51,698 nucleotides of DNA from a virus. Location of the stretch: positions 1 through 51,698 of the IMG/VR virus record IMGVR_UViG_3300006844_000015; one strand, 5' to 3'. The notes beneath the pieces are model-generated. The model searched no databases. It was not told the origin of the DNA and saw only the letters and a list, made by a program, of their open reading frames with translations. Both the position numbers and the translations under genes were made by a program. This document shows positions 1-51,698 of the stretch, piece after piece (within the stretch, counting starts at the first letter, position 1; each line of letters begins with the position of its first letter).

Positions 1-120
1 CAACAGGACGGGCGTGGAGGGTAACTGCGAGCCGCGCTCGGTGTTGGAAATGGAGGGGCGGGACGTTTCGGTCAGCTCGGCCAGGACCGTCTGATTCATC
101 CCAAGCGCCAGGCGCCTGGC
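1..120. repeat. Terminal direct repeat, left copy
   Basis: These 120 bases are identical to the last 120 bases of the window (51579-51698). Joining the ends through one copy restores an intact regulator gene, so the repeat most simply reflects assembly overlap of a circular or circularly permuted molecule. A true short terminal repeat is the alternative. Confidence 0.95.
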
Positions 121-180
121 CCGAATGCGTGCGCCCAGTGCCACCGCTAACTCCAGGTCGGAGCGGGCACTGACACTCAC
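1..180 (-). CDS. XRE-family transcriptional regulator, 5' part (continues at window end)
   Basis: Minus-strand 5' end of a helix-turn-helix regulator. The GTG start at 180-178 overlaps the TGA of the upstream 70-residue gene as GTGA, which implies translational coupling. The first residues give a typical XRE helix-turn-helix beginning VALGARIRARRLALGMNQ. The frame runs off base 1 and continues from 51698 down to 51276, giving 160 residues in total. It would bind operator DNA in the cytoplasm, probably controlling early genes; palindromes at 51291-51309 and 50022-50040 are candidate operators. The role as repressor or activator is inference. Confidence 0.85.
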   Translation of the reverse strand, partial: MSVSARSDLELAVALGARIRARRLALGMNQTVLAELTETSRPSISNTERGSQLPSTPVLL

Positions 181-389
181 GGCTTGGCCGGACGGATAGC
201 CGCGAACGCAGTGGTGGCGCACAGGTAGCAGAGGTGGAACATCTCTGACGGCAAGCCGCCCCCCGCCATTCCGTCCACCCTTTCGCCCACGAGAGTGAGG
301 ACGCGTTCATCGTCTTTGGTCGTCCGGGCGTTAACACCGCCCTCTTTCAGGGTGGCGCCACAGTTGCCGTCACACTTGAGCAGCTCCAT
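177..389 (-). CDS. Small zinc-ribbon-like protein
   Basis: 70 residues. A Cys pair near the N-terminus (KCDGNC) and a CYLC pair near residue 54 make a probable zinc site. It has no membrane segment and I recognise no family. It lies between the 62-residue gene upstream (11-base gap) and the XRE regulator downstream (GTGA overlap), so it belongs to the replication/regulation operon. An A/G-rich AAGGGGGTAGAAA leader precedes the ATG. A DNA- or RNA-binding accessory role is possible but not shown. Confidence 0.75.
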   Translation of the reverse strand: MELLKCDGNCGATLKEGGVNARTTKDDERVLTLVGERVDGMAGGGLPSEMFHLCYLCATTAFAAIRPAKP

Positions 390-400
390 TTTCTACCCCC

Positions 401-589
401 TTAAAGGTCGGTCGCTACGGGACGCGACATGATGCCCGACGCGCCAACGTGGTGAGAGATGGTGTCGCCGTCAGCCAGCGACTCGCTGAGAATGATCCTT
501 TCGGTTCCGTCTGGGAACGTCACTCTCACCTCTAGGTTGTCCCCGAAGCGATGAATCCAGACGCCCGAGATTTGAACAGTGTTACTCAT
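401..589 (-). CDS. Hypothetical small protein downstream of primase-polymerase
   Basis: 62 residues. The ATG overlaps the primase-polymerase stop codon as ATGA, so the two are translationally coupled. The first 35 residues alternate hydrophobic and polar positions (SGVWIHRFGDNLEVRVTF), suggesting a small beta-sheet domain. There are no Cys pairs and no membrane segment. I recognise no family; the operon position suggests a replication-associated accessory role. Confidence 0.7.
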   Translation of the reverse strand: MSNTVQISGVWIHRFGDNLEVRVTFPDGTERIILSESLADGDTISHHVGASGIMSRPVATDL

Positions 590-2688
590 CCCGCTTCACT
601 CCCTGCCTTTTCCTTTTCCTCGGCCAGGCGACCGAGGCGCTCCGCTTCCGAGCGGAGAATCCAGCGCTGCGTGCCTTGCACGCGAACGACAACCTCGCGC
701 GCAACCAGGTCATCAAATGCCTTGTGGCATTCCTCGCGCGTCATTCCATGGGCACGACATAGTGTCCGAATCTCGCCAGCCGTCCCACCCAGATACGGCA
801 TGACGTTCGCCATGATGTCCATCATGCGGAGACGGTTCTGCGGCAGCCCCTCCAGGAGCTTGTCCCACCGGGTATTCTGCGGCACGCCGACAATACCCGA
901 CTCAACCAGCGGGTCGCCTTCCAGGAATACCGAGAGGATTTCCATCCCGGCGGCATCCCTGCCGATGGACACGGCACGCATCGTCAGCGCCATATCCTCC
1001 GGTTCGGCGTCATCCTTTTGTTTGCCGCAGGAGATGATGACCCGGTCGGATTCCTTGTGTGCTCGAATCTCCGTTTGCAATGCGGCTTTCACCGCGCTGG
1101 CGCCGCGTCCCTCGGCGCCGTCTTTGCCGGTGTGGTGCACCAGCATCACGCACGCGCCGCTGGCCTGCCGCAGCTTCTCCATGCGGTCGATGAAAACGCC
1201 CATCTCGGTATTGTCGTTTTCATCGATACCCACGGCGAGCCTGGCCTGCGTGTCGCCAATGATGAGCGCCGGCTTGATCTGCTCACACGCTGCGGTGAGC
1301 ACCGCCCATTCCTGACTGGCAACCTGGATCGGGCGGGGCAGGAACAATACGTTCGTCATGCGCTGCTGGTATTGCGCCTCCCAGGCGCGCACTCTTTTCC
1401 GGATGCCGCGTAGACCCTCGGCCACGAGATAGACCACCGTGCCGCCCTGGACCGTACAGCCGTGCCAGGTGCGGGCAGTGCCCACCGAGGCGGCGATGTC
1501 CAGCGCCACAAACGATTTGCCACTGCCCGGCTTGCCGATGAGCCAGGCGAGGGAGTCGGCGTAGAGCCAGCCCTCCACAACCGGCACCGGGTCAGGGATC
1601 GAGTCCAGGCCGTCAGTGTCGACCAGCTCGGCAATTAGCGCGGCCACCGCGTCGGCCGGGGAAGTGATAGACGGGGCGGGATTGTGCTCGGGCGGCATCA
1701 CGGCGTAGGGCTCACGCATGCCGGCACGCAGACCCGAGCGAATGGTGGCGAAGGTCTGTTGCCGGCCGTGCTTGGCCACGTGGCCGTTGGCGGTGGCCGC
1801 CTCGTAGAGCACACGCTCCAGCGCATCGCTGCTCACCCAGTCGCCCACGAAATGCCCCACGGCGAAGGCGGCACCGTTGAGCAGCGCGTTGCGCCCGTCA
1901 CCGGGCTGGGCAGCCGCCAGGGCATCCACGGTCTGACGGCAGTAGGCCGCTGCACTCTCGGTGGTCCACAGCGCCGGCAGCGGGACGTAGCCGCTGCCGG
2001 GCGGCAGGGGGGTGTGCGGGGATGGCGGCGGGGATGGCGTGCCAGTGGTGGGCAGCACGACGCCGGGCAGCGCCGTCACGCTGGCCAGGGTGGCGCGATC
2101 CTCCACGGCGCGGGCCGCAGCGTTGAGGTGCGCGCACCAGCGCGGCGGGAGCTCGGGCAGCGCATCGGGCCGCGGCAGCTCGGGCCCTGACGGATCGGAG
2201 ACGTCGGCGTGCGAGCCGTCAGGGCGGCGCCAGCGGTAGAGACCGCCCTCGGGGTGAATCGATGGCCAGGCCGCGAGGTAGCGGTGCACGTGCCGCAGTA
2301 CCTCGATACCCGGGCCGAGCTTTTCCGGCGCTGCGCCCTCAAAGCGGTACAGCCGCACCCCGGACTTTCCGCCCCCCCGCGAGGAGGAGGTCCAGGTGTC
2401 GGGCAAGGGGCCGAACCGGTCGACCAGTTTTGCCAGGGTCCCCGCCCCGTTCTTGCCGTCGTAGTCGTCGACGTCAATTCCGATGACGCCCTCTGGCATC
2501 CGTAGGCAAATATTGCGGGGACCGACTTTCGTCCATTCCTCGATATCAGAACCGGAGGGATCAATCCCCTCATAGCCGGTGTATCCGCGGGGGGGGCTCT
2601 TTTTCATTCCGAGAGGGAGCGGGAGAATCCCCTTCCATCCGGCGCTGAAATAGTGCCAGGCGGATTCGGCGTAGGGACTCGCGCTCAA
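586..2688 (-). CDS. Bifunctional DNA primase/polymerase with RepA-like ATPase domain
   Basis: About 700 residues. The N-terminal half is a prim-pol domain: GIDVDDYDGKNG supplies catalytic acidic residues, and an SSSRGGGKSG segment precedes a His-containing RHVHRYLAAWPS segment. The C-terminal half is a RecA-fold/RepA-like ATPase with Walker A GKPGSGKS, a Walker B-like ALIIGDTQ and a downstream LVHHTGKDG motif. It should prime and unwind phage DNA at the origin. The start is set at TTG 2688, overlapping the preceding TGA as TTGA with GGAG upstream. The longer frame to 3045 would duplicate the out-of-frame sequence of the real gene at 2685-2915. Product confidence is high, start moderate. Confidence 0.9.
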   Translation of the reverse strand: MSASPYAESAWHYFSAGWKGILPLPLGMKKSPPRGYTGYEGIDPSGSDIEEWTKVGPRNICLRMPEGVIGIDVDDYDGKNGAGTLAKLVDRFGPLPDTWTSSSRGGGKSGVRLYRFEGAAPEKLGPGIEVLRHVHRYLAAWPSIHPEGGLYRWRRPDGSHADVSDPSGPELPRPDALPELPPRWCAHLNAAARAVEDRATLASVTALPGVVLPTTGTPSPPPSPHTPLPPGSGYVPLPALWTTESAAAYCRQTVDALAAAQPGDGRNALLNGAAFAVGHFVGDWVSSDALERVLYEAATANGHVAKHGRQQTFATIRSGLRAGMREPYAVMPPEHNPAPSITSPADAVAALIAELVDTDGLDSIPDPVPVVEGWLYADSLAWLIGKPGSGKSFVALDIAASVGTARTWHGCTVQGGTVVYLVAEGLRGIRKRVRAWEAQYQQRMTNVLFLPRPIQVASQEWAVLTAACEQIKPALIIGDTQARLAVGIDENDNTEMGVFIDRMEKLRQASGACVMLVHHTGKDGAEGRGASAVKAALQTEIRAHKESDRVIISCGKQKDDAEPEDMALTMRAVSIGRDAAGMEILSVFLEGDPLVESGIVGVPQNTRWDKLLEGLPQNRLRMMDIMANVMPYLGGTAGEIRTLCRAHGMTREECHKAFDDLVAREVVVRVQGTQRWILRSEAERLGRLAEEKEKAGSEAG

Positions 2689-2915
2689 CTCGCCCGCTCC
2701 AGGCGCGCCGCTGCGGCGGCACGGGCAGCACCCTGCACAGCCCGCCAGGCGCTCACGCCGCGGCTCACCAGCGCCTGGCTGACGGCGGCGCTCACGGCCT
2801 GACTGGCCCACGTGGTGGGCGCCTGGCCGTCCTCGGCCGCCAGCTGGCGGAGCTGGGTCCACTCGCTCTCCGTGAGCGTCAGGTATACGCGACGTCGCGT
2901 TTTGGGTGCGGACAT
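2685..2915 (-). CDS. Ribbon-helix-helix-like small DNA-binding protein
   Basis: 76 residues from ATG 2915. The start MSAPKTRRRVYLTLTESEW resembles the beta-strand of ribbon-helix-helix (CopG/Arc-like) proteins, and an Ala-rich helical C-terminus follows. It is first in the replication operon and overlaps the primase-polymerase start by four bases. It borders the non-coding origin candidate, so autoregulation or an origin-binding role is plausible (inference). An upstream in-frame ATG at 3071 is rejected because the added residues look non-coding. Confidence 0.7.
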   Translation of the reverse strand: MSAPKTRRRVYLTLTESEWTQLRQLAAEDGQAPTTWASQAVSAAVSQALVSRGVSAWRAVQGAARAAAAARLERAS

Positions 2916-3080
2916 GGAGCGGCTCCGGGGGACTCGGGACGGAGACAGCAACCGTAGCCCTACCCCTGGCTGCCGTGAACATCCCCCGAACGGTCGACCC
3001 CCTGGGCCGCTCGGCACCTCCTCCGAATGGGGGATGTTGCGGCACGTGGCGGAACCCCTAGAATCGCGCACTCATGCTAG

Positions 3081-3121
3081 GTTACCGCCCGGTAACATAC
3101 TCACGGTATGTTACCGGGCGG
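3081..3121. promoter_or_regulatory. GTTACCG operator-like cluster and 16-bp hairpin
   Basis: GTTACCG-CC-CGGTAAC at 3081-3096 is a perfect 7+2+7 palindrome, and a third GTTACCG follows at 3110. The longer arms CCGCCCGGTAACATAC (3085-3100) and 3106-3121 form a perfect 16-bp stem with a 5-base loop. Repeated palindromic half-sites between divergent operons suggest binding of a dimeric regulator. Confidence 0.55.
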
Positions 3122-3148
3122 TGTCCCGCCTCGCGTCGTACGCGTATA

Positions 3149-3184
3149 CGGTTCCTTATCTGCACGCGCGCAGATAAGGAACCG
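3149..3184. repeat. 15-bp hairpin in origin candidate
   Basis: The arms at 3149-3163 and 3170-3184 (CGGTTCCTTATCTGC and its reverse complement) pair perfectly around a 6-base loop. No T-tract follows on either strand, so this is more likely a protein-binding or origin structure than a terminator. Confidence 0.6.
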
Positions 3185-3227
3185 CGCGTAACGCTACGTA
3201 ACGCGTACGAGACCGCTCACCGTGAAT

Positions 3228-3267
3228 CACTACCCCCTCCCCCCCTTAGGGGGGGGAGGGGGTAGTG
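3228..3267. repeat. 18-bp C-tract/G-tract hairpin
   Basis: CACTA, a C5 run, T and a C7 run (3228-3245) pair with the reverse complement at 3250-3267 around a 4-base loop. The stem is unusually stable, and the G-rich strand could also form other structures. It sits at the centre of the divergent region. No T-tract follows. Confidence 0.6.
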
Positions 3268-3287
3268 TCTAAAGCTTTACTTTAGAC
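3267..3287. promoter_or_regulatory. GTCTAAAG inverted repeat
   Basis: GTCTAAAG (3267-3274) and CTTTAGAC (3280-3287) are 8-base inverted repeats separated by 5 bases. The GTCTA/TAGAC half-sites resemble the palindromes at 50022-50040 and 51291-51309, so this may be another site for the XRE regulator (inference). Confidence 0.35.
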
Positions 3288-3348
3288 TTCTCTTAAGAAG
3301 TAGACAAACCCCCACAAACCGGACAAAGCTGCCTGAAGCCGTCCAGAG

Positions 3349-3554
3349 CCTGGCAAGCTACGACGAAGCTGCACCAGCCAGGGCATTAGCCGCTGGCCAG
3401 CCTTAATCGGGGCGTCTTGCCAGGAACCAGGGCCATCCCTGGCAAGGCTCGCAAAACGGACACGGCCACCTTGACGGCTCCTGGCCAGCCGGCTACCGTG
3501 GCGCCATGGCCACCACGAGCGCTCCCGCTGACCAGCGGTCGAAGCCTGGCCAGG
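3349..3554. repeat. Iteron-like CCTGGCAAG / TGGCCAG repeats
   Basis: CCTGGCAAG occurs at 3349-3357 and 3438-3446 and its complement at 3416-3424. CTGGCCAG variants occur near 3393, 3480 and 3545. The 3416-3446 pair forms a 9-bp stem. Short repeats of this density beside a primase operon resemble replication iterons. Confidence 0.4.
3471..3499 (+). promoter_or_regulatory. Promoter of resolvase gene (leaderless geometry)
   Basis: TTGACG (3471-3476), a 17-base spacer and TACCGT (3494-3499) fit a sigma-70-type promoter. The expected start of transcription, about seven bases after the -10 box, coincides with the ATG at 3506. The same geometry occurs at 17031-16995, which suggests leaderless mRNAs. 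Confidence 0.45.
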
Positions 3555-4120
3555 ACTCCCCCGCCGCAGAATCTGCCCTCTGCGGCGGGGGGACTTCTTT
3601 TGCGGACGAATTCCCGGCAGCCTCCGTAATCACCATTCCGGCCGGCTCGCTGTATCAACCCATGTCCGGCCCGGCCGGCTGGGAATTTCCGCTGGCGCTG
3701 GAGCTTGCGGGTAAGCCCCGCACTAAGGGCAGCCTGACAATGCGCGGTCGCGGCAATCGCCGGACCGGTCGTATTCCGCTGGTCGACAGCGAGGCGTCGA
3801 AGACGTGGCGGGGAATGGTTGCCGACACGGCGGCGCTGGCAATGCGTCAGCAGGGCCGCGCAATTCTCACCGGTCCGGTTGAGGTCGAATTCACTTTCCG
3901 ACTGGAGCGCCTGGCGAGCCGCCCCGAATTGACCGAGCCTATCTCGAAGGCGTGCGGCGATATCGACAAGCATGAGCGCAATGTGAATGACGCGCTCAAT
4001 GGCGTTGTCTGGGACGATGACGCACAGGTCGTCATGACGCATATTCGTAAGCGGTTCATTCGCCCCGGCGAATTGCCAGGGGTGAGTATCAAAGTCCAGC
4101 CTTATGAGAGGGTTGGCTAA
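3506..4120 (+). CDS. rusA: RusA-like Holliday junction resolvase
   Basis: 204 residues from ATG 3506. The C-terminal 140 residues match the RusA family: a basic KPRTKGSL N-terminal segment and the acidic signature DIDKHERNVNDALNG followed by VVWDDDAQVV, with Asp residues expected at the metal site. It should cleave branched DNA before packaging, or resolve recombination intermediates. The first 52 residues are not part of the family core, and ATG 3662 is an alternative start. The 3506 start is favoured because it lies where the upstream promoter would begin transcription. Codons 18-32 overlap a terminator-like hairpin. Confidence 0.8.
   Translation: MATTSAPADQRSKPGQDSPAAESALCGGGTSFADEFPAASVITIPAGSLYQPMSGPAGWEFPLALELAGKPRTKGSLTMRGRGNRRTGRIPLVDSEASKTWRGMVADTAALAMRQQGRAILTGPVEVEFTFRLERLASRPELTEPISKACGDIDKHERNVNDALNGVVWDDDAQVVMTHIRKRFIRPGELPGVSIKVQPYERVG
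3557..3601 (+). terminator. Terminator/attenuator-like hairpin at start of resolvase gene
   Basis: A 13-bp GC stem (3558-3570 with 3579-3591, 8-base loop) is followed by CTTCTTTT at 3594-3601. It lies between the promoter and the conserved RusA domain, so it may attenuate the operon, or end transcripts if translation starts at 3662. Attenuation is inference. Confidence 0.45.
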
Positions 4121-4140
4121 GTCGAAAGGGTCAAGGGCAG

Positions 4141-4515
4141 ATGACCATCGGGCAGGATCGGACCGAGTACCGCAGACTGGCTCTCTTGCTGGCTCACGCC
4201 GTGGGGCGCCTCGCTTTCGAGCTGGAGTCCCGCCGCGCACTGGCAGAGGTGCGTGCGTCCTGGCCCTGCCTCGGACTCCTGGCTGACCAGGACGCGTCGA
4301 ACCTCGTTGGGCCGTATCCGGCCGCGCGGTGGCGCCTGCACCCCGACCTGTACACCGGGCCGATTGCGCGGCCCTACAGCCCGCTGACGCCGCGGCAGTC
4401 CGACGCCGCCCGCCGCCCGGCGATCCGCGCCGCGATGGGGGTAGCGACGGTCGACCAGCGCCCGCCCGTCGCCCTGGCTACCGCGGCGTTGTGGTCCGAG
4501 CGAGCGGGCCTGTGA
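4141..4515 (+). CDS. Hypothetical protein heading the small-gene chain
   Basis: 124 residues, Ala- and Arg-rich and mainly helical. The ATG directly follows GGGTCAAGGGCAG, the recurrent leader element. A VRASWPCLGLL segment near residue 40 resembles the Trp-Pro core of the proteins downstream, but the rest differs and family membership is uncertain. The stop codon overlaps the next GTG start. No function is recognised. Confidence 0.65.
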   Translation: MTIGQDRTEYRRLALLLAHAVGRLAFELESRRALAEVRASWPCLGLLADQDASNLVGPYPAARWRLHPDLYTGPIARPYSPLTPRQSDAARRPAIRAAMGVATVDQRPPVALATAALWSERAGL

Positions 4516-4835
4516 ACGTCCGCCCGCCGTCCATCCACGGTGCCGTGTGGAGCCGTGTCGTCTGGCCGCTGCTGGAGTACAGGGTGGCGTACCTTCGGTC
4601 GAGCCAGCACCTCGTTTGTCCCGTCAGCCTCCTGGACTCCTCCGCCGACCTCGACGTTTTCTGGCCGCCCCGGAAGCGTCCCCCTGATTCGCTTTCCAAC
4701 AATGCATGGGGCATGGTGCTGTCGGCCGATAGTCGAATTGGGAGTTACATCCCAGGAGGCACCCCCTGGATAATGGGCACTAGCGTCTGCGGTCGCCCCT
4801 GGGGCGCTACTGACTCCTGGTTGGGTTTGTCGTGA
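4512..4835 (+). CDS. WP protein 1 (unknown function)
   Basis: 107 residues; first clear member of a genome-wide family of about 30 small proteins defined here by a central aromatic-Trp-Pro motif. The motif is DVFWPPRK at W51, with a second WP at residue 18. The GTG start overlaps the previous TGA (GTGA), as does its own stop with the next gene. It is rich in Trp, Pro, Gly and Arg, with no signal peptide or membrane segment. No database family is recognised; a soluble beta-rich fold is a guess. Confidence 0.65.
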   Translation: MNVRPPSIHGAVWSRVVWPLLEYRVAYLRSSQHLVCPVSLLDSSADLDVFWPPRKRPPDSLSNNAWGMVLSADSRIGSYIPGGTPWIMGTSVCGRPWGATDSWLGLS

Positions 4836-5107
4836 GCCCTCTCCGCACTTACGCCCCCCTGGGCTTTGCGCTCATGCGTGTACCGGCCCTGGGCGGTTCG
4901 CCCCTCAATGGTCCGCCCGCTCCCGCTTGGACCTTGCAAGGTCGGGAGGCGCCATGCTTCATCCCCTGGCCGCTGTCGCCCGACAATGGGCCGTATGTCG
5001 TGCAGGGGCCGGTAATCCGCATCGCCAGGGAGATGTTTCCCGGCCCTTGGGATCGGACCCCGATTGCCCTAATGCGCACGGGTGGCGCTTGGGGGAATGT
5101 CTCGTGA
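4832..5107 (+). CDS. WP protein 2
   Basis: 91 residues with motif APCFIPWPL (W46). It shares the block GPPAP.W...GRE.PCF..WP with WP protein 3 immediately downstream, and a C-terminal GGAWGNVS similar to the ends of WP 3 and 4, so these three are tandem duplicates. The GTG start is in a GTGA overlap. The frame is supported by that shared block rather than by any known domain. Confidence 0.65.
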   Translation: MSPLRTYAPLGFALMRVPALGGSPLNGPPAPAWTLQGREAPCFIPWPLSPDNGPYVVQGPVIRIAREMFPGPWDRTPIALMRTGGAWGNVS

Positions 5108-5376
5108 AGCCTATCGATGTATGGCACCCTTTCTTTGACGCGGACGTGGTGCCCCTGCCACAGTTCCTCTCCGGCCCGCCGGCACCGCTTTGGAGTCGAG
5201 GCGGACGGGTCATGCCATGCTTCACTTCCTGGCCTGTACAGCTCGGTCGCTACCCGTTCGGTAATTGTGGTGCGCGGATGCCAGCGGTTCGCGCCTCGCG
5301 GCGTGTGCTCTACCGTCAGCCCGTGTTCATGCCGGTGTGTCTCGTGGCTGCGAGCGGCGAATGGGGGAGGCTGTAG
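5104..5376 (+). CDS. WP protein 3
   Basis: 90 residues with motif MPCFTSWPV (W43). The GPPAPLW and GR.MPCF stretch aligns without gaps to WP 2. After the motif, an Arg/Val-rich segment (AVRASRRVLYRQP) corresponds to one in WP 4. The GTG start overlaps the upstream TGA; the TAG stop shares its G with the next GTG. Confidence 0.65.
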   Translation: MKPIDVWHPFFDADVVPLPQFLSGPPAPLWSRGGRVMPCFTSWPVQLGRYPFGNCGARMPAVRASRRVLYRQPVFMPVCLVAASGEWGRL

Positions 5377-5660
5377 TGAAGATCGTTGTTCCGGTCTATC
5401 GACCCCTCGGCCTTCTCCATATTCACCGCGTGCCCTCGGTGTATGGGATACTCTCCGGTCCGCCCGCTCACTCCCGGAGTCGGTTCGGGCGGTTCGCACC
5501 GGACCCTGCTGCCTGGCCCTGCCGGTCTGACTGGCTATTGCGTCAAGGTGCTGTGAAGGTGCCGGCTATCGGCGGTGCTCGGCGGGTGTTGCCCAATCCG
5601 CTTCTTCGGCCGCCCGAAGCTTTGGCGATTTGGGGCGTGACCTGGGGGTATCTCTCGTGA
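5376..5660 (+). CDS. WP protein 4
   Basis: 94 residues with motif PDPAAWPCR (W47). GPPAHSRSRFGRF before the motif and the GGARRVL segment after it align with WP 3. The end, WGVTWGYLS, resembles WP 2. The GTG start shares one base with the upstream TAG. The upstream in-frame extension is not used because it lies inside WP 3. Confidence 0.65.
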   Translation: MKIVVPVYRPLGLLHIHRVPSVYGILSGPPAHSRSRFGRFAPDPAAWPCRSDWLLRQGAVKVPAIGGARRVLPNPLLRPPEALAIWGVTWGYLS

Positions 5661-6004
5661 GGATTGCACCGGCTTTCGCCGCCTGGCCTGTGACTCCTCC
5701 CCCGCCGTCCCCCTACTTCACCATTGACGGGATTGCGCCCGTCCCTGTCGTGCCTGCGTTCAAGGTGGCGCGGGAGACCGTGTCTCGTGTAGGACTTTCC
5801 GCCCCGGGGATTCTGCGAGCGGCATGGCACAATTCGCGGTACGTTGGGTTTGCGACGCCTCCCGGGTTATGGCGGTCGGTTTTCCAGGTCCCGCGGGTGC
5901 CAATGCCCGTCGAGAATACCTTTTGGATTAACGAATGGGGCGGTCCTCGTAGACTAACCGGCTTTGTCCGCGGCATTACGTGGGTTGACAACCCGTCGCG
6001 GTAG
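5657..6004 (+). CDS. WP protein 5, with a tail-fibre-like C-terminal motif
   Basis: 115 residues. Unusually the AFAAWPV motif is at the N-terminus (W10). Near the C-terminus NTFWINEWGGPR closely matches KTFWLNEWGAPR in the minor tail protein at 36774-37862, a motif common in actinophage tail proteins. It may be a fusion of a WP segment with a tail-derived segment. Its last codons lie over the -35 box of the next promoter (5985-5990). Confidence 0.65.
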   Translation: MRIAPAFAAWPVTPPPPSPYFTIDGIAPVPVVPAFKVARETVSRVGLSAPGILRAAWHNSRYVGFATPPGLWRSVFQVPRVPMPVENTFWINEWGGPRRLTGFVRGITWVDNPSR

Positions 6005-6014
6005 GTGCTATCCT
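5985..6014 (+). promoter_or_regulatory. Conserved phage promoter, copy 1
   Basis: TTGACA (5985-5990), an 18-base spacer starting ACCCGTCGCGG, and TATCCT (6009-6014). The spacer start matches the copies at 12271, 14071 and 24159, so it may also be a regulator site. A GGGCAG element (6025-6030) and ATG 6044 follow. Confidence 0.65.
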
Positions 6015-6043
6015 CGGGCGTCAAGGGCAGAGAGGATTGATCA

Positions 6044-6331
6044 ATGACGTGGGGTCCGGACGATTCGTGGCTGCCCATTTCGGCGCTGGGCGCGGCCCTT
6101 CTGATTTTCAATTCCTGCTATAGCGTGAATGCAGCAGCTTTCGCCTCGGGGCGATTCCGGCGTCATGCTATGCCGACCCTCACCACCTGGCCGAACGGGG
6201 AAGGCAGCTACCCCGTTCGGTATCCCATCCTGGCGATGCATGGCTCGAATGCCCTTTGGCGTACCTGTTACCCGTTCTGGCGTCAGGACGCTACGGGGCT
6301 TCGTGCCGCGTCGCTGCGGGCGGGGCTGTGA
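6044..6331 (+). CDS. WP protein 6
   Basis: 95 residues with motif MPTLTTWPN (W49). It is the first gene after the promoter at 5985-6014, with GGGCAGAGAGGA before the ATG. The C-terminal DATGLR occurs at a similar distance from the motif in WP 7, which marks them as neighbours by duplication. A short hydrophobic stretch (ALGAALLIF) is too short for a confident membrane segment. Confidence 0.65.
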   Translation: MTWGPDDSWLPISALGAALLIFNSCYSVNAAAFASGRFRRHAMPTLTTWPNGEGSYPVRYPILAMHGSNALWRTCYPFWRQDATGLRAASLRAGL

Positions 6332-6651
6332 TGAGCTGGAATCCGCGGCCACGTCGCACCGTTAGGGTCATGGCGCTAGCGACGGACTTTCGCATTTCTC
6401 TCTATTTCTCTCCCCGGCCTTCGGCCGAGCTGCATATGGGCGGTACTCGCTGGGAGGCCCAGCCCGACTTCACCGCCTGGCCAGTCCGGGTGTTGCGCTG
6501 GCCTATCCGGGCGATGGTGCCCGCGGCCGACCCTTGCCGATCCTGCCTTTCCCTCTTCTTCGGGGATGCGACGGGACTTCGACAGTGGAGCGTCCTGGAA
6601 CGGGTGGCGCCCAGTCTGTCGACTGTTGCATCTGGCTGGACGGTGCTGTGA
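6331..6651 (+). CDS. WP protein 7
   Basis: 106 residues with motif QPDFTAWPV (W50). The ATG shares a base with the upstream TGA. The N-terminus MSWNPRPRRTVRVMA is almost the same as that of WP 8 (MSWAPRGHRAVRVMA), and PRPSAELHMG aligns with PRAELRMG there. This is the clearest N-terminal evidence of duplication in the array. Confidence 0.7.
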   Translation: MSWNPRPRRTVRVMALATDFRISLYFSPRPSAELHMGGTRWEAQPDFTAWPVRVLRWPIRAMVPAADPCRSCLSLFFGDATGLRQWSVLERVAPSLSTVASGWTVL

Positions 6652-7154
6652 TGAGCTGGGCCCCGCGAGGTCACCGTGCCGTCCGGGTGATGGCGCCGGT
6701 CTTTGATCTTTGTGCTCCCTTCCCGACTGCGCCGCGGGCAGAGCTGCGCATGGGCGTTCGGAACTTCGCGCCCGACTTCGCCAGCGCCTGGCCTAGCGTC
6801 GGCGCCGATACGCGCCCGACGTGGGCGACGCGGCGCGAAGGTGCTGCCCTACTGGTCGTTGAGGCGTCTTGGCCGTACGAGCTGTCTGCCGTGGTCGCCA
6901 ACCACGCGTGGGAGGCGCTGCGCCGGGGACTGCATTCAGCGCAGCGCGCCGACCGTCCGGCGAAGCTGATGCAGGTTTACACCTACATGCAGTTTTCCTT
7001 TGATTGGAGTGCCCCCCGCGAGACGCCCCTCCCGCCCGGCATGGATAGGATGGTGGGGCGCAAGGGGGAGTGGCGTTCATTCAGTACGATCTACGCCACG
7101 CATGGTATCTTCCTGAATTACGGTAACGTGCGGCGGGAGGTGTATCCGCTGTGA
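6651..7154 (+). CDS. WP protein 8, extended
   Basis: 167 residues, the longest family member. The first 55 residues match WP 7 and contain APDFASAWPS (W47). The following 110 residues contain another SWP (VVEASWPYE) and a helical ANHAWEALRRGLHSAQ segment, and may be an unrelated domain or a second, degenerate unit. The TGATG junction with WP 7 fixes the start. Confidence 0.65.
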   Translation: MSWAPRGHRAVRVMAPVFDLCAPFPTAPRAELRMGVRNFAPDFASAWPSVGADTRPTWATRREGAALLVVEASWPYELSAVVANHAWEALRRGLHSAQRADRPAKLMQVYTYMQFSFDWSAPRETPLPPGMDRMVGRKGEWRSFSTIYATHGIFLNYGNVRREVYPL

Positions 7155-7447
7155 TGATTCCACCGAGTGGGCCGCGGGGACTCCCGGCATTGCTGTACCC
7201 GGGCGCATTTGTCGAATGGCGAGGCGTGGGCACTACGGGGCTGTACGGTAGCGTCAGTCATTTCCGGCACTACACTAGAGCCTATCGCGCAACCTTTGAC
7301 GTCTGGCCGCGGCAGTCGAGGTACCTCCGCCCTGCCTCTCGATTCGATGAAGCACTGCTGTGGACGGCGGGGGCACTGCCGCGGCGATCTATGGGGCTGT
7401 CTTTGATTAGCCCGAGGGGGCAGTGGTCCAATGTCGTCAACCCGTAG
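7154..7447 (+). CDS. WP protein 9
   Basis: 97 residues with motif RATFDVWPR (W51). ATG 7154 overlaps the upstream TGA in the same way as WP 7 and WP 8; GTG 7151 is an in-frame alternative one codon earlier. It is rich in Arg, Gly and aromatic residues. It overlaps the next gene by 17 bases. Confidence 0.6.
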   Translation: MIPPSGPRGLPALLYPGAFVEWRGVGTTGLYGSVSHFRHYTRAYRATFDVWPRQSRYLRPASRFDEALLWTAGALPRRSMGLSLISPRGQWSNVVNP

Positions 7448-7751
7448 TGCAGCCCACATGCTTCCCCTCCTGCGTAGGGAGTTTCGCGCGAAGGGCTATA
7501 ACCGTCTCTGGCACTTCCTGCAATTCGAGGTGAATTCCCACTACATGCAATCTGTGTTGGCGCTCTCGGGGCGGCGCGTTTCGCCCGACTTCCAACCGTT
7601 TGCCAAGGGCTCGCCTTGTAGTATGCCTGCCGTTCAGGAGCTGCCCGAACAGACTCAGGTGGCGCTCTTGACGCTCTTGCCGTACACGGCCTGGTTATTT
7701 CTACGCCCTACTGGTAGACTTATTCAGCTTGGCCGTTGGGACCACCTCTAA
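7431..7751 (+). CDS. WP protein 10, degenerate motif
   Basis: 106 residues. The expected core is replaced by SPDFQPFAKG near residue 57, keeping the PDF of WP 7 and 8 but losing Trp-Pro. A PYTAWLFL segment follows. It lies in frame within the same polycistronic chain, so it is kept as a probable diverged member. No function is recognised. Confidence 0.55.
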   Translation: MSSTRSAAHMLPLLRREFRAKGYNRLWHFLQFEVNSHYMQSVLALSGRRVSPDFQPFAKGSPCSMPAVQELPEQTQVALLTLLPYTAWLFLRPTGRLIQLGRWDHL

Positions 7752-7764
7752 GATTGGGGCAGAA

Positions 7765-7950
7765 ATGGACTGGGACACCGCCGAGGCGATTCACATGATC
7801 AAGAGCATGAAGCGGGAGAAGGCGGCCAGGGCGGGCCAGTCGCAGCGGAAGGGTTGCGGCGGAGGCTGTGCGGTCGTCATCCTCGCCACACTCGGCAGCG
7901 TGGGCGCGTCGGCCTACCTCGTGGCGTACGCGCTCGCCCAGGTGTTCTAG
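7765..7950 (+). CDS. Small membrane protein inside the WP array
   Basis: 61 residues. A basic, helical first half is followed by a hydrophobic C-terminal segment (about residues 35-61, CAVVILATLGSVGASAYLVA) that should span the membrane. GGGGCAG lies two bases before the ATG. It lacks the WP motif and looks like an unrelated gene in the array. Its TAG shares a base with the next GTG. Confidence 0.65.
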   Translation: MDWDTAEAIHMIKSMKREKAARAGQSQRKGCGGGCAVVILATLGSVGASAYLVAYALAQVF

Positions 7951-8285
7951 TGGCTACCTGGCCGCGGCAGCGCCACCATAGGCACGTGGTTATCCGTGCC
8001 TCAAAGAAGTGGCCGGGGCTCCCCCTGCTTGTCTTCCCGTTGCGTGGGCATGACCGTCCCAGACCCTTCCGGGGCGCCTTCTCCCGTTGGCCAAGCGGGC
8101 GTGATTGGCGGAATGTCAGTAGTGCAATCTGGCACGGCCGGGAGGGCTATGGGCTGACTGCGATACGGCAGCGGGTGGCGCGAACTTCGCCCGACGTCAT
8201 GCGCATGCCGGGCGTAGCCAACCCCTTCGCGTGGGAGCCGTGCCACACTCTCGACCCCGGCATCTGGGAGTTGTTCCATGAGTGA
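7950..8285 (+). CDS. WP protein 11
   Basis: 111 residues with motif GAFSRWPSG (W47) and two more WP pairs at W4 and W21. The GTG start shares a base with the upstream TAG. It is strongly basic before the motif (RQRHHRHVVIRASKK). The last codons overlap the start of the mini-gene at 8278. Confidence 0.6.
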   Translation: MATWPRQRHHRHVVIRASKKWPGLPLLVFPLRGHDRPRPFRGAFSRWPSGRDWRNVSSAIWHGREGYGLTAIRQRVARTSPDVMRMPGVANPFAWEPCHTLDPGIWELFHE

Positions 8286-8397
8286 CACCCCTCCCTGGCC
8301 GCGGCTGCGTCAACGTTGGCGCGTTGACCTTCCGGAGTACTTGTGGCCGGGCTTGTCTTTCCGTGCATTGTTCCTGGGGAGGTGGCAGTGGCGATGA
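8278..8397 (+). CDS. WP mini-protein 12 (39 residues)
   Basis: Short frame MSDTPPWPRL... with Trp-Pro at residues 7 and 23, ending GRWQWR. Its ATG overlaps the previous gene and its TGA overlaps the next ATG as ATGA, so it fits the chain exactly. It is either a truncated family member or a genuine peptide. The minus-array mini-gene at 47405-47524 has the same length. Confidence 0.5.
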   Translation: MSDTPPWPRLRQRWRVDLPEYLWPGLSFRALFLGRWQWR

Positions 8398-8693
8398 TTG
8401 AGGCATTCGATCCGCAGCAGCATTTCTGCCTTTCCCTCTACTGGAATCTGTCGAAGCCTGGTTACAGGCTCCATGCGCTACACCCTGATGACGCGGTCAT
8501 CCCCGAGAGCTTCGGCCCCTGGCCGAAGGCTCATTTGCTTCGGCCGATCGTCACACTCGCTGGGCGTCCGGATCTTGTTGGGTTTTATTGGGCCGTGTCC
8601 TGGCACTTCTGCACGCTCAATGTCCGAGCGGCCGGCGGCATCCCCAGCGCTCAATTTTTCTGGTCGGCGTCCGCCCCCTGGGAATGGAAATGA
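8394..8693 (+). CDS. WP protein 13
   Basis: 99 residues with motif ESFGPWPKA (W43). The ATG forms an ATGA overlap with the mini-gene; GTG 8388 is an in-frame alternative. It is rich in aromatic residues after the motif (GFYWAVSWHF, SAQFFWSASAPWEWK), which suggests beta strands. Confidence 0.6.
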   Translation: MIEAFDPQQHFCLSLYWNLSKPGYRLHALHPDDAVIPESFGPWPKAHLLRPIVTLAGRPDLVGFYWAVSWHFCTLNVRAAGGIPSAQFFWSASAPWEWK

Positions 8694-9145
8694 CCGCGAC
8701 CGTCGAGCGCGTCTACCCCCCGTCTACCTTCACCATGGGCGAGCGGAGATGGCCCGCTCCGCCGGATGCCCCACGTCTGGCCTGGCCCGCGCCGGTCATT
8801 GCTGCGCGCGACATCGCAGCGGACGACCCCCTCACGCCTCGCCCCGCCCGCGCCCTGTACGCCACGCTCGCCGCGGCCGGCTGGTCGGTGCGCCTGACGC
8901 ATGCCCGCGGTACTGCCCCGGCGGGTCACGGCGCTCCTGGGGCGTTGCACGACAGCGTCGCCGTGCGGGCAACCAGCGTCCGCACGGGACTGCGTCTGGC
9001 TTCGTGCTGGGGGCGCGTCGTTGACGGGGAGAAGTGGGCGGCCACCCTGCGTGCCGTCCAGGTGCGCCCCGGCGCGCTACCCCGACCATTGTCGGCGGTG
9101 GCGCTCAAGCGACTTATCGAGTGGGAGGCACGGTGTCCGGAGTGA
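8690..9145 (+). CDS. WP protein 14, with helical C-terminal domain
   Basis: 151 residues. WP pairs occur at W21 and W32 (APRLAWPAP). The C-terminal 100 residues (from ARALYATLAAAGWSVRLTH to SAVALKRLIEW) look like a separate compact domain and may carry the specific function. The ATG overlaps the upstream TGA as ATGA; the stop overlaps the next GTG. Confidence 0.6.
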   Translation: MTATVERVYPPSTFTMGERRWPAPPDAPRLAWPAPVIAARDIAADDPLTPRPARALYATLAAAGWSVRLTHARGTAPAGHGAPGALHDSVAVRATSVRTGLRLASCWGRVVDGEKWAATLRAVQVRPGALPRPLSAVALKRLIEWEARCPE

Positions 9146-9423
9146 ATTGTGAAGTGGTAGACAGGGTCCGCTTTGTGGCGCGGCTGTCTCGGAGACGCGT
9201 TGGCGTACCGCCGCATGGCCGCGCTCCCCTGGTCTACGGCACCCCCGAGTGGGGCGTGACATTCGGTCGCTGGGAGCCCGAACGCGTGCGAGGGTACTCG
9301 GGGCTACCTATCGCAATTACCCGAGGACTTTACTGCGTGCCCGACCCCGGTCCTGCCGATAGTTTCACCGCTGCGGCATTGATTACAGAGGATAAGGGAA
9401 ACCTCTGGGGAGGTGGGAAGTGA
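9142..9423 (+). CDS. WP protein 15, altered motif
   Basis: 93 residues. The core reads VTFGRWEPER (W44), with Glu inserted between Trp and Pro, otherwise at the usual position. Arg-rich N-terminus; C-terminus ends NLWGGGK. The GTG start is in a GTGA overlap. Confidence 0.55.
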   Translation: MNCEVVDRVRFVARLSRRRVGVPPHGRAPLVYGTPEWGVTFGRWEPERVRGYSGLPIAITRGLYCVPDPGPADSFTAAALITEDKGNLWGGGK

Positions 9424-9746
9424 TGCACGACCTTCGGGACAATGCCGTCAAAGTTATTCGGTGGGTTAGTATGCGCACTGCGTTCAGCACAATACCTTCG
9501 GTCCCCATGCTTCACCCCGAGCACGTTGGGCCGTTCACCTCCTGGCCGCCCGACCCTCGCGCCGACGCACGCCCGGGACTCGCCTTCTGCGAACCGGTAT
9601 TCATTGCGTACCATGACACGGACGCATGGTGTGTATCTGGCAGTGTCGGACATGCATTCCCACTTGCGCGCCCCGTGGTGAGTATGACCGAGTCGATCTG
9701 TGGTCACCGGCGGTGGGCCAATCGTCACCTCTGGAGTCACCAGTGA
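9423..9746 (+). CDS. WP protein 16
   Basis: 107 residues with motif GPFTSWPPD (W41). ATG 9423 overlaps the upstream TGA; GTG 9420 is an in-frame alternative. MLHPEHVGPF before the motif resembles the region before the core in WP 17 (EFLHPGID). The stop overlaps the next GTG. Confidence 0.6.
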   Translation: MHDLRDNAVKVIRWVSMRTAFSTIPSVPMLHPEHVGPFTSWPPDPRADARPGLAFCEPVFIAYHDTDAWCVSGSVGHAFPLARPVVSMTESICGHRRWANRHLWSHQ

Positions 9747-10039
9747 GGCCGGTTGAATTTCTGCACCCGGGTATCGACACGATGTTCTTGCGCGGGCGTG
9801 ACGGTCGGGCGCTGATCTTGTCTCATTGGCACAATGACACCCCCGAGGGTTTTAACTTTGCGTGGGGCAAGAGCCCGTGGAAATACGGTCGAGCGTATCG
9901 CGAGTTGGATGTCCGCATGGCGTATGCCGCAAATGCGCTTAGGCGTATGTGCGAGGTCACTCCGCAGGTATCATCCCCTGTTGCGTTGATTGATCCGGAC
10001 ACGGGGGACACGGGTTTTTACTGGGAGGCGTGCGAGTGA
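9743..10039 (+). CDS. WP protein 17, altered motif
   Basis: 98 residues. The core position reads FNFAWGKSPW (W41), so Trp is kept and Pro is displaced. The C-terminus (ALIDPDTGDTGFYWEACE) is acidic. The GTG start is in a GTGA overlap and the stop overlaps the next GTG. Membership rests on position, length and the Phe-x-x-Trp spacing. Confidence 0.5.
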   Translation: MRPVEFLHPGIDTMFLRGRDGRALILSHWHNDTPEGFNFAWGKSPWKYGRAYRELDVRMAYAANALRRMCEVTPQVSSPVALIDPDTGDTGFYWEACE

Positions 10040-10335
10040 CGATCGTTCATGACGTCGCGCGGAACGCGCTATCGCCAATTTCCGTTGTTGACGTACCTTC
10101 GTTCTTTTGGCACCACGATTGGCAGGACCGGGCCCCGGCCTTCTTCGTCTGGCCGCGCTACTACGGCTGGCACCGGTTGCGTCGCCGCGCTGCCGAGGTC
10201 ACGCCGTGGCTGGCACCGGAGGCGGCGCCGTGGATGCACGCCTGGCCCTTGAGCATTCGGCTTGTGGGGCGGCTGGAGCCCTGGCCGCGGGTTGTGCCGC
10301 GCCGGACGCTTCCCGAGCGGGTGAACGCGCCGTAG
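10036..10335 (+). CDS. WP protein 18
   Basis: 99 residues with motif APAFFVWPR (W39), and further WP pairs later (MHAWPLS, LEPWPRV). It is the last gene of the plus-strand chain, 28 bases before the tail fibre. The GTG start is in a GTGA overlap. Confidence 0.6.
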   Translation: MTIVHDVARNALSPISVVDVPSFFWHHDWQDRAPAFFVWPRYYGWHRLRRRAAEVTPWLAPEAAPWMHAWPLSIRLVGRLEPWPRVVPRRTLPERVNAP

Positions 10336-10363
10336 GCTGCTGACCAGCGAGGGGAGTCTCACG

Positions 10364-12274
10364 ATGCCGCTGGTCATGGTCACCGTGCACGGTGGGTTCG
10401 AGGCGCCCGGCGGAGCCGCGGCGGACGGCACGATCGTGTTCACCCTGTCGCGTCTGCTACGCGACCCGCTCGGCAACGTGCTCTACTCGCCCACCGTCTG
10501 GGCGATCCCGCTGGACGCGAACGGCGAATTCAGCGTCAGCCTGCCGGCCACTGACTCCCCTGACGTCACGCCGCAGGATTGGGCCTACCGGGTCACGCTT
10601 CACCTGGAGCCTGACCATGACGAGACGTTTCAGCTCCAGGTGCCCGCGGCCACCGTGGGTGTACTGGAGCTGGCTGACGTCGCGCCGGCCGTCATGCCGA
10701 TAACGCTGGTCAGCTACGCCCTGGCCAGCCACACACACCCCGGCAGTACGCCGAGCGCCACGGTGGTCAGCGAGACCACCTACGGCCAGGCGCCGGCCGC
10801 GGGCGTGGCGGCGAGCTTCTCCCGCGGTGACCACACCCACGGCACGCCAGCCGCGGGCGCTGGTGCGCACACGCACCCGGAGTCCGAGGTGGTTGACCTG
10901 GAGGCAGACCTCGCCGCCAAGGCCGACCTCGTACACACCCACGATGAGGCCGACGTCACCGGACTGGTGACCGACCTTGCCAGCAAGGCGCCGGCCGTCC
11001 ACGGCCACGTGATCAGTGAGACGGCCGGGCTGTCAGCTGCGCTGGCCAGCAAGAGCGACACCGGTCACGCCCACGTTCAGGCGGACGTGGTTGACCTTGT
11101 GGCGAACCTGGGGACCCTCACCGCCGACGTTGCCGCCCGCTCCCTGCTCGGCCATGTGCACTCCGCCGTTGACGTCACGTCGGGAGTCCTGGCCTTCGCG
11201 CGGTTGCCAGTGGGCACCACTGCTGGCACGGTGGCCGAAGGTGCCCACGCCCACACTCAGGCGGACGTGAGCGGCTTGGTGGCCGACCTGGCGGGTAAGG
11301 CCGCCGCGGTGCACGCTCACGCACAGGCCGACGTCACGGGACTCACGGCAGCCCTGGCAGGCAAGTCCGACACCGGGCACGTACACGCTCAGGCTGACGT
11401 GACGGGGCTGAGTGCTGCGCTCGCGGGCAAGAGTGATGTTGGCCATGTGCACTCCGGCGGCGACATCACCAGCGGCACCGTGGCTACGGCACGCCTGGAC
11501 GTTGGCGCCGCGGCGGGACAGGTCGCGGCCGGCGACCACACTCACGACGGTGCCGCCATCACGACCGGCACGGTGGCTACCGCCCGTCTCAGCGTCGGCA
11601 CGACGGCCGGCACCGTGGCCGCCGGAGACCACGGCCACGACGCGGCGGCGATCACCAGCGGAACGCTGGTGGTGGCGCGTCTTCCGGTAGGCACGACCGC
11701 CGGCACCGTGGCCGCAGGCGATGATGCTCGGATCGTCGGCGCGCTTCAGGCGGGCAACAACCTGTCCGAGCTGGCCAGCGCCGCCACCGCTCGGACGAAC
11801 CTGGGACTCGGTAGTCAGGCGACGCGCGACCAGGAATTCATGTACCTGGCGGCCGACGCGACGGCGATCAACAACAATGCCGTATTGGCGAACCTTGCTC
11901 CGACGCGCCTGAAACTTCCCGTTGAGACAAGTAAGACGTATCTCCTTGAGGCCACGGTTTTCGTGGACACGGGCAGTACTCCGGACTTCAGGGTTGGCTT
12001 GACCTTTCCTGCGGGGTGTACGGGCAAGTGGTGGGGCGCCCCGGCCCGCAACACCGCCGACACTGCCTCGAACTTCACGGCGGTGTCCATCGCCACGGCG
12101 CTCACGCACGGCGGCGTTGCGTCGGGTACAGAGATCGGCGCGAAGTTCGAGGGGATAGTTCACGTTTCAACTACCGCCGGTGAGCTTGAGCTACAGGCTT
12201 CCCAGAACACCGCGACGGCGACGAACACCGTGGTCAAGGCGCAGACCTGGATGCGTCTCGTAGAGGTGGCTTGA
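10364..12274 (+). CDS. Tail fibre / receptor-binding protein with HxH repeats
   Basis: 636 residues. Residues 1-125 form a beta-rich attachment domain that resembles the N-terminus of the collagen-like tail protein at 38491-39351 (both have a G-x-FS-x-x-LPAT element). Residues about 126-455 are repeats of roughly 22-35 residues such as GHVHAQADVTGLSAALAGKS, with many His-x-His pairs. In other fibres (T4 gp37) such pairs bind metal and form trimeric needles. The last 150 residues are the probable tip. It lies apart from the tail operon, after the WP array. Its stop codon overlaps the next -35 box. Confidence 0.8.
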   Translation: MPLVMVTVHGGFEAPGGAAADGTIVFTLSRLLRDPLGNVLYSPTVWAIPLDANGEFSVSLPATDSPDVTPQDWAYRVTLHLEPDHDETFQLQVPAATVGVLELADVAPAVMPITLVSYALASHTHPGSTPSATVVSETTYGQAPAAGVAASFSRGDHTHGTPAAGAGAHTHPESEVVDLEADLAAKADLVHTHDEADVTGLVTDLASKAPAVHGHVISETAGLSAALASKSDTGHAHVQADVVDLVANLGTLTADVAARSLLGHVHSAVDVTSGVLAFARLPVGTTAGTVAEGAHAHTQADVSGLVADLAGKAAAVHAHAQADVTGLTAALAGKSDTGHVHAQADVTGLSAALAGKSDVGHVHSGGDITSGTVATARLDVGAAAGQVAAGDHTHDGAAITTGTVATARLSVGTTAGTVAAGDHGHDAAAITSGTLVVARLPVGTTAGTVAAGDDARIVGALQAGNNLSELASAATARTNLGLGSQATRDQEFMYLAADATAINNNAVLANLAPTRLKLPVETSKTYLLEATVFVDTGSTPDFRVGLTFPAGCTGKWWGAPARNTADTASNFTAVSIATALTHGGVASGTEIGAKFEGIVHVSTTAGELELQASQNTATATNTVVKAQTWMRLVEVA

Positions 12275-12299
12275 CAACCCATCGGGGTGAGGGTAGTGT
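12271..12299 (+). promoter_or_regulatory. Conserved phage promoter, copy 2
   Basis: TTGACA (12271-12276), a 17-base spacer starting ACCCATCGGGGT, and TAGTGT (12294-12299). GAAGGGCAGAGAAC follows before ATG 12346. The same architecture is seen at 14071 and on the minus strand at 24159. Confidence 0.7.
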
Positions 12300-12345
12300 T
12301 TGCCCTGCCGGCGAGCGGCGCCGGGCACGGAGAAGGGCAGAGAAC

Positions 12346-12861
12346 ATGACACTCGCAATGGAGCTTCGGGCCAGGCAGTGCACCCGCTGTGGCGGCAGCG
12401 GCCAGTACCGCGCCTACGGGAAATGCTTCGCGTGCAACGGCACCGGACACATGGCCAGCCTTCCGACCGCCCCGGAGGAGCGTAAGCGGCTGGCTGACCG
12501 CACGTCGCTGAACGCCGTACTGGCCAGCATCCCGGCGAGCCGGTACGCCCTGCCGAACGTCGGCGCCGGCAAGGCCGCTGACGGCAGCTGGCTCCGCTGG
12601 GACTTCTTCGAGGTGGTCGAGCGTCGCGGCGGACGTCGGTACCTCAACCGCCTTGTGGGCGCGCCTGGTGACTGGAGCCGTGAATGGCTGTCGCTGACGC
12701 TCCAGACCTACGCGGCTGGTCACATCGCAGAAGACCCGAGGTCTGCGGCCATCGCCTATGCGCAGCAGCACGGGCGCTGCGCGGTCTGCGACGCGCCGCT
12801 GAGCAACCCGGAAAGTATCGCTCGCAGTATGGGGCCGATCTGCGCGAAGCGCTTCGCCTGA
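12346..12861 (+). CDS. Zinc-binding protein with DnaJ-like and DUF6011-like Cys motifs
   Basis: 171 residues. The N-terminus has two CxxC knuckles (CTRCGGSG and CFACNGTG), as in DnaJ zinc domains. The C-terminal 35 residues (CAVCDAPLSNPESIARSMGP, then C) match the pattern I know from DUF6011-type actinophage proteins. It probably binds zinc and nucleic acid. It is transcribed from its own promoter with the GGGCAG leader and followed by a strong hairpin. Confidence 0.75.
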   Translation: MTLAMELRARQCTRCGGSGQYRAYGKCFACNGTGHMASLPTAPEERKRLADRTSLNAVLASIPASRYALPNVGAGKAADGSWLRWDFFEVVERRGGRRYLNRLVGAPGDWSREWLSLTLQTYAAGHIAEDPRSAAIAYAQQHGRCAVCDAPLSNPESIARSMGPICAKRFA

Positions 12862-12869
12862 CATCGCCT

Positions 12870-12905
12870 CCACAATCCCCGGGAGACATCTCCCGGGGAT
12901 TGTGG
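12870..12905 (+). terminator. 16-bp hairpin after zinc protein
   Basis: CCACAATCCCCGGGAG (12870-12885) pairs perfectly with 12890-12905 around a 4-base loop. No T-run follows and the next ATG is 12 bases on, so termination may be partial, or the hairpin may protect or process mRNA. Confidence 0.55.
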
Positions 12906-12917
12906 CATTCTGGGCTC

Positions 12918-13484
12918 ATGATCTGCCGCGGACGGGACGGAGAGAACTGCGCGAGCGTCGCTCGCGCAGGCGCTACCACCTGCGCAGCGCACGGTCCGGT
13001 GCGCCTGGCCAGAGTGGGCGAGACGCGCCCCGCCGTCATTCCCACGCACCCTGAGCGGCGCGTGGCGCTCCAGCCCGTAGACCCCGTCGAGGCAATTCAG
13101 GAGAGCCTCGCGGTGTCTGCCGCTTGGATCGAGCTTATGGGCTCCGAGCTACAGCGGGCCGTCGACGCCGCGGACGGCGACGTCACGAAGGCGCTCGTGG
13201 GTAGCTCCTACGTGGTGACGCCGGATGGCAAGCGGGTCAAAACCGGCGAGTACATGCGGACGCTCGCGTACATGGAACAGCGCGAGCGGGAGAACTACGC
13301 CCGCCTTGCGGCGCAAGCGATCAAGCTGGACATCCGGGCGCGCAATCTGGTCCTACAGCAGGCGCAGGCGGGAGTCATCGCCGCCCGCGTACTGGAGGCG
13401 CTGGAGCTGCTGGAGCTGACGCCCGGTCAGCGGCGCACGGCGGCAGAGGTCGTGCCCGCGCAACTCAGCCGACTTTCCGGCTGA
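12918..13484 (+). CDS. Probable terminase small subunit
   Basis: 188 residues. The N-terminus has four Cys (CRGRDGENC and TCAAHG), a possible zinc knuckle. The centre and C-terminus are long helices (EQRERENYARLAAQAIKLDI, then LELLELTPGQRRTAAEVV), typical of actinophage proteins placed just upstream of terminases. It would recognise phage DNA for packaging. It is separated from the large subunit by two small genes. Assignment rests on context and helical pattern. Confidence 0.55.
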   Translation: MICRGRDGENCASVARAGATTCAAHGPVRLARVGETRPAVIPTHPERRVALQPVDPVEAIQESLAVSAAWIELMGSELQRAVDAADGDVTKALVGSSYVVTPDGKRVKTGEYMRTLAYMEQRERENYARLAAQAIKLDIRARNLVLQQAQAGVIAARVLEALELLELTPGQRRTAAEVVPAQLSRLSG

Positions 13485-13527
13485 TAAACCCTCCGCCCCG
13501 ACTTGCATTGCCGGGGCGGAGGGTTTA
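13485..13527 (+). terminator. 16-bp terminator-like hairpin
   Basis: TAAACCCTCCGCCCCG (13485-13500) pairs with 13512-13527 around an 11-base loop. The descending arm ends in TTTA and runs into the Lsr2-like gene start, so it may regulate that gene. Confidence 0.6.
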
Positions 13528-13538
13528 TGGTTCCGGGC

Positions 13539-13985
13539 ATGGCAGAAATCGTGTCCCGAGTGGACGACATCGACAACTCAGTTCCGGCGGTGGACACCGT
13601 CCAGTTCTCTTTCCGCGGCGAGACCTTCGAGCTGGACCTGGGCGCGGAATCCCTCGCGGCGTTCCAGGAGTCCGCCGACTACTGGACGGCCCACGCGCGC
13701 AAGCTCAGCGCCCGTGCCGCGTCCGCGACGAAGGGCAAGGGGAAGGGCAGGGGGGGCGCCACCGACCCCGACAAGTCCAGCGACGCGCAGAAGGCGCGAG
13801 ACTGGGCGCGCGCCCAGGGCATCGAGGTTTCGGCGCGTGGTCGCGTGCCGGCCGAAATCATGAGCCAGTACCTCGATGCCACGAAGCGCAACACGCCGGC
13901 TGGCACCGTGACGCCGCAGGCCGCCGTCGCGTCGGACACCCCGCTGATCCCGGGTGACGTGCCCATGGCGCCCGTCTTCGCCTGA
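13539..13985 (+). CDS. Lsr2-like nucleoid-associated protein
   Basis: 148 residues. The start MAEIVSRVDDIDNS and the beta-strand FRGETFELDLGAESLAAF match the N-terminal dimerisation domain of Lsr2. After a Lys/Gly-rich linker, the C-terminal RDWARAQGIEVSARGRVPAE matches its DNA-binding domain, with the RGR minor-groove hook. Lsr2 is the actinobacterial H-NS analogue that silences AT-rich foreign DNA; a phage copy could counter host Lsr2 or organise phage DNA. ATG 13527 is an alternative start. An unrelated C-terminal tail of 30 residues follows. Confidence 0.85.
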   Translation: MAEIVSRVDDIDNSVPAVDTVQFSFRGETFELDLGAESLAAFQESADYWTAHARKLSARAASATKGKGKGRGGATDPDKSSDAQKARDWARAQGIEVSARGRVPAEIMSQYLDATKRNTPAGTVTPQAAVASDTPLIPGDVPMAPVFA

Positions 13986-14022
13986 CCTTCCCCCGGCCTC
14001 CTCTACGTACTCCCGCGGAGCC

Positions 14023-14060
14023 GTCACCCCGTCCGATCACCGGGCGGGGTGACGTGTTTT
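14023..14060 (+). terminator. Intrinsic terminator after lsr2-like gene
   Basis: GTCACCCCGTCC (14023-14034) pairs with GGGCGGGGTGAC (14042-14053), allowing one G-T pair, followed by GTGTTTT. The next promoter begins 11 bases on, so this separates two transcription units. Confidence 0.75.
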
Positions 14061-14070
14061 CCGGACAGGG

Positions 14071-14100
14071 TTGACAACCCATCACGGTCAGGGGTAGGGT
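14071..14100 (+). promoter_or_regulatory. Conserved phage promoter, copy 3
   Basis: TTGACA (14071-14076), an 18-base spacer starting ACCCATCACGGT, and TAGGGT (14095-14100), then a leader ending AGGGCAGGCATC before ATG 14143. Confidence 0.75.
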
Positions 14101-14142
14101 TTGGGTTGTCAGCACGGGGCATGACGGAGAAGGGCAGGCATC

Positions 14143-14373
14143 ATGAGCCAGATTGAGCCAGGTCAGAGCGAGGAAAGCTTTGCCGCCCTGGGCGCGTGGG
14201 AGCGTGCGGTGAATGTTACCGGTGAGGCGCGGTCCGTTCGTATTGGCATTGAGGTCCAAATGAGCAGGCTCCGGCGTGAACTACAGGCAGCACGCACAGA
14301 GGAGAAACGACTTCAGCGCGTCGAGGATGCGGCACTGCGGACGTACGAAGCCACGCCGTGGGCTCGCCCCTGA
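14143..14373 (+). CDS. Small coiled-coil protein
   Basis: 76 residues. Residues about 38-70 (SRLRRELQAARTEEKRLQRV) form a charged helix with heptad-like spacing. No known family. It has its own conserved promoter and GGGCAG leader, and a hairpin at 14402-14430 closes the unit, so it is probably expressed separately from the terminase. Confidence 0.65.
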   Translation: MSQIEPGQSEESFAALGAWERAVNVTGEARSVRIGIEVQMSRLRRELQAARTEEKRLQRVEDAALRTYEATPWARP

Positions 14374-14401
14374 CTGCATCCCGGCCGACCACTCCAGAAA
14401 A

Positions 14402-14430
14402 GCGCCCCTCACGCTCGACGTGAGGGGCGC
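14402..14430 (+). terminator. Hairpin between small gene and terminase
   Basis: GCGCCCCTCACG (14402-14413) pairs with 14419-14430 around a 5-base loop. There is no T-run; the TerL start is 14 bases downstream. Confidence 0.5.
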
Positions 14431-14444
14431 CGTAGTATCCGGCC

Positions 14445-15896
14445 ATGGTCGTGCTCATGGACGAGGTAGCCGAACAAGTCCGGCGCCGTATGCTGGCGCT
14501 GGCCTCCCCGGCCGACCTGGCCAGCGTCTGCGACCCGTCCTACGTCCAGCGCGATCACCTCGTGCTGATCAGCGACGAAATCGCCTCTGCCGCCCCTGGT
14601 GACCGTCTGGCCATCTCGACCCCCCCGCAGGTTGGCAAGTCCGTCACGGCCGTCCAGTGGGCGGCGTTCTGGCGTCTGGTGCGCAATCCAGGTGCGCGCC
14701 TGGTCATTGCCTCCTATGCCCAGTGGTTGGCGTCAGCGTCGGGCCGGCGCGTGCGTGACCTCGTTGCCGAGCACGGCCCGGCGCTGGGGGTGTTTCTCTC
14801 GCCCACGCGCCAGGCCGCCGAGGACTGGGAGACCACCGCGGGCGGCGGCGTGCGCTCGGTGGGCATCTCCACTGGCCTGACGGGTAAGCCCGCCGATGCC
14901 CTGTTCATTGACGACCCACACAAGGACCGTGCCGAGGCTGACAGCCGGGTCTATCGCGAACGCGTCTGGGAATGGTGGACGTCGGTCGCCCTGTCTCGTC
15001 TGGCCCCTGGCGCGCCGGTCGTGCTCGTCATGACGCGCTGGCACCCCGAGGACCTGTGGGGCAAGGTGCTGGCGCACGAGCCCCAGCGCTGGCGCCAGCT
15101 GGTCATGCCGGCCATTGCGCGCGCCGCTGACGATCCCCTGCGGCGCGCGGTCGGTGCGCCGCTGCCACACCCCCGCCTTGATCCCGCCAACGCCGCAGCG
15201 CTCCTGGAGCACTGGCGCGCCGTACAGCGCTCGGCAGGTGTGCGCACCTGGGGCTCGCTGTACCAGGCCGAACCGACGCCGGGCGGCACAGCGTTGCTGG
15301 CGGAGGGGCTCGTGGTTGAGCGTCGCTGCCTGCCGCCGCTGTGCACCCCCGTGCCAGCCTCGCGCGTGGCCGTGGCGGTCGACCCATCCGGCGGTGGGCG
15401 CGACCTCGCGGGGATCATCGGCGGGCACCTGGGCACCGATGGCCGCCTGGCATTCACCCACGATCGGAGCCTGAACGGATCCTCGGAACAGTGGTCGCGT
15501 GCGGCGTGCCTGCTGGCCTACGAGATGGGCGCGGATTCCATCGTGGCAGAGCGCAACTACGGCGGAGACATGGTCCGCCTCACCCTGCGCACTGCGTGGG
15601 CGGCGCTCGAGGCCGAGGGTCAGGTGGACGGGCTCCCGCCGGCCGTGACCACGGTGCATGCCCGGCGCGGGAAGGCGCTGCGGGCGGAGCCCGTGGCGCA
15701 GCAATGGATGGAGAATCGCTGCTACACCGGCGCGTACCTGCCCGACCTGGAGAGCGAGTGGTGCACCTGGCACCCGGAGGCGGGCTACTCGCCGGGCCGC
15801 CTGGACGCCAGCGTGTATCTCGCCTATCACCTGCTGCCGACGCCTGGTGCGTCGAATGCGGTCATTCAATCGGCGGGCGCGGTGCGTCTACGGTAG
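14445..15896 (+). CDS. terL: Terminase large subunit
   Basis: 483 residues. The N-terminal ATPase has a Walker A-like STPPQVGKS near residue 60 and a Walker B ALFIDDPHKD near residue 150. VVLVMTRWHPEDLW matches the coupling motif of phage terminases. The C-terminal nuclease starts with VAVDPSGGGRDLAGIIGG (first catalytic Asp), with SIVAERNYGGD further on. It drives ATP-dependent DNA packaging through the portal and cuts the genome. ATG 14445 is used; the in-frame ATG 14457 is possible. Its end overlaps a convergent minus-strand gene by 31 bases. Confidence 0.95.
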   Translation: MVVLMDEVAEQVRRRMLALASPADLASVCDPSYVQRDHLVLISDEIASAAPGDRLAISTPPQVGKSVTAVQWAAFWRLVRNPGARLVIASYAQWLASASGRRVRDLVAEHGPALGVFLSPTRQAAEDWETTAGGGVRSVGISTGLTGKPADALFIDDPHKDRAEADSRVYRERVWEWWTSVALSRLAPGAPVVLVMTRWHPEDLWGKVLAHEPQRWRQLVMPAIARAADDPLRRAVGAPLPHPRLDPANAAALLEHWRAVQRSAGVRTWGSLYQAEPTPGGTALLAEGLVVERRCLPPLCTPVPASRVAVAVDPSGGGRDLAGIIGGHLGTDGRLAFTHDRSLNGSSEQWSRAACLLAYEMGADSIVAERNYGGDMVRLTLRTAWAALEAEGQVDGLPPAVTTVHARRGKALRAEPVAQQWMENRCYTGAYLPDLESEWCTWHPEAGYSPGRLDASVYLAYHLLPTPGASNAVIQSAGAVRLR

Positions 15897-16147
15897 TCGC
15901 GGTCTGCGGTGTGTCCGACATGCCAGTGTGGATACCCTGTCTTGCCTAGTCGATAGTCGTCATTCCACCAGCATGGATAGGGCAACTTGATTTCGGCCGC
16001 CCTAGGGTGAAGTGATTCGGCACGTTCACGCCATTTGGCGTTAAGGTCCATAGCATGAGCGAGGGCCGCCGCCCGAGTTAGATGCTTAATCTTTCTCTTA
16101 TGACCGTATTTGTATGCACGGTATGGGTGATCTTTCTTTAGCGCCAC
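15866..16147 (-). CDS. Hypothetical basic protein
   Basis: About 93 residues from GTG 16147. The first 35 residues are very basic (KKDHPYRAYKYGHKRKIKHL); then a helical segment (AAALAHAMDLNAKW) and an aromatic end (YPCWWNDDYRLG). The ATG at 16180 is less likely because its extra codons read the end of the upstream gene in another frame. It is last in a minus-strand operon and converges on terL. Unknown function. Confidence 0.55.
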   Translation of the reverse strand: MALKKDHPYRAYKYGHKRKIKHLTRAAALAHAMDLNAKWRERAESLHPRAAEIKLPYPCWWNDDYRLGKTGYPHWHVGHTADRDYRRRTAPAD

Positions 16148-16362
16148 GGGTCGTACCGGTCCCATCGGTTTGGGCGACATAGATAAATGCTTGCCTTATC
16201 CATGGCCTCTTGCCATGTCAGACCAAATTCCCCGAATTCCCTATTCCCAGATATGACGCCCCATCCTCCCTGGTACCTTGAGACCTTGCACCTGTCGGGC
16301 CTGATTAGGGCTGGCAATTTGCGAATACACGTACGGCAGTCGCAGGGATAGCGGCTCGTCAT
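16138..16362 (-). CDS. Duplicated small protein, copy B
   Basis: 74 residues. The C-terminal 45 residues repeat those of the upstream gene: GWGVISGNREFGEFGLTWQE and CRPNRWDRYDPWR. The N-terminus keeps Cys residues (CDCRTC). The ATG overlaps the upstream stop as ATGA. The two form a recent tandem duplication with different N-termini. Unknown function. Confidence 0.7.
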   Translation of the reverse strand: MTSRYPCDCRTCIRKLPALIRPDRCKVSRYQGGWGVISGNREFGEFGLTWQEAMDKASIYLCRPNRWDRYDPWR

Positions 16363-16655
16363 CGCCACGGGTCGTACCGGTCGTAGCCGTTGGGGCGGCA
16401 GAGGTACGCGCTGGCTGCATCCATGGCCTGTTGCCATGTCAGGCCGAAGGCGCTGAATTCCCGGTCGCCCGAGATGACACCCCAGCCCATGCCGTACTTT
16501 GAGATGTCGCACTTGACGGGGTATTCACAGTCGTGGAGGCGTGCCTCACCCATGCAACCATCGGATGATGACGCGTCGAAGTCCCGACAGCAGTCCTCGC
16601 AGTACGCTTCGTATTCGTTACGCTCTTCGTTCCACCATGTCTCGGTGAGTTTCAT
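16359..16655 (-). CDS. Duplicated small protein, copy A
   Basis: 98 residues. The N-terminal half is Cys-rich (YCEDCCRDFD, then GCMGEARLHDC), a probable zinc site. The C-terminal half (GWGVISGDREFSAFGLTWQQ, then CRPNGYDRYDPWR) is shared with the gene just downstream. It overlaps the upstream gene by four bases. No function is recognised. Confidence 0.7.
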   Translation of the reverse strand: MKLTETWWNEERNEYEAYCEDCCRDFDASSSDGCMGEARLHDCEYPVKCDISKYGMGWGVISGDREFSAFGLTWQQAMDAASAYLCRPNGYDRYDPWR

Positions 16656-16933
16656 TGGCTGACCTTCGGGGCCAGGGCGGTTACCAGCTGCCCCAGAATC
16701 GGGACAAGGTCCGCGAAGTCGAATTGATCCTGGGCGACCAGGTCGGGGACTTCGCCCAGCTCGGGGGCGTGCTCGTAGCAGCTGGTTACAATCAGCCGGG
16801 CTATCTCCGCCCCGAGTCCCTCACAGTGATTGCCGGGCTCCCCAGGCTTGCACATTTCGATACTGCCGATACTGGTATAGATGCTGAACAGGGGACCGTA
16901 GCAGCTGTCGACGGTGAACCGGGGGGCGCTCAT
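16652..16933 (-). CDS. Hypothetical protein
   Basis: 93 residues from ATG 16933, which overlaps the TGA of the Cys-rich mini-gene as ATGA. It contains scattered Cys (DSCYGP, MCKPGEPGNHCEG, SCYEHA) and a helical C-terminus (DFADLVPILGQLVTALAP). The earlier in-frame start at 16963 lies within the mini-gene and is not used. Unknown function. Confidence 0.65.
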   Translation of the reverse strand: MSAPRFTVDSCYGPLFSIYTSIGSIEMCKPGEPGNHCEGLGAEIARLIVTSCYEHAPELGEVPDLVAQDQFDFADLVPILGQLVTALAPKVSQ

Positions 16934-16995
16934 CCGTGCGGGCATTTTCCGCACCGGGAGCATTCGCCGCAGATGTCACAGGGGTCACAATTCAT
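16930..16995 (-). CDS. 21-residue peptide with six Cys in CxxC spacing
   Basis: Frame MNCDPCDICGECSRCGKCPHG, with Cys at residues 3, 6, 9, 12, 15 and 18. Its TGA overlaps the next ATG as ATGA, and its ATG lies exactly where the promoter at 17031-17002 should start transcription, so it may be read leaderless. Perfect three-residue spacing suggests metal or Fe-S binding. It could instead be a regulatory leader peptide. Confidence 0.5.
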   Translation of the reverse strand: MNCDPCDICGECSRCGKCPHG

Positions 16996-17001
16996 CCCTC
17001 G

Positions 17002-17031
17002 ACAATACGTCGCGGTTGGACGCCGTGTCAA
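17002..17031 (-). promoter_or_regulatory. Promoter of minus-strand accessory operon
   Basis: On the minus strand, TTGACA (17031-17026), an 18-base spacer and TATTGT (17007-17002). Six bases separate the -10 box from ATG 16995, the same spacing as at 3499-3506. Confidence 0.65.
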
Positions 17032-17044
17032 CCAGCTGGGCAGC

Positions 17045-17074
17045 TTGACTACCCATCGAGGTTGTGGGACGCTC
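17045..17074 (+). promoter_or_regulatory. Weak copy of conserved promoter motif
   Basis: TTGACTACCCATCGAGGT matches the -35 box and spacer of the conserved promoters, but the -10 position (ACGCTC) is poor and no plus-strand gene follows closely. It could be a regulator site divergent from the promoter at 17002-17031. Confidence 0.35.
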
Positions 17075-17079
17075 GGGGC

Positions 17080-17418
17080 TCAGTGCCAGATGGCCGTGGC
17101 CAGTACGGTGCCGGCGCCGACGAGCAGGGTCGCAGCAATGCCGAGGAGGGCGAGGATGGTGGTTCCGATGCGTTCCCGCCAGCGCTCCAGCGTGCTGAGC
17201 CGTGAGCTGTGTGCCTCTACGTGGACGTCGTGCACCTCACGCAGCACGCGCTCACTCAACTCTGTGCGTAGACGGGAAAGGCTTTCGTGCATCTCTGCAC
17301 GGATGCCGGCCATGGCCGCCACCGTCGCGTCACCGCTGGCCCGCACTTCGCCGGACAGGCGGTCCAGGCGCCACGAGAGGTGCGCCAGCGATGGCTCCTC
17401 GTGTGGCGCGGTGGTCAT
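17080..17418 (-). CDS. Tail-anchored membrane protein with coiled coil
   Basis: 112 residues from ATG 17418 (GGTGAGG before it). Residues about 15-85 are a long charged helix (LSWRLDRLSGEVRASGD, HESLSRLRTELSERVLREV). The last 25 residues (TTILALLGIAATLLVGAGTV) are one membrane segment. The layout resembles small phage membrane proteins near lysis or superinfection genes. A holin-like role is possible, but the gene lies far from the lysis cassette. Confidence 0.65.
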   Translation of the reverse strand: MTTAPHEEPSLAHLSWRLDRLSGEVRASGDATVAAMAGIRAEMHESLSRLRTELSERVLREVHDVHVEAHSSRLSTLERWRERIGTTILALLGIAATLLVGAGTVLATAIWH

Positions 17419-17514
17419 GAGCCTCACCGTACCGGTACGTCAACCCTGCGCAACGGTACTGACGGTATGTCTGACCTGGCACCTTGCTGCCACTATCCGT
17501 GAGGAGGCTCACTC

Positions 17515-17790
17515 GTGAGCGAGACGGAGTCCACCCCGCGGCCCGCGGCAGAGCCACGCCCCGAGGGAATCACCGCCACCGAGGCAGCCGCGCTCATGGG
17601 CGGAGTCTCGCCGGTGACGGCGCGGGAGAATCTCCGACGCTGGGGCGTCAGGCCGATTGCCGTAGCGAAGGTCACGCGCGGTTGGGAAAATCTATTCGAT
17701 TTGGAGGCCGTAAAGTGGGCAGTGGCAAATCGGCCCGGCCGTGGCCGGTGGCGAGCGAGGAAGACGGCGACGAATTCCCCGTCAGAGTAA
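17515..17790 (+). CDS. Helix-turn-helix DNA-binding protein
   Basis: 91 residues. TATEAAALMGGVSPVTAREN followed by LRRWGV looks like a MerR/excisionase-type winged helix-turn-helix; the C-terminus is basic. AGGAGG precedes the GTG start. It opens the plus-strand accessory block upstream of the portal gene. An excisionase role is unlikely without an integrase, so a transcription or packaging factor is more plausible. Confidence 0.65.
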   Translation: MSETESTPRPAAEPRPEGITATEAAALMGGVSPVTARENLRRWGVRPIAVAKVTRGWENLFDLEAVKWAVANRPGRGRWRARKTATNSPSE

Positions 17791-18062
17791 AGATACATGC
17801 GAGTGCGATGGAGGCACCCAGCGCCCGCAGGATGGGGTTTGCCAGCCCCTGGCACGGCGCCGACCCTCACTTTTCCTGGGGGCCGGACACGCTTTCGCCC
17901 TGGCCTCCGGCGCCTGACCACACGGGAAGGCTTAAGCGTGCGGGGCTGGCGAGGGATGTCTACGGCGGCGACATTCGCGCTGCCTCCGCGCGATTCCTTC
18001 TCCATGATAGTCAGCCTTTCGCACTTCCCACGACCGGCCCCCTCTATGCGGGGCTGTCGTGA
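17715..18062 (+). CDS. WP protein 19
   Basis: 115 residues from GTG 17715, preceded by TGGAGG at good spacing although it overlaps the upstream gene by 76 bases; ATG 17809 is a fallback. The motif is DTLSPWPPA (W63), with another WP at residue 10. The stop overlaps the next start as GTGA. It is one of two family members isolated from the main arrays, upstream of the portal gene. Confidence 0.6.
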   Translation: MGSGKSARPWPVASEEDGDEFPVRVKIHASAMEAPSARRMGFASPWHGADPHFSWGPDTLSPWPPAPDHTGRLKRAGLARDVYGGDIRAASARFLLHDSQPFALPTTGPLYAGLS

Positions 18063-18376
18063 GCCTAGACCTCTGGCTCAAGGGCCGACGCATGATGGTC
18101 AACGGCATTAGCTTTTCCGAGCCAGTGCGGCGAATGTACGTTCATCACTCCGTCGTGATGCCCGAGCTCCTCTGGGAGGAGCGGAACCTAATCCCCGTCC
18201 TGCCCTACGTCCACACCTGGCCGGCGTATCAGGTCATGACGCCTGACGGTCGGGTGCGTTATCTTTCGTTGCGGAAAGTCCCGGGCATTCACGCCACTGC
18301 GCTTTATGTTCGGTTCGAGCAGGATTCCCCGTTCCGCCTTCCTCGCATCCGTCGACTCTCCTGGGAGTATGCATGA
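18059..18376 (+). CDS. WP protein 20
   Basis: 105 residues with motif LPYVHTWPA (W54). Basic N-terminus, with a C-terminus containing LYVRFEQDSPFRLP. The GTG start is in a GTGA overlap with WP 19, and its stop overlaps the ATG of the membrane protein. Third family locus in the genome. Confidence 0.65.
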   Translation: MSLDLWLKGRRMMVNGISFSEPVRRMYVHHSVVMPELLWEERNLIPVLPYVHTWPAYQVMTPDGRVRYLSLRKVPGIHATALYVRFEQDSPFRLPRIRRLSWEYA

Positions 18377-18729
18377 CAGACTTTCAACTCTCGGCCGTGT
18401 GCGTCCTCGTGGGCATCCTGGCTAGCGTGCGCATCACGCAGGCCATCGCCCACGATGACATCGGGACACCGATTCGTATCTGGCTTCTCCGCGCGATTAA
18501 GCGTCGGACGAAGCGCGCCGTAAACCCCTGGCCTGAGTGGGTGGAAAACGGTCCGCACTGCCCCTGGTGCGTAGGCTTCTGGGTGAGCCTGGCCATGTGC
18601 CTCGTGGCGCTGGTCAGCGTCGGGTCAATCTATAACCCGGGCGACCGCTTCCCGGCTGGCGTCTACCTCGTACTCTTCACCCCGTGGGCCGTGGCCTGGA
18701 TAGTCTCGTATCTGGCTTCGAGAGAGTAG
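18373..18729 (+). CDS. DUF1360-like membrane protein
   Basis: 118 residues with an N-terminal hydrophobic helix (LSAVCVLVGILASV), a basic middle, CPWCVGFWVSLAMCLVALVS, and a final membrane helix (VYLVLFTPWAVAWIVSYLA). The CPWCxxFW signature matches DUF1360-type phage membrane proteins as I know them. Function unknown. The ATG overlaps the WP 20 stop. Confidence 0.7.
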   Translation: MTDFQLSAVCVLVGILASVRITQAIAHDDIGTPIRIWLLRAIKRRTKRAVNPWPEWVENGPHCPWCVGFWVSLAMCLVALVSVGSIYNPGDRFPAGVYLVLFTPWAVAWIVSYLASRE

Positions 18730-18736
18730 GCGCATC

Positions 18737-18820
18737 ATGCCGGACTGGCTGGAATTCATCCTCGTTGCGGTCGGCGTCTTTACGGTTTCCATGATCTGCC
18801 AATGGTGGATTGACAACTAG
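18737..18820 (+). CDS. 27-residue single-span membrane peptide
   Basis: MPDWLEFILVAVGVFTVSMI followed by CQWWIDN: one hydrophobic helix with an aromatic end. The ATG is seven bases after the previous stop and four bases precede AGGAGG of the next gene. Position and hydrophobicity support translation, but no strong ribosome site is visible. Confidence 0.45.
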   Translation: MPDWLEFILVAVGVFTVSMICQWWIDN

Positions 18821-18830
18821 GAGGATGAAA

Positions 18831-19016
18831 GTGAAGTTGCTTGAGTGTCCGCATTGCAAGGTGCCGCTCACCGGCGCGCTCTGGGACTACGGGGCGGACC
18901 GGGTGGTCGTGCACCCGTGCGATCACGCCTTTGATCTTGAGGCCGCCGACGCCGATGGCTTGTCAATGCCAAGCCTGGACAGCTTGGAGCTGGCGAAAGA
19001 ACCGGACGCATCCTAG
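18831..19016 (+). CDS. Small zinc-ribbon protein
   Basis: 61 residues from GTG 18831, six bases after AGGAGG; ATG 18825 would touch the ribosome site. CPHCKVPLTG and HPCDHAFDL suggest a zinc ribbon (C, C, C, H). Acidic C-terminus. No family is recognised. It is the last gene before the head operon. Confidence 0.6.
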   Translation: MKLLECPHCKVPLTGALWDYGADRVVVHPCDHAFDLEAADADGLSMPSLDSLELAKEPDAS

Positions 19017-19021
19017 GCGGA

Positions 19022-19080
19022 AACGCCCCCCCGCGCTACACTCCGCCTCAACTGGCAGGGTCACGGCGTAGGGGGGCGTT
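19022..19080 (+). terminator. Long-loop hairpin upstream of portal gene
   Basis: AACGCCCCCC (19022-19031) pairs with GGGGGGCGTT (19071-19080) across a 39-base loop, followed by CTTCG. The descending arm also supplies the G-rich ribosome site for the TTG start at 19086, so folding could limit portal translation (inference). Confidence 0.45.
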
Positions 19081-19085
19081 CTTCG

Positions 19086-20942
19086 TTGGTACGTAACCTC
19101 TGGCCGCGGCGCGCGGCCGGCGCACCGGCAGGACTCACCGCTGCCGCCGCAATCGTGAGCGTGCCCAAGCTCAAGGCGGGCGGCGGCTCCTCGCGCGCCG
19201 GAGGCTCGGGGTCGGAAGGCTGGCGTTACCTGCGCCGCACGGGCGAGCTGGGCGACCTTGTGCGCTGGCGCGCACAGAGCCTCTCGCGCTGTCCGCTGGA
19301 GCTGTATCGGCAGAGTGCCGACGATGATGCCGAGGACGAACCGGTCACCGAGGGTCCCCTCTACGAAGCGGTGCGGGACATGTGGCCCACCGACTCCGAC
19401 CAGGCCGCCATGCTGGCGCGCTGGTCAGTGCTGCGTGACGTCCCCGGAGAGGGGTGGCTGGTCGGCTACCCAGACAAGGAAGCGCCCGGCGGCGTCACCT
19501 ATACGTTGGCCTCAACTGCCGAAATCGACACCGCGGGAAAGCTGCCGATACTCAGGACGATGGACGTAGAGGTACCTCTGAAAGAGGATTCCTTTGTCGC
19601 CCGCGTCTGGAATCCGGACCCCGAGGTAAGCTCGCGCGCCTTCTCTCCGACCATTCCCCTCCTTCCCGTCCTCAAGGAAATGGAGGAGTTGGAGAAATAC
19701 ATCTTTGCCAGGATCGATTCCCGACTTGCCGGTAACGGCATTCTGTTCCTTCCGCAGGAATTCTCTCTGCCGAAGGCGACGACGGACGGCCTTCATGAAG
19801 ACCCGTACATGGCGTCCCTTATCGAGGGAATGACCACCCCAATTCGGGACCGCTCCGTTGCCTCCGCTGTCGTCCCCCTGGTTTCCCGGGGGCCGGGTGA
19901 GCAGATCAAGAACATTCTTCGGATGCAGTTCGGGGAGACGCTCGACCCGCAGGCCATCCCTCAGCGGGACGCCTGCATTCGTCGTATCGCTCTCGGATTC
20001 GATACGGCCCCGGAGCGCCTGACGGGTATGTCTCAGGGTAGCCATTGGACGGCATGGAAGGTGACCGAGGACGATGTGATTTACCGCATCGTCCCAGCGG
20101 TGGAGAATTTCGGGCACAACATCCGCAAGGTCTTCTTGGGGCCACTGGCCAAGAAGCTCGGAGTAGAAGACTGGCGCTCCTACTACTTCCGGGTCGACCC
20201 GACCGCGCTGCTGTTGCGCCCCGACCGTGGCGAGGACGTCACGCTAGCCTATGACCGCGGCGAGGCGGACGGCGACGCGCTGCGTGAGGCGCGAGGCATC
20301 CCGGACAGCGCGAAGCCGTCTCACGACGAACGCCGTCAGCGAATCCTGATCGAGCTGGCCAAGGCCAGCCCCGAGCTGGCCGCCCCCTTCCTTCACCTGG
20401 CTGGCGTGCTGGACGAGTCCGAGGCACGCGCACTGCTGGCCCTCATGCCCGGCGCTGCGCTGGCCCCGGCGCCGTTGCGCGTGGCTGCCCAGCCCGAGGA
20501 AATTCAGGAGACCACCGAGGACGCGCCGGAGCGCCCCACGACCGCGCCCGTCCCGGACTCCACCCCGCCGGCCCTGGCCGCCAGCATCTCCGTCGCCAGC
20601 GCGCGCGCTCACACCGCCCGCGTCGTGGGCGATCTGGCCGTGCGGCGCGCGCTGGAGATTGCCGGCAAGCGGGCGCTCCCACGCACGCGCGACGCAGCGA
20701 AGTACGCCGACTCGCCTGCGTGGGAGCTGCATACCCGCCACCCCGTGGCGACCGACCAGCTCGACCGTGTGCTGTCCGGAGTCTGGACTTTCCTGGACGG
20801 CACCGCGTCGGCGCCACTGGTGGCCAGCCTCGACCGTTACGTGAGGATGCTGCTGGTCTCCGGCCGCCGGCACGACGCCACGATGCTCGGGCGCGTCGTA
20901 GATTCCGCTCTCGCTGGCGAGCCCGATGGCTCCGCCGCGTAG
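19086..20942 (+). CDS. Portal protein
   Basis: 618 residues from TTG 19086, after GGGGGGCG. Residues 60-130 contain LRRTGELGDLVRWRAQSLSR and PLELYRQSADD, typical of actinophage portals. The middle (RIALGFDTAPERLTGMSQGS, then HWTAWKVTEDD) matches the portal clip/stem region. The C-terminal 150 residues are Ala/Pro-rich. It forms the dodecameric packaging channel and docks the terminase. It overlaps the MuF gene by 17 bases. Confidence 0.9.
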   Translation: MVRNLWPRRAAGAPAGLTAAAAIVSVPKLKAGGGSSRAGGSGSEGWRYLRRTGELGDLVRWRAQSLSRCPLELYRQSADDDAEDEPVTEGPLYEAVRDMWPTDSDQAAMLARWSVLRDVPGEGWLVGYPDKEAPGGVTYTLASTAEIDTAGKLPILRTMDVEVPLKEDSFVARVWNPDPEVSSRAFSPTIPLLPVLKEMEELEKYIFARIDSRLAGNGILFLPQEFSLPKATTDGLHEDPYMASLIEGMTTPIRDRSVASAVVPLVSRGPGEQIKNILRMQFGETLDPQAIPQRDACIRRIALGFDTAPERLTGMSQGSHWTAWKVTEDDVIYRIVPAVENFGHNIRKVFLGPLAKKLGVEDWRSYYFRVDPTALLLRPDRGEDVTLAYDRGEADGDALREARGIPDSAKPSHDERRQRILIELAKASPELAAPFLHLAGVLDESEARALLALMPGAALAPAPLRVAAQPEEIQETTEDAPERPTTAPVPDSTPPALAASISVASARAHTARVVGDLAVRRALEIAGKRALPRTRDAAKYADSPAWELHTRHPVATDQLDRVLSGVWTFLDGTASAPLVASLDRYVRMLLVSGRRHDATMLGRVVDSALAGEPDGSAA

Positions 20943-22878
20943 GGCGCCCGAGCGCCAGGCCGCGCGTGCGGACTTCGCCGCCCTCTACAGCCGCATGCTG
21001 GCCGAGATGGCGCCCGCGGTGCGCTCGGCCATGGCGGAGTTTCTCGACGTCGCCCGCCGGGCCATGCTCGACCGCGAGCCGCCCGATGTCCAGGCCGCCG
21101 GCCCCCCGCCTGACCCGTCTTACTTTCCCGGGCAAGCACTTTGGCGGGCGATCGTGGAGCGCTGGCTCACGCCAGTCATCTCCGGTTTCTGGGGCGAGAG
21201 CTTCGCGGAGACCGCCCTTGAGGCGAACATCTCCGACACCCCCTTTCGTGAGGCGTACTTGGAGGAGGTGTGGAACCGACTCGCCCACTGGCCCGATGAA
21301 GTGTTTGAGGAAATTCGTATCGAGATTGAAGAGAGCATTGACCTCGGGGAAAGCATTGACGAGCAGCGAGACCGCATAGGCGAGGTTCTGAATATCGACG
21401 CCATGTCGCGGGATATTCAGGATGAGATAGCCGAATTTGAGGCGGAGTTGCGACAGCTTGGCAGGCCGGACTCCGATGTCCCCGAGCGTGCCTCAATCGA
21501 GGCGGAGATTCGCGCGGAGATTGCCCAGCTTCACCAGCGTGCCGAGGTTGAAGACAGGCGCTGGCACCCCGCTGCTGAACGTATCGCCCGTACCGAAACG
21601 ATCGGCGCGCTCAATGGCGGAAGTCACGCGGGGGCCATGGCCTGGACGCGAGAGACCGGCGAGCGGCAGTGGAAGGAATGGCTGGCTACCGAGGACGAGC
21701 GCACCCGGCATTCGCACGTGGTAGCGGACGGCCAGGTTGTCGAGCTTGACGAGAATTTCGAGGTGGGCCGTGCGGGGCTTCGCTTTCCCGGCGATCCCGC
21801 CGGCCCGCCAGGTGAGGTAATCAACTGTCGCTGTCGACCCCTGTACCTGGATATCACCGAAGCGCCGGAACGCATGGCGGCGTACGAAAGGAAGTTGACC
21901 GAAATGCAAGGTGACAACATCACCGCCGGCGCCCGGCGCCGTGCCGGCCCGCTGGTTGCCGAGCTGGATACCCCCGCCGGCACGCTCCGCGTCTACGACA
22001 CTGTGGCCCTGGGGCGCGTCGCCGTCACGGCGTCGGTGCCGGTTGCGCCCGCTGCGCAGGACGAGGATGAAGAGGTGCTGGAGTCCGACCCGGGGTCGGC
22101 AGAGGAGGAGTCAGCCGTGGTTGCCAGCGTTGCCGGCAACGGCCTGGCCTACGACCCCAAGGCCCCCGCGGTCTGGGTGGCCGCCAGCGAGACCGAGACC
22201 GCGACGCCGCGCTACGACGCACCGCTGTACCCGCCGGCCGAATGGTTCGCTGACCCGCAGCTGCCGGAGTACGCGCCCTCGGTGACCGTGACCAACGAGG
22301 GGCGCGTGATGATCCGCGCCGCGCTGTGGAAGACGTGCCACACCGGCATCGACGGCGTGTGCGTCACGCCGCCGCACTCGCCGTCCGACTACTCGAAGTT
22401 CCACCTCGGGCAGGTTCAGACGGCAGACGGCTCACTCGTGGCCGCCGGCACGGTGGCGATCGAGACGCGACACGCCGACGCCTACGCCGATCCGAACCTC
22501 GTCAGCGCGCACTACGCCGACACCGGCGCCGCGGTGGCGCGCGTGCGCGCGGGCGAGGACGAGTACGGCATCTGGCTGGCTGGCTCGCTGGTGCCCGGCG
22601 TGACGGCGGAGCAAGTGGCCGCTCTGCTGGCCTCGCCCATCTCCGGCGACTGGCGTGACTTCGGTGGCGGCCTGGAGCTGGTGGCCGCCCTCGGGGTGAA
22701 CTACCCCGGCTTCCCCGGCCACAGTCCCGACGAGCGCGCCACGGTACGCGTGCTGTCGGCCAGCGCGGCGCCGGGCACGGGGGCACACCTCGTGCTGGCT
22801 ACGCGGGTGGAACAGCGCCCGGCGCCCGATGCGCTGGAGCTACGAGTGATCGACGCGCGGTTGCGCGAATACCGATAG
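20926..22878 (+). CDS. MuF-like minor head protein fused to capsid maturation protease
   Basis: 650 residues. The N-terminal 320 residues are a phage Mu gpF-like domain, ending in ARTETIGALNGG, DERTRHSHVVADGQ and VINCRCRPLY. From about residue 430 a second domain carries KTCHTGIDGVC, HADAYADPNLVSAHYADTGA and SGDWRDFGGGLELVAALGVN, the pattern of actinophage capsid maturation proteases with conserved His and Ser. It should enter the prohead with the portal and process capsid or scaffold. An acidic linker separates the domains. Confidence 0.85.
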   Translation: MAPPRRAPERQAARADFAALYSRMLAEMAPAVRSAMAEFLDVARRAMLDREPPDVQAAGPPPDPSYFPGQALWRAIVERWLTPVISGFWGESFAETALEANISDTPFREAYLEEVWNRLAHWPDEVFEEIRIEIEESIDLGESIDEQRDRIGEVLNIDAMSRDIQDEIAEFEAELRQLGRPDSDVPERASIEAEIRAEIAQLHQRAEVEDRRWHPAAERIARTETIGALNGGSHAGAMAWTRETGERQWKEWLATEDERTRHSHVVADGQVVELDENFEVGRAGLRFPGDPAGPPGEVINCRCRPLYLDITEAPERMAAYERKLTEMQGDNITAGARRRAGPLVAELDTPAGTLRVYDTVALGRVAVTASVPVAPAAQDEDEEVLESDPGSAEEESAVVASVAGNGLAYDPKAPAVWVAASETETATPRYDAPLYPPAEWFADPQLPEYAPSVTVTNEGRVMIRAALWKTCHTGIDGVCVTPPHSPSDYSKFHLGQVQTADGSLVAAGTVAIETRHADAYADPNLVSAHYADTGAAVARVRAGEDEYGIWLAGSLVPGVTAEQVAALLASPISGDWRDFGGGLELVAALGVNYPGFPGHSPDERATVRVLSASAAPGTGAHLVLATRVEQRPAPDALELRVIDARLREYR

Positions 22879-22887
22879 GAGGCAGGA

Positions 22888-23085
22888 GTGGCGGGCAATT
22901 GCTTTTCGTGCGGTGGCGCTACGGCGCAACCCGCCGGTGACCAGGTGGCCGCTGGCGCCGCGGGCGGTGGTGCCTACACGGTTACGTGGCCTGATGGTAC
23001 GGTGGTGACGTACCTCAACAAGACTGCGGCGGAAGGTGCCGTAGCCTCTGGCCCTCCGGGAGGCAAGATTTCCCGGAGGGTTTGA
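22888..23085 (+). CDS. Small head-operon protein
   Basis: 65 residues, GTG start after AGGCAGGAG. An N-terminal FSCGG is followed by AYTVTWPDGTVVTYLNKTAA, a short beta-hairpin type common in small actinophage head-operon proteins (possibly DUF7196, from memory). Its WP is part of a different PDGT motif, so it is not placed with the WP family. It ends the portal operon. Confidence 0.65.
   Translation: MAGNCFSCGGATAQPAGDQVAAGAAGGGAYTVTWPDGTVVTYLNKTAAEGAVASGPPGGKISRRV
23052..23080 (+). terminator. Hairpin at end of head operon
   Basis: CCCTCCGGGA (23052-23061) pairs with TCCCGGAGGG (23071-23080). It overlaps the last codons of the preceding gene and lies just before the stronger terminator at 23092-23130. 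Confidence 0.5.
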
Positions 23086-23091
23086 GGAACA

Positions 23092-23130
23092 CAAAACCGC
23101 CCCCGCTTCGACGGGGGCGGTTTTGTTTTT
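23092..23130. terminator. Bidirectional intrinsic terminator
   Basis: CAAAACCGCCCCCG (23092-23105) pairs with 23112-23125 around CTTCGA, followed by TTTTT. The A-run on the left arm makes it work on the minus strand too. It separates the convergent portal and 23132-24093 operons. Confidence 0.9.
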
Positions 23131-23131
23131 G

Positions 23132-23377
23132 CTACTTCCCCGACTCCCCGAAGGGGGCGCGATGTTCCCGGATTGCCCGGGGGCCGTCCGCCAGTACGGC
23201 CGCGTCGATCAGGCGGACTCCGATCAAGCGAGCTTCGTCGGGGGTCATTGACTGGCCATTGAGTTGGACGAGCCCCGTGTGGGGATTGGCGAACACCTCG
23301 AACTTTGAGGCCAGGATGTCAGCCCTCAGTGCCTCGCCCGCCGTGCGGGTCCACCGCGTGTAGTGTCGGTCGGTCAT
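23132..23377 (-). CDS. Hypothetical protein
   Basis: 81 residues, mainly helical, with FEVFANPHTGLVQLNGQSMT and DEARLIGVRLIDAAVLADGP. GGGCAG lies three bases before the ATG. Last gene of a minus-strand unit inserted between the two structural operons. No family is recognised. Confidence 0.65.
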   Translation of the reverse strand: MTDRHYTRWTRTAGEALRADILASKFEVFANPHTGLVQLNGQSMTPDEARLIGVRLIDAAVLADGPRAIREHRAPFGESGK

Positions 23378-23396
23378 TTTCTGCCCTACGCTTTCT

Positions 23397-23465
23397 CTAG
23401 TGTTTGATGCTGACGGTCAGGAAGAACATGGCGACGATGGCGAAGAACAGAACATAGCCGGTCAT
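23397..23465 (-). CDS. 22-residue membrane peptide
   Basis: MTGYVLFFAIVAMFFLTVSI followed by KH. The ATG follows the upstream TAA directly (TAAATG). It is almost wholly hydrophobic, so a single membrane span. Too short to classify; translation is supported by its operon fit. Confidence 0.45.
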   Translation of the reverse strand: MTGYVLFFAIVAMFFLTVSIKH

Positions 23466-23687
23466 TTACAGTGCCTCCGCTCGGGGGAATTCATCGCCGC
23501 ACTTGGGGCAATACCACTGGTCGGCCACCGGGACCTCCATCGCGCCGTGCCCATGCGGGCAGTGTCGGCGGAGATTGTCCAGAAGCCATTTCTTCACACC
23601 GTCGATACCGCCCACGGCGAGCGCGTCTGAGATGTCGCCCAACGCCTCCTGATAGCCGGTTGCGTACTGGGTACGCCTTGCGGTCAT
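23466..23687 (-). CDS. Zinc-ribbon protein
   Basis: 73 residues. The helical N-terminus (TGYQEALGDISDALAVGG) is followed by CPHGHGAMEVPVADQWYCPK and CGDE, a zinc ribbon with C-P-H-G and C-P-K-C halves. GGGGCAG lies two bases before the ATG. Part of the small minus operon; function unknown. Confidence 0.7.
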   Translation of the reverse strand: MTARRTQYATGYQEALGDISDALAVGGIDGVKKWLLDNLRRHCPHGHGAMEVPVADQWYCPKCGDEFPRAEAL

Positions 23688-23848
23688 TTCTGCCCCTCCA
23701 TGCTGTCGGGTCGGCTAATGGGAAGGTCTTGCAATAGGCCGAGCGCATGCGCCCATTCCCGGTAAATGCTGGCCTCAACTGGCCGGCACTGCTCAGAGCA
23801 GTACTCATCACATCCGGCGGTGGGGTCGCCGCACCCGCCGCAGTTCAC
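23684..23848 (-). CDS. Small Cys-rich protein
   Basis: 54 residues from GTG 23848, which overlaps the upstream TGA. NCGGCGDPTAGCDEYCSEQC gives six Cys in the first 20 residues; a helical tail follows. A longer ATG frame to 24073 lies over the upstream gene and is rejected. A zinc-binding role is likely. Confidence 0.6.
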   Translation of the reverse strand: MNCGGCGDPTAGCDEYCSEQCRPVEASIYREWAHALGLLQDLPISRPDSMEGQK

Positions 23849-24093
23849 GATCGAGCCAGCTTCCGCGCTTCGGGGTTGCCGATCATCACGGCCATACCCC
23901 ATTCGCCCATCACGGGGCGACGGGAACCGCGCGGACGGCGGGGCCGGGCGGTTCCCGCAGCCGCTTTCGCGGCGTTGTACTCCAGCACTGCGGCATTGTG
24001 CTTGGCGACGCACTCGCCAGAGCCGCAGCTGACCGAACGGAATGACACGGTGTTGCCACATTCGTAGACGCAAGGGTAAGTCTTCGCGTTCAT
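23845..24093 (-). CDS. Small protein with N-terminal Cys motif
   Basis: 82 residues from ATG 24093. CVYECGNTVSFRSVSCGSGE with a further C suggests a metal site; the rest is Ala-rich, then basic (RPRRPRGSRRP). First gene after the conserved minus-strand promoter, with AAGGGCAG three bases before the ATG and a second GGGCAG upstream. Confidence 0.65.
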   Translation of the reverse strand: MNAKTYPCVYECGNTVSFRSVSCGSGECVAKHNAAVLEYNAAKAAAGTARPRRPRGSRRPVMGEWGMAVMIGNPEARKLARS

Positions 24094-24129
24094 CGTCTGC
24101 CCTTTCTTCGCTCTGCCCTGACGACCCAA

Positions 24130-24159
24130 ACCCTACGCTTCACCTCGATGGGTTGTCAA
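24130..24159 (-). promoter_or_regulatory. Conserved phage promoter, copy 4 (minus)
   Basis: On the minus strand, TTGACA (24159-24154), an 18-base spacer starting ACCCATCGAGGT, and TAGGGT (24135-24130). It drives the 23132-24093 operon. With copies 2 and 3 it defines the consensus. Confidence 0.75.
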
Positions 24160-24300
24160 CACCTAGCCGGTTAGAATTTCCAGTGCTACCATCCGCGCCA
24201 GGAGCCCCCCGCGCCGTAGCCGGAGTGGCACCGTGTAGGCCCTGTGCCGTGAGCCAGAGCGTTAACCCTCTGTTCTCACACGCGCACAGGAGTGCCGACC

Positions 24301-26022
24301 ATGACTGTCACGCTCGAAAGTCTCACCGCGCCGGATGTCGATCTTGGCGCCACCCTGCGGGACCTCTCCGACGCCGACGCCGTCCGCCTACGTGGCGAGG
24401 CGCTGGCCAGCGCCCGCGAGCGCCGTGCCGCCGGCAACCTGGACGCCGAGGCCGCCGCTGTCGTCGCCCGCCTGCTCGACCTGGTGGAGGGTATCGACGC
24501 CGAGGACGACCGGCGTCAGGCCGACTCCGCCGAGGACGCGCGAATCGCGCGCCTGGCCGAGCGTCCCGCCCGCCCCCCGGCTGCGGCCCCCGAGACGCCG
24601 GCCGCAGCGCCCGCGCCGGAGGCGACTCAGCCCGGCGAGCCCGACCGCCCCAGCGAGGTCGCTCCGGAGCCCGCTCCCGCCCTGGCCGCCAGCACCACGC
24701 CGACCACCGGCGGTGCGACCACTCGCCTCCGCGCCCTGGCCGACTCCGCTCCGCCGGCCCGCCTGCCGGCTACCCCGCCCGCGGTCATCACCGCCAGCGC
24801 TGGTGCCCCGGACCGGCCGGGCCAGGTCATCGGCGTCCGAGAGTTGGCCCGAATCGTTGGTATCCAGGCCAGCAACCTCGGTGCTCACCTCGGTGGCGCT
24901 CGGGCTAACCACGGTCTCCAGGTGCACACGGCCACCGTGTCCGACGCGGCGGCCTACGACATCGCAGCGGTGGGCGAGAACGCTGCCGACGACGCCGCGT
25001 CGCTGGCTCGGCTCACCGATCACACGCGCCTGCCTGGCGGCAGCCTCACGGCCGCGGGCGGCTGGTGTGCGCCCTCAGTGCCCACCTTCGATATCTGCGC
25101 ACCGGAGACCAGCGAGGGACGGTTCACCTTCCCCACGATTGCGCTGGAGCGTGGCGGCATTCTCCACTCGACCGGCCCCGACTTCGCTGCGATCTGGACC
25201 GGCAGCGGTTTCCAGCAGACCGAGGCGCAGGCCATCGCCGGCACGGTCAAGCCGTGCTACGACGTGCCGTGTCCCGTGCCGACCGAAATCCGCGCCGAGG
25301 TCGTTGGAACCTGCGTCAAGTCCGGCATCCTGACCAACAACGCCTACCCGGAGCTGGTCGAGCGAGTCCTGTCCGGTGCGCTGGTCGCGCTTGACCACCG
25401 GATCAACGCCGCCCAGATGGACGCCGCGGTAGCTCTGGCCGGCGCTGCGCTGGTGCTCACCCCCGCTGGTTACTGGAGCGCTCAGGGCACCTCGTCTGCC
25501 GTGCTGGACGCGATCCTCCTCCAGGCCACTGACCTCCGTTACCGCTACCGCCTCAGCCCCACCGCCATGGTTGAGGCAAAGGCGCCGTGGTGGCTGCTGC
25601 CGGAAATGCAGTCCGACGTCAGCAAGCGGACCGGTGTCAATCTGCTCGACGTCACCGAGGCCACCGTGCGCTCGTGGTTCGCCGCACGGAACATCGCCAT
25701 CGAATTCGGCTACAACTGGCAGGACGGCCTGACCAACCCGGCCGGCGGTTTCGGCAACGCCGCTGCCGCGGTGGCCTGGCCCACGTCGGCGGAGATCCTG
25801 GTCTACCCGGCCGGCGCCATCGTCACCGCGGTGGAACCGCTGATCAATATCAACACCGGCATCTACGCCCCGCCGGACCTGAACACCAACACCTACACCG
25901 CGCTGTTCACCGAGCGCAAGATGATCACTTTCCTCAATTGCACGACGGTCCGGCGCATCACCGTCCCGACCTGCCCGAGCGGCAACACCGCCAACGCGGT
26001 CGACATGGATTGCGGCGCCTAA
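24301..26022 (+). CDS. Major capsid protein with scaffold-like N-terminus
   Basis: 573 residues from ATG 24301, with AGGAG upstream; GTG 24292 is in frame. Residues 1-160 are a helical, Ala/Pro/Glu-rich region (RLRGEALASARERRAAGNLD) like a fused scaffolding domain, probably removed by the protease of 20926-22878. The rest (TFDICAPETSEGRFTFPTIA; LEFGYNW-like IEFGYNWQDG; ITVPTC) fits an HK97-fold capsid protein of actinophages. It forms the icosahedral shell. Confidence 0.85.
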   Translation: MTVTLESLTAPDVDLGATLRDLSDADAVRLRGEALASARERRAAGNLDAEAAAVVARLLDLVEGIDAEDDRRQADSAEDARIARLAERPARPPAAAPETPAAAPAPEATQPGEPDRPSEVAPEPAPALAASTTPTTGGATTRLRALADSAPPARLPATPPAVITASAGAPDRPGQVIGVRELARIVGIQASNLGAHLGGARANHGLQVHTATVSDAAAYDIAAVGENAADDAASLARLTDHTRLPGGSLTAAGGWCAPSVPTFDICAPETSEGRFTFPTIALERGGILHSTGPDFAAIWTGSGFQQTEAQAIAGTVKPCYDVPCPVPTEIRAEVVGTCVKSGILTNNAYPELVERVLSGALVALDHRINAAQMDAAVALAGAALVLTPAGYWSAQGTSSAVLDAILLQATDLRYRYRLSPTAMVEAKAPWWLLPEMQSDVSKRTGVNLLDVTEATVRSWFAARNIAIEFGYNWQDGLTNPAGGFGNAAAAVAWPTSAEILVYPAGAIVTAVEPLININTGIYAPPDLNTNTYTALFTERKMITFLNCTTVRRITVPTCPSGNTANAVDMDCGA

Positions 26023-26064
26023 TTCATGGCGCCCAATCGGAATACGGAAAGGGGGGAGTGAGCA

Positions 26065-26874
26065 ATGGCACAGTCGCGGGCATACATTACCGCCGCGCCA
26101 GTTGAGCCGTACAAGTACGGTTTGCTGTCTGCCGCGTCACTCCCCCCCGAGCCGCGAAAGTGGCGTGCAGGTGTCACCTGGCAGACCGATGCCTGCACGC
26201 CCGTACAGGTTCTGCGCAGTGACTGTGTGGTCGGCGGGGAACCCACGGCGAAAGTCCCGGTCGAGGGGCGCCCCGCCGAGAACGCCGACCCGTTCGTGGT
26301 GTCGCTGCTGTCCAACTGCAAGTTGGTCACGCTCGAGGAGGCCGCCGGCTCCACGCGGCGGCGCTTCGAGCTGGGCGCGCCGCGGGCCATCGAGCACGCG
26401 TTCTGGTTCGGGGACGTCGCCAACGTCCCCGCGCTGGTCACCGGTACGCCTACGGTACTTGCGCCCACGGCCAGCGTGGTGACTGCCATCGGCCGGCTGG
26501 AGAAGGCGCTGGCCGGTGTCTACGCAGGCGTCGGCGTGATCCACACCGACCGTCTCGTAGCCTCCGCCCTGGCCGACCGCATGCAGATCACGGGCCAGGG
26601 CGGGGCGGTACTGCGGACCAACCTCGGTACGCGGTACGCCTTCGGCGCTGGCTACGACTCTTCCGTGGGACCGACCGGCCAGGCCACTGCCGCGGGCGAT
26701 GCGTGGCTTTTCGCCACCGGCGCCGTCCAGGTGTTCCGCTCCGAGATTTACCCGGAGCAGGGAACGCAGATCAATCCGCCGACCAACGAGATTTTTTCGC
26801 TGGCGGAACAGACGGTGCTCATTACCCGGGACTGTGTGACCTTCGCAATCAAGGTCACCGGATTGGACGTGTAA
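26065..26874 (+). CDS. Structural head protein (second capsid-like gene)
   Basis: 269 residues, opening with a PVEPYKYGLLSAASLPPEP segment, then a long region with RRRFELGAPRAIEHAFWFGD and a final FSLAEQTVLITRDCVTFAIK. The end resembles that of the major capsid (an aromatic beta region with Cys). It lies directly after the capsid gene and before connector genes, so a minor capsid or cement protein is likely. AAGGGGGGAG precedes the ATG. Confidence 0.65.
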   Translation: MAQSRAYITAAPVEPYKYGLLSAASLPPEPRKWRAGVTWQTDACTPVQVLRSDCVVGGEPTAKVPVEGRPAENADPFVVSLLSNCKLVTLEEAAGSTRRRFELGAPRAIEHAFWFGDVANVPALVTGTPTVLAPTASVVTAIGRLEKALAGVYAGVGVIHTDRLVASALADRMQITGQGGAVLRTNLGTRYAFGAGYDSSVGPTGQATAAGDAWLFATGAVQVFRSEIYPEQGTQINPPTNEIFSLAEQTVLITRDCVTFAIKVTGLDV

Positions 26875-27125
26875 TGGTCATCATCTTCCCCGCCCCCGGT
26901 GAGGACCCCGCTGACGTAGCGCGAACGCTGCTAGAACTGGCGGGCGACGAGCGTGAGCAGCGTCGGCGCGTGGCTACCGTCAGCGGTGGCTTTCTTGTGG
27001 ACGACGACCTCGCCTACGCCTACGGAATCCGCGAACCGAATGATCCACAGGACAATCCACAGTCTGTGGATAACAAGCCGTCCAAGCGTACCCCCCCGGC
27101 GCTGCCGAAAACCAGAAAGGAATAA
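26874..27125 (+). CDS. Small head-tail region protein
   Basis: 83 residues. The ATG overlaps the upstream TAA. Acidic N-terminus (FPAPGEDPADVARTLLELAG) and a basic, Pro-rich C-terminus (SKRTPPALPKTRKE). No family is recognised; gene order suggests a head-completion or connector role. Confidence 0.65.
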   Translation: MVIIFPAPGEDPADVARTLLELAGDEREQRRRVATVSGGFLVDDDLAYAYGIREPNDPQDNPQSVDNKPSKRTPPALPKTRKE

Positions 27126-27130
27126 ACCAC

Positions 27131-27811
27131 ATGGCAATCAAGTGTTGGGGTGAGGCTCGCGGTAAGCGGGTGCGGCTCACTCGTGAAAACGCCTGCGGGA
27201 CTATTCAGTCCGGCGCAAATGGTCAGATCGTTCTGGAGTGCGTGGCGTCCCTTTCGTGGGAGCCCGAGACCGACACCTCCGACGCGATCGAGCTTCGCAA
27301 CATGGATGGCGGATTTTGCGACCCGCTTCCCGGCTGTGAAACGATCAAGTGGCTCAACGTCACCATGGTCCTGAACAAGATCGACCCGACCGTATTTGAA
27401 ATGGCGTTCGGCTGGCCGCTCGTACTGGACGGCGCGGGCGACACGGTCGGCTATCGATTCCGCGACTACAAGTGCGATCAGAGCTTCGGCATCGAGGCAT
27501 GGTCGGATATCCGCGGTGCCGCCTGTGGTGCGACTGCGCAGTACGGCTACACCCTGCTGGCCCACACCAGCAACTGGACGACTGCCGAGCGGCAGGTGTC
27601 CAGCGAGGTCGGCGCGATCACTCTCACCGGCCGGGCGCTGCGCAACAACGCCTGGGGTGCTGGTCCGTACAACGTCGTGACCGATGCCCTACTGGCGCCG
27701 TCCCCGCTGCTGGTGCCGCTCGACCCGAACTTGGACTTCGGAGAGCAGCAGCTGACCACCGTCGCCCCGCCGGCCGCCGTGTGCGGTGCGCAGACGCTGA
27801 CTCCGGTCTAA
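27131..27811 (+). CDS. Probable major tail protein
   Basis: 226 residues. It starts AIKCWGEARGKRVRLTREN and has a regular beta-strand pattern (TIKWLNVTMVLNKIDPTVFE, GAITLTGRALRNNAWG), as in tail-tube proteins that form hexameric rings. Six bases follow the previous stop. It lies before the adaptor genes, an order seen in some actinophages; a structural head protein is the alternative. Confidence 0.6.
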   Translation: MAIKCWGEARGKRVRLTRENACGTIQSGANGQIVLECVASLSWEPETDTSDAIELRNMDGGFCDPLPGCETIKWLNVTMVLNKIDPTVFEMAFGWPLVLDGAGDTVGYRFRDYKCDQSFGIEAWSDIRGAACGATAQYGYTLLAHTSNWTTAERQVSSEVGAITLTGRALRNNAWGAGPYNVVTDALLAPSPLLVPLDPNLDFGEQQLTTVAPPAAVCGAQTLTPV

Positions 27812-27815
27812 GCCA

Positions 27816-28598
27816 GTGGCGGAGCCGTGCGGCTGGGAGCCGGCCGTTGACTGCTGCTCTGTGTGGGGTGACCTGCCTCCCTCCACACAGAGCAGCGCCG
27901 CGGCCCTGGCGGGGTTCATCGTCTGGGCGCTGTCCGGACGACAGTACGGGCTGTGCCCGCGGGTGCTGCGCCCGTGCGCACAGCCCTGCGGTGGCAGCAC
28001 GTACGCCAGCGCGTACCGGTTCGCCAGCGGCTACGGCGGCGGCGAGATGTACCCGGCGATCCTGGCCAGCGGCGAGTGGATCAACATCGCCTGCCGCTGT
28101 GGCGACCCGTGCGATTGCACCACGGCGGACAGTGTCGTACTCCCGCCGCAGGCGTACTCCGTCACGGCCGTCAACGTGGACGGCGTCGACATGCCGAACT
28201 GGAGCTACCGCGACCACCAGCGGCGCCTCTACCGCACAGACGGCAATCCCTGGCCGCTGTGCCAGGACATGAGCAAGCTTGACACCGAGCCTGGTACGTG
28301 GTCGGTGGAGATTCTCCACGGTGTCCCGATTCCGCCCGGCGGGAACGAGGCGGCCGGAGCCCTGGCTTGCGAAATTGGGAAGTCCTGCGCTGGCCTCCCG
28401 TGCATTCTGCCCGACCGTGTCACGAGCATTACCCGAGAGGGGGTAAGCATGGAGTTTATCGACCCCCAGGAATTCCTGGACAAGGGGCTCGTGGGAATCC
28501 CGGCGGTTGACCGCTGGCTCCGTGCCGTCAATCCCTCCGCGCTGCCCATGGAGTCCTACGTTTGGTCGCCAGACGTCGCAACTCCCAGGTGGCAGTGA
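27816..28598 (+). CDS. Head-tail connector/adaptor-like protein, Cys-rich
   Basis: 260 residues from GTG 27816. The N-terminus is unusually rich in Cys (CGWEPAVDCCSVWG, CPRVLRPCAQPC, CRCGDPCDC). The C-terminus (ILPDRVTSITREGVSMEFID, GIPAVDRWLRAVNP) matches actinophage head-to-tail adaptors. It should join the portal ring to the tail. It overlaps the next ATG by one base. Confidence 0.7.
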   Translation: MAEPCGWEPAVDCCSVWGDLPPSTQSSAAALAGFIVWALSGRQYGLCPRVLRPCAQPCGGSTYASAYRFASGYGGGEMYPAILASGEWINIACRCGDPCDCTTADSVVLPPQAYSVTAVNVDGVDMPNWSYRDHQRRLYRTDGNPWPLCQDMSKLDTEPGTWSVEILHGVPIPPGGNEAAGALACEIGKSCAGLPCILPDRVTSITREGVSMEFIDPQEFLDKGLVGIPAVDRWLRAVNPSALPMESYVWSPDVATPRWQ

Positions 28599-29104
28599 TG
28601 GCCGTAGAGAATGTCATCCTGCCGCTTGCCGCACAGCTCCTGTCGGAACTGTGCGCCTGCCTTGCGGCGCACGAGGTCCCGGTTTGCCACTGCTGTTTCA
28701 CGCTGAAAATCCCGGCGACGGCGGACCACTGCTGTAAGTGTCCGAGCGGGATTGGCCATGCCTGGCTGGGCATGGCCACCGCCTACCCGTCCGGGCGCTT
28801 CCCAGTTCCGCTCCAGACGGCCGTGGAATGCCCGGAGCCGTACACGGTCGCCGTCATGACCATGGGCGTCTGGCGCTGCCAGACGATCCCCAGCGATGGC
28901 AGCCCGCCGACGTGCGACGAGAAGACGGCGAATTTTGCCAGGGCTCTCGGGGACGGCGCGATCATGCGTTCCGTTGCCCGGAAGGTTCTGGCCGAAAGGA
29001 CGTGGACGCCTGGCAACTGGGAAATGCTGGAGCCCGAAGGAATGTGCTACGGCGGGATGTTCACTTTCTCCGTGGCCACCGAAGATTGTGGAGAGTGCGA
29101 CTAA
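28598..29104 (+). CDS. Head-tail connector protein, Cys-rich
   Basis: 168 residues. AAQLLSELCACLAAHEVPVC and CHCCFTLKIPATADHCCKCP put 11 Cys in the first 50 residues. The later part (GVWRCQTIPSDGSPPTCDEK, GGMFTFSVATEDCGECD) is beta-rich. It sits between the adaptor and the HK97 gp10-like gene, so a head-closure or tail-completion role is likely. Confidence 0.65.
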   Translation: MAVENVILPLAAQLLSELCACLAAHEVPVCHCCFTLKIPATADHCCKCPSGIGHAWLGMATAYPSGRFPVPLQTAVECPEPYTVAVMTMGVWRCQTIPSDGSPPTCDEKTANFARALGDGAIMRSVARKVLAERTWTPGNWEMLEPEGMCYGGMFTFSVATEDCGECD

Positions 29105-29298
29105 TGGCAGACATGGAAAAGCCTTCGGCCCCGCCCGTCTCGGCCGAGCGCCTGACCACCGCGCTGGTCACCGTGCGGGCACGACTGAACCTTGCCGGCC
29201 TGCCGGCGGGGGCGCTCACTAGCGTGCCGGACAGCCCGCGCCTGGGGGTCATGCTGGCCGATGGACTGGTGGAGCTGGTCGAGCCCGGAGGGGACTGA
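29104..29298 (+). CDS. Small tail-completion-region protein
   Basis: 64 residues. The ATG overlaps the upstream TAA. A helical segment (RLTTALVTVRARLNLAGLP) is followed by an acidic end (DGLVELVEPGGD). No family is recognised. It lies between connector genes and is probably a neck component or a chaperone. Confidence 0.6.
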   Translation: MADMEKPSAPPVSAERLTTALVTVRARLNLAGLPAGALTSVPDSPRLGVMLADGLVELVEPGGD

Positions 29299-29300
29299 CA

Positions 29301-29735
29301 GTGGCTGGTGCGCGCATCACCGTGCGAGTCAGTCAGGCGGCTTTCGCTCGGCACATGACCAGCGCGAGGGGGCCGGCCGTGGCGCTGGTGCGCAGCGTCG
29401 GGCGCCGCACGGTCAACAACGCCGCCCGACGCGCACCGGTTGACCGCGGCCTGTTGCGCGCCAGCCTCGAAAGTCAGATTCTCATCCGTCAACAATCGGT
29501 GACGGCGCGAATCGGCTCTCGGGTCAAGTATCACCCCTGGCAGGAAATCGGAACTGGAATCTACGGACCACGGGGCCGAAGAATCTACCCGAGGACAAAG
29601 AAGTATTTGAAGTTCCGCCCGAAGGGCGGGCAAGGTTTCGTGTTCGCTCGCAGTGTTCGGGGCGTACGCGGAAAGCGGTATCTCACCGAGGGATTCCGTC
29701 AAGCATCACCGGTGCCAATCCGAGTGCACCGCTAG
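29301..29735 (+). CDS. HK97 gp10-like tail-completion protein
   Basis: 144 residues from GTG 29301. The core RRTVNNAARRAPVDRGLLRA and VKYHPWQEIGTGIYGPRGRR, with an aromatic YLKFRP stretch, matches the HK97 gp10 family (antibody-fold-like rings at the head-tail joint). Strongly basic. Position just before the tail assembly chaperones supports this. Confidence 0.8.
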   Translation: MAGARITVRVSQAAFARHMTSARGPAVALVRSVGRRTVNNAARRAPVDRGLLRASLESQILIRQQSVTARIGSRVKYHPWQEIGTGIYGPRGRRIYPRTKKYLKFRPKGGQGFVFARSVRGVRGKRYLTEGFRQASPVPIRVHR

Positions 29736-29758
29736 TCACTACCGGAGGCAGGAAAGAA

Positions 29759-30172
29759 ATGGACGCCGACACGCCAGAGCTGGAGAAGCTCTCGATCGAT
29801 GAAATCCCCGCCGATCTGGTTTTCAACACGAAGACCTGGGAGGAGAAGGGGGAGAGCCCAGACGAGGAAGTTTTCTCTGCGGTTATCGACGGGAGCAAGC
29901 TCAGTTTCTACCGCCCGACGCCGGAGGCCCTGACGCGCTACGCCGCGGCAAGCTCTCGCCTAGCCAGCTTGCCGGACAAGATGGCGACCATCCTGGCGTT
30001 TGCCCAGGAGACATTCACCGAGGAGTCGTACATGGTGCTCGACGCGCGCTTGCGCAATCGTGCCGACTCTTTCGGCGTGCTGGAGTTGTTCGAGCTGGTC
30101 GGCATGATCGTGGACAAGTTCGCTGACCGCAACCGCGCCGAGCGGCGGGCGGCAGAGAGGGGCGCCCGGTGA
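29759..30172 (+). CDS. Tail assembly chaperone, first frame
   Basis: 137 residues, acidic N-terminus (TPELEKLSIDEIPADLVF) and helical C-terminus (VLELFELVGMIVDKFADRNR). It lies upstream of the tape measure and overlaps the next gene as GTGA. In siphophages such pairs often make a fusion by -1 frameshift; the second frame is in the -1 register here, but I see no canonical slippery heptamer near 30150. Confidence 0.75.
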   Translation: MDADTPELEKLSIDEIPADLVFNTKTWEEKGESPDEEVFSAVIDGSKLSFYRPTPEALTRYAAASSRLASLPDKMATILAFAQETFTEESYMVLDARLRNRADSFGVLELFELVGMIVDKFADRNRAERRAAERGAR

Positions 30173-30768
30173 GCGAAGACACCGACGACGCGCCGCTCCC
30201 GCGAGGCAATCCCTGGCCGAAGCTCACCCGTGGACCCCAGCTCAGCCTGGAGGTCAGCGGGGTGACGCTGGTCGTAGACGCCTGGCCAGCGCGGGTCTGG
30301 GTGCGGGCGCTGGCGACGATGGACGGCGCCGAAATCTTCCCGGCGCTACTGCGCCCCGAGGATCGTCAAGCCGGCCTGGATGTCCTGCTCGGCAACGCCG
30401 AAAAGGGAATCGTGCCGATTGACGGTAGGCAGCACGGCGCGATAGTGCTGGCCATCATCTCCCACATTGCTGGCGTTCCGTATCGTGGCTTGTCGTTTCT
30501 GCTCTCCACGGCAGAGAGCAATTGGGATTCGCTGGACGGAATGTGTGCCATGCGTGGCGTTGACCCCCTGGAGCTTCCGCTCCACCGCTTCGCCGCGTTG
30601 GTCTTTTCACGGCTGGTCTCCGGCGCAGACGACAAAAAGCGGGCGGAGATTGAGGCACTGGTCTACGGACCATTTGCCGAGGACGCCGAGGAGAATCCCG
30701 AAGCGCTCTCGCAGGCCGAGAGTGACTCTTTCATGCGGAGCATGCTGGGCGCCGGTAAGCCGGCCTAG
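30169..30768 (+). CDS. Tail assembly chaperone, second frame
   Basis: 199 residues from GTG 30169. The middle (QHGAIVLAIISHIAGVPYRG, LLSTAESNWDSLDGMC) and the acidic end (FAEDAEENPEALSQAESDSF) fit the second chaperone frame that assists tape-measure folding. A VVDAWPARVW segment near residue 38 resembles the WP core, but without other similarity. It ends 23 bases before the tape measure. Confidence 0.75.
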   Translation: MSEDTDDAPLPRGNPWPKLTRGPQLSLEVSGVTLVVDAWPARVWVRALATMDGAEIFPALLRPEDRQAGLDVLLGNAEKGIVPIDGRQHGAIVLAIISHIAGVPYRGLSFLLSTAESNWDSLDGMCAMRGVDPLELPLHRFAALVFSRLVSGADDKKRAEIEALVYGPFAEDAEENPEALSQAESDSFMRSMLGAGKPA

Positions 30769-30791
30769 AACTGGGAAGGGGGTGAGGTCGG

Positions 30792-33700
30792 ATGACTTCG
30801 CCAATCGCGGACGCTGTAGTTGAATTTACGGGTGACTTCTCCGGCCTCGCCTCCGACCTGGACCGGAGAATTCGGTCCGCGCTCAGTCGGGCGGAACGGA
30901 GCTTTGACCGCGCGCTGCGAAGTATGGAGCGTCGGGCGGAACGCGCTGGCCGCAGTATCGCTAATGCAATTGGCAACCAGATCAGGGACGGCGTCGTCAG
31001 TGCGACGGCCTCTATCCGTTTCCTCGACAGAGAGATTCGGAATCTCAGCAGTTCCAATGTCCGCATTGACATTGACGTAGACAATGCGGCTTTGGCCGCG
31101 GCGGCAACCAACCTGCGCGCCGTGGGTAACGCCATCCGCAATCTACAGACGCACCTCGCCGCGCTGGACGAAAACAGACTTATTCGCATGCGTGCGGCGC
31201 TGGCTGCCTTCTCGAACGCCAGCGACGGAATCAGGAACATCGCGGCGGCATTCCGTGTCCTGGTCAAGGCAATTGACAAGCTGGATGAAAACAAGCTATT
31301 GCGGCTTCGCCTACTGTTCAACAACCTGGCGAACAGTGCCGCGTTCGCCAGACTCGAAAGGGTCATCGAGAATGTGCGCCGCGCACTTGAGGCGCTGGCT
31401 GTTATCGTGCGCATTCTCGGGCCGCTACTGGCGCGCATGGGCCGCCAGGGTGAGCGGGCATTCAAGGGAATCAACGACGAAGCGCGGGACCTCCTGCGTA
31501 CTTTGCTTCAACTGAACTTCGTCCGATTCCTGGGCACCTTCGCCAAGTTCGCCAGCGTGGCAACAGCCGCCGCCGCCGGCATCGCCCTACTGGGCGGCGC
31601 CCTGGCGGGGCTGGTCCCGGTCGTAGTCGCGCTGGTCTCAGCGCTGGCCGCCGCATCCAATGCGCTGTTGGCACTGCCGGCCGCGGGCGCTGCGCTGGTG
31701 GCAATCTTCGGCACGCTCAAGGCAGCCACGGCGGGCGTGGGCGACGCGCTCGGAGCGGTGGCTGACGGCGACGCGAAGAAGCTGGATGAGGCACTCAGGA
31801 AGCTGTCGCCTTCGGCCCGGTCGTTTGTCCTGGCCGTACGCGACATAAAGCCTGCCTTTGACAAAATGCAGCTCGGCGTCCAGGAACGGCTGTTCAAGGG
31901 ATTGGGCGACCGCGTTAGGCTGGTCGCCACGGCCCTACTGCCGCAGCTCGGGGCGGGATTCCAGAAGCTGGGTACCGACCTCAATTCCATGGCCAGGAGT
32001 GTCCTGGATTTCGGCAGGTCCAGCTCCGCCATTTTTGGTCTGAAAGCGGCCTTCGACGTAGCTAACACTGCGTTGATTGCATTTGACGATGCCGTCAAGC
32101 CTGCCCTTGTGTCGCTGTCCAACCTAGTCCAGGCAGGCGCCGGCCCAGCGAGGGAGGCTTTTACTGCGCTCGGCAATGCAGTTACGGGATTCTTCGAGAG
32201 GCTGTCCAGCCGCTCCATTGAGAGTCTCGAGGCGCAAATTCGGTCGGGCGTCGACGTTGCCAAGCAACTCGGCTCCGTCCTGGGCAACGTCGGCCAGATC
32301 ATCGGGGACGTGTTCGCCGCTGCGGCACAGGCACCGGGCGGGCTGCTAGGTAACCTGGAAAGATTGACCGGGGAGTTTGCTAAATTCACTGCGTCCGATT
32401 CTGGACAGCAGGCCATCATCAACATATTCACCACGCTGTCCGAACTGGGGAGGGCGACCGCCCCCGTCCTGCTGGAGCTGGCAAGGATCATAGGCAGCAC
32501 GGTGGCGCCTGCTCTGGGCGACCTGATCCGCATCGTCGGCCCGGCCCTACAGCCGGTAGTGCAGGCTCTCGGCGTTGGCCTTAAGGCGCTCCAGCCGGCT
32601 ATCGCGCCGCTGGCCGAAGGCTTCGCCGCGGTGCTCCGCGGCGTGGCGCCGATCCTCCCGGTACTGGGGCAGCTGGCCGGGCTCGTTGCCCGCGTCCTGG
32701 GGGTGGCACTGACCAACCTCGCCAACGTGCTCGGGCCGGTTATCGCCAAGCTGTCGCCGTCATTCGCCAAGGTGATTGAGACGCTGGCCACCGCGTTCGC
32801 CGCAGTGGCGCCATCTATTGCGGAGTTTGCCGCTGGGCTCGGGACCGCGCTGACTACGGCCGTCACGCCGCTGGCCGAGATGCTTCCCAAGCTGGCTGAC
32901 GCGTTCATTAAGGATTTGCTGCCCAGACTACCGGAACTTACCGCTGCGTTCCTGGGATTGATTCCGGCGATTCAGCTCGCCGCCGAGCTGTTCGCGGAGG
33001 GGCTGGCCGATGCGCTGACTCAGCTCATCCCGGTCATGCCCCAACTGGTGGACGCGTTCGTAGCCTTCGCCCTGGCGGCGGCCAACATGGCAACGGCAAT
33101 CATTCCCCTCCTGCCAATTGTTGCCAAGCTGTTCTCGATCATGGTCCGGTTCATCCCCATTGGCGCGCAGATTGCGGCCGTACTGGTCGGCGTGCTGGCG
33201 GGGGCTATCAACATTGTCGCCAACACGATCAAGGGAGTCACGGGCTTCCTGGACTCTGCGGCGGTGTCGTTCCGCGGATTCATTGAAGGTCTGCCCGAGA
33301 AGTTCGAGGCGTTCAAAGAGACCGTTACTAATGCGTTCAATACGGTTGTCGATTTCGTTACGGGCATTCCGGGCAAGATCGGTTCGGCCATCGCTGCCAT
33401 TCCCGACATCCTAATTGGGACGTTCAAGAGAGCCATTGACGGTGCGTTCTTTGCGATCGGCGTAGGTATCGGCCTCATCCTCACCGCCGTCCTTATCCTG
33501 CCTGGACAGATTGCGGACTTCCTTCGTTCGCTTCCCGCGCGCCTGTCGGCACTGTTCACCTCCGCGTGGAACGGCGCCGTCACGGCGACCACGAATCTCG
33601 GTAACCGCATCCTGGCTTTTGTCGGAAACATGGTCATCCGGATTGGCAACTTCGTCCAGCGTATCCCGGCCATCCTGTCGGGCGCCTTCCGGTCCGCATT

Positions 33701-34244
33701 TGCACAGGCGCAGAACATTGTCAACTCCGCAATCTCCCGGATCATGTCTGCCATTGGTTCAATCCCCAGCCGCATCTCCTCGCTCGGCGGGCGATTCGCT
33801 GCGGCTGGCCGGGGAATCATTGACGCCATCGGTCGAGGCATCTCCTCCGCCGGCGGGTTTGCCAGCGACCTCGGTAACCGAATCGCCAGCAACATTCGGG
33901 GTGCGATCAACTCTGTCATCTCCAGTATCAATAACGGAATCGCCAGCATTGACAGCGCATTCCCCGGCGACCTGCCGCGGCTCCCCCAGCTGGCAAACGG
34001 CGGAATCTTCGACCGCCCCCTCGTTGCGCAGATTGCGGAGTCGGGCCGTGAGGTTGTCGTTCCCATGACGCGCCCGGAGCGTGCGCTCCAGCTCGCGCAG
34101 GATTCCGGCCTGGCTGACTTGATCCGTCGCAGCGAGGGAAGGTCCCAGGTAATCCACGTGGAAATCCACGCCGGCAATGTCCGCGACCCGATGGCGATAG
34201 CCATGATGACCGTTAACCAGGTGGCCGCGGCGGTGGGGGCATAA
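30792..34244 (+). CDS. Tape measure protein
   Basis: 1150 residues, by far the longest gene, as expected for the protein that sets tail length. Helical and Ala-rich, with many hydrophobic segments (TAAAGIALLGGALAGLVPVV, IAAVLVGVLAGAINIVANTI). The N-terminus has charged coiled coils. The C-terminal region (LANGGIFDRPLVAQIAESGR, EVVVPMTRPERA) is the typical end of actinophage tape measures. At the usual 1.5 Å per residue, the tail would be about 170 nm. It overlaps the next ATG as TAATG. Confidence 0.95.
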   Translation: MTSPIADAVVEFTGDFSGLASDLDRRIRSALSRAERSFDRALRSMERRAERAGRSIANAIGNQIRDGVVSATASIRFLDREIRNLSSSNVRIDIDVDNAALAAAATNLRAVGNAIRNLQTHLAALDENRLIRMRAALAAFSNASDGIRNIAAAFRVLVKAIDKLDENKLLRLRLLFNNLANSAAFARLERVIENVRRALEALAVIVRILGPLLARMGRQGERAFKGINDEARDLLRTLLQLNFVRFLGTFAKFASVATAAAAGIALLGGALAGLVPVVVALVSALAAASNALLALPAAGAALVAIFGTLKAATAGVGDALGAVADGDAKKLDEALRKLSPSARSFVLAVRDIKPAFDKMQLGVQERLFKGLGDRVRLVATALLPQLGAGFQKLGTDLNSMARSVLDFGRSSSAIFGLKAAFDVANTALIAFDDAVKPALVSLSNLVQAGAGPAREAFTALGNAVTGFFERLSSRSIESLEAQIRSGVDVAKQLGSVLGNVGQIIGDVFAAAAQAPGGLLGNLERLTGEFAKFTASDSGQQAIINIFTTLSELGRATAPVLLELARIIGSTVAPALGDLIRIVGPALQPVVQALGVGLKALQPAIAPLAEGFAAVLRGVAPILPVLGQLAGLVARVLGVALTNLANVLGPVIAKLSPSFAKVIETLATAFAAVAPSIAEFAAGLGTALTTAVTPLAEMLPKLADAFIKDLLPRLPELTAAFLGLIPAIQLAAELFAEGLADALTQLIPVMPQLVDAFVAFALAAANMATAIIPLLPIVAKLFSIMVRFIPIGAQIAAVLVGVLAGAINIVANTIKGVTGFLDSAAVSFRGFIEGLPEKFEAFKETVTNAFNTVVDFVTGIPGKIGSAIAAIPDILIGTFKRAIDGAFFAIGVGIGLILTAVLILPGQIADFLRSLPARLSALFTSAWNGAVTATTNLGNRILAFVGNMVIRIGNFVQRIPAILSGAFRSAFAQAQNIVNSAISRIMSAIGSIPSRISSLGGRFAAAGRGIIDAIGRGISSAGGFASDLGNRIASNIRGAINSVISSINNGIASIDSAFPGDLPRLPQLANGGIFDRPLVAQIAESGREVVVPMTRPERALQLAQDSGLADLIRRSEGRSQVIHVEIHAGNVRDPMAIAMMTVNQVAAAVGA

Positions 34245-35518
34245 TGTACCCGGGATACTGGAGCTATGACGGTGTCGAGATTATCAACGACGCCCGATTC
34301 TCTACGTACATACGAGCACTGGGGATCAGCAAGTCCGCTGCCGCGTGTGCGTGCACCGACCTGGCAAACGTGCTAGAGGATGCGCCGTACGAAACTCCAC
34401 TGGACGACATCGCCCCGTGGTACGACCCGGCGGTCCCCGAGTCCGCCGAATTTGCCGGCATCCGCCATAAGAAGGTTACCGGCATCGCGTCCTCGACGGG
34501 CCAGCGCACCGTGACCGATCTGGTGGGCGACGGTGGCGTGACCGGCCCGCAGCGGTTCGGGCCGCGCACCGTGGGCTTTACGGTCTACCTCGCCGCGGCC
34601 AGTGAGGCGGGCCTGGCCTACGGCATGAGCTGGCTCGCCGCCCAGCTCTCGGGCGAGGATTGCAATCTAGGCGACCTGTGCTTTCTGGCCTCTTGCCCGG
34701 AGGGTCAGGGTACCGACTGGGACGCGATCTGGCAGCGCTACAGTCGGACCCTTATCCAGGTCGCTCGCGTTTCCGGGCCGACCGAAACCAACCGTGTCGC
34801 GGTTGGCAGGGGCTGCACGGGCAAGAAGGCGCTTATCGCAGAGGTGGAATTTGTCCTCGTTGCGGAGGTGCCGTGTATTTGGGGCCAGCCCGTCCTGGTC
34901 GCTGGCCCCACGCCTTTCGTTGCGCCCGCGCCCGGCGGGGGCTGTGACATTAACTGGCAGATCGTAGGGACCTGCACCCCAGAGGCCGACTGCTGCCCAA
35001 GCTGCGGCAGCGATCCACTGTGCACTGGCACCACCCCACCGCGAGCGCCGATTCCTGTGCTGGGCTGCGGCGGCTGTGTGACGCGGTTGAGCACAGCCAA
35101 AGTCGAGGTCTCGGTGGCCGCCGGGCTGGTCCCGGCGTACGCCAACGTGGTACCGCTGGTCACCATCTCCAGCGGCAGCGCCGACGCGCGCCGCGTTGGT
35201 GTACGGATGGCGCCGCGGCCGGCCACGGGCGGCTGTCCGGACATCACCGAGTGCGCCTCGGTGGGCGAGGTCAACGTCTCCTGGCAGCCGGCAGGCTCGA
35301 CGCTGACGCTGGACGGCCGGCGCCGCGCCGCCTCGCTGGCGTGCCCCCCCGCGGGCCAGAGCGTGCGCGTGCTCGGGCCGGACGGTGGCATTGCCACCTG
35401 GCCCGCGCTGCCCACCTGTGGCACGGGCGTGTGCATTGAGGTGCTGGCTGACGCCGACTACGTCGCCGCTGACGCGAGCGTGAGCGTCTGGATTGTCCCG
35501 TGCAGTGATGCCGGATGA
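34244..35518 (+). CDS. Minor tail protein (distal-tail type), Cys-rich
   Basis: 424 residues. The N-terminus (MYPGYWSYDGVEIINDARFS) and the centre with GRTVGFTVYLAAASEAGLAY-like beta structure fit a distal tail protein following the tape measure. The middle has a dense Cys region (CTPEADCCPSCGSDPLCTG, then CGGCVTR). It overlaps the next gene as ATGA. Confidence 0.75.
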   Translation: MYPGYWSYDGVEIINDARFSTYIRALGISKSAAACACTDLANVLEDAPYETPLDDIAPWYDPAVPESAEFAGIRHKKVTGIASSTGQRTVTDLVGDGGVTGPQRFGPRTVGFTVYLAAASEAGLAYGMSWLAAQLSGEDCNLGDLCFLASCPEGQGTDWDAIWQRYSRTLIQVARVSGPTETNRVAVGRGCTGKKALIAEVEFVLVAEVPCIWGQPVLVAGPTPFVAPAPGGGCDINWQIVGTCTPEADCCPSCGSDPLCTGTTPPRAPIPVLGCGGCVTRLSTAKVEVSVAAGLVPAYANVVPLVTISSGSADARRVGVRMAPRPATGGCPDITECASVGEVNVSWQPAGSTLTLDGRRRAASLACPPAGQSVRVLGPDGGIATWPALPTCGTGVCIEVLADADYVAADASVSVWIVPCSDAG

Positions 35519-36546
35519 CCACGACTCTCGGCTGTGCACAGGGCTACGCCGTCACCATCACGCCGCGGGCCGGTAGCGGCCTGGGCGGACAGGGCCTGGA
35601 CGTCATCCCCGCGGCGGCCAGCTGGGGGCGCACGCTGGACGCTGTCTCGGATGCCGAGGTGCTGGTGCCCGCGGCGTGCTGCGGCGGCCTGGCCGACGTC
35701 GATCCGTGGGCGTACGAGATGACCCTGTATCGCGACGCTGAACTGTGCTGGCAGGGTCCGATCTGGCGCATCACCGACGACAAGGCAGCCGGCAGCCTGA
35801 AACTCCAGGCGCGTGACGTGGCCGCCTGGCTGGCCAGGCGCAAGCTGGTCGCCGGCCTGTCAGTCACGGCGGCCACCGACCTGACGGCCATCGCTCAGGA
35901 GGTGCTGTACCAGGCGTTTGCCGAGGACGATCCGGACGTCCTCGGATGGGTGGACGCGCGCTCGACTGGCATTGCCATCGAACGCGCCGTGGAGCCGAAC
36001 GCCGCCTACGCCCTGGATGAACTGGGGGAGCTGGCCAAGTTCGGCCTGAACTGGACGGCGATCGGCCGGCGTCTCGTACTGTTCGGCCCGGAGCCGCTGG
36101 CCAACCTGGAGCCCATCACCGACGAGGACTACACCGCGGGGTTGCAGCTCACCAAAGACGGCGATGCCATGGTCACGCGCGCGACCGTCACCGGCGATGA
36201 CGGCGTCGTGGCGGTGGCCGGCGGGGTGATGCAGCCGTGGGGCTTGCTCGACCTCATCACCGACGTGGAAGGGCTGACGTCGGCCGGCGGCGCCCTGGCC
36301 GTGGCGGAGTCCCAGCTGTCGGGCGCGACCCCGGCGCCGATCCTCATCGCTGGCACGGACGGCGCGCTGCGGCCCACCGCGCCCGTTGCCCTGGCTGACC
36401 TGGTCCCCGGCGCGGTGGGCGCGGTGCTGGTGCGTGGCGTGTGCATGACGGTTAACCAGCTGGTGCGCCTAGAGCAACTGAAAGTCGAGTGGGTGCCAGG
36501 GCAGGAACTGGTCAAGCCTGGCTTTACGCCGATCGGGGTGAGGTGA
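35515..36546 (+). CDS. Minor tail protein, Gp37-like hub
   Basis: 343 residues. PWAYEMTLYRDAELCWQGPI, WRITDDKAAGSLKLQARDVA and AYALDELGELAKFGLNWTAI match the ReqiPepy6 Gp37-like family that follows the distal tail gene in actinophages. It probably forms part of the tail-tip hub. ATGA overlap with the previous gene. Confidence 0.75.
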   Translation: MTTTLGCAQGYAVTITPRAGSGLGGQGLDVIPAAASWGRTLDAVSDAEVLVPAACCGGLADVDPWAYEMTLYRDAELCWQGPIWRITDDKAAGSLKLQARDVAAWLARRKLVAGLSVTAATDLTAIAQEVLYQAFAEDDPDVLGWVDARSTGIAIERAVEPNAAYALDELGELAKFGLNWTAIGRRLVLFGPEPLANLEPITDEDYTAGLQLTKDGDAMVTRATVTGDDGVVAVAGGVMQPWGLLDLITDVEGLTSAGGALAVAESQLSGATPAPILIAGTDGALRPTAPVALADLVPGAVGAVLVRGVCMTVNQLVRLEQLKVEWVPGQELVKPGFTPIGVR

Positions 36547-36547
36547 C

Positions 36548-36772
36548 ATGGCGCGTCGCGTAACTCCTGGAGTCGCTGGCGGGATGGAGGGGCTACTTCG
36601 TGACCACTCCGCCCGTCTGCGAAAACTGGAATCCCGCCGAAACCGCTCGGTCATCATTGGCGACTGGACATTGTCCGACCAGGGCGGGCGACTCCTAGCC
36701 ATCCATGTCAGCGGCGTAACGGTTGTGCTGGCTGATTCAACGGAAACCGAACCAGAAAGCGGGGGCGCATAA
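36548..36772 (+). CDS. Small tail-tip protein
   Basis: 74 residues. A helical start (MEGLLRDHSARLRKLESRRN) is followed by beta strands (RLLAIHVSGVTVVLADS). A similar arrangement is common between hub and fibre genes in actinophages. A structural linker is likely; no named family. Confidence 0.65.
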   Translation: MARRVTPGVAGGMEGLLRDHSARLRKLESRRNRSVIIGDWTLSDQGGRLLAIHVSGVTVVLADSTETEPESGGA

Positions 36773-36773
36773 A

Positions 36774-37862
36774 ATGGGCCGTTGCGGATCGTCTTGCGCG
36801 TGCTCGCTGATTGCGGGTACGGGCATCACCATTACCGGGTCGTGCACCACCGCGGACCCGTGCACCATCTCCGCCACGGGCGGGGGTGGTGGCTCGACTA
36901 CCCTGGCCGTCACCGACACGGCGACGCTGGACCTCACTCTCGTTGGTCCAGTCGGCGGACCGTACACCCTGTCCGGAGTAGTTCCTGACGGTGTCGTGGT
37001 CCCAGCGACGGAGGCTACGCAGGACATCATCGGCGCAGCGTTCGGAAACGGTCTGGTCTACAACGACGCGGGCAACTCGTTCGCGGTCAAGATTTCCACA
37101 GACCCGAACAACACCGTGTCATTCGGTGCTGACGGTGGCGTGTTCGTCGGCCCGGCGGGTGGCAACTTCTGGACGACCAACACCGACCAGGCTGGCCTCA
37201 CGGGACAAAAGACGTGGGACGCGCCGAATGCGAACAGCACTTTCCTCATCATTAACCAGCCGAACACGGTTCTGCCCACCGGATCGAACGATCTTCTCCA
37301 GGTCTTCCACAAGACGGTCAAGACGTTTTGGCTGAATGAGTGGGGCGCCCCGCGTATCTTCGTTGTCTCCTCCGCCACGCGTGGATACGCCGATGTCGCA
37401 CTAAAGATCAGCACGCGCAACGATGCCGACACCATCGAGCTGATTCGGGCGAACACGTCCGACATCATCTGGAAACTTCGGGAGCTTGGCCCGGGGCTGT
37501 GCCAGATGACCGGCGGTTTCAGCGGCTGGTCCGACTTCACCTCGTTCCAGAACAATTACCAGGCATACCCCGGTACGACTTTCTATTCCCCGAAGTGCCG
37601 CATTGACCCGGGCGCCGATGTTATCCGCCTGCGTGGACGGATCGAATTCACTGGCGGTGGCAACACCACGGTTGGCCAGGTCATGTGCAACATCCCGGCG
37701 GGCCACCGCCCGATCCGCACCGTACAGGTTGACGTGGTCAATTCCGCTGGCTCGGTGATGCAGATCGACATCGAGCCAGACGGCGACATGATCATGCAGC
37801 GCGCGTTGGCCATCACCTGGATTTCACTGGACAACATCACCTACTACATCGGGGCGAACTGA
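36774..37862 (+). CDS. Minor tail protein / tail fibre
   Basis: 362 residues from ATG 36774. It opens with a Cys-rich stretch (CGSSCACS), then Gly/Thr-rich beta repeats. KTFWLNEWGAPRI near residue 185 is a motif common in actinophage fibres and also occurs in WP protein 5. The C-terminal 100 residues (YPGTTFYSPKCRID; IRLRGRIEFTGGG) look like a carbohydrate-binding or trimerisation domain. Overlaps the next start. Confidence 0.75.
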   Translation: MGRCGSSCACSLIAGTGITITGSCTTADPCTISATGGGGGSTTLAVTDTATLDLTLVGPVGGPYTLSGVVPDGVVVPATEATQDIIGAAFGNGLVYNDAGNSFAVKISTDPNNTVSFGADGGVFVGPAGGNFWTTNTDQAGLTGQKTWDAPNANSTFLIINQPNTVLPTGSNDLLQVFHKTVKTFWLNEWGAPRIFVVSSATRGYADVALKISTRNDADTIELIRANTSDIIWKLRELGPGLCQMTGGFSGWSDFTSFQNNYQAYPGTTFYSPKCRIDPGADVIRLRGRIEFTGGGNTTVGQVMCNIPAGHRPIRTVQVDVVNSAGSVMQIDIEPDGDMIMQRALAITWISLDNITYYIGAN

Positions 37863-38491
37863 TGGCCACGAATGTCTGTGTCACTGACAAGTTCAAGCGC
37901 CTGGCCGGCGGGGAGCTGGACCTCAACATCGCCGGTCCGCCGGACGATCTGACCTGGCCCTACCCGTGCACCCCCGCTGACGGCAACAGCCTGTATTTCG
38001 ACCCGGCCCGCGGACTGTGGGTCCCGCCGGACCGCCCGGCTCTCCTGGTCGATCAGATCAAAAACGACAGCCTGAATGCCACGGTAGCATTCAACGGCGA
38101 AATCAAGGGCAGCGTGCTCACGTTCACCGTGGCGAATCCCAGCACGTGCCGCTCCATGGCGGTCAAGCTGGATTGGCACGTACAGATGAACCTTACGGTG
38201 CCGGACACCGGCGGCGTGTACACGGTCAAGCTCGGCTACGACCGGGACTCCGGTGCGCCCACGGTTCCGCTAACCAGCGTCGAAACGGTGGCCACGCCGC
38301 GCGACATTGTCACGGCGGACTTCGCCACGCGTCGACACATTCACGACTCCATGACTTTCCTCCTGGCGCCGGGCGTGACCGCCACCGTCCGTGGACAGAC
38401 GGCGCTCAAGTCGGAGTCGTCCAGCGTCGGTGGAACGTACACCTACGTTAGCTCCACCCTAAAGGCGCAAGGCTTCGGAATTGCGCTCTAA
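37862..38491 (+). CDS. Minor tail protein
   Basis: 209 residues. [20 protein letters not shown], then long beta strands ([38 protein letters not shown]). Beta-sandwich appearance; probably a receptor-binding or fibre-associated protein. Between two fibre genes, with overlapping starts on both sides. Confidence 0.65.
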
Positions 38492-39351
38492 TGATTCCCT
38501 ACTCGCTCAAGATCAGGCTTACTGGCCAGCTGCTGGATGCAGCTGGCGCGCCCCGCCGTGGGCAAATTCGGTTCGATCTCCTGCGAGCCGAGCGCCGTCA
38601 TGAGGGGGACGAGTACCGGTACGACTTTGACGACAACCGTCATGACCGCCTACCGGGCGGCCTGCGACTGGTCATCGCTCAGCGCCACGGAATTACCGTC
38701 GACGTGCACGGTAATTTCTCCATCATTCTGCCAGCGACAACGAGCCGCTTGCCGGGCGTGGTCTATCGCGTCATGGATTACACGGTAACTCCGCCGGACA
38801 TTTACTGCATTCGCCTTCCCTCGGACGGCACTCCCTTGCTCGATGTGACGCTGGCCAGCGTCACCCGTGAACCTACGCCGTGCAAGGTCGACCCGAGCGA
38901 CGTGGACGACGACACGGGACCGCCCGGCCCCGCCGGTCCGCCCGGCCCCGCTGGCGCTACCGGTGCACCCGGGGCCACGGGGGCGACTGGTCCCACTGGG
39001 GCAACCGGCGCGACGGGTGCCACTGGAGCGACCGGCCCTGTCGGCCCGACAGGGCCGCAAGGGCCTGCCGGCGCCACGCCGGCAACGGTTATCAACACCA
39101 ACGCGCAGGGCCGCGTTACCTGGACGTTCGCCACGCCCTTCGCCGCGGTGCCCGTGGTGACCGCAACGATTCGGGACATCGTCCCCAACGACAGCACCAA
39201 CGTCACGGTGGCGCTGGAATCGGTGAGCACCACGCAGGCGGTACTCCGTGGCTGGCGGACGCAGCAAATTCTAGCGCTACTGGGATTGCCGTCCGCGCCG
39301 GTGGGCGCTGGATATCCCGTGCATATCAGGGCGACTCCACAGACGGAGTAA
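38491..39351 (+). CDS. Collagen-like tail fibre protein
   Basis: 286 residues. The N-terminal attachment domain (residues 1-130, with [11 protein letters not shown]) resembles that of the fibre at 10364. Residues about 149-195 are Gly-x-y collagen repeats ([20 protein letters not shown]), which form a triple helix. The C-terminal 90 residues ([20 protein letters not shown]) form a compact head seen in many actinophage fibres. Likely binds the host surface. Confidence 0.85.
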
Positions 39352-39371
39352 AGAAAGAGGAGGAGGCAGGC

Positions 39372-40223
39372 ATGGCAATAACCGATGATCCGTATTTCCA
39401 GCGGGAGCTGGTGCCGGAGCAACTAGCCAGACTCTCCGCTGCGCTTCGTGCACGGTGGGCACTGGCCAGCGGCGCAACCGGAATTAAGGGGGATGAGGAC
39501 CATAAGCGAGGATATCACCGCTCGCGGGAATTCAACCTCTATTCCCCGTATTGTATCAACCGGACGTATTCGGTTACTGAGACGGTAGGTAACCGCATCG
39601 GCGGGGATGCCCGCTGGTTGGCGGGGATGGACATCTCGCTCCCGGACCGCCTGCTACTCGGCGCGTGCCAGCGGCTGGATGAGGCGGTACGCGCGGGACG
39701 TCTGGAGAAAGTCACCGAGTGGTATGGCAACAAAGACGGTGATACTCGCGTTGACGGGTACGACAATATCCACAACGCGATAGCTAGTTCCGATTCGTCG
39801 CACCTCTGGCACATGCACATTTCATTCGACCGAGGTCGGGTGAACGAAGATCACTCCGACCTCTATGCAATCCTGACGGGAGACACTGACGTGATTACCG
39901 ATGACGACGTTGAGCGCATTGCCAAGCGTGCCGCGGAACTGACGTGGCGCCAGCCGGTGAGTAGCCCTAGCCTCGACCGCTCCGAGGAGTACCCGAACGG
40001 TCGGCCGCACTCCACTCACGAGACGGTCATTAACTCCATTTCCACAAACCGTATGCTGGCGGCCCTGGCTGGCGCGCTCACTGCGCTGGCAGAGAACGCG
40101 GGCGCGGAGCCCTCCGAGGTGCTGGCCGCCATCGAGGCAGGCGCGCGCGGCGCCGTGCTCGACGCGCTGGCCGCCGGGGTAGGCGAAGTCGTGCCCGCCC
40201 CGGCGCCGGGCGGTGGCGCGTGA
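39372..40223 (+). CDS. Endolysin, M15-like zinc peptidase
   Basis: 283 residues, AGGAGGCAGGC before the ATG. Residues about 35-160 contain GIKGDEDHKRGYHRSREF and SSHLWHMHISFDRG, the His/Asp and HMH zinc ligands of the peptidase family used as endolysins by Streptomyces phages. It should cut peptide links in cell-wall peptidoglycan. The C-terminal 120 residues are helical and Ala-rich, perhaps for wall association. It overlaps the holin gene as GTGA. Confidence 0.8.
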   Translation: MAITDDPYFQRELVPEQLARLSAALRARWALASGATGIKGDEDHKRGYHRSREFNLYSPYCINRTYSVTETVGNRIGGDARWLAGMDISLPDRLLLGACQRLDEAVRAGRLEKVTEWYGNKDGDTRVDGYDNIHNAIASSDSSHLWHMHISFDRGRVNEDHSDLYAILTGDTDVITDDDVERIAKRAAELTWRQPVSSPSLDRSEEYPNGRPHSTHETVINSISTNRMLAALAGALTALAENAGAEPSEVLAAIEAGARGAVLDALAAGVGEVVPAPAPGGGA

Positions 40224-40558
40224 CGCCGGAGCAGATGCGCCGCGACGCGCGCAACCGGGCCGCCCGAGCGCTGCTCCAGGGCGCCCTGGCAACCGTGGTT
40301 GTGCCGGCACTACTGGCTGGCCTGGAGGTTGTCAGGGACGCGCTGGCAGTCGAGCCGGTGGACTGGCACACGATAGCGCTGCATGCCGCCAGCGTGGCGC
40401 TCACGACCGCCATTGCCGCCATCATCACGGCGCTGTCAGCCTACCTCCACAGGCTGGTGCTCGACCCGTCCGCGGTCCCGTCGCTGCGTCCGCCCAGCGA
40501 CGGGATTGATCCGCCGGGCAAGCATGCGACCGACCGCTACCCCATCGCCGGGCCGTAA
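40220..40558 (+). CDS. Holin
   Basis: 112 residues from GTG 40220. Two membrane segments (LLQGALATVVVPALLAGLEV and ALHAASVALTTAIAAIITAL) and a polar, basic C-terminus. Directly after the endolysin, with translational overlap. It should form the membrane lesion that releases the endolysin at lysis. Confidence 0.8.
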   Translation: MTPEQMRRDARNRAARALLQGALATVVVPALLAGLEVVRDALAVEPVDWHTIALHAASVALTTAIAAIITALSAYLHRLVLDPSAVPSLRPPSDGIDPPGKHATDRYPIAGP

Positions 40559-40560
40559 CC

Positions 40561-40594
40561 GCGAATGCCCCCCTCCGAAGAGGGGGGCATTCGC
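40561..40594 (+). terminator. Terminator after lysis cassette
   Basis: GCGAATGCCCCCCTC (40561-40575) pairs perfectly with 40580-40594 around CGAA, just after the holin stop. Only TTCC follows, so the T-tract is weak but the stem is very strong. It ends the long late operon. Confidence 0.75.
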
Positions 40595-41015
40595 TTCCGA
40601 ATCACCGGAGTGTCCCCGCCGTCGCGGGTCCGGTGGCACCCCCTTGCGGAGGTGGGGCCCTTGCCCTGCCCCTGCGATCAACGGGGGCGGGGCTGTTCTC
40701 GTGGCTCACCCTTGCGAAGTTGCCCGAGATTTAGGAGTGACTGCCGCGCAGGTCGGTTCATAACAGCCAGCCTCGAACCCCGCATGCCGCCGGCCGAAAC
40801 GCCTTACCAGCTGGGTGGTGTTTTCTTCGCGCCCGTTAGGAGGCCCTGCGATCAACAGGGCGCGGGCACTTCGGGGGCTGGCTTGACGCAACAGTCACTA
40901 GTCTATGGAATTAAGAAGTCCCGAGGCGATTCGCTTCACCCTTGAGATTTCCGCGCCCAGCCAGCCCGGCGCGGTAAAGCAAATACTTACCCGGCCGTCC
41001 GGCTCCGGGACTTCG
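40595..41015. other. Structured non-coding region with repeated CGATCAA hairpins
   Basis: About 420 bases without a convincing gene between the late-operon terminator and the tRNA. Two stem-loops share the loop CGATCAA: GCCCCTG/CGGGGGC (40668-40688) and GCCCTG/CAGGGC (40843-40861). CACCCTTG-like segments recur near 40638, 40708 and 40938. It could encode a structured RNA or hold packaging or recombination sites. A 126-codon plus-strand frame here lacks a good start site and codon pattern. Confidence 0.4.
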
Positions 41016-41089
<74 letters not shown>

Positions 41090-41095
41090 CCGTGC

Positions 41096-41129
41096 CTCCC
41101 CCTCCCGGTCAGCCGTCCGGGAGGGGGAG
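41096..41129. terminator. Hairpin between tRNA and minus-strand operon
   Basis: CTCCCCCTCCCGG (41096-41108) pairs with 41117-41129 around an 8-base loop. It lies downstream of the minus operon that ends at 41259 and before the tRNA, so it may terminate that operon or define the tRNA 5' side. No T-run. Confidence 0.5.
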
Positions 41130-41258
41130 CATTCACGCTTCACTGGGGGGTGCGACCAGCCGCGGGCAGGTCTCCAGTGAAGCGACAGCGGGGTAACCGT
41201 CTATCAGCGCGTCATGGCACGAAGGGCGCTGATAACCCCGCCGGTCCTTGCGCGGGAA

Positions 41259-41813
41259 TCAGTCAGCCACCAGGCCCTGGAATTCCCGCTGACGCCGAAT
41301 CGCGTAGTCGATGTACGGCGCGTCGGCCAGCGCGAGGTTACCGCTGGTGACGTCCTGCGGACCGGCCATGCCGGCGCCGCCGTGCTCGGCGTGCCACATG
41401 TAGGCGGTGCTGCCCGCCGGCACCCGGACCACACCGACCGCCAGGCCGTCACGGTCGCGGACGTCGGTAGTCCACAGGCAGCCGGCGCCGGTGATCACGT
41501 GGTCGTGCTGGCCGGAGACGGTGGCGATGCCCGCGGACGGCAGCGGCTTCCAGCTCGCGTTGCGGTCAAGCGTGACCGCGTTGAACGGGAGCGGCCGGAT
41601 GCGCACGTCACCCTGGGACTGCGGTCCGCTCAGCACGGGCACGTCCACGCTGCCCAGCTCGCGAGCCACGTGCTCGTAGACCTCCCGACCCAGCGCCTGG
41701 GACAGCTGGTCCAGCGTGATGCCGACCGCGCGAGCAAAGCTCGCTTCGGCCTCCTCGACCTCGACGGGAGCCGCCTCGGTCTCGGTCTCTTCGAGGATGG
41801 TGGTTTCGGTCAC
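41259..41813 (-). CDS. Hypothetical protein with acidic N-terminus
   Basis: 184 residues from GTG 41813. The first 25 residues are Glu/Thr-rich. The C-terminal 120 residues (VPVLSGPQSQGDVRIRPLPF, SGQHDHVITGAGCLWTTDVR, AYMWHAEHGGAG) have the strand pattern and His spacing of a cupin-like fold, but I do not recognise a family. A GGGGCAG leader lies 17 bases upstream. Last gene of the right-hand minus block. Confidence 0.7.
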   Translation of the reverse strand: MTETTILEETETEAAPVEVEEAEASFARAVGITLDQLSQALGREVYEHVARELGSVDVPVLSGPQSQGDVRIRPLPFNAVTLDRNASWKPLPSAGIATVSGQHDHVITGAGCLWTTDVRDRDGLAVGVVRVPAGSTAYMWHAEHGGAGMAGPQDVTSGNLALADAPYIDYAIRRQREFQGLVAD

Positions 41814-41883
41814 TGTGTTCCCTTTCTTTTCTGCCCCTGCCTTTTGGCCGGGAAGTCGGTGGATTGGTTACCGGTCGCGGGAA

Positions 41884-42804
41884 TCAGGTACGCCGTAGCG
41901 TCTGGCTGTATTCCTCGGGGGATTCTCCCGCAGTCCAGGCGACGGCGTCAAGTGCCTTGACGAAGTTGTCCGGCACGGCCAGGCCATAGCGGCGACGGGT
42001 GCCCGTACGTTCGAGCGAACCATTGGTGACGACGAGGATTTTCACGTCCATTCCCCAGGTGTCACGGGGGACGTCGTACAGCTTGACCGTCTGCCCGGGA
42101 TTTCCCGGGTCGTCGCATTCGTCCACGAGTGAGAGGTTCGCCTGCGTGGCGAATTCCTCCCAGCCGACCCGCTCGATGGCGGCGCGGCGGACCTCGACGT
42201 TGGGCTCCTCACGGATGCGCTCTACCGAGGGGTCCATGATGACCCACTGGGGGACGTTCGCGCCGTGCCAGAAGTAGAGCCCCCACGGGTCGGCGCCGTC
42301 CCACTCAATCGCAGGGCCGTCCGCGCGGTGGAGCTGGTGCGAGCCCGGCCCGTCCGGGCCGATGCGCTCGATGTGAGTTGCGGTCGGCCGTTCGGTGACC
42401 ACGACAAAGTCCGGGTGCGGATACCACCAGCCGGCCGAGCACGCCGCTTCGTACGCGGCCAAGATCTCCCATTCCTTCTCGCGGTCCGGAAGCTGCATAA
42501 CGTCGCGGGCGAACGCCAACGAGGCCAGCCAGTTGTGCCAGCTCTGGCCGCCGAGCTGCTCGTAGTAGATGGCCCGCGCTTCGGCGCCGGTGATGGCCGC
42601 GGTGACCTCGGCCAGCCGCTTCGGATGCGGCACCTTCACGACCACGCCGGGCCACGGCGTGTCGCACAGCTCGTAGACGCGCTTCACGCCCGCCTCCCAT
42701 GCCGCCCAGTCCGGGGGCGTGGGGTCAATGGATTTGTACATCCATTGCTTGGCGAACGGGATGAGCTGTGCGCGCTCCTCATCCGTGAGATTCCTGACTG
42801 CCAT
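41884..42804 (-). CDS. DUF6745-like protein
   Basis: 306 residues. HQLHRADGPAIEWDGADPWG, LYFWHGANVPQWVIMDPSVE and NVEVRRAAIERVGWEEFATQ match what I know of DUF6745, an actinobacterial family of unknown function. GGGCAG lies two bases before the ATG. It is flanked by the cupin-like protein and a helix-turn-helix protein. Host homologues are chromosomal, so it may have been acquired from a host. Confidence 0.75.
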   Translation of the reverse strand: MAVRNLTDEERAQLIPFAKQWMYKSIDPTPPDWAAWEAGVKRVYELCDTPWPGVVVKVPHPKRLAEVTAAITGAEARAIYYEQLGGQSWHNWLASLAFARDVMQLPDREKEWEILAAYEAACSAGWWYPHPDFVVVTERPTATHIERIGPDGPGSHQLHRADGPAIEWDGADPWGLYFWHGANVPQWVIMDPSVERIREEPNVEVRRAAIERVGWEEFATQANLSLVDECDDPGNPGQTVKLYDVPRDTWGMDVKILVVTNGSLERTGTRRRYGLAVPDNFVKALDAVAWTAGESPEEYSQTLRRT

Positions 42805-42811
42805 TTCTGCC

Positions 42812-43036
42812 CTACCCTTTCGGTTTGGTGCGGTCGTGCGCCGCAGTGTATCTTACTTTCCATTCGAGAAGCTCTGGGAGTCGAGTCTCCTCCCAGAGCG
42901 CCCACCCCTTGCCGGAAAGGTCCGGGGCGGGAAATGCGAATTCTGTATTGCGGTAACGACTACGCAGCTTCCGTAAGGTGTCGGCCCCGTAGCCGAGCCT
43001 TACCGAAAGCGTGCGCTGATCTAGGTACTCAGCCAT
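42812..43036 (-). CDS. Small helix-turn-helix protein
   Basis: 74 residues from ATG 43036. MAEYLDQRTLSVRLGYGADT followed by LRKLRSR resembles a MerR/excisionase-type helix-turn-helix; the C-terminus is basic (HDRTKPKG). It overlaps the membrane gene upstream by eight bases. Regulatory role inferred. Confidence 0.6.
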   Translation of the reverse strand: MAEYLDQRTLSVRLGYGADTLRKLRSRYRNTEFAFPAPDLSGKGWALWEETRLPELLEWKVRYTAAHDRTKPKG

Positions 43037-43256
43037 CACGTCGCCGCGAAGTGATGCGCGGCCAGAACGCCGACAGCACGCCCAGCCCGACCACGCCCAG
43101 TCCGAAGCCTGCGGCGATAGCCACCAGGAGCCAGCGGTCCAGGCCGAGGCACAGCGCCACACCGCCGAAGCAACAGCCGACCGTCGCGCCCGTCAGTAGG
43201 ATGAGGCCATAGGCCAGCAGGATCGTGGCCGGAGTGGTGTCCTTCTGGCCGCTCAC
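43029..43256 (-). CDS. Small two-span membrane protein
   Basis: 75 residues from GTG 43256 in a GTGA overlap. Two hydrophobic helices (ATILLAYGLILLTGATVGCC and WLLVAIAAGFGLGVVGLGVL) and a basic end (PRITSRRRDG). No family is recognised. It lies in the early minus block, so membrane-level host modification or exclusion is possible. Confidence 0.65.
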   Translation of the reverse strand: MSGQKDTTPATILLAYGLILLTGATVGCCFGGVALCLGLDRWLLVAIAAGFGLGVVGLGVLSAFWPRITSRRRDG

Positions 43257-43651
43257 GCTGCCACCGCCATGGGCTGGGCGTGGCGCCCGGCGCTGGCCTG
43301 ACGCGGGCGCACGGTGACCGGCTGGCGCCAGCGAAGGTCAGGCGGCGTCAGTGCGGTGACCGGGCGCGCGACCAGCGTCAGCGGTGGCCAGGGGCTGGCG
43401 TAGCCCTCGGGGGCGTGCGTGGTGAGGCTGACCCTGGGCAGACTGGCGGGCTCCTCGGCATCGGCTTCCCGCGGCATCCGGGCGGCGGTGCGCGAGCTGC
43501 GCTCGGTGACCAGTCGGGCCACCAGCACACCGGCGGTTACAGCGTCGGTGCCCACTGCCGCGGCGTGGTGCCGTCCGCGGGCGCTGGTCTGCGGCACGCC
43601 CGGCGGACGCCCGCCCAGTGCCAAGACCAGCCGGCGGAGAAAGTCCCTCAT
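43253..43651 (-). CDS. Hypothetical Arg/Ala-rich protein
   Basis: 132 residues. Basic and low in aromatic residues except a PEGYASPWPPLTLVARP segment that resembles the WP core but sits at residue 88, so membership is doubtful. GGGGCAG lies six bases before the ATG. It overlaps the membrane gene downstream as GTGA. Confidence 0.6.
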   Translation of the reverse strand: MRDFLRRLVLALGGRPPGVPQTSARGRHHAAAVGTDAVTAGVLVARLVTERSSRTAARMPREADAEEPASLPRVSLTTHAPEGYASPWPPLTLVARPVTALTPPDLRWRQPVTVRPRQASAGRHAQPMAVAA

Positions 43652-43730
43652 GTCTGTCTGCCCCTTTCAGGTGCTGTGTTTTCGTGGGGTGGTGCGCCCC
43701 GCGCCCAATGCCGGGCGCGGGGCGGTACTG

Positions 43731-44324
43731 CTAGAACGGGACGCCGCCGTTAGCGTGCGTTGGCGGGGCAGCCGGCGCGGCGCCGACGTTGGCCGTCCAC
43801 CACGCGGCGGCAACCTGCGCCATCTCCGCGCTCGGCTCGGCCAGGTCGAAAGCATTTCCGTCCTTGATCAGGCGAGCCACGGTGACGTGACCGACGATGC
43901 CGCCCAGGCGCTGAGTAAGGCGGCGCTGGGACAGGTACAGATCGGTGATGATGAACGGCGTGACCTGCGTGCCAACCGGCAGACCGTCCAGCACGACGAC
44001 GGTCGCCGTCACCTGGTTACGCGTCTGGCCCGGGTTGAACTTGTCGGGCAGGTTCATTTCAAAATTCGTGGGCTTGATGATGAGCGTGCGTCCCAACAGC
44101 TCATCGATCTTGGGGTACTCCCCCCCCGCCGCGGCGTCACCGAACGGGACGAACGGCGAGGCGCCCTGGCCCATTGCGGCGGGCTGCTGCACGGGCGCGG
44201 GCTGCGCGTACTGCTGCGCAGGGGCGGCAGCCGGTACCGGCTGCGCGTACGCCTGGAAGCCCTGCGGCGGGGCCGGGGGTGCGGCGGGGGGGGTGGCGCC
44301 GAAGGCGCCGAAAGGGTTGGTCAC
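43731..44324 (-). CDS. Possible single-strand DNA-binding-like protein
   Basis: 197 residues from GTG 44324, with GGAGG upstream. The first 65 residues are Pro/Gln/Ala-rich and disordered (AAPAQQYAQPAPVQQPAAMG). The core (IDELLGRTLIIKPTNFEMNL, QVTATVVVLDGLPVGTQVTP, FIITDLYLSQRRL) has the strand pattern of an OB-fold. Its place beside a RecB-like nuclease fits a recombination or replication role. This is inference from pattern and context. Confidence 0.55.
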   Translation of the reverse strand: MTNPFGAFGATPPAAPPAPPQGFQAYAQPVPAAAPAQQYAQPAPVQQPAAMGQGASPFVPFGDAAAGGEYPKIDELLGRTLIIKPTNFEMNLPDKFNPGQTRNQVTATVVVLDGLPVGTQVTPFIITDLYLSQRRLTQRLGGIVGHVTVARLIKDGNAFDLAEPSAEMAQVAAAWWTANVGAAPAAPPTHANGGVPF

Positions 44325-44485
44325 GATGCTTTTCCTCCACGCTGACGATTCGCTGACGTTGCATTCACGTTGCAGTTACGCTACCTGTCGCGTTGACATT
44401 GCCTTGCATTGCTCTCGCGTTGCGTTGCATTGTCCCTTGACTATCCAACTGGCCGCCGGCCGAGCCGGTTCGGGTACGGCTGACG
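44325..44485. promoter_or_regulatory. Intergenic region with TTGCATT repeats
   Basis: 161 bases between the nuclease and OB-fold-like genes hold TTGCATT at 44359-44365, 44404-44410 and 44425-44431, with TTGCAGT and TTGCGT variants between. A TAGCGT box on the minus strand resembles the phage -10 sequences. Probably a promoter with a multi-site operator, or a second origin-like element. Confidence 0.45.
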
Positions 44486-45445
44486 CTACACGGGCGACGA
44501 CGGTTCGTCAACTGTTGACGTCACGTCAATACGCGGTGACCATCCGTCAGGCCACTGGCCGGTCTGCGTCGGACAGGCGGCCTTGACGCTGCATGCCCGG
44601 CACAGGTCCGACAATCGAGGAAGGTACACCCCCGCCCGTTCGGCGTGATCCATCGCCCCTACCTGGTATTCCACCGCAGCCAGGGGATAGCGCGCGAGGT
44701 TGACAGCGGCAGACGGCGCCCCCTTGCGCGCGAGCCAGTAATCGGCCCACGCCACCTCGGGCGCGAGCCCGAGCAGCACCATGGCATGGGCGTAGGTCGG
44801 CAACTGGATACTGCCCACCGGCGCCGTAGCACCGGACTTCAAGTCACGTACGCCGATACGTCCGTCAGCGTCACGGATCACCTGGTCAACGAAACCGCGG
44901 ACCGGCACCGCGCCGAAGTAGGCCAGGAATTCGACCTCGATTCCTGGCCTACCATCGGTGAGCATGGCGATTTCGTAGGTGCGCTGTTGCTGCGCCATGA
45001 CGTAGTGCTCAACCATGAGCGCGCCCTGGACCAGCCACCACAGGCGGTCTTCCCGCCCGCGGGCGGCCACGCGCCACTCGGAGGCGGGTACGCCCGAGGT
45101 GCGCTCGAGCCGTCCGGCTTCGTTGTCCAGCTCCTGGGCGAACTGACCCGCGGCCCACTGTCGGGAGTAGCTGCGTCCGCCCAGGCGGGCACGCTCCCAC
45201 AGTTCGATCACCGAGTGGAGCGCCGTGCCGCCCGCGTTCCACCACGCGGGGCGCTGGTCGACTTGATCGACGCGCTCCAGGCGGTAGCGCATGCCGCAGT
45301 CGATGAAACTTCCCAGCTGGCTCACGCTGCGGTGAGCGGGACGCTGACCCGTCGCCCTGCCGGTCGCGGCGCCATCCGCCGGCGGTAGGGGAGGCGGCTC
45401 GTCCTCGCCCGGCAGGGCGCCGAAGGCGACGAACGGGGAGGTCAT
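44486..45445 (-). CDS. RecB/Cas4-like PD-(D/E)XK nuclease
   Basis: 319 residues. HRSVSQLGSFIDCGMRYRLE at the N-terminus and a GTALHSVIELWE helix match the RecB nuclease family. Catalytic residues are in YEIAMLTDGRPGIEVEFLAY and GRIGVRDLKSG (D and K of the motif). The C-terminal CRACSVKAAC with the N-terminal Cys suggests a Cas4-type Fe-S cluster. It should process DNA ends in phage recombination or host DNA breakdown. ATGA overlap with the small gene upstream. Confidence 0.85.
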   Translation of the reverse strand: MTSPFVAFGALPGEDEPPPLPPADGAATGRATGQRPAHRSVSQLGSFIDCGMRYRLERVDQVDQRPAWWNAGGTALHSVIELWERARLGGRSYSRQWAAGQFAQELDNEAGRLERTSGVPASEWRVAARGREDRLWWLVQGALMVEHYVMAQQQRTYEIAMLTDGRPGIEVEFLAYFGAVPVRGFVDQVIRDADGRIGVRDLKSGATAPVGSIQLPTYAHAMVLLGLAPEVAWADYWLARKGAPSAAVNLARYPLAAVEYQVGAMDHAERAGVYLPRLSDLCRACSVKAACPTQTGQWPDGWSPRIDVTSTVDEPSSPV

Positions 45446-45576
45446 GCCAACGCCTGGCCCACGTCCGCGGCGCGCTGGGCCAGCTCCGCCTCACGCCAGG
45501 CTGCGGCGCGCTGGCCCTCTTCGCGGATGCGACGCGAGGAGTCCGACAGAGCAGACTCCAGGATTCCGTCGAGCAT
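45442..45576 (-). CDS. 44-residue helical protein
   Basis: MLDGILESALSDSSRRIREE followed by GQRAAAWREAELAQRAAD: a single charged amphipathic helix, possibly a coiled coil. GAAAGGAAACTGAC precedes the ATG; its stop overlaps the nuclease ATG. A longer frame to 45696 crosses WP 21 and is rejected. It may be a nuclease partner. Confidence 0.6.
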   Translation of the reverse strand: MLDGILESALSDSSRRIREEGQRAAAWREAELAQRAADVGQALA

Positions 45577-45577
45577 G

Positions 45578-45901
45578 TCAGTTTCCTTTCTCAAATTGAA
45601 GCCGGACGCCCCAGGGCGTAAAGAAGGATCGTAGCCCCGTCGGGCGAATGCCGATAAGTTCTCGAAATGAGCCGTCGTCAACGTGCCATACGGCATGCTC
45701 TAACGGCACGTCGACGACGCGTGCAAGGAAACTCTCGCCCCGCATCGGCCAGGCGAGAAAGTGAGGCTTAATTTCGGTTGACACTACCCGTCCTCCGCGG
45801 TATTGCACGAAAAGGAAACTGTGCCTAATCGGCAACGGTAGGGCAATACGCACGAGCGGGGCTAGGAACCGGGGGCGCGGCCAGGTAGAGGACATCGTCA
45901 C
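45578..45901 (-). CDS. WP protein 21
   Basis: 107 residues with motif KPHFLAWPM (W51) and a WP at residue 7. After the core, ARVVDVPLEHAVWHVDDG aligns with IRNIDVPLVNAWWVSHS of WP 22, so these two are duplicates. The GTG or ATG start overlaps the upstream stop. A plus-strand promoter-like sequence (45778-45806) lies antisense within it. Confidence 0.65.
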   Translation of the reverse strand: MTMSSTWPRPRFLAPLVRIALPLPIRHSFLFVQYRGGRVVSTEIKPHFLAWPMRGESFLARVVDVPLEHAVWHVDDGSFRELIGIRPTGLRSFFTPWGVRLQFEKGN

Positions 45902-46179
45902 CTCCCCCCGAATTCGGGGCAGGCGTTCCGAGACTCGGCGGGGAACCTAAGTCCAGCTTGCAATGGGGAATGCGACACCCACCAGGCATTAACCAGTGGG
46001 ACATCGATATTGCGTATCAGCATGGGCTGGCGACCGTACGGCCAGGTGTAGAACGGAGACGGCACCGGGAGGGGACGCCTCAGTCCATCCTTAAGGAATG
46101 CGAGAGAAAGCCGCCCGCAGGTGATCGGAGGAAGGGAGACAATGGCGATCCGCAACGAGTTAATGGACATGGTTCTCAC
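45898..46179 (-). CDS. WP protein 22
   Basis: 93 residues from GTG 46179, or 90 from ATG 46170. The motif is PSPFYTWPY (W46); the DVPL..A.W block follows. The N-terminus is hydrophobic and basic (LRIAIVSLPP) but not a clear signal peptide. It overlaps the upstream gene by 20 bases. Confidence 0.65.
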   Translation of the reverse strand: MRTMSINSLRIAIVSLPPITCGRLSLAFLKDGLRRPLPVPSPFYTWPYGRQPMLIRNIDVPLVNAWWVSHSPLQAGLRFPAESRNACPEFGGR

Positions 46180-46810
46180 CGCCCGTGGCGTGCGCCTCCT
46201 GGTGAATTCGGAGGAGGTCTGCCAGGTCGTCCAGCTTGGCAGTCACGGGTACGCCCTGGTGGAAAGTCGCCAGGTGCACCAGGGCGGCTACCGGGTCGAC
46301 CAGCTCCGGCGGCTCCCACGGGTGCGTCTCGCTCTCGCGGTAGGCGATGACCTCCCCGCCCAGGCGCACCCTGACGACCGCCACGGCCAGCTCGGCGGTG
46401 GACACACCAGCGGCGTCTGCCACGGCGCCCAGCGGCAGCAGGGACGGCGCGGGGGCGGCGTAGAGGCTGGCGGCTGCCGTGTTCATTGCGGTCTCGTTCG
46501 CCGCACGTTGCTGCGCGGTCTGACGTCCAGGCGGCCCGACGTCGCCCTCCAGTTCGATCCAGCCGCGGCTAGCTGGTGGACGTGGGCCGCCCACTAGCGC
46601 CTGTGCGGCGAGGCGCTCGGCGTCGCGCCAGCGCCACACAACCTCGACGTCCGCGCCGGGCGGGGGCGTACCAGTGACGGGCGCGACGCCGTCCCGCTTC
46701 AGCGTCACCACACTGTCCGCCGGCCCGGACCGGGCGCTCACGCGCCAGCGGTTGCCGTCCGCCCCCACGATGACGTCGTTTACCTCGACCTCTGCCCACT
46801 GAAGAATCAT
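46160..46810 (-). CDS. Hypothetical protein with KOW-like start
   Basis: 216 residues. MILQWAEVEVNDVIVGADGN followed by RWRVSAR looks like a small beta-barrel (KOW/SH3-like). The middle is Ala/Pro-rich; the C-terminus (AGVSTAELAVAVVRVRLGGE; LVHLATFHQGVPVTAKLDDL) is helical. It interrupts the minus-strand WP array. No function is recognised. Confidence 0.65.
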   Translation of the reverse strand: MILQWAEVEVNDVIVGADGNRWRVSARSGPADSVVTLKRDGVAPVTGTPPPGADVEVVWRWRDAERLAAQALVGGPRPPASRGWIELEGDVGPPGRQTAQQRAANETAMNTAAASLYAAPAPSLLPLGAVADAAGVSTAELAVAVVRVRLGGEVIAYRESETHPWEPPELVDPVAALVHLATFHQGVPVTAKLDDLADLLRIHQEAHATGGENHVH

Positions 46811-46812
46811 CG

Positions 46813-47118
46813 TTACCGGTCCTCTGTTAGCACGGAATACAATAGTGCGTCAGGCACTCCCAGGTAGCCACTGCGTACAGCCCGGGAGTAGCGCGGCTCG
46901 TTGCGCCATAGAGTGTAGACATGCAGATTTACTACAGGCTGAAATACATTGAGCATCGCTAGGAAGCGCTCGGGCGGCCAGGGAGTAAGGGTCGGGATGT
47001 CGTCATCCCAGCCCCAGTGTCGCATGGCCCACGGGTAATAGGCGAGTGGGTAGGGGAGAGTCCGGGAGGCGCACCCACGCAGAACGCTAAACGCCTCGGG
47101 TCGGATGCCGCCAGTCAC
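46813..47118 (-). CDS. WP protein 23
   Basis: 101 residues with motif IPTLTPWPP (W47). EAFSVLRG and WAMRH before the core match VAFNVLHA and WAMRH in WP 24, the next gene upstream. Acidic DWDD-like patch before the core. The GTG start is in a GTGA overlap. Confidence 0.7.
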   Translation of the reverse strand: MTGGIRPEAFSVLRGCASRTLPYPLAYYPWAMRHWGWDDDIPTLTPWPPERFLAMLNVFQPVVNLHVYTLWRNEPRYSRAVRSGYLGVPDALLYSVLTEDR

Positions 47119-47408
47119 CAGTTCTCCGCAAGCTCGGCAGTCAAAATATAGAAGTCTAGAAGAATGTCATTCAGTAATCGCGACGTCTGGCCACTCAGAT
47201 TTAGGATGAGCTGCGTCGCGTCAAGCCGGGTGGCGTCGTGGTCGTCGTCATACTCTAGTCTCGGCCAGGGGTCAATGGGTGCGGGGAATGTTTGTTCCGT
47301 CCAGCTGCGAGGCGACCGCAAATGCCGCATGGCCCACACAGAGCACGGCGAAATATCGGTGCTCGCGTGCAAAACATTGAAGGCAACACGTCGCATGCTG
47401 TGCGTCAT
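47115..47408 (-). CDS. WP protein 24
   Basis: 97 residues with motif PAPIDPWPR (W48). Shares AF.VL and WAMRH with WP 23. After the core the sequence becomes acidic and helical (LDATQLILNLSGQTSRLLND), unlike most members. The ATG overlaps the mini-gene stop as ATGA. Confidence 0.65.
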   Translation of the reverse strand: MTHSMRRVAFNVLHASTDISPCSVWAMRHLRSPRSWTEQTFPAPIDPWPRLEYDDDHDATRLDATQLILNLSGQTSRLLNDILLDFYILTAELAENW

Positions 47409-47524
47409 AGGTTATCCCAGTTGCCATTACCGTACGCCAACGACATAAGGTCAAAAGTCCAGGAGTGCCATTGAACCCGCTTGACCGGGACCCAGTGTTT
47501 GGCGACGCTTAGTCCCCGGGACAT
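47405..47524 (-). CDS. WP mini-protein 25 (39 residues)
   Basis: MSRGLSVAKHWVPVKRVQWH followed by SWTFDLMSLAYGNGNWDNL. The ATG overlaps the upstream TAA (TAATG) and its TGA overlaps the next ATG, so it is locked into the array. SWTF stands where SWP would be expected. It has the same length as the plus-strand mini-gene at 8278. Confidence 0.5.
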   Translation of the reverse strand: MSRGLSVAKHWVPVKRVQWHSWTFDLMSLAYGNGNWDNL

Positions 47525-47814
47525 TAGTAGAACCTCACGAGGCGCTGGGGGTAGTCGAGCATATAGAGATTGTCGAAATCTTCCGCGTAATTCCCGTTGA
47601 ACGCCTCGCTGAATACCTGATTAATTTGGCGACGCATACCGCTCGACTTCCCCGGCCAGGAGACAAGGGGCTCCCGGTGCGGGGTCGGAGGCCAGTTGAA
47701 GTGTTGAGCATCCCGAAGGAAGTAGCTACGGCCAGCACCAAAGACATTCCAGTGAACAAGGTCTAGCTGACCGAACGCCCGCCTCGACGGAGTCGAGTGC
47801 CACATACCGCTCAC
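47524..47814 (-). CDS. WP protein 26
   Basis: 96 residues with two cores, AQHFNWPPT (W41) and PLVSWPGKS (W53). The C-terminus is acidic and aromatic (NYAEDFDNLYMLDYPQRLV). GTG start in a GTGA overlap. The LVHWNVFGAGRSYF stretch resembles LWNFTRANW in WP 28. Confidence 0.65.
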   Translation of the reverse strand: MSGMWHSTPSRRAFGQLDLVHWNVFGAGRSYFLRDAQHFNWPPTPHREPLVSWPGKSSGMRRQINQVFSEAFNGNYAEDFDNLYMLDYPQRLVRFY

Positions 47815-48074
47815 GGGAAACTCCCCCGCCCTCCTGATTCTAGCATATTAATACCATCGGGATATCGACCCCCCCAACGAAGGCAGTTTACCCGGTCCCA
47901 CACCCGTGACTGGAACCATCCATACTCGAAGGCATCCGGCCAGGCAGTGAGAGGCGGGTTGCATAGGGGGCCAACGACAATGGCGGCGGGATTAGTCGTT
48001 CCCAGGTGGCCGCCGGTACGCGCAATGTCCCACAGTCTCAGGCGGACCGTGATGTTCAGGTCGGCTCCGCTCAC
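47811..48074 (-). CDS. WP protein 27
   Basis: 87 residues with motif PPLTAWPDA (W45), followed by FQSRVWDRVNCLRWGGRYPD and ML.S. This block is shared with WP 28, upstream, including PAAI before the core. The pair is the best-conserved example of duplication. GTG start in a GTGA overlap. Confidence 0.7.
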   Translation of the reverse strand: MSGADLNITVRLRLWDIARTGGHLGTTNPAAIVVGPLCNPPLTAWPDAFEYGWFQSRVWDRVNCLRWGGRYPDGINMLESGGRGSFP

Positions 48075-48331
48075 GCCAGTGCTCCCCGCTCTGCGTCTAG
48101 CATCTCAAATTCCCGGGGATACTTATCCCAATCAAAGGAAGTTGCCAACTGCCATACCCGTGATTGGAACCCATCAAAGTAGGAGACATCCGGCCAGGTG
48201 GTGAAGTCGTCCGCCAACCGGCCGGAGATGTTCTCGTCAATGGCGGCCGGAATGTACCATTCTGACTCCGGCCAGTTGGCGCGGGTAAAGTTCCACAGGT
48301 CCATCTCAAACGAGAGCGGCAGGAAGTTCAC
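48071..48331 (-). CDS. WP protein 28
   Basis: 86 residues with motif DDFTTWPDV (W46), followed by FDGFQSRVWQLATSFDWDKY. An extra WP occurs at residue 20 (ANWPES). Acidic, unlike the basic plus-strand members. The ATG overlaps the helicase stop, so helicase and WP genes are translated from one message. Confidence 0.7.
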   Translation of the reverse strand: MNFLPLSFEMDLWNFTRANWPESEWYIPAAIDENISGRLADDFTTWPDVSYFDGFQSRVWQLATSFDWDKYPREFEMLDAERGALA

Positions 48332-49983
48332 GCCGTCACCCGCTGCACGGCCAGCGCCTTCGCTGCACCCGGGTCAATGCGAGCGCTGGCCAGGGTCGCG
48401 CTGATCCTGTCGGCCAGCTCCCCGGCCCGGATGTCGGCGGGGAAGGCCACGCCCTTACGCGTGGCGTAGGCGCGCGCCCTGTCGCTGGCTGGCTTCTTCC
48501 GCCATGCGCGGTCGCGATGGGCGACCACTGCGGCGGGGGAGTTGCGTACGTAGGACTCAATCCAGCCCATGCCGATTTCCTGACTGGCGAGGTTCCGGGC
48601 GATCCAGCTGCCCCCTTTCTGGGGGGCGCAGATAGCGGCATCCCACGTGCCCATCTCCGGGCCGGGGATGATGGTCGCCCAGCCGGATTCGCCCAGGGAC
48701 ACAAACCACCATCCCGCGTCGGTGCGCTGCCATACCGAATCCGCCTGGGCGAAAAGATCGATTTCCTTCTCGCCGTGCACGACCTCGATTTCCCGAGGGG
48801 CGACCTCGGTAAGCTCCTCCTCTAGCAGCTCGCGATCTTCGGCCTCGGTGAGGCTCTCCCCGTCGCGCACCGTGCGACCGGCCAGCGTGGACACGCCCAC
48901 CAGCGAATGGCGTGCCGCGGCGCCGGAGATGTCCAGGATGATCGCGTCCCGCTTGGACGGATGCGTACGCAGTCCGCGGCCCGCCATCTGGACGAACAGC
49001 CCGGCGCTCAGTGTCGGGCGGGCGATGATGACGCAGCTGGCCGCCGGCCAGTCGAAACCTTCGGTGAGGACCGCGCAGTTGGACAGCCCGGTGATACGCC
49101 CGCGCTCAGCGTCGAGCAGGGTTTCCCGGCGTTCCTCCAGCGGCATCACCCCCCAGACCGCACGCGTCGGGTAGCCACCCTCGCTCATCACGTCAGCCAT
49201 GAGGTGGGCGGTGTCCACGGTCGGCGTGAACAGTACGAACGGGCGGCCCTTGGCGTGCTTCTCGTAGGCCGCCAGGATGGTCGCCGGGGCGGAGCTGTCG
49301 GTCAGCGCGCGTCCCAGGTCGCCATCGCTGTAGTCGCCCGCGGTGCGCCGGACGCCGGACAGGTCGAGGTCGTCCACCGGTATGCCGTGCCCGCGCGGGT
49401 CGACAAGGAAGCCCTTGCGCACAGCCCAGGAAATCGTGCGCTCAAACGCGACCGACTCCCACACCTTCCCGAGCGGTACGCCGTCAGCGCGGGTGAGCGT
49501 TGCGGTGTAGCCCACCGCCTTCGCACCGTCCTTGCGGAAACAGCCGAAGCCCTCCAGCACGGACATGTAGGAATCCGCGGTGGCGTGGTGGCATTCGTCC
49601 ACGATCACGTAGTCAACGTCGCGGACCTGCGCCAAGCGATTCTCTCGACGCAACGTCTGGACACTGGCTACGATGATTCGCGCATCGGTGTCGTTGCGCT
49701 CGGCTTTGATAATGCCCGCGTGAATGTCGGGACACACCGATTCCAGCTTGCGCACCGTCTGGCCCGCCAGCTCGTCGCGGTGCACCAGGATCACGATTCG
49801 CCGCGCGCCCTCCTCGACCAGCTCGGCGGCGAGGTGCGAGAATGTGACAGTCTTCCCGGTGCCGGTGGGCAGCACGACTGCGGTACGCAGAACGCCGCGC
49901 GCCCATTCGTCGCGCACCGCCGCATTGGCATCGCCCTGGTACTCCCGTAGCGGGAGGCTGTTCCTGCTGAGTGCGGCGGTCAC
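48328..49983 (-). CDS. SF2 DEAD/DEAH-type helicase
   Basis: 551 residues from GTG 49983. Walker A VVLPTGTGKT, motif II VDECHHA, motif III GYTATLTRADG, motif VI VQMAGRGLRTHP: a complete superfamily 2 helicase with two RecA domains, of the phage/UvsW/restriction-subunit type. The C-terminal 150 residues are an accessory domain. It should unwind replication or recombination intermediates. A GGGCAG leader and a promoter-like sequence (50022-50051) lie upstream, inside the previous gene. Confidence 0.9.
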   Translation of the reverse strand: MTAALSRNSLPLREYQGDANAAVRDEWARGVLRTAVVLPTGTGKTVTFSHLAAELVEEGARRIVILVHRDELAGQTVRKLESVCPDIHAGIIKAERNDTDARIIVASVQTLRRENRLAQVRDVDYVIVDECHHATADSYMSVLEGFGCFRKDGAKAVGYTATLTRADGVPLGKVWESVAFERTISWAVRKGFLVDPRGHGIPVDDLDLSGVRRTAGDYSDGDLGRALTDSSAPATILAAYEKHAKGRPFVLFTPTVDTAHLMADVMSEGGYPTRAVWGVMPLEERRETLLDAERGRITGLSNCAVLTEGFDWPAASCVIIARPTLSAGLFVQMAGRGLRTHPSKRDAIILDISGAAARHSLVGVSTLAGRTVRDGESLTEAEDRELLEEELTEVAPREIEVVHGEKEIDLFAQADSVWQRTDAGWWFVSLGESGWATIIPGPEMGTWDAAICAPQKGGSWIARNLASQEIGMGWIESYVRNSPAAVVAHRDRAWRKKPASDRARAYATRKGVAFPADIRAGELADRISATLASARIDPGAAKALAVQRVTA

Positions 49984-50381
49984 GGTTGCTCCAGTCTGCC
50001 CTGTTCCGTGTTCGCCGGCGAGTCTACCGCAGGCGTAGACAGTCCGTCAACCAGGGCGACCCATCCAAGCTCCATCTCCCACCCAAAAGACAGGAGGTCC
50101 ATATTTGTCCAGAGCCAATAGAACATGTCCCCTAGTCCGAAAGGCTCTTGTGCCATTCGGACCAATCCCCACTTATTCACCACCAGCTCAAGGCGGGGCC
50201 GCCCCGCTGCCGGCCAGGCAGAGAAGGCTTCGGCGTCGTCCCAGTACGTGCGAGTAAAATGAGTGAGCCCCAGGAATTCCCTGCCCGGAATCCACCTACG
50301 CACGTGGGCGCTCAAGGCGTACGCCTTCGAGTCGAGAAAGAACGCGTGTGGATTTCTCCACACTGGATTCCAGCCATTCAC
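49980..50381 (-). CDS. WP protein 29
   Basis: 133 residues from GTG 50381 in a GTGA overlap. The motif is EAFSAWPAA (W56). Residues 13-55 (AFFLDSKAYALSAHVRR; LTHFTRTYWDD) and DLLSFGWE near residue 103 match WP 30. The last 25 codons run across the helicase promoter and leader, so that tail is probably not functional sequence. Confidence 0.7.
   Translation of the reverse strand: MNGWNPVWRNPHAFFLDSKAYALSAHVRRWIPGREFLGLTHFTRTYWDDAEAFSAWPAAGRPRLELVVNKWGLVRMAQEPFGLGDMFYWLWTNMDLLSFGWEMELGWVALVDGLSTPAVDSPANTEQGRLEQP
50022..50051 (-). promoter_or_regulatory. Helicase promoter with palindromic operator candidate
   Basis: On the minus strand, TTGACG, an 18-base spacer and TAGACT. The spacer and -10 box are covered by GTCTAC-N7-GTAGAC (50022-50040). 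A GGGCAG element and the helicase GTG follow. A palindrome over a -10 box is typical of repressor control. Confidence 0.5.
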
Positions 50382-50719
50382 TCGTACACCCCCCACGAGA
50401 AAGAGAGACAGTCCGTCTCTTCCCAGAGGTACTCGAAGAGAGGCCACGCGCCGACCTTCCCGCCCGGCCCCTCTAGCGAGTAGCCACCGGAGCGGATCAT
50501 TGCAGAGGTGTCTACAGTCAGGTAGCAACCTGACACGTTAGGCCAGGCAGGGTAGGAGTCACCCCAGTCCGTGCGAGTGAAGTGGACCGCTCCGACGAAC
50601 AGCCGACCCGTTGCCCTGCGGCGCACCCAGGCGCTCAAGACATACGCGGGGGACAGGAGAAAAAAGCCCTGGGCGCCAATGCTAGCGCCTAGGGCTTTCC
50701 CTCCTGCCTCAACTGTCAC
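50378..50719 (-). CDS. WP protein 30
   Basis: 113 residues from GTG 50719. The motif is DSYPAWPNV (W59). GFFLLSPAYVLSAWVRR and VGAVHFTRTDWGD match WP 29. The start region overlaps a terminator hairpin (50660-50698) whose T-run encodes the conserved FF. A later start is hard to place because FFL.S.AY is conserved. Confidence 0.65.
   Translation of the reverse strand: MTVEAGGKALGASIGAQGFFLLSPAYVLSAWVRRRATGRLFVGAVHFTRTDWGDSYPAWPNVSGCYLTVDTSAMIRSGGYSLEGPGGKVGAWPLFEYLWEETDCLSFSWGVYE
50660..50698 (-). terminator. Intrinsic terminator/attenuator within WP 30 start
   Basis: On the minus strand, AAAGCCCTAGGCGC pairs with GCGCCCAGGGCTTT (one mismatch) around an 8-base loop, followed by a T-run (TTTTTT over 50665-50660). 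It lies 10 bases beyond the stop of the preceding gene and inside the first codons of WP 30. Confidence 0.7.
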
Positions 50720-50885
50720 GGCTGTCCTGCTCGCGCTGGAGTCGTAAGAGGTTCTGAACTTCTGCTTCCACGTCTTGGACCTCCACTTTCTGGCCGCGCC
50801 TGCGCGCCTCCCTAGTCAGGTCGCGGGCGATGTTGCGTGCGTCCCGCGGCGTGATTTTCGGGCCGAAGATTTTCCACTTTGCCAT
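50709..50885 (-). CDS. Small basic helical protein
   Basis: 58 residues: MAKWKIFGPKITPRDARNIA, RDLTREARRRGQK, then a helical LLRLQREQDSRDS. GAGGAGTAGGCA precedes the ATG, which is three bases after the upstream TAG. Strongly charged; perhaps nucleic-acid-binding. It is followed by a terminator, so it ends the first transcript segment. Confidence 0.65.
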   Translation of the reverse strand: MAKWKIFGPKITPRDARNIARDLTREARRRGQKVEVQDVEAEVQNLLRLQREQDSRDS

Positions 50886-50888
50886 TGC

Positions 50889-51242
50889 CTACTCCTCCTC
50901 GTCGGTGACCAGCTCGGGGAATTCGCCCAGGTCGAACAGGGCCACAAAGTCGGACACGTGCGCGGGCCACGGGTAGGGCTCGAACTTCTCCCCGTCCTGC
51001 GCCACGTGCAGGCCCCAGTTCGAGACGCTCAGCGCGGCGTCGCCCCAGCCGTGTGGGGTGAGGATGGTGCGCAGCCACACCGCCAACACGTCGGTGTCCG
51101 CGCGGTGGTTGGCCCGGCCGGTGAGCCCGAGGGATTCCAGCTTGCGGGCGATGCGCCACGGCGTGTCGCCCAGGTCGAGCACGGCGCGGACGATGTCGTC
51201 GCGCACGGTCTCGGCGGCGGTCGGGGTGGTGATGGCGGTCAT
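50889..51242 (-). CDS. Hypothetical protein downstream of XRE regulator
   Basis: 117 residues. A helical start (ETVRDDIVRAVLDLGDTPWR), a HRADTDVLAVWLRTIL segment and an acidic end (ELVTDEEE). FEPYPWPAHVSDFVAL at residue about 92 resembles a WP core, but position and other features differ. A GGGCAG leader lies upstream, and a TAGACT box with a palindrome precedes it. Confidence 0.65.
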   Translation of the reverse strand: MTAITTPTAAETVRDDIVRAVLDLGDTPWRIARKLESLGLTGRANHRADTDVLAVWLRTILTPHGWGDAALSVSNWGLHVAQDGEKFEPYPWPAHVSDFVALFDLGEFPELVTDEEE

Positions 51243-51275
51243 GGTGACTCCGTTCTGCCCTTGTACGGTTCGCCG

Positions 51276-51698
51276 TCAGTCTACCATCTCGGTAGACGAG
51301 TCGTCTACCGCTTCCCCCGCCCCGGCTGCCAGCGCCCGCCACGGCAGCTCGAACGCTGGCACGCGGTAGACGCCCTCGACTGGCACGCGCACGGCTTCCA
51401 TGCCGGCCGCCAGAGCGATAGCGTCATGCTGATAAAGAACCGTGGTCGTACGTGGCTGTCCGTCAAACCAGATCACCAGATAAAGGTCACGTATTGTTCC
51501 GGCGGCGTGCGGGGGCGGCACCTCCTGGCTTACCCCCAGGAGCCAATTCAGATCACAGTTCAGCGCCTTAGCCATTCGCAACAGGACGGGCGTGGAGGGT
51601 AACTGCGAGCCGCGCTCGGTGTTGGAAATGGAGGGGCGGGACGTTTCGGTCAGCTCGGCCAGGACCGTCTGATTCATCCCAAGCGCCAGGCGCCTGGC
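51276..51698 (-). CDS. XRE-family transcriptional regulator, 3' part (continues at window start)
   Basis: Continuation of the regulator that begins at base 180 and runs off base 1. This part carries the rest of the helix-turn-helix (TVLAELTETSRPSISNTERG, then LLRMAKALNCDLNWLLG) and a C-terminal beta-rich half (YLVIWFDGQPRTTTVLY; VPVEGVYRVP). The ATG at 51677 is internal, not the true start. Its last codons overlap the operator candidate at 51291-51309. Confidence 0.85.
   Translation of the reverse strand, partial: ARRLALGMNQTVLAELTETSRPSISNTERGSQLPSTPVLLRMAKALNCDLNWLLGVSQEVPPPHAAGTIRDLYLVIWFDGQPRTTTVLYQHDAIALAAGMEAVRVPVEGVYRVPAFELPWRALAAGAGEAVDDSSTEMVD
51291..51309. promoter_or_regulatory. 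Perfect 19-base palindrome, candidate XRE operator
   Basis: GGTAGACGAGTCGTCTACC is palindromic about its central base. It lies at the end of the regulator gene, just upstream of a TAGACT -10-like box (51283-51278, minus) for the next gene. Half-sites resemble those at 50022-50040 and 3267-3287. Confidence 0.5.
51579..51698. repeat. Terminal direct repeat, right copy
   Basis: Exact copy of bases 1-120. It lies inside the regulator gene and marks the closure point of the genome. Confidence 0.95.

Follow-up and report, generated by a model that had tools for sequence, protein, structure and literature searches.

About 30 small genes in three arrays of this phage genome make up a family that is real, unusual, private, expanded and fast-diverging. 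On the reading favoured here, to which a probability of about 0.5 is given, it is a single orphan family that has grown by tandem duplication within one actinobacteriophage lineage, and its members would be early accessory proteins acting in host interaction or anti-defence.

The window, that is, the whole stretch of 51,698 nucleotides analysed (an IMG/VR virus record, GC about 66%), has a 120-bp terminal repeat: the same 120 bases stand at its start and at its end. The assembly therefore represents a complete genome, with a length of 51,578 bp. The gene order is of the siphovirus type: terminase (14445), portal (19086), head morphogenesis (20926), capsid (24292) and tape measure (30792). The terminase is 45.6% identical to that of Saccharomonospora phage PIS 136, 49% to that of an IMG/VR contig and 48% to that of a Streptomyces prophage region; with these relatives, the host is probably actinobacterial. 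No DNA-level match to the first 25 kb was found among sequenced phages.

Layout and coding character of the arrays

The genes, mostly of 85-115 codons, form three same-strand chains: array A (4512-10335, +), array B (17715-18376, +) and array C (50719-45578, -). They are counted as 18, 2 and 10 members, respectively, and the 30 together comprise about 3000 codons, or about 17.5% of the 51.6 kb genome. This agrees with the first-pass annotation, which had proposed some 30 divergent small 'WP' (Trp-Pro) proteins in three loci, joined in chains by GTGA/ATGA overlaps. The chain of array A consists of 20 consecutive ORFs on the + strand from 4141 to 10335, nearly all of which overlap by 4 nt (GTGA/ATGA) or 1 nt, with clear gaps only at 6005-6043 and 7752-7764. 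Array C is interrupted by a helicase gene (48328-49983) and by gene 46160-46810. The components are as follows.

4512-6004 (+): first part of array A, members 4512-4835, 4832-5107, 5104-5376, 5376-5660 and 5657-6004, with 4- or 1-nt overlaps and WP cores
6044-7154 (+): three array A members related in mosaic fashion, 6044-6331, 6331-6651 (alternative GTG start at 6328) and 6651-7154 (alternative GTG start at 6648)
7154-7751 (+): array A members 7154-7447 (WP at residue 51) and 7431-7751 (no WP), in the overlap chain
7765-7950 (+): hydrophobic, membrane-like small gene inside array A, a non-member by its translation (hydrophobic C-terminal stretch, no WP), with typical codon usage
7950-8285 (+): array A member with WP at residues 4, 21 and 47, assigned by core and overlap chain
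8278-8397 (+): 39-codon short member, MSDTPPWPRLRQRW...LWPG...WQWR, overlapping both neighbours; assigned by translation and repeat family D9
8394-10335 (+): six array A members with successive 4-nt overlaps, 8394-8693, 8690-9145, 9142-9423, 9420-9746, 9743-10039 and 10036-10335
17715-18376 (+): array B, members 17715-18062 (WP at residue 63) and 18059-18376 (WP at residue 54), assigned by the WP core
49980-50719 (-): array C part 1, clear paralogs by BLASTP, 50719-50378 and 50381-49980
48328-49983 (-): DEAD/ResIII-type helicase inside array C (Pfam ResIII, 2e-26), overlapping member genes on both sides by 4 nt
46813-48331 (-): array C part 2, members 48331-48071, 48074-47811, 47814-47524, 47524-47405 (39 codons), 47408-47115 and 47118-46813, assigned by overlap chain, BLASTP between 48071 and 47811, and the short ORF
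45578-46179 (-): array C part 3, members 46179-45898 and 45901-45578, by BLASTP

The arrays as annotated earlier stand, except that the 39-codon member at 8278-8397 had been missed. The size range of 85-115 residues holds for most members but not for two proteins of 151 and 168 residues or for the two of 39 codons. Gene 7431-7751 is counted by its place and length. An alternative start at 17787 for gene 17715 was rejected (the codon is GTA), and 17715, with its GGAGG site, was retained. The first ORF of the chain, 4141-4515 (+), has Trp-Pro at residue 41 and normal codon usage; its membership is doubtful, and it is left out of the 18.

GC at the three codon positions (GC1/2/3) is 0.66/0.56/0.74 in array A and 0.60/0.49/0.69 in array C. 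This order, GC3 > GC1 > GC2, is the one seen in real genes. The third-position bias is weaker than in the core phage genes, and a codon-usage gene caller therefore skips many of the members. Arrays A and C encode 4-5% Trp, compared with 1.7% in the core genes. In many members the Shine-Dalgarno sequence of the next gene lies inside the last codons, so that translational coupling along the arrays is likely. Trp near the C-terminus, present in 16 of 28 genes (8.4 expected), was set aside as a family feature, since it mostly reflects this Shine-Dalgarno sequence (TGGGGG, TGGGAGG).

Similarity and selection among the members

The best eight of all 435 pairwise comparisons join neighbouring genes (z 7-24). 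In BLASTP, 50378 and 49980 match with E 1.7e-14 (38% identity over 99 aa), 4832, 5104 and 5376 match among themselves with E from 6e-10 to 2e-5, 48071 and 47811 with E 1.6e-7, and 45898 and 45578 with E 0.001, around and after the core. Similarity beyond the core is significant for about 12 genes, all in neighbouring groups, and weak or absent for the remainder. Significant BLASTP matches are confined to neighbour groups, in agreement with the earlier description of very low overall similarity with extra blocks shared between neighbours.

Some copies are mosaic. Gene 6331 (first listed as 6328) matches 6651 (6648) over residues 1-52, its N-terminal half (BLASTP, 7.7e-7), and 6044 over residues 30-91, its C-terminal half (5.7e-5); half-wise z-scores support the mosaic relation of 6044, 6331 and 6651. 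One half therefore resembles the following gene and the other the preceding gene. Short members are also present: the 39-codon ORFs 8278-8397 and 47524-47405 occupy apparent breaks in the chain, and the start of 8278 resembles that of 7950 at the DNA level (34 nt, 79%). As the strongest relatives are adjacent, some are mosaic and short members sit in gaps, the arrays appear to have arisen by tandem duplication, divergence and decay.

When profiles were built with one member left out, most of the left-out members ranked straight after the training set. The scores were weak, with E ranging from about 2e-6 to values above 1. Recovery failed for one member, and several members are assigned by place and a weak motif only. 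A common origin is, on these comparisons, well supported for the members within neighbour groups and probable across groups. The proposed expansion and divergence of one family is upheld by the neighbour links, the mosaic blocks and the recovery of most members.

Between nearest paralogs dN/dS is about 0.3-1.0 and dS 0.6-1.8, values which refer to whole alignments with synonymous sites near saturation. Most pairs have dN below dS (ratio 0.3-0.5) and show protein-level constraint; the ratio is near 1 in two pairs, 5104/5376 and 48071/47811. The positive selection envisaged earlier did not appear, as dN/dS over the whole alignment is not above 1 between nearest paralogs.

These values bear on the alternative that the duplication was near-neutral or runaway, in which recombination copies would drift in a non-essential stretch and have no host role beyond, perhaps, that of one founder. 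The two pairs with a ratio near 1 agree with it, as do the short remnants and a codon usage less phage-like than that of the core genes. However, the frames are open across about 30 genes, the core is kept while the remainder diverges, dN stays below dS in most pairs, and the arrays occupy their 17.5% of the genome despite the length pressure on phage genomes. Drift of this kind is considered rather unlikely as an account of the arrays.

The Trp-Pro core

Trp-Pro is present in 26 of the 30 members. In array A it is found in 15 of 18 and is absent from 7431, 9142 and 9743, the last two of which still have F..W. WP falls at residues 37-60 in 23 of the 30, where 3.1 are expected, and none of 10,000 composition-preserving shuffles reaches 23; this count uses 17787 as the start of gene 17715, and becomes 22 of 30 with 17715. 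The earlier placement of WP mostly at residues 41-63 thus holds as a central position in 22-23 members, but not for 5657 (residue 10) and 8690 (residues 21 and 32). The pattern [FLYI]x2-3WP occurs in 23 of 30 members (4.9 expected; 0 of 10,000 shuffles). Over 28 genes, the dipeptide WP occurs 38 times in frame, whereas the two alternative frames give 1 and 5 occurrences and the antisense strand 3. With the motif far above the shuffles and lacking in the other frames and the antisense strand, a chance motif of Trp- and Pro-rich frames is excluded.

The core also bears on whether the arrays comprise several unrelated small-protein lineages that share it by convergence or by chance in proteins rich in Trp, Pro and Arg. 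Such lineages would fit the restriction of significant similarity to a handful of neighbour groups and the between-group identity, which equals background outside the core. Composition-keeping shuffles, in contrast, never match the count or position of the core, and the placed motif is found in only 3 of 34 other small genes of this phage. In ten loci from related or comparable phages there are 0-4 genes with a central WP and no paralog pairs among small genes, whereas the same crude caller finds 22 WP genes and five paralog pairs in this phage. Unrelated lineages therefore seem distinctly unlikely.

It may also be asked whether the core is a nucleic-acid element, such as a recombination site or a binding site of a regulator, with the shared peptide as a by-product. 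In 23 of 24 cores, C is the third base of the codon that precedes Trp, where codon usage would predict 8.5 (P 5e-10). All 9 occurrences of the full pattern YTCNNCNYCTGGCC in the window fall within member genes, and one mosaic junction falls at the core. When the other Trp-Pro codon pairs of the genome were used as a control, a preceding C was found in 24 of 34, leaving P 0.015. The lead faded with this control and with the search for conserved RNA structure at the core, which found none. The core, moreover, is always in the same frame, and no tyrosine or serine recombinase was found in the genome. A nucleic-acid element is very unlikely, and the weak preference for wobble C before the core Trp is kept as an observation.

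Relatives, genome context and possible role

Comparison with Pfam, PHROGs, NCBIfam and PADLOC linked none of the members to a family of defence, anti-defence or toxin proteins. Scans of 29 proteins with the Pfam, PHROGs and NCBIfam profiles gave isolated matches only, at chance level (E 0.04-0.08), and the PADLOC defence models gave no match to members at E up to 0.1. Matches to PDB sequences did not rise above chance, and tblastn searches with six members against sequenced phages, and with one member against plasmids, had no hits under E 0.1. Actinobacterial relatives, considered in the first-pass annotation, did not emerge from a profile search of 296 genomes, where the three matches at E up to 0.01 equal the chance expectation. 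IMG/VR (four member queries) and GTDB contigs (one query) yielded no true relative in scans that detect close relatives only, so that very diverged homologs could be missed. Two candidates were rejected: an IMG/VR match (L084) proved to be a tail-type gene read in antisense, and L100 is a helix-turn-helix-like protein. Relatives of the phage reached via terminase, primase and helicase are without such arrays, and the nuclease query gave no relatives. No description of such a family was found in the literature. AlphaFold2 models were uninformative (mean pLDDT 56 and pTM 0.20 with a 22-row alignment; mean pLDDT 36 with a 2-row alignment).

The arrays belong to two divergent gene sets that start from one intergenic region:

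2916-3505 (no strand): divergent intergenic region with three near-perfect inverted repeats at 3084-3267, from the gene map and inverted repeats

The leftward set contains primase and then, around the circle, array C with the helicase and a PD-(D/E)XK nuclease; in the rightward set, RusA and array A are followed by the late genes. Both array A and array C thus adjoin replication genes (RusA, primase, helicase and the PD-(D/E)XK nuclease), and most members would be expressed early. The position of array B among the late genes and the presence of arrays in both sets fit less well with a purely early role. Array A lies directly upstream of a tail-repeat protein gene and array B between the terminase and portal genes, positions which might suggest that the members are small proteins of the virion or its assembly and not directed at the host. 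Array C, however, surrounds the helicase on the opposite strand, away from any structural gene, and related phages make similar virions without members, which renders this highly improbable.

According to the favoured reading, tandem duplication would have multiplied one orphan family inside a single phage lineage, each new copy retaining a short core, often P-x-[F/L]-x-x-W-P, and being linked to its neighbours by stop-start overlaps with the Shine-Dalgarno sequence inside the preceding gene. Copies would then diverge quickly, swap halves or shrink to short remnants. The members may form an early accessory set in which every protein has its own target, be it a host protein or a defence system. 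The core would then provide a structural nucleus shared by all, while recognition would lie in the variable flanks. An arms-race role is our best guess, and a plausible one, drawn from genome anatomy.

The accessory genes of a phage are, as a rule, a patchwork of unrelated orphans, which makes some 30 diverged copies from a single orphan family unusual. The multigene families (MGFs) of African swine fever virus and the immune-modulator families of poxviruses are tandem duplicated and diverged, occupy a sizeable part of the genome and show losses and remnants; they belong to eukaryotic viruses, and their proteins are larger and have known host-defence roles. The WP arrays resemble them in tandem duplication, divergence, genome share and remnants, with no sequence relation expected. 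By this analogy, the arrays could tentatively be seen as a phage counterpart of such families, in which one small fold is diversified in tandem, with halves swapped around a fixed core, into a changing panel of inhibitors of different host defences.

The published account of the host-takeover cluster of Bacillus phage SPO1 describes 26 genes, some of them shown to act on host proteins (PMC6873191). In both systems a few dozen small phage genes are clustered. The WP members differ in being duplicates of each other. The proteins of the SPO1 cluster are not known to form a single paralogous family built around a shared core. The WP proteins are also like WXG100/ESX proteins in their length of about 100 residues, a Trp-containing motif near the middle and an actinobacterial context; unlike these, they are rich in Pro and Arg, have W-P instead of W-x-G, and give no match to the Pfam WXG100 profile at E up to 0.1.

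The arrays are a convenient system in which to ask whether phages direct variants of a single scaffold at many targets, a question which is directly testable because the members are small and lie in separable sub-arrays. A candidate promoter is located in the array A gap upstream of 6044:

5985-6014 (+): promoter-like site (TTGACA, 18 nt, TATCCT) on palindrome GGGTTGACAACCC, from a consensus scan

The GGGTTGACAACCC palindrome site recurs at 12271, 14071 and 17045 (+) and at 24159 (-).

Genome ends and divergent intergenic region

The first 120 bp of the window are repeated perfectly at its end (1-120 = 51579-51698). This direct terminal repeat shows that the contig, as assembled, is complete, with a genome size of 51,578 bp and either a circular or a terminally redundant form. 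The region between the divergent primase and RusA genes is a candidate origin or regulatory region, and contains:

3084-3267, three near-perfect inverted repeats with arms of 17-18 nt

Recurring promoter/operator-like element

A sequence that resembles a promoter or operator, (G)GGTTGACAACCC(A/G)TCG..GGT, is repeated in the window, with the -35 box TTGACA lying within its palindrome. Several copies in the late region are located upstream of small genes.

5985, 12271, 14071 and 17045, + strand, copies of the element
24159, - strand, copy of the element
12271-12861, ORF 3' of the tail-repeat gene, encoding a DUF6011 domain and a CXXCXGXG stretch like that of DnaJ

The listed TTG start of this ORF overlaps the element, and therefore the true start is probably later.

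Other genes and a tandem duplication

16135-16520, 165-nt tandem duplication, copies 73% identical
16359-16655 and below, - strand, small genes holding this duplication
41015-41089, - strand, single tRNA-Met gene
41884-42804, DUF6745 gene (Pfam, 6e-25)

The duplication lies outside the WP arrays (the chains of small genes encoding Trp-Pro-motif proteins) and is a further case of duplicates that diverge. The DUF6745 product is rich in Trp (5.2%), yet lacks the aromatic-x-x-Trp-Pro core of the WP family.
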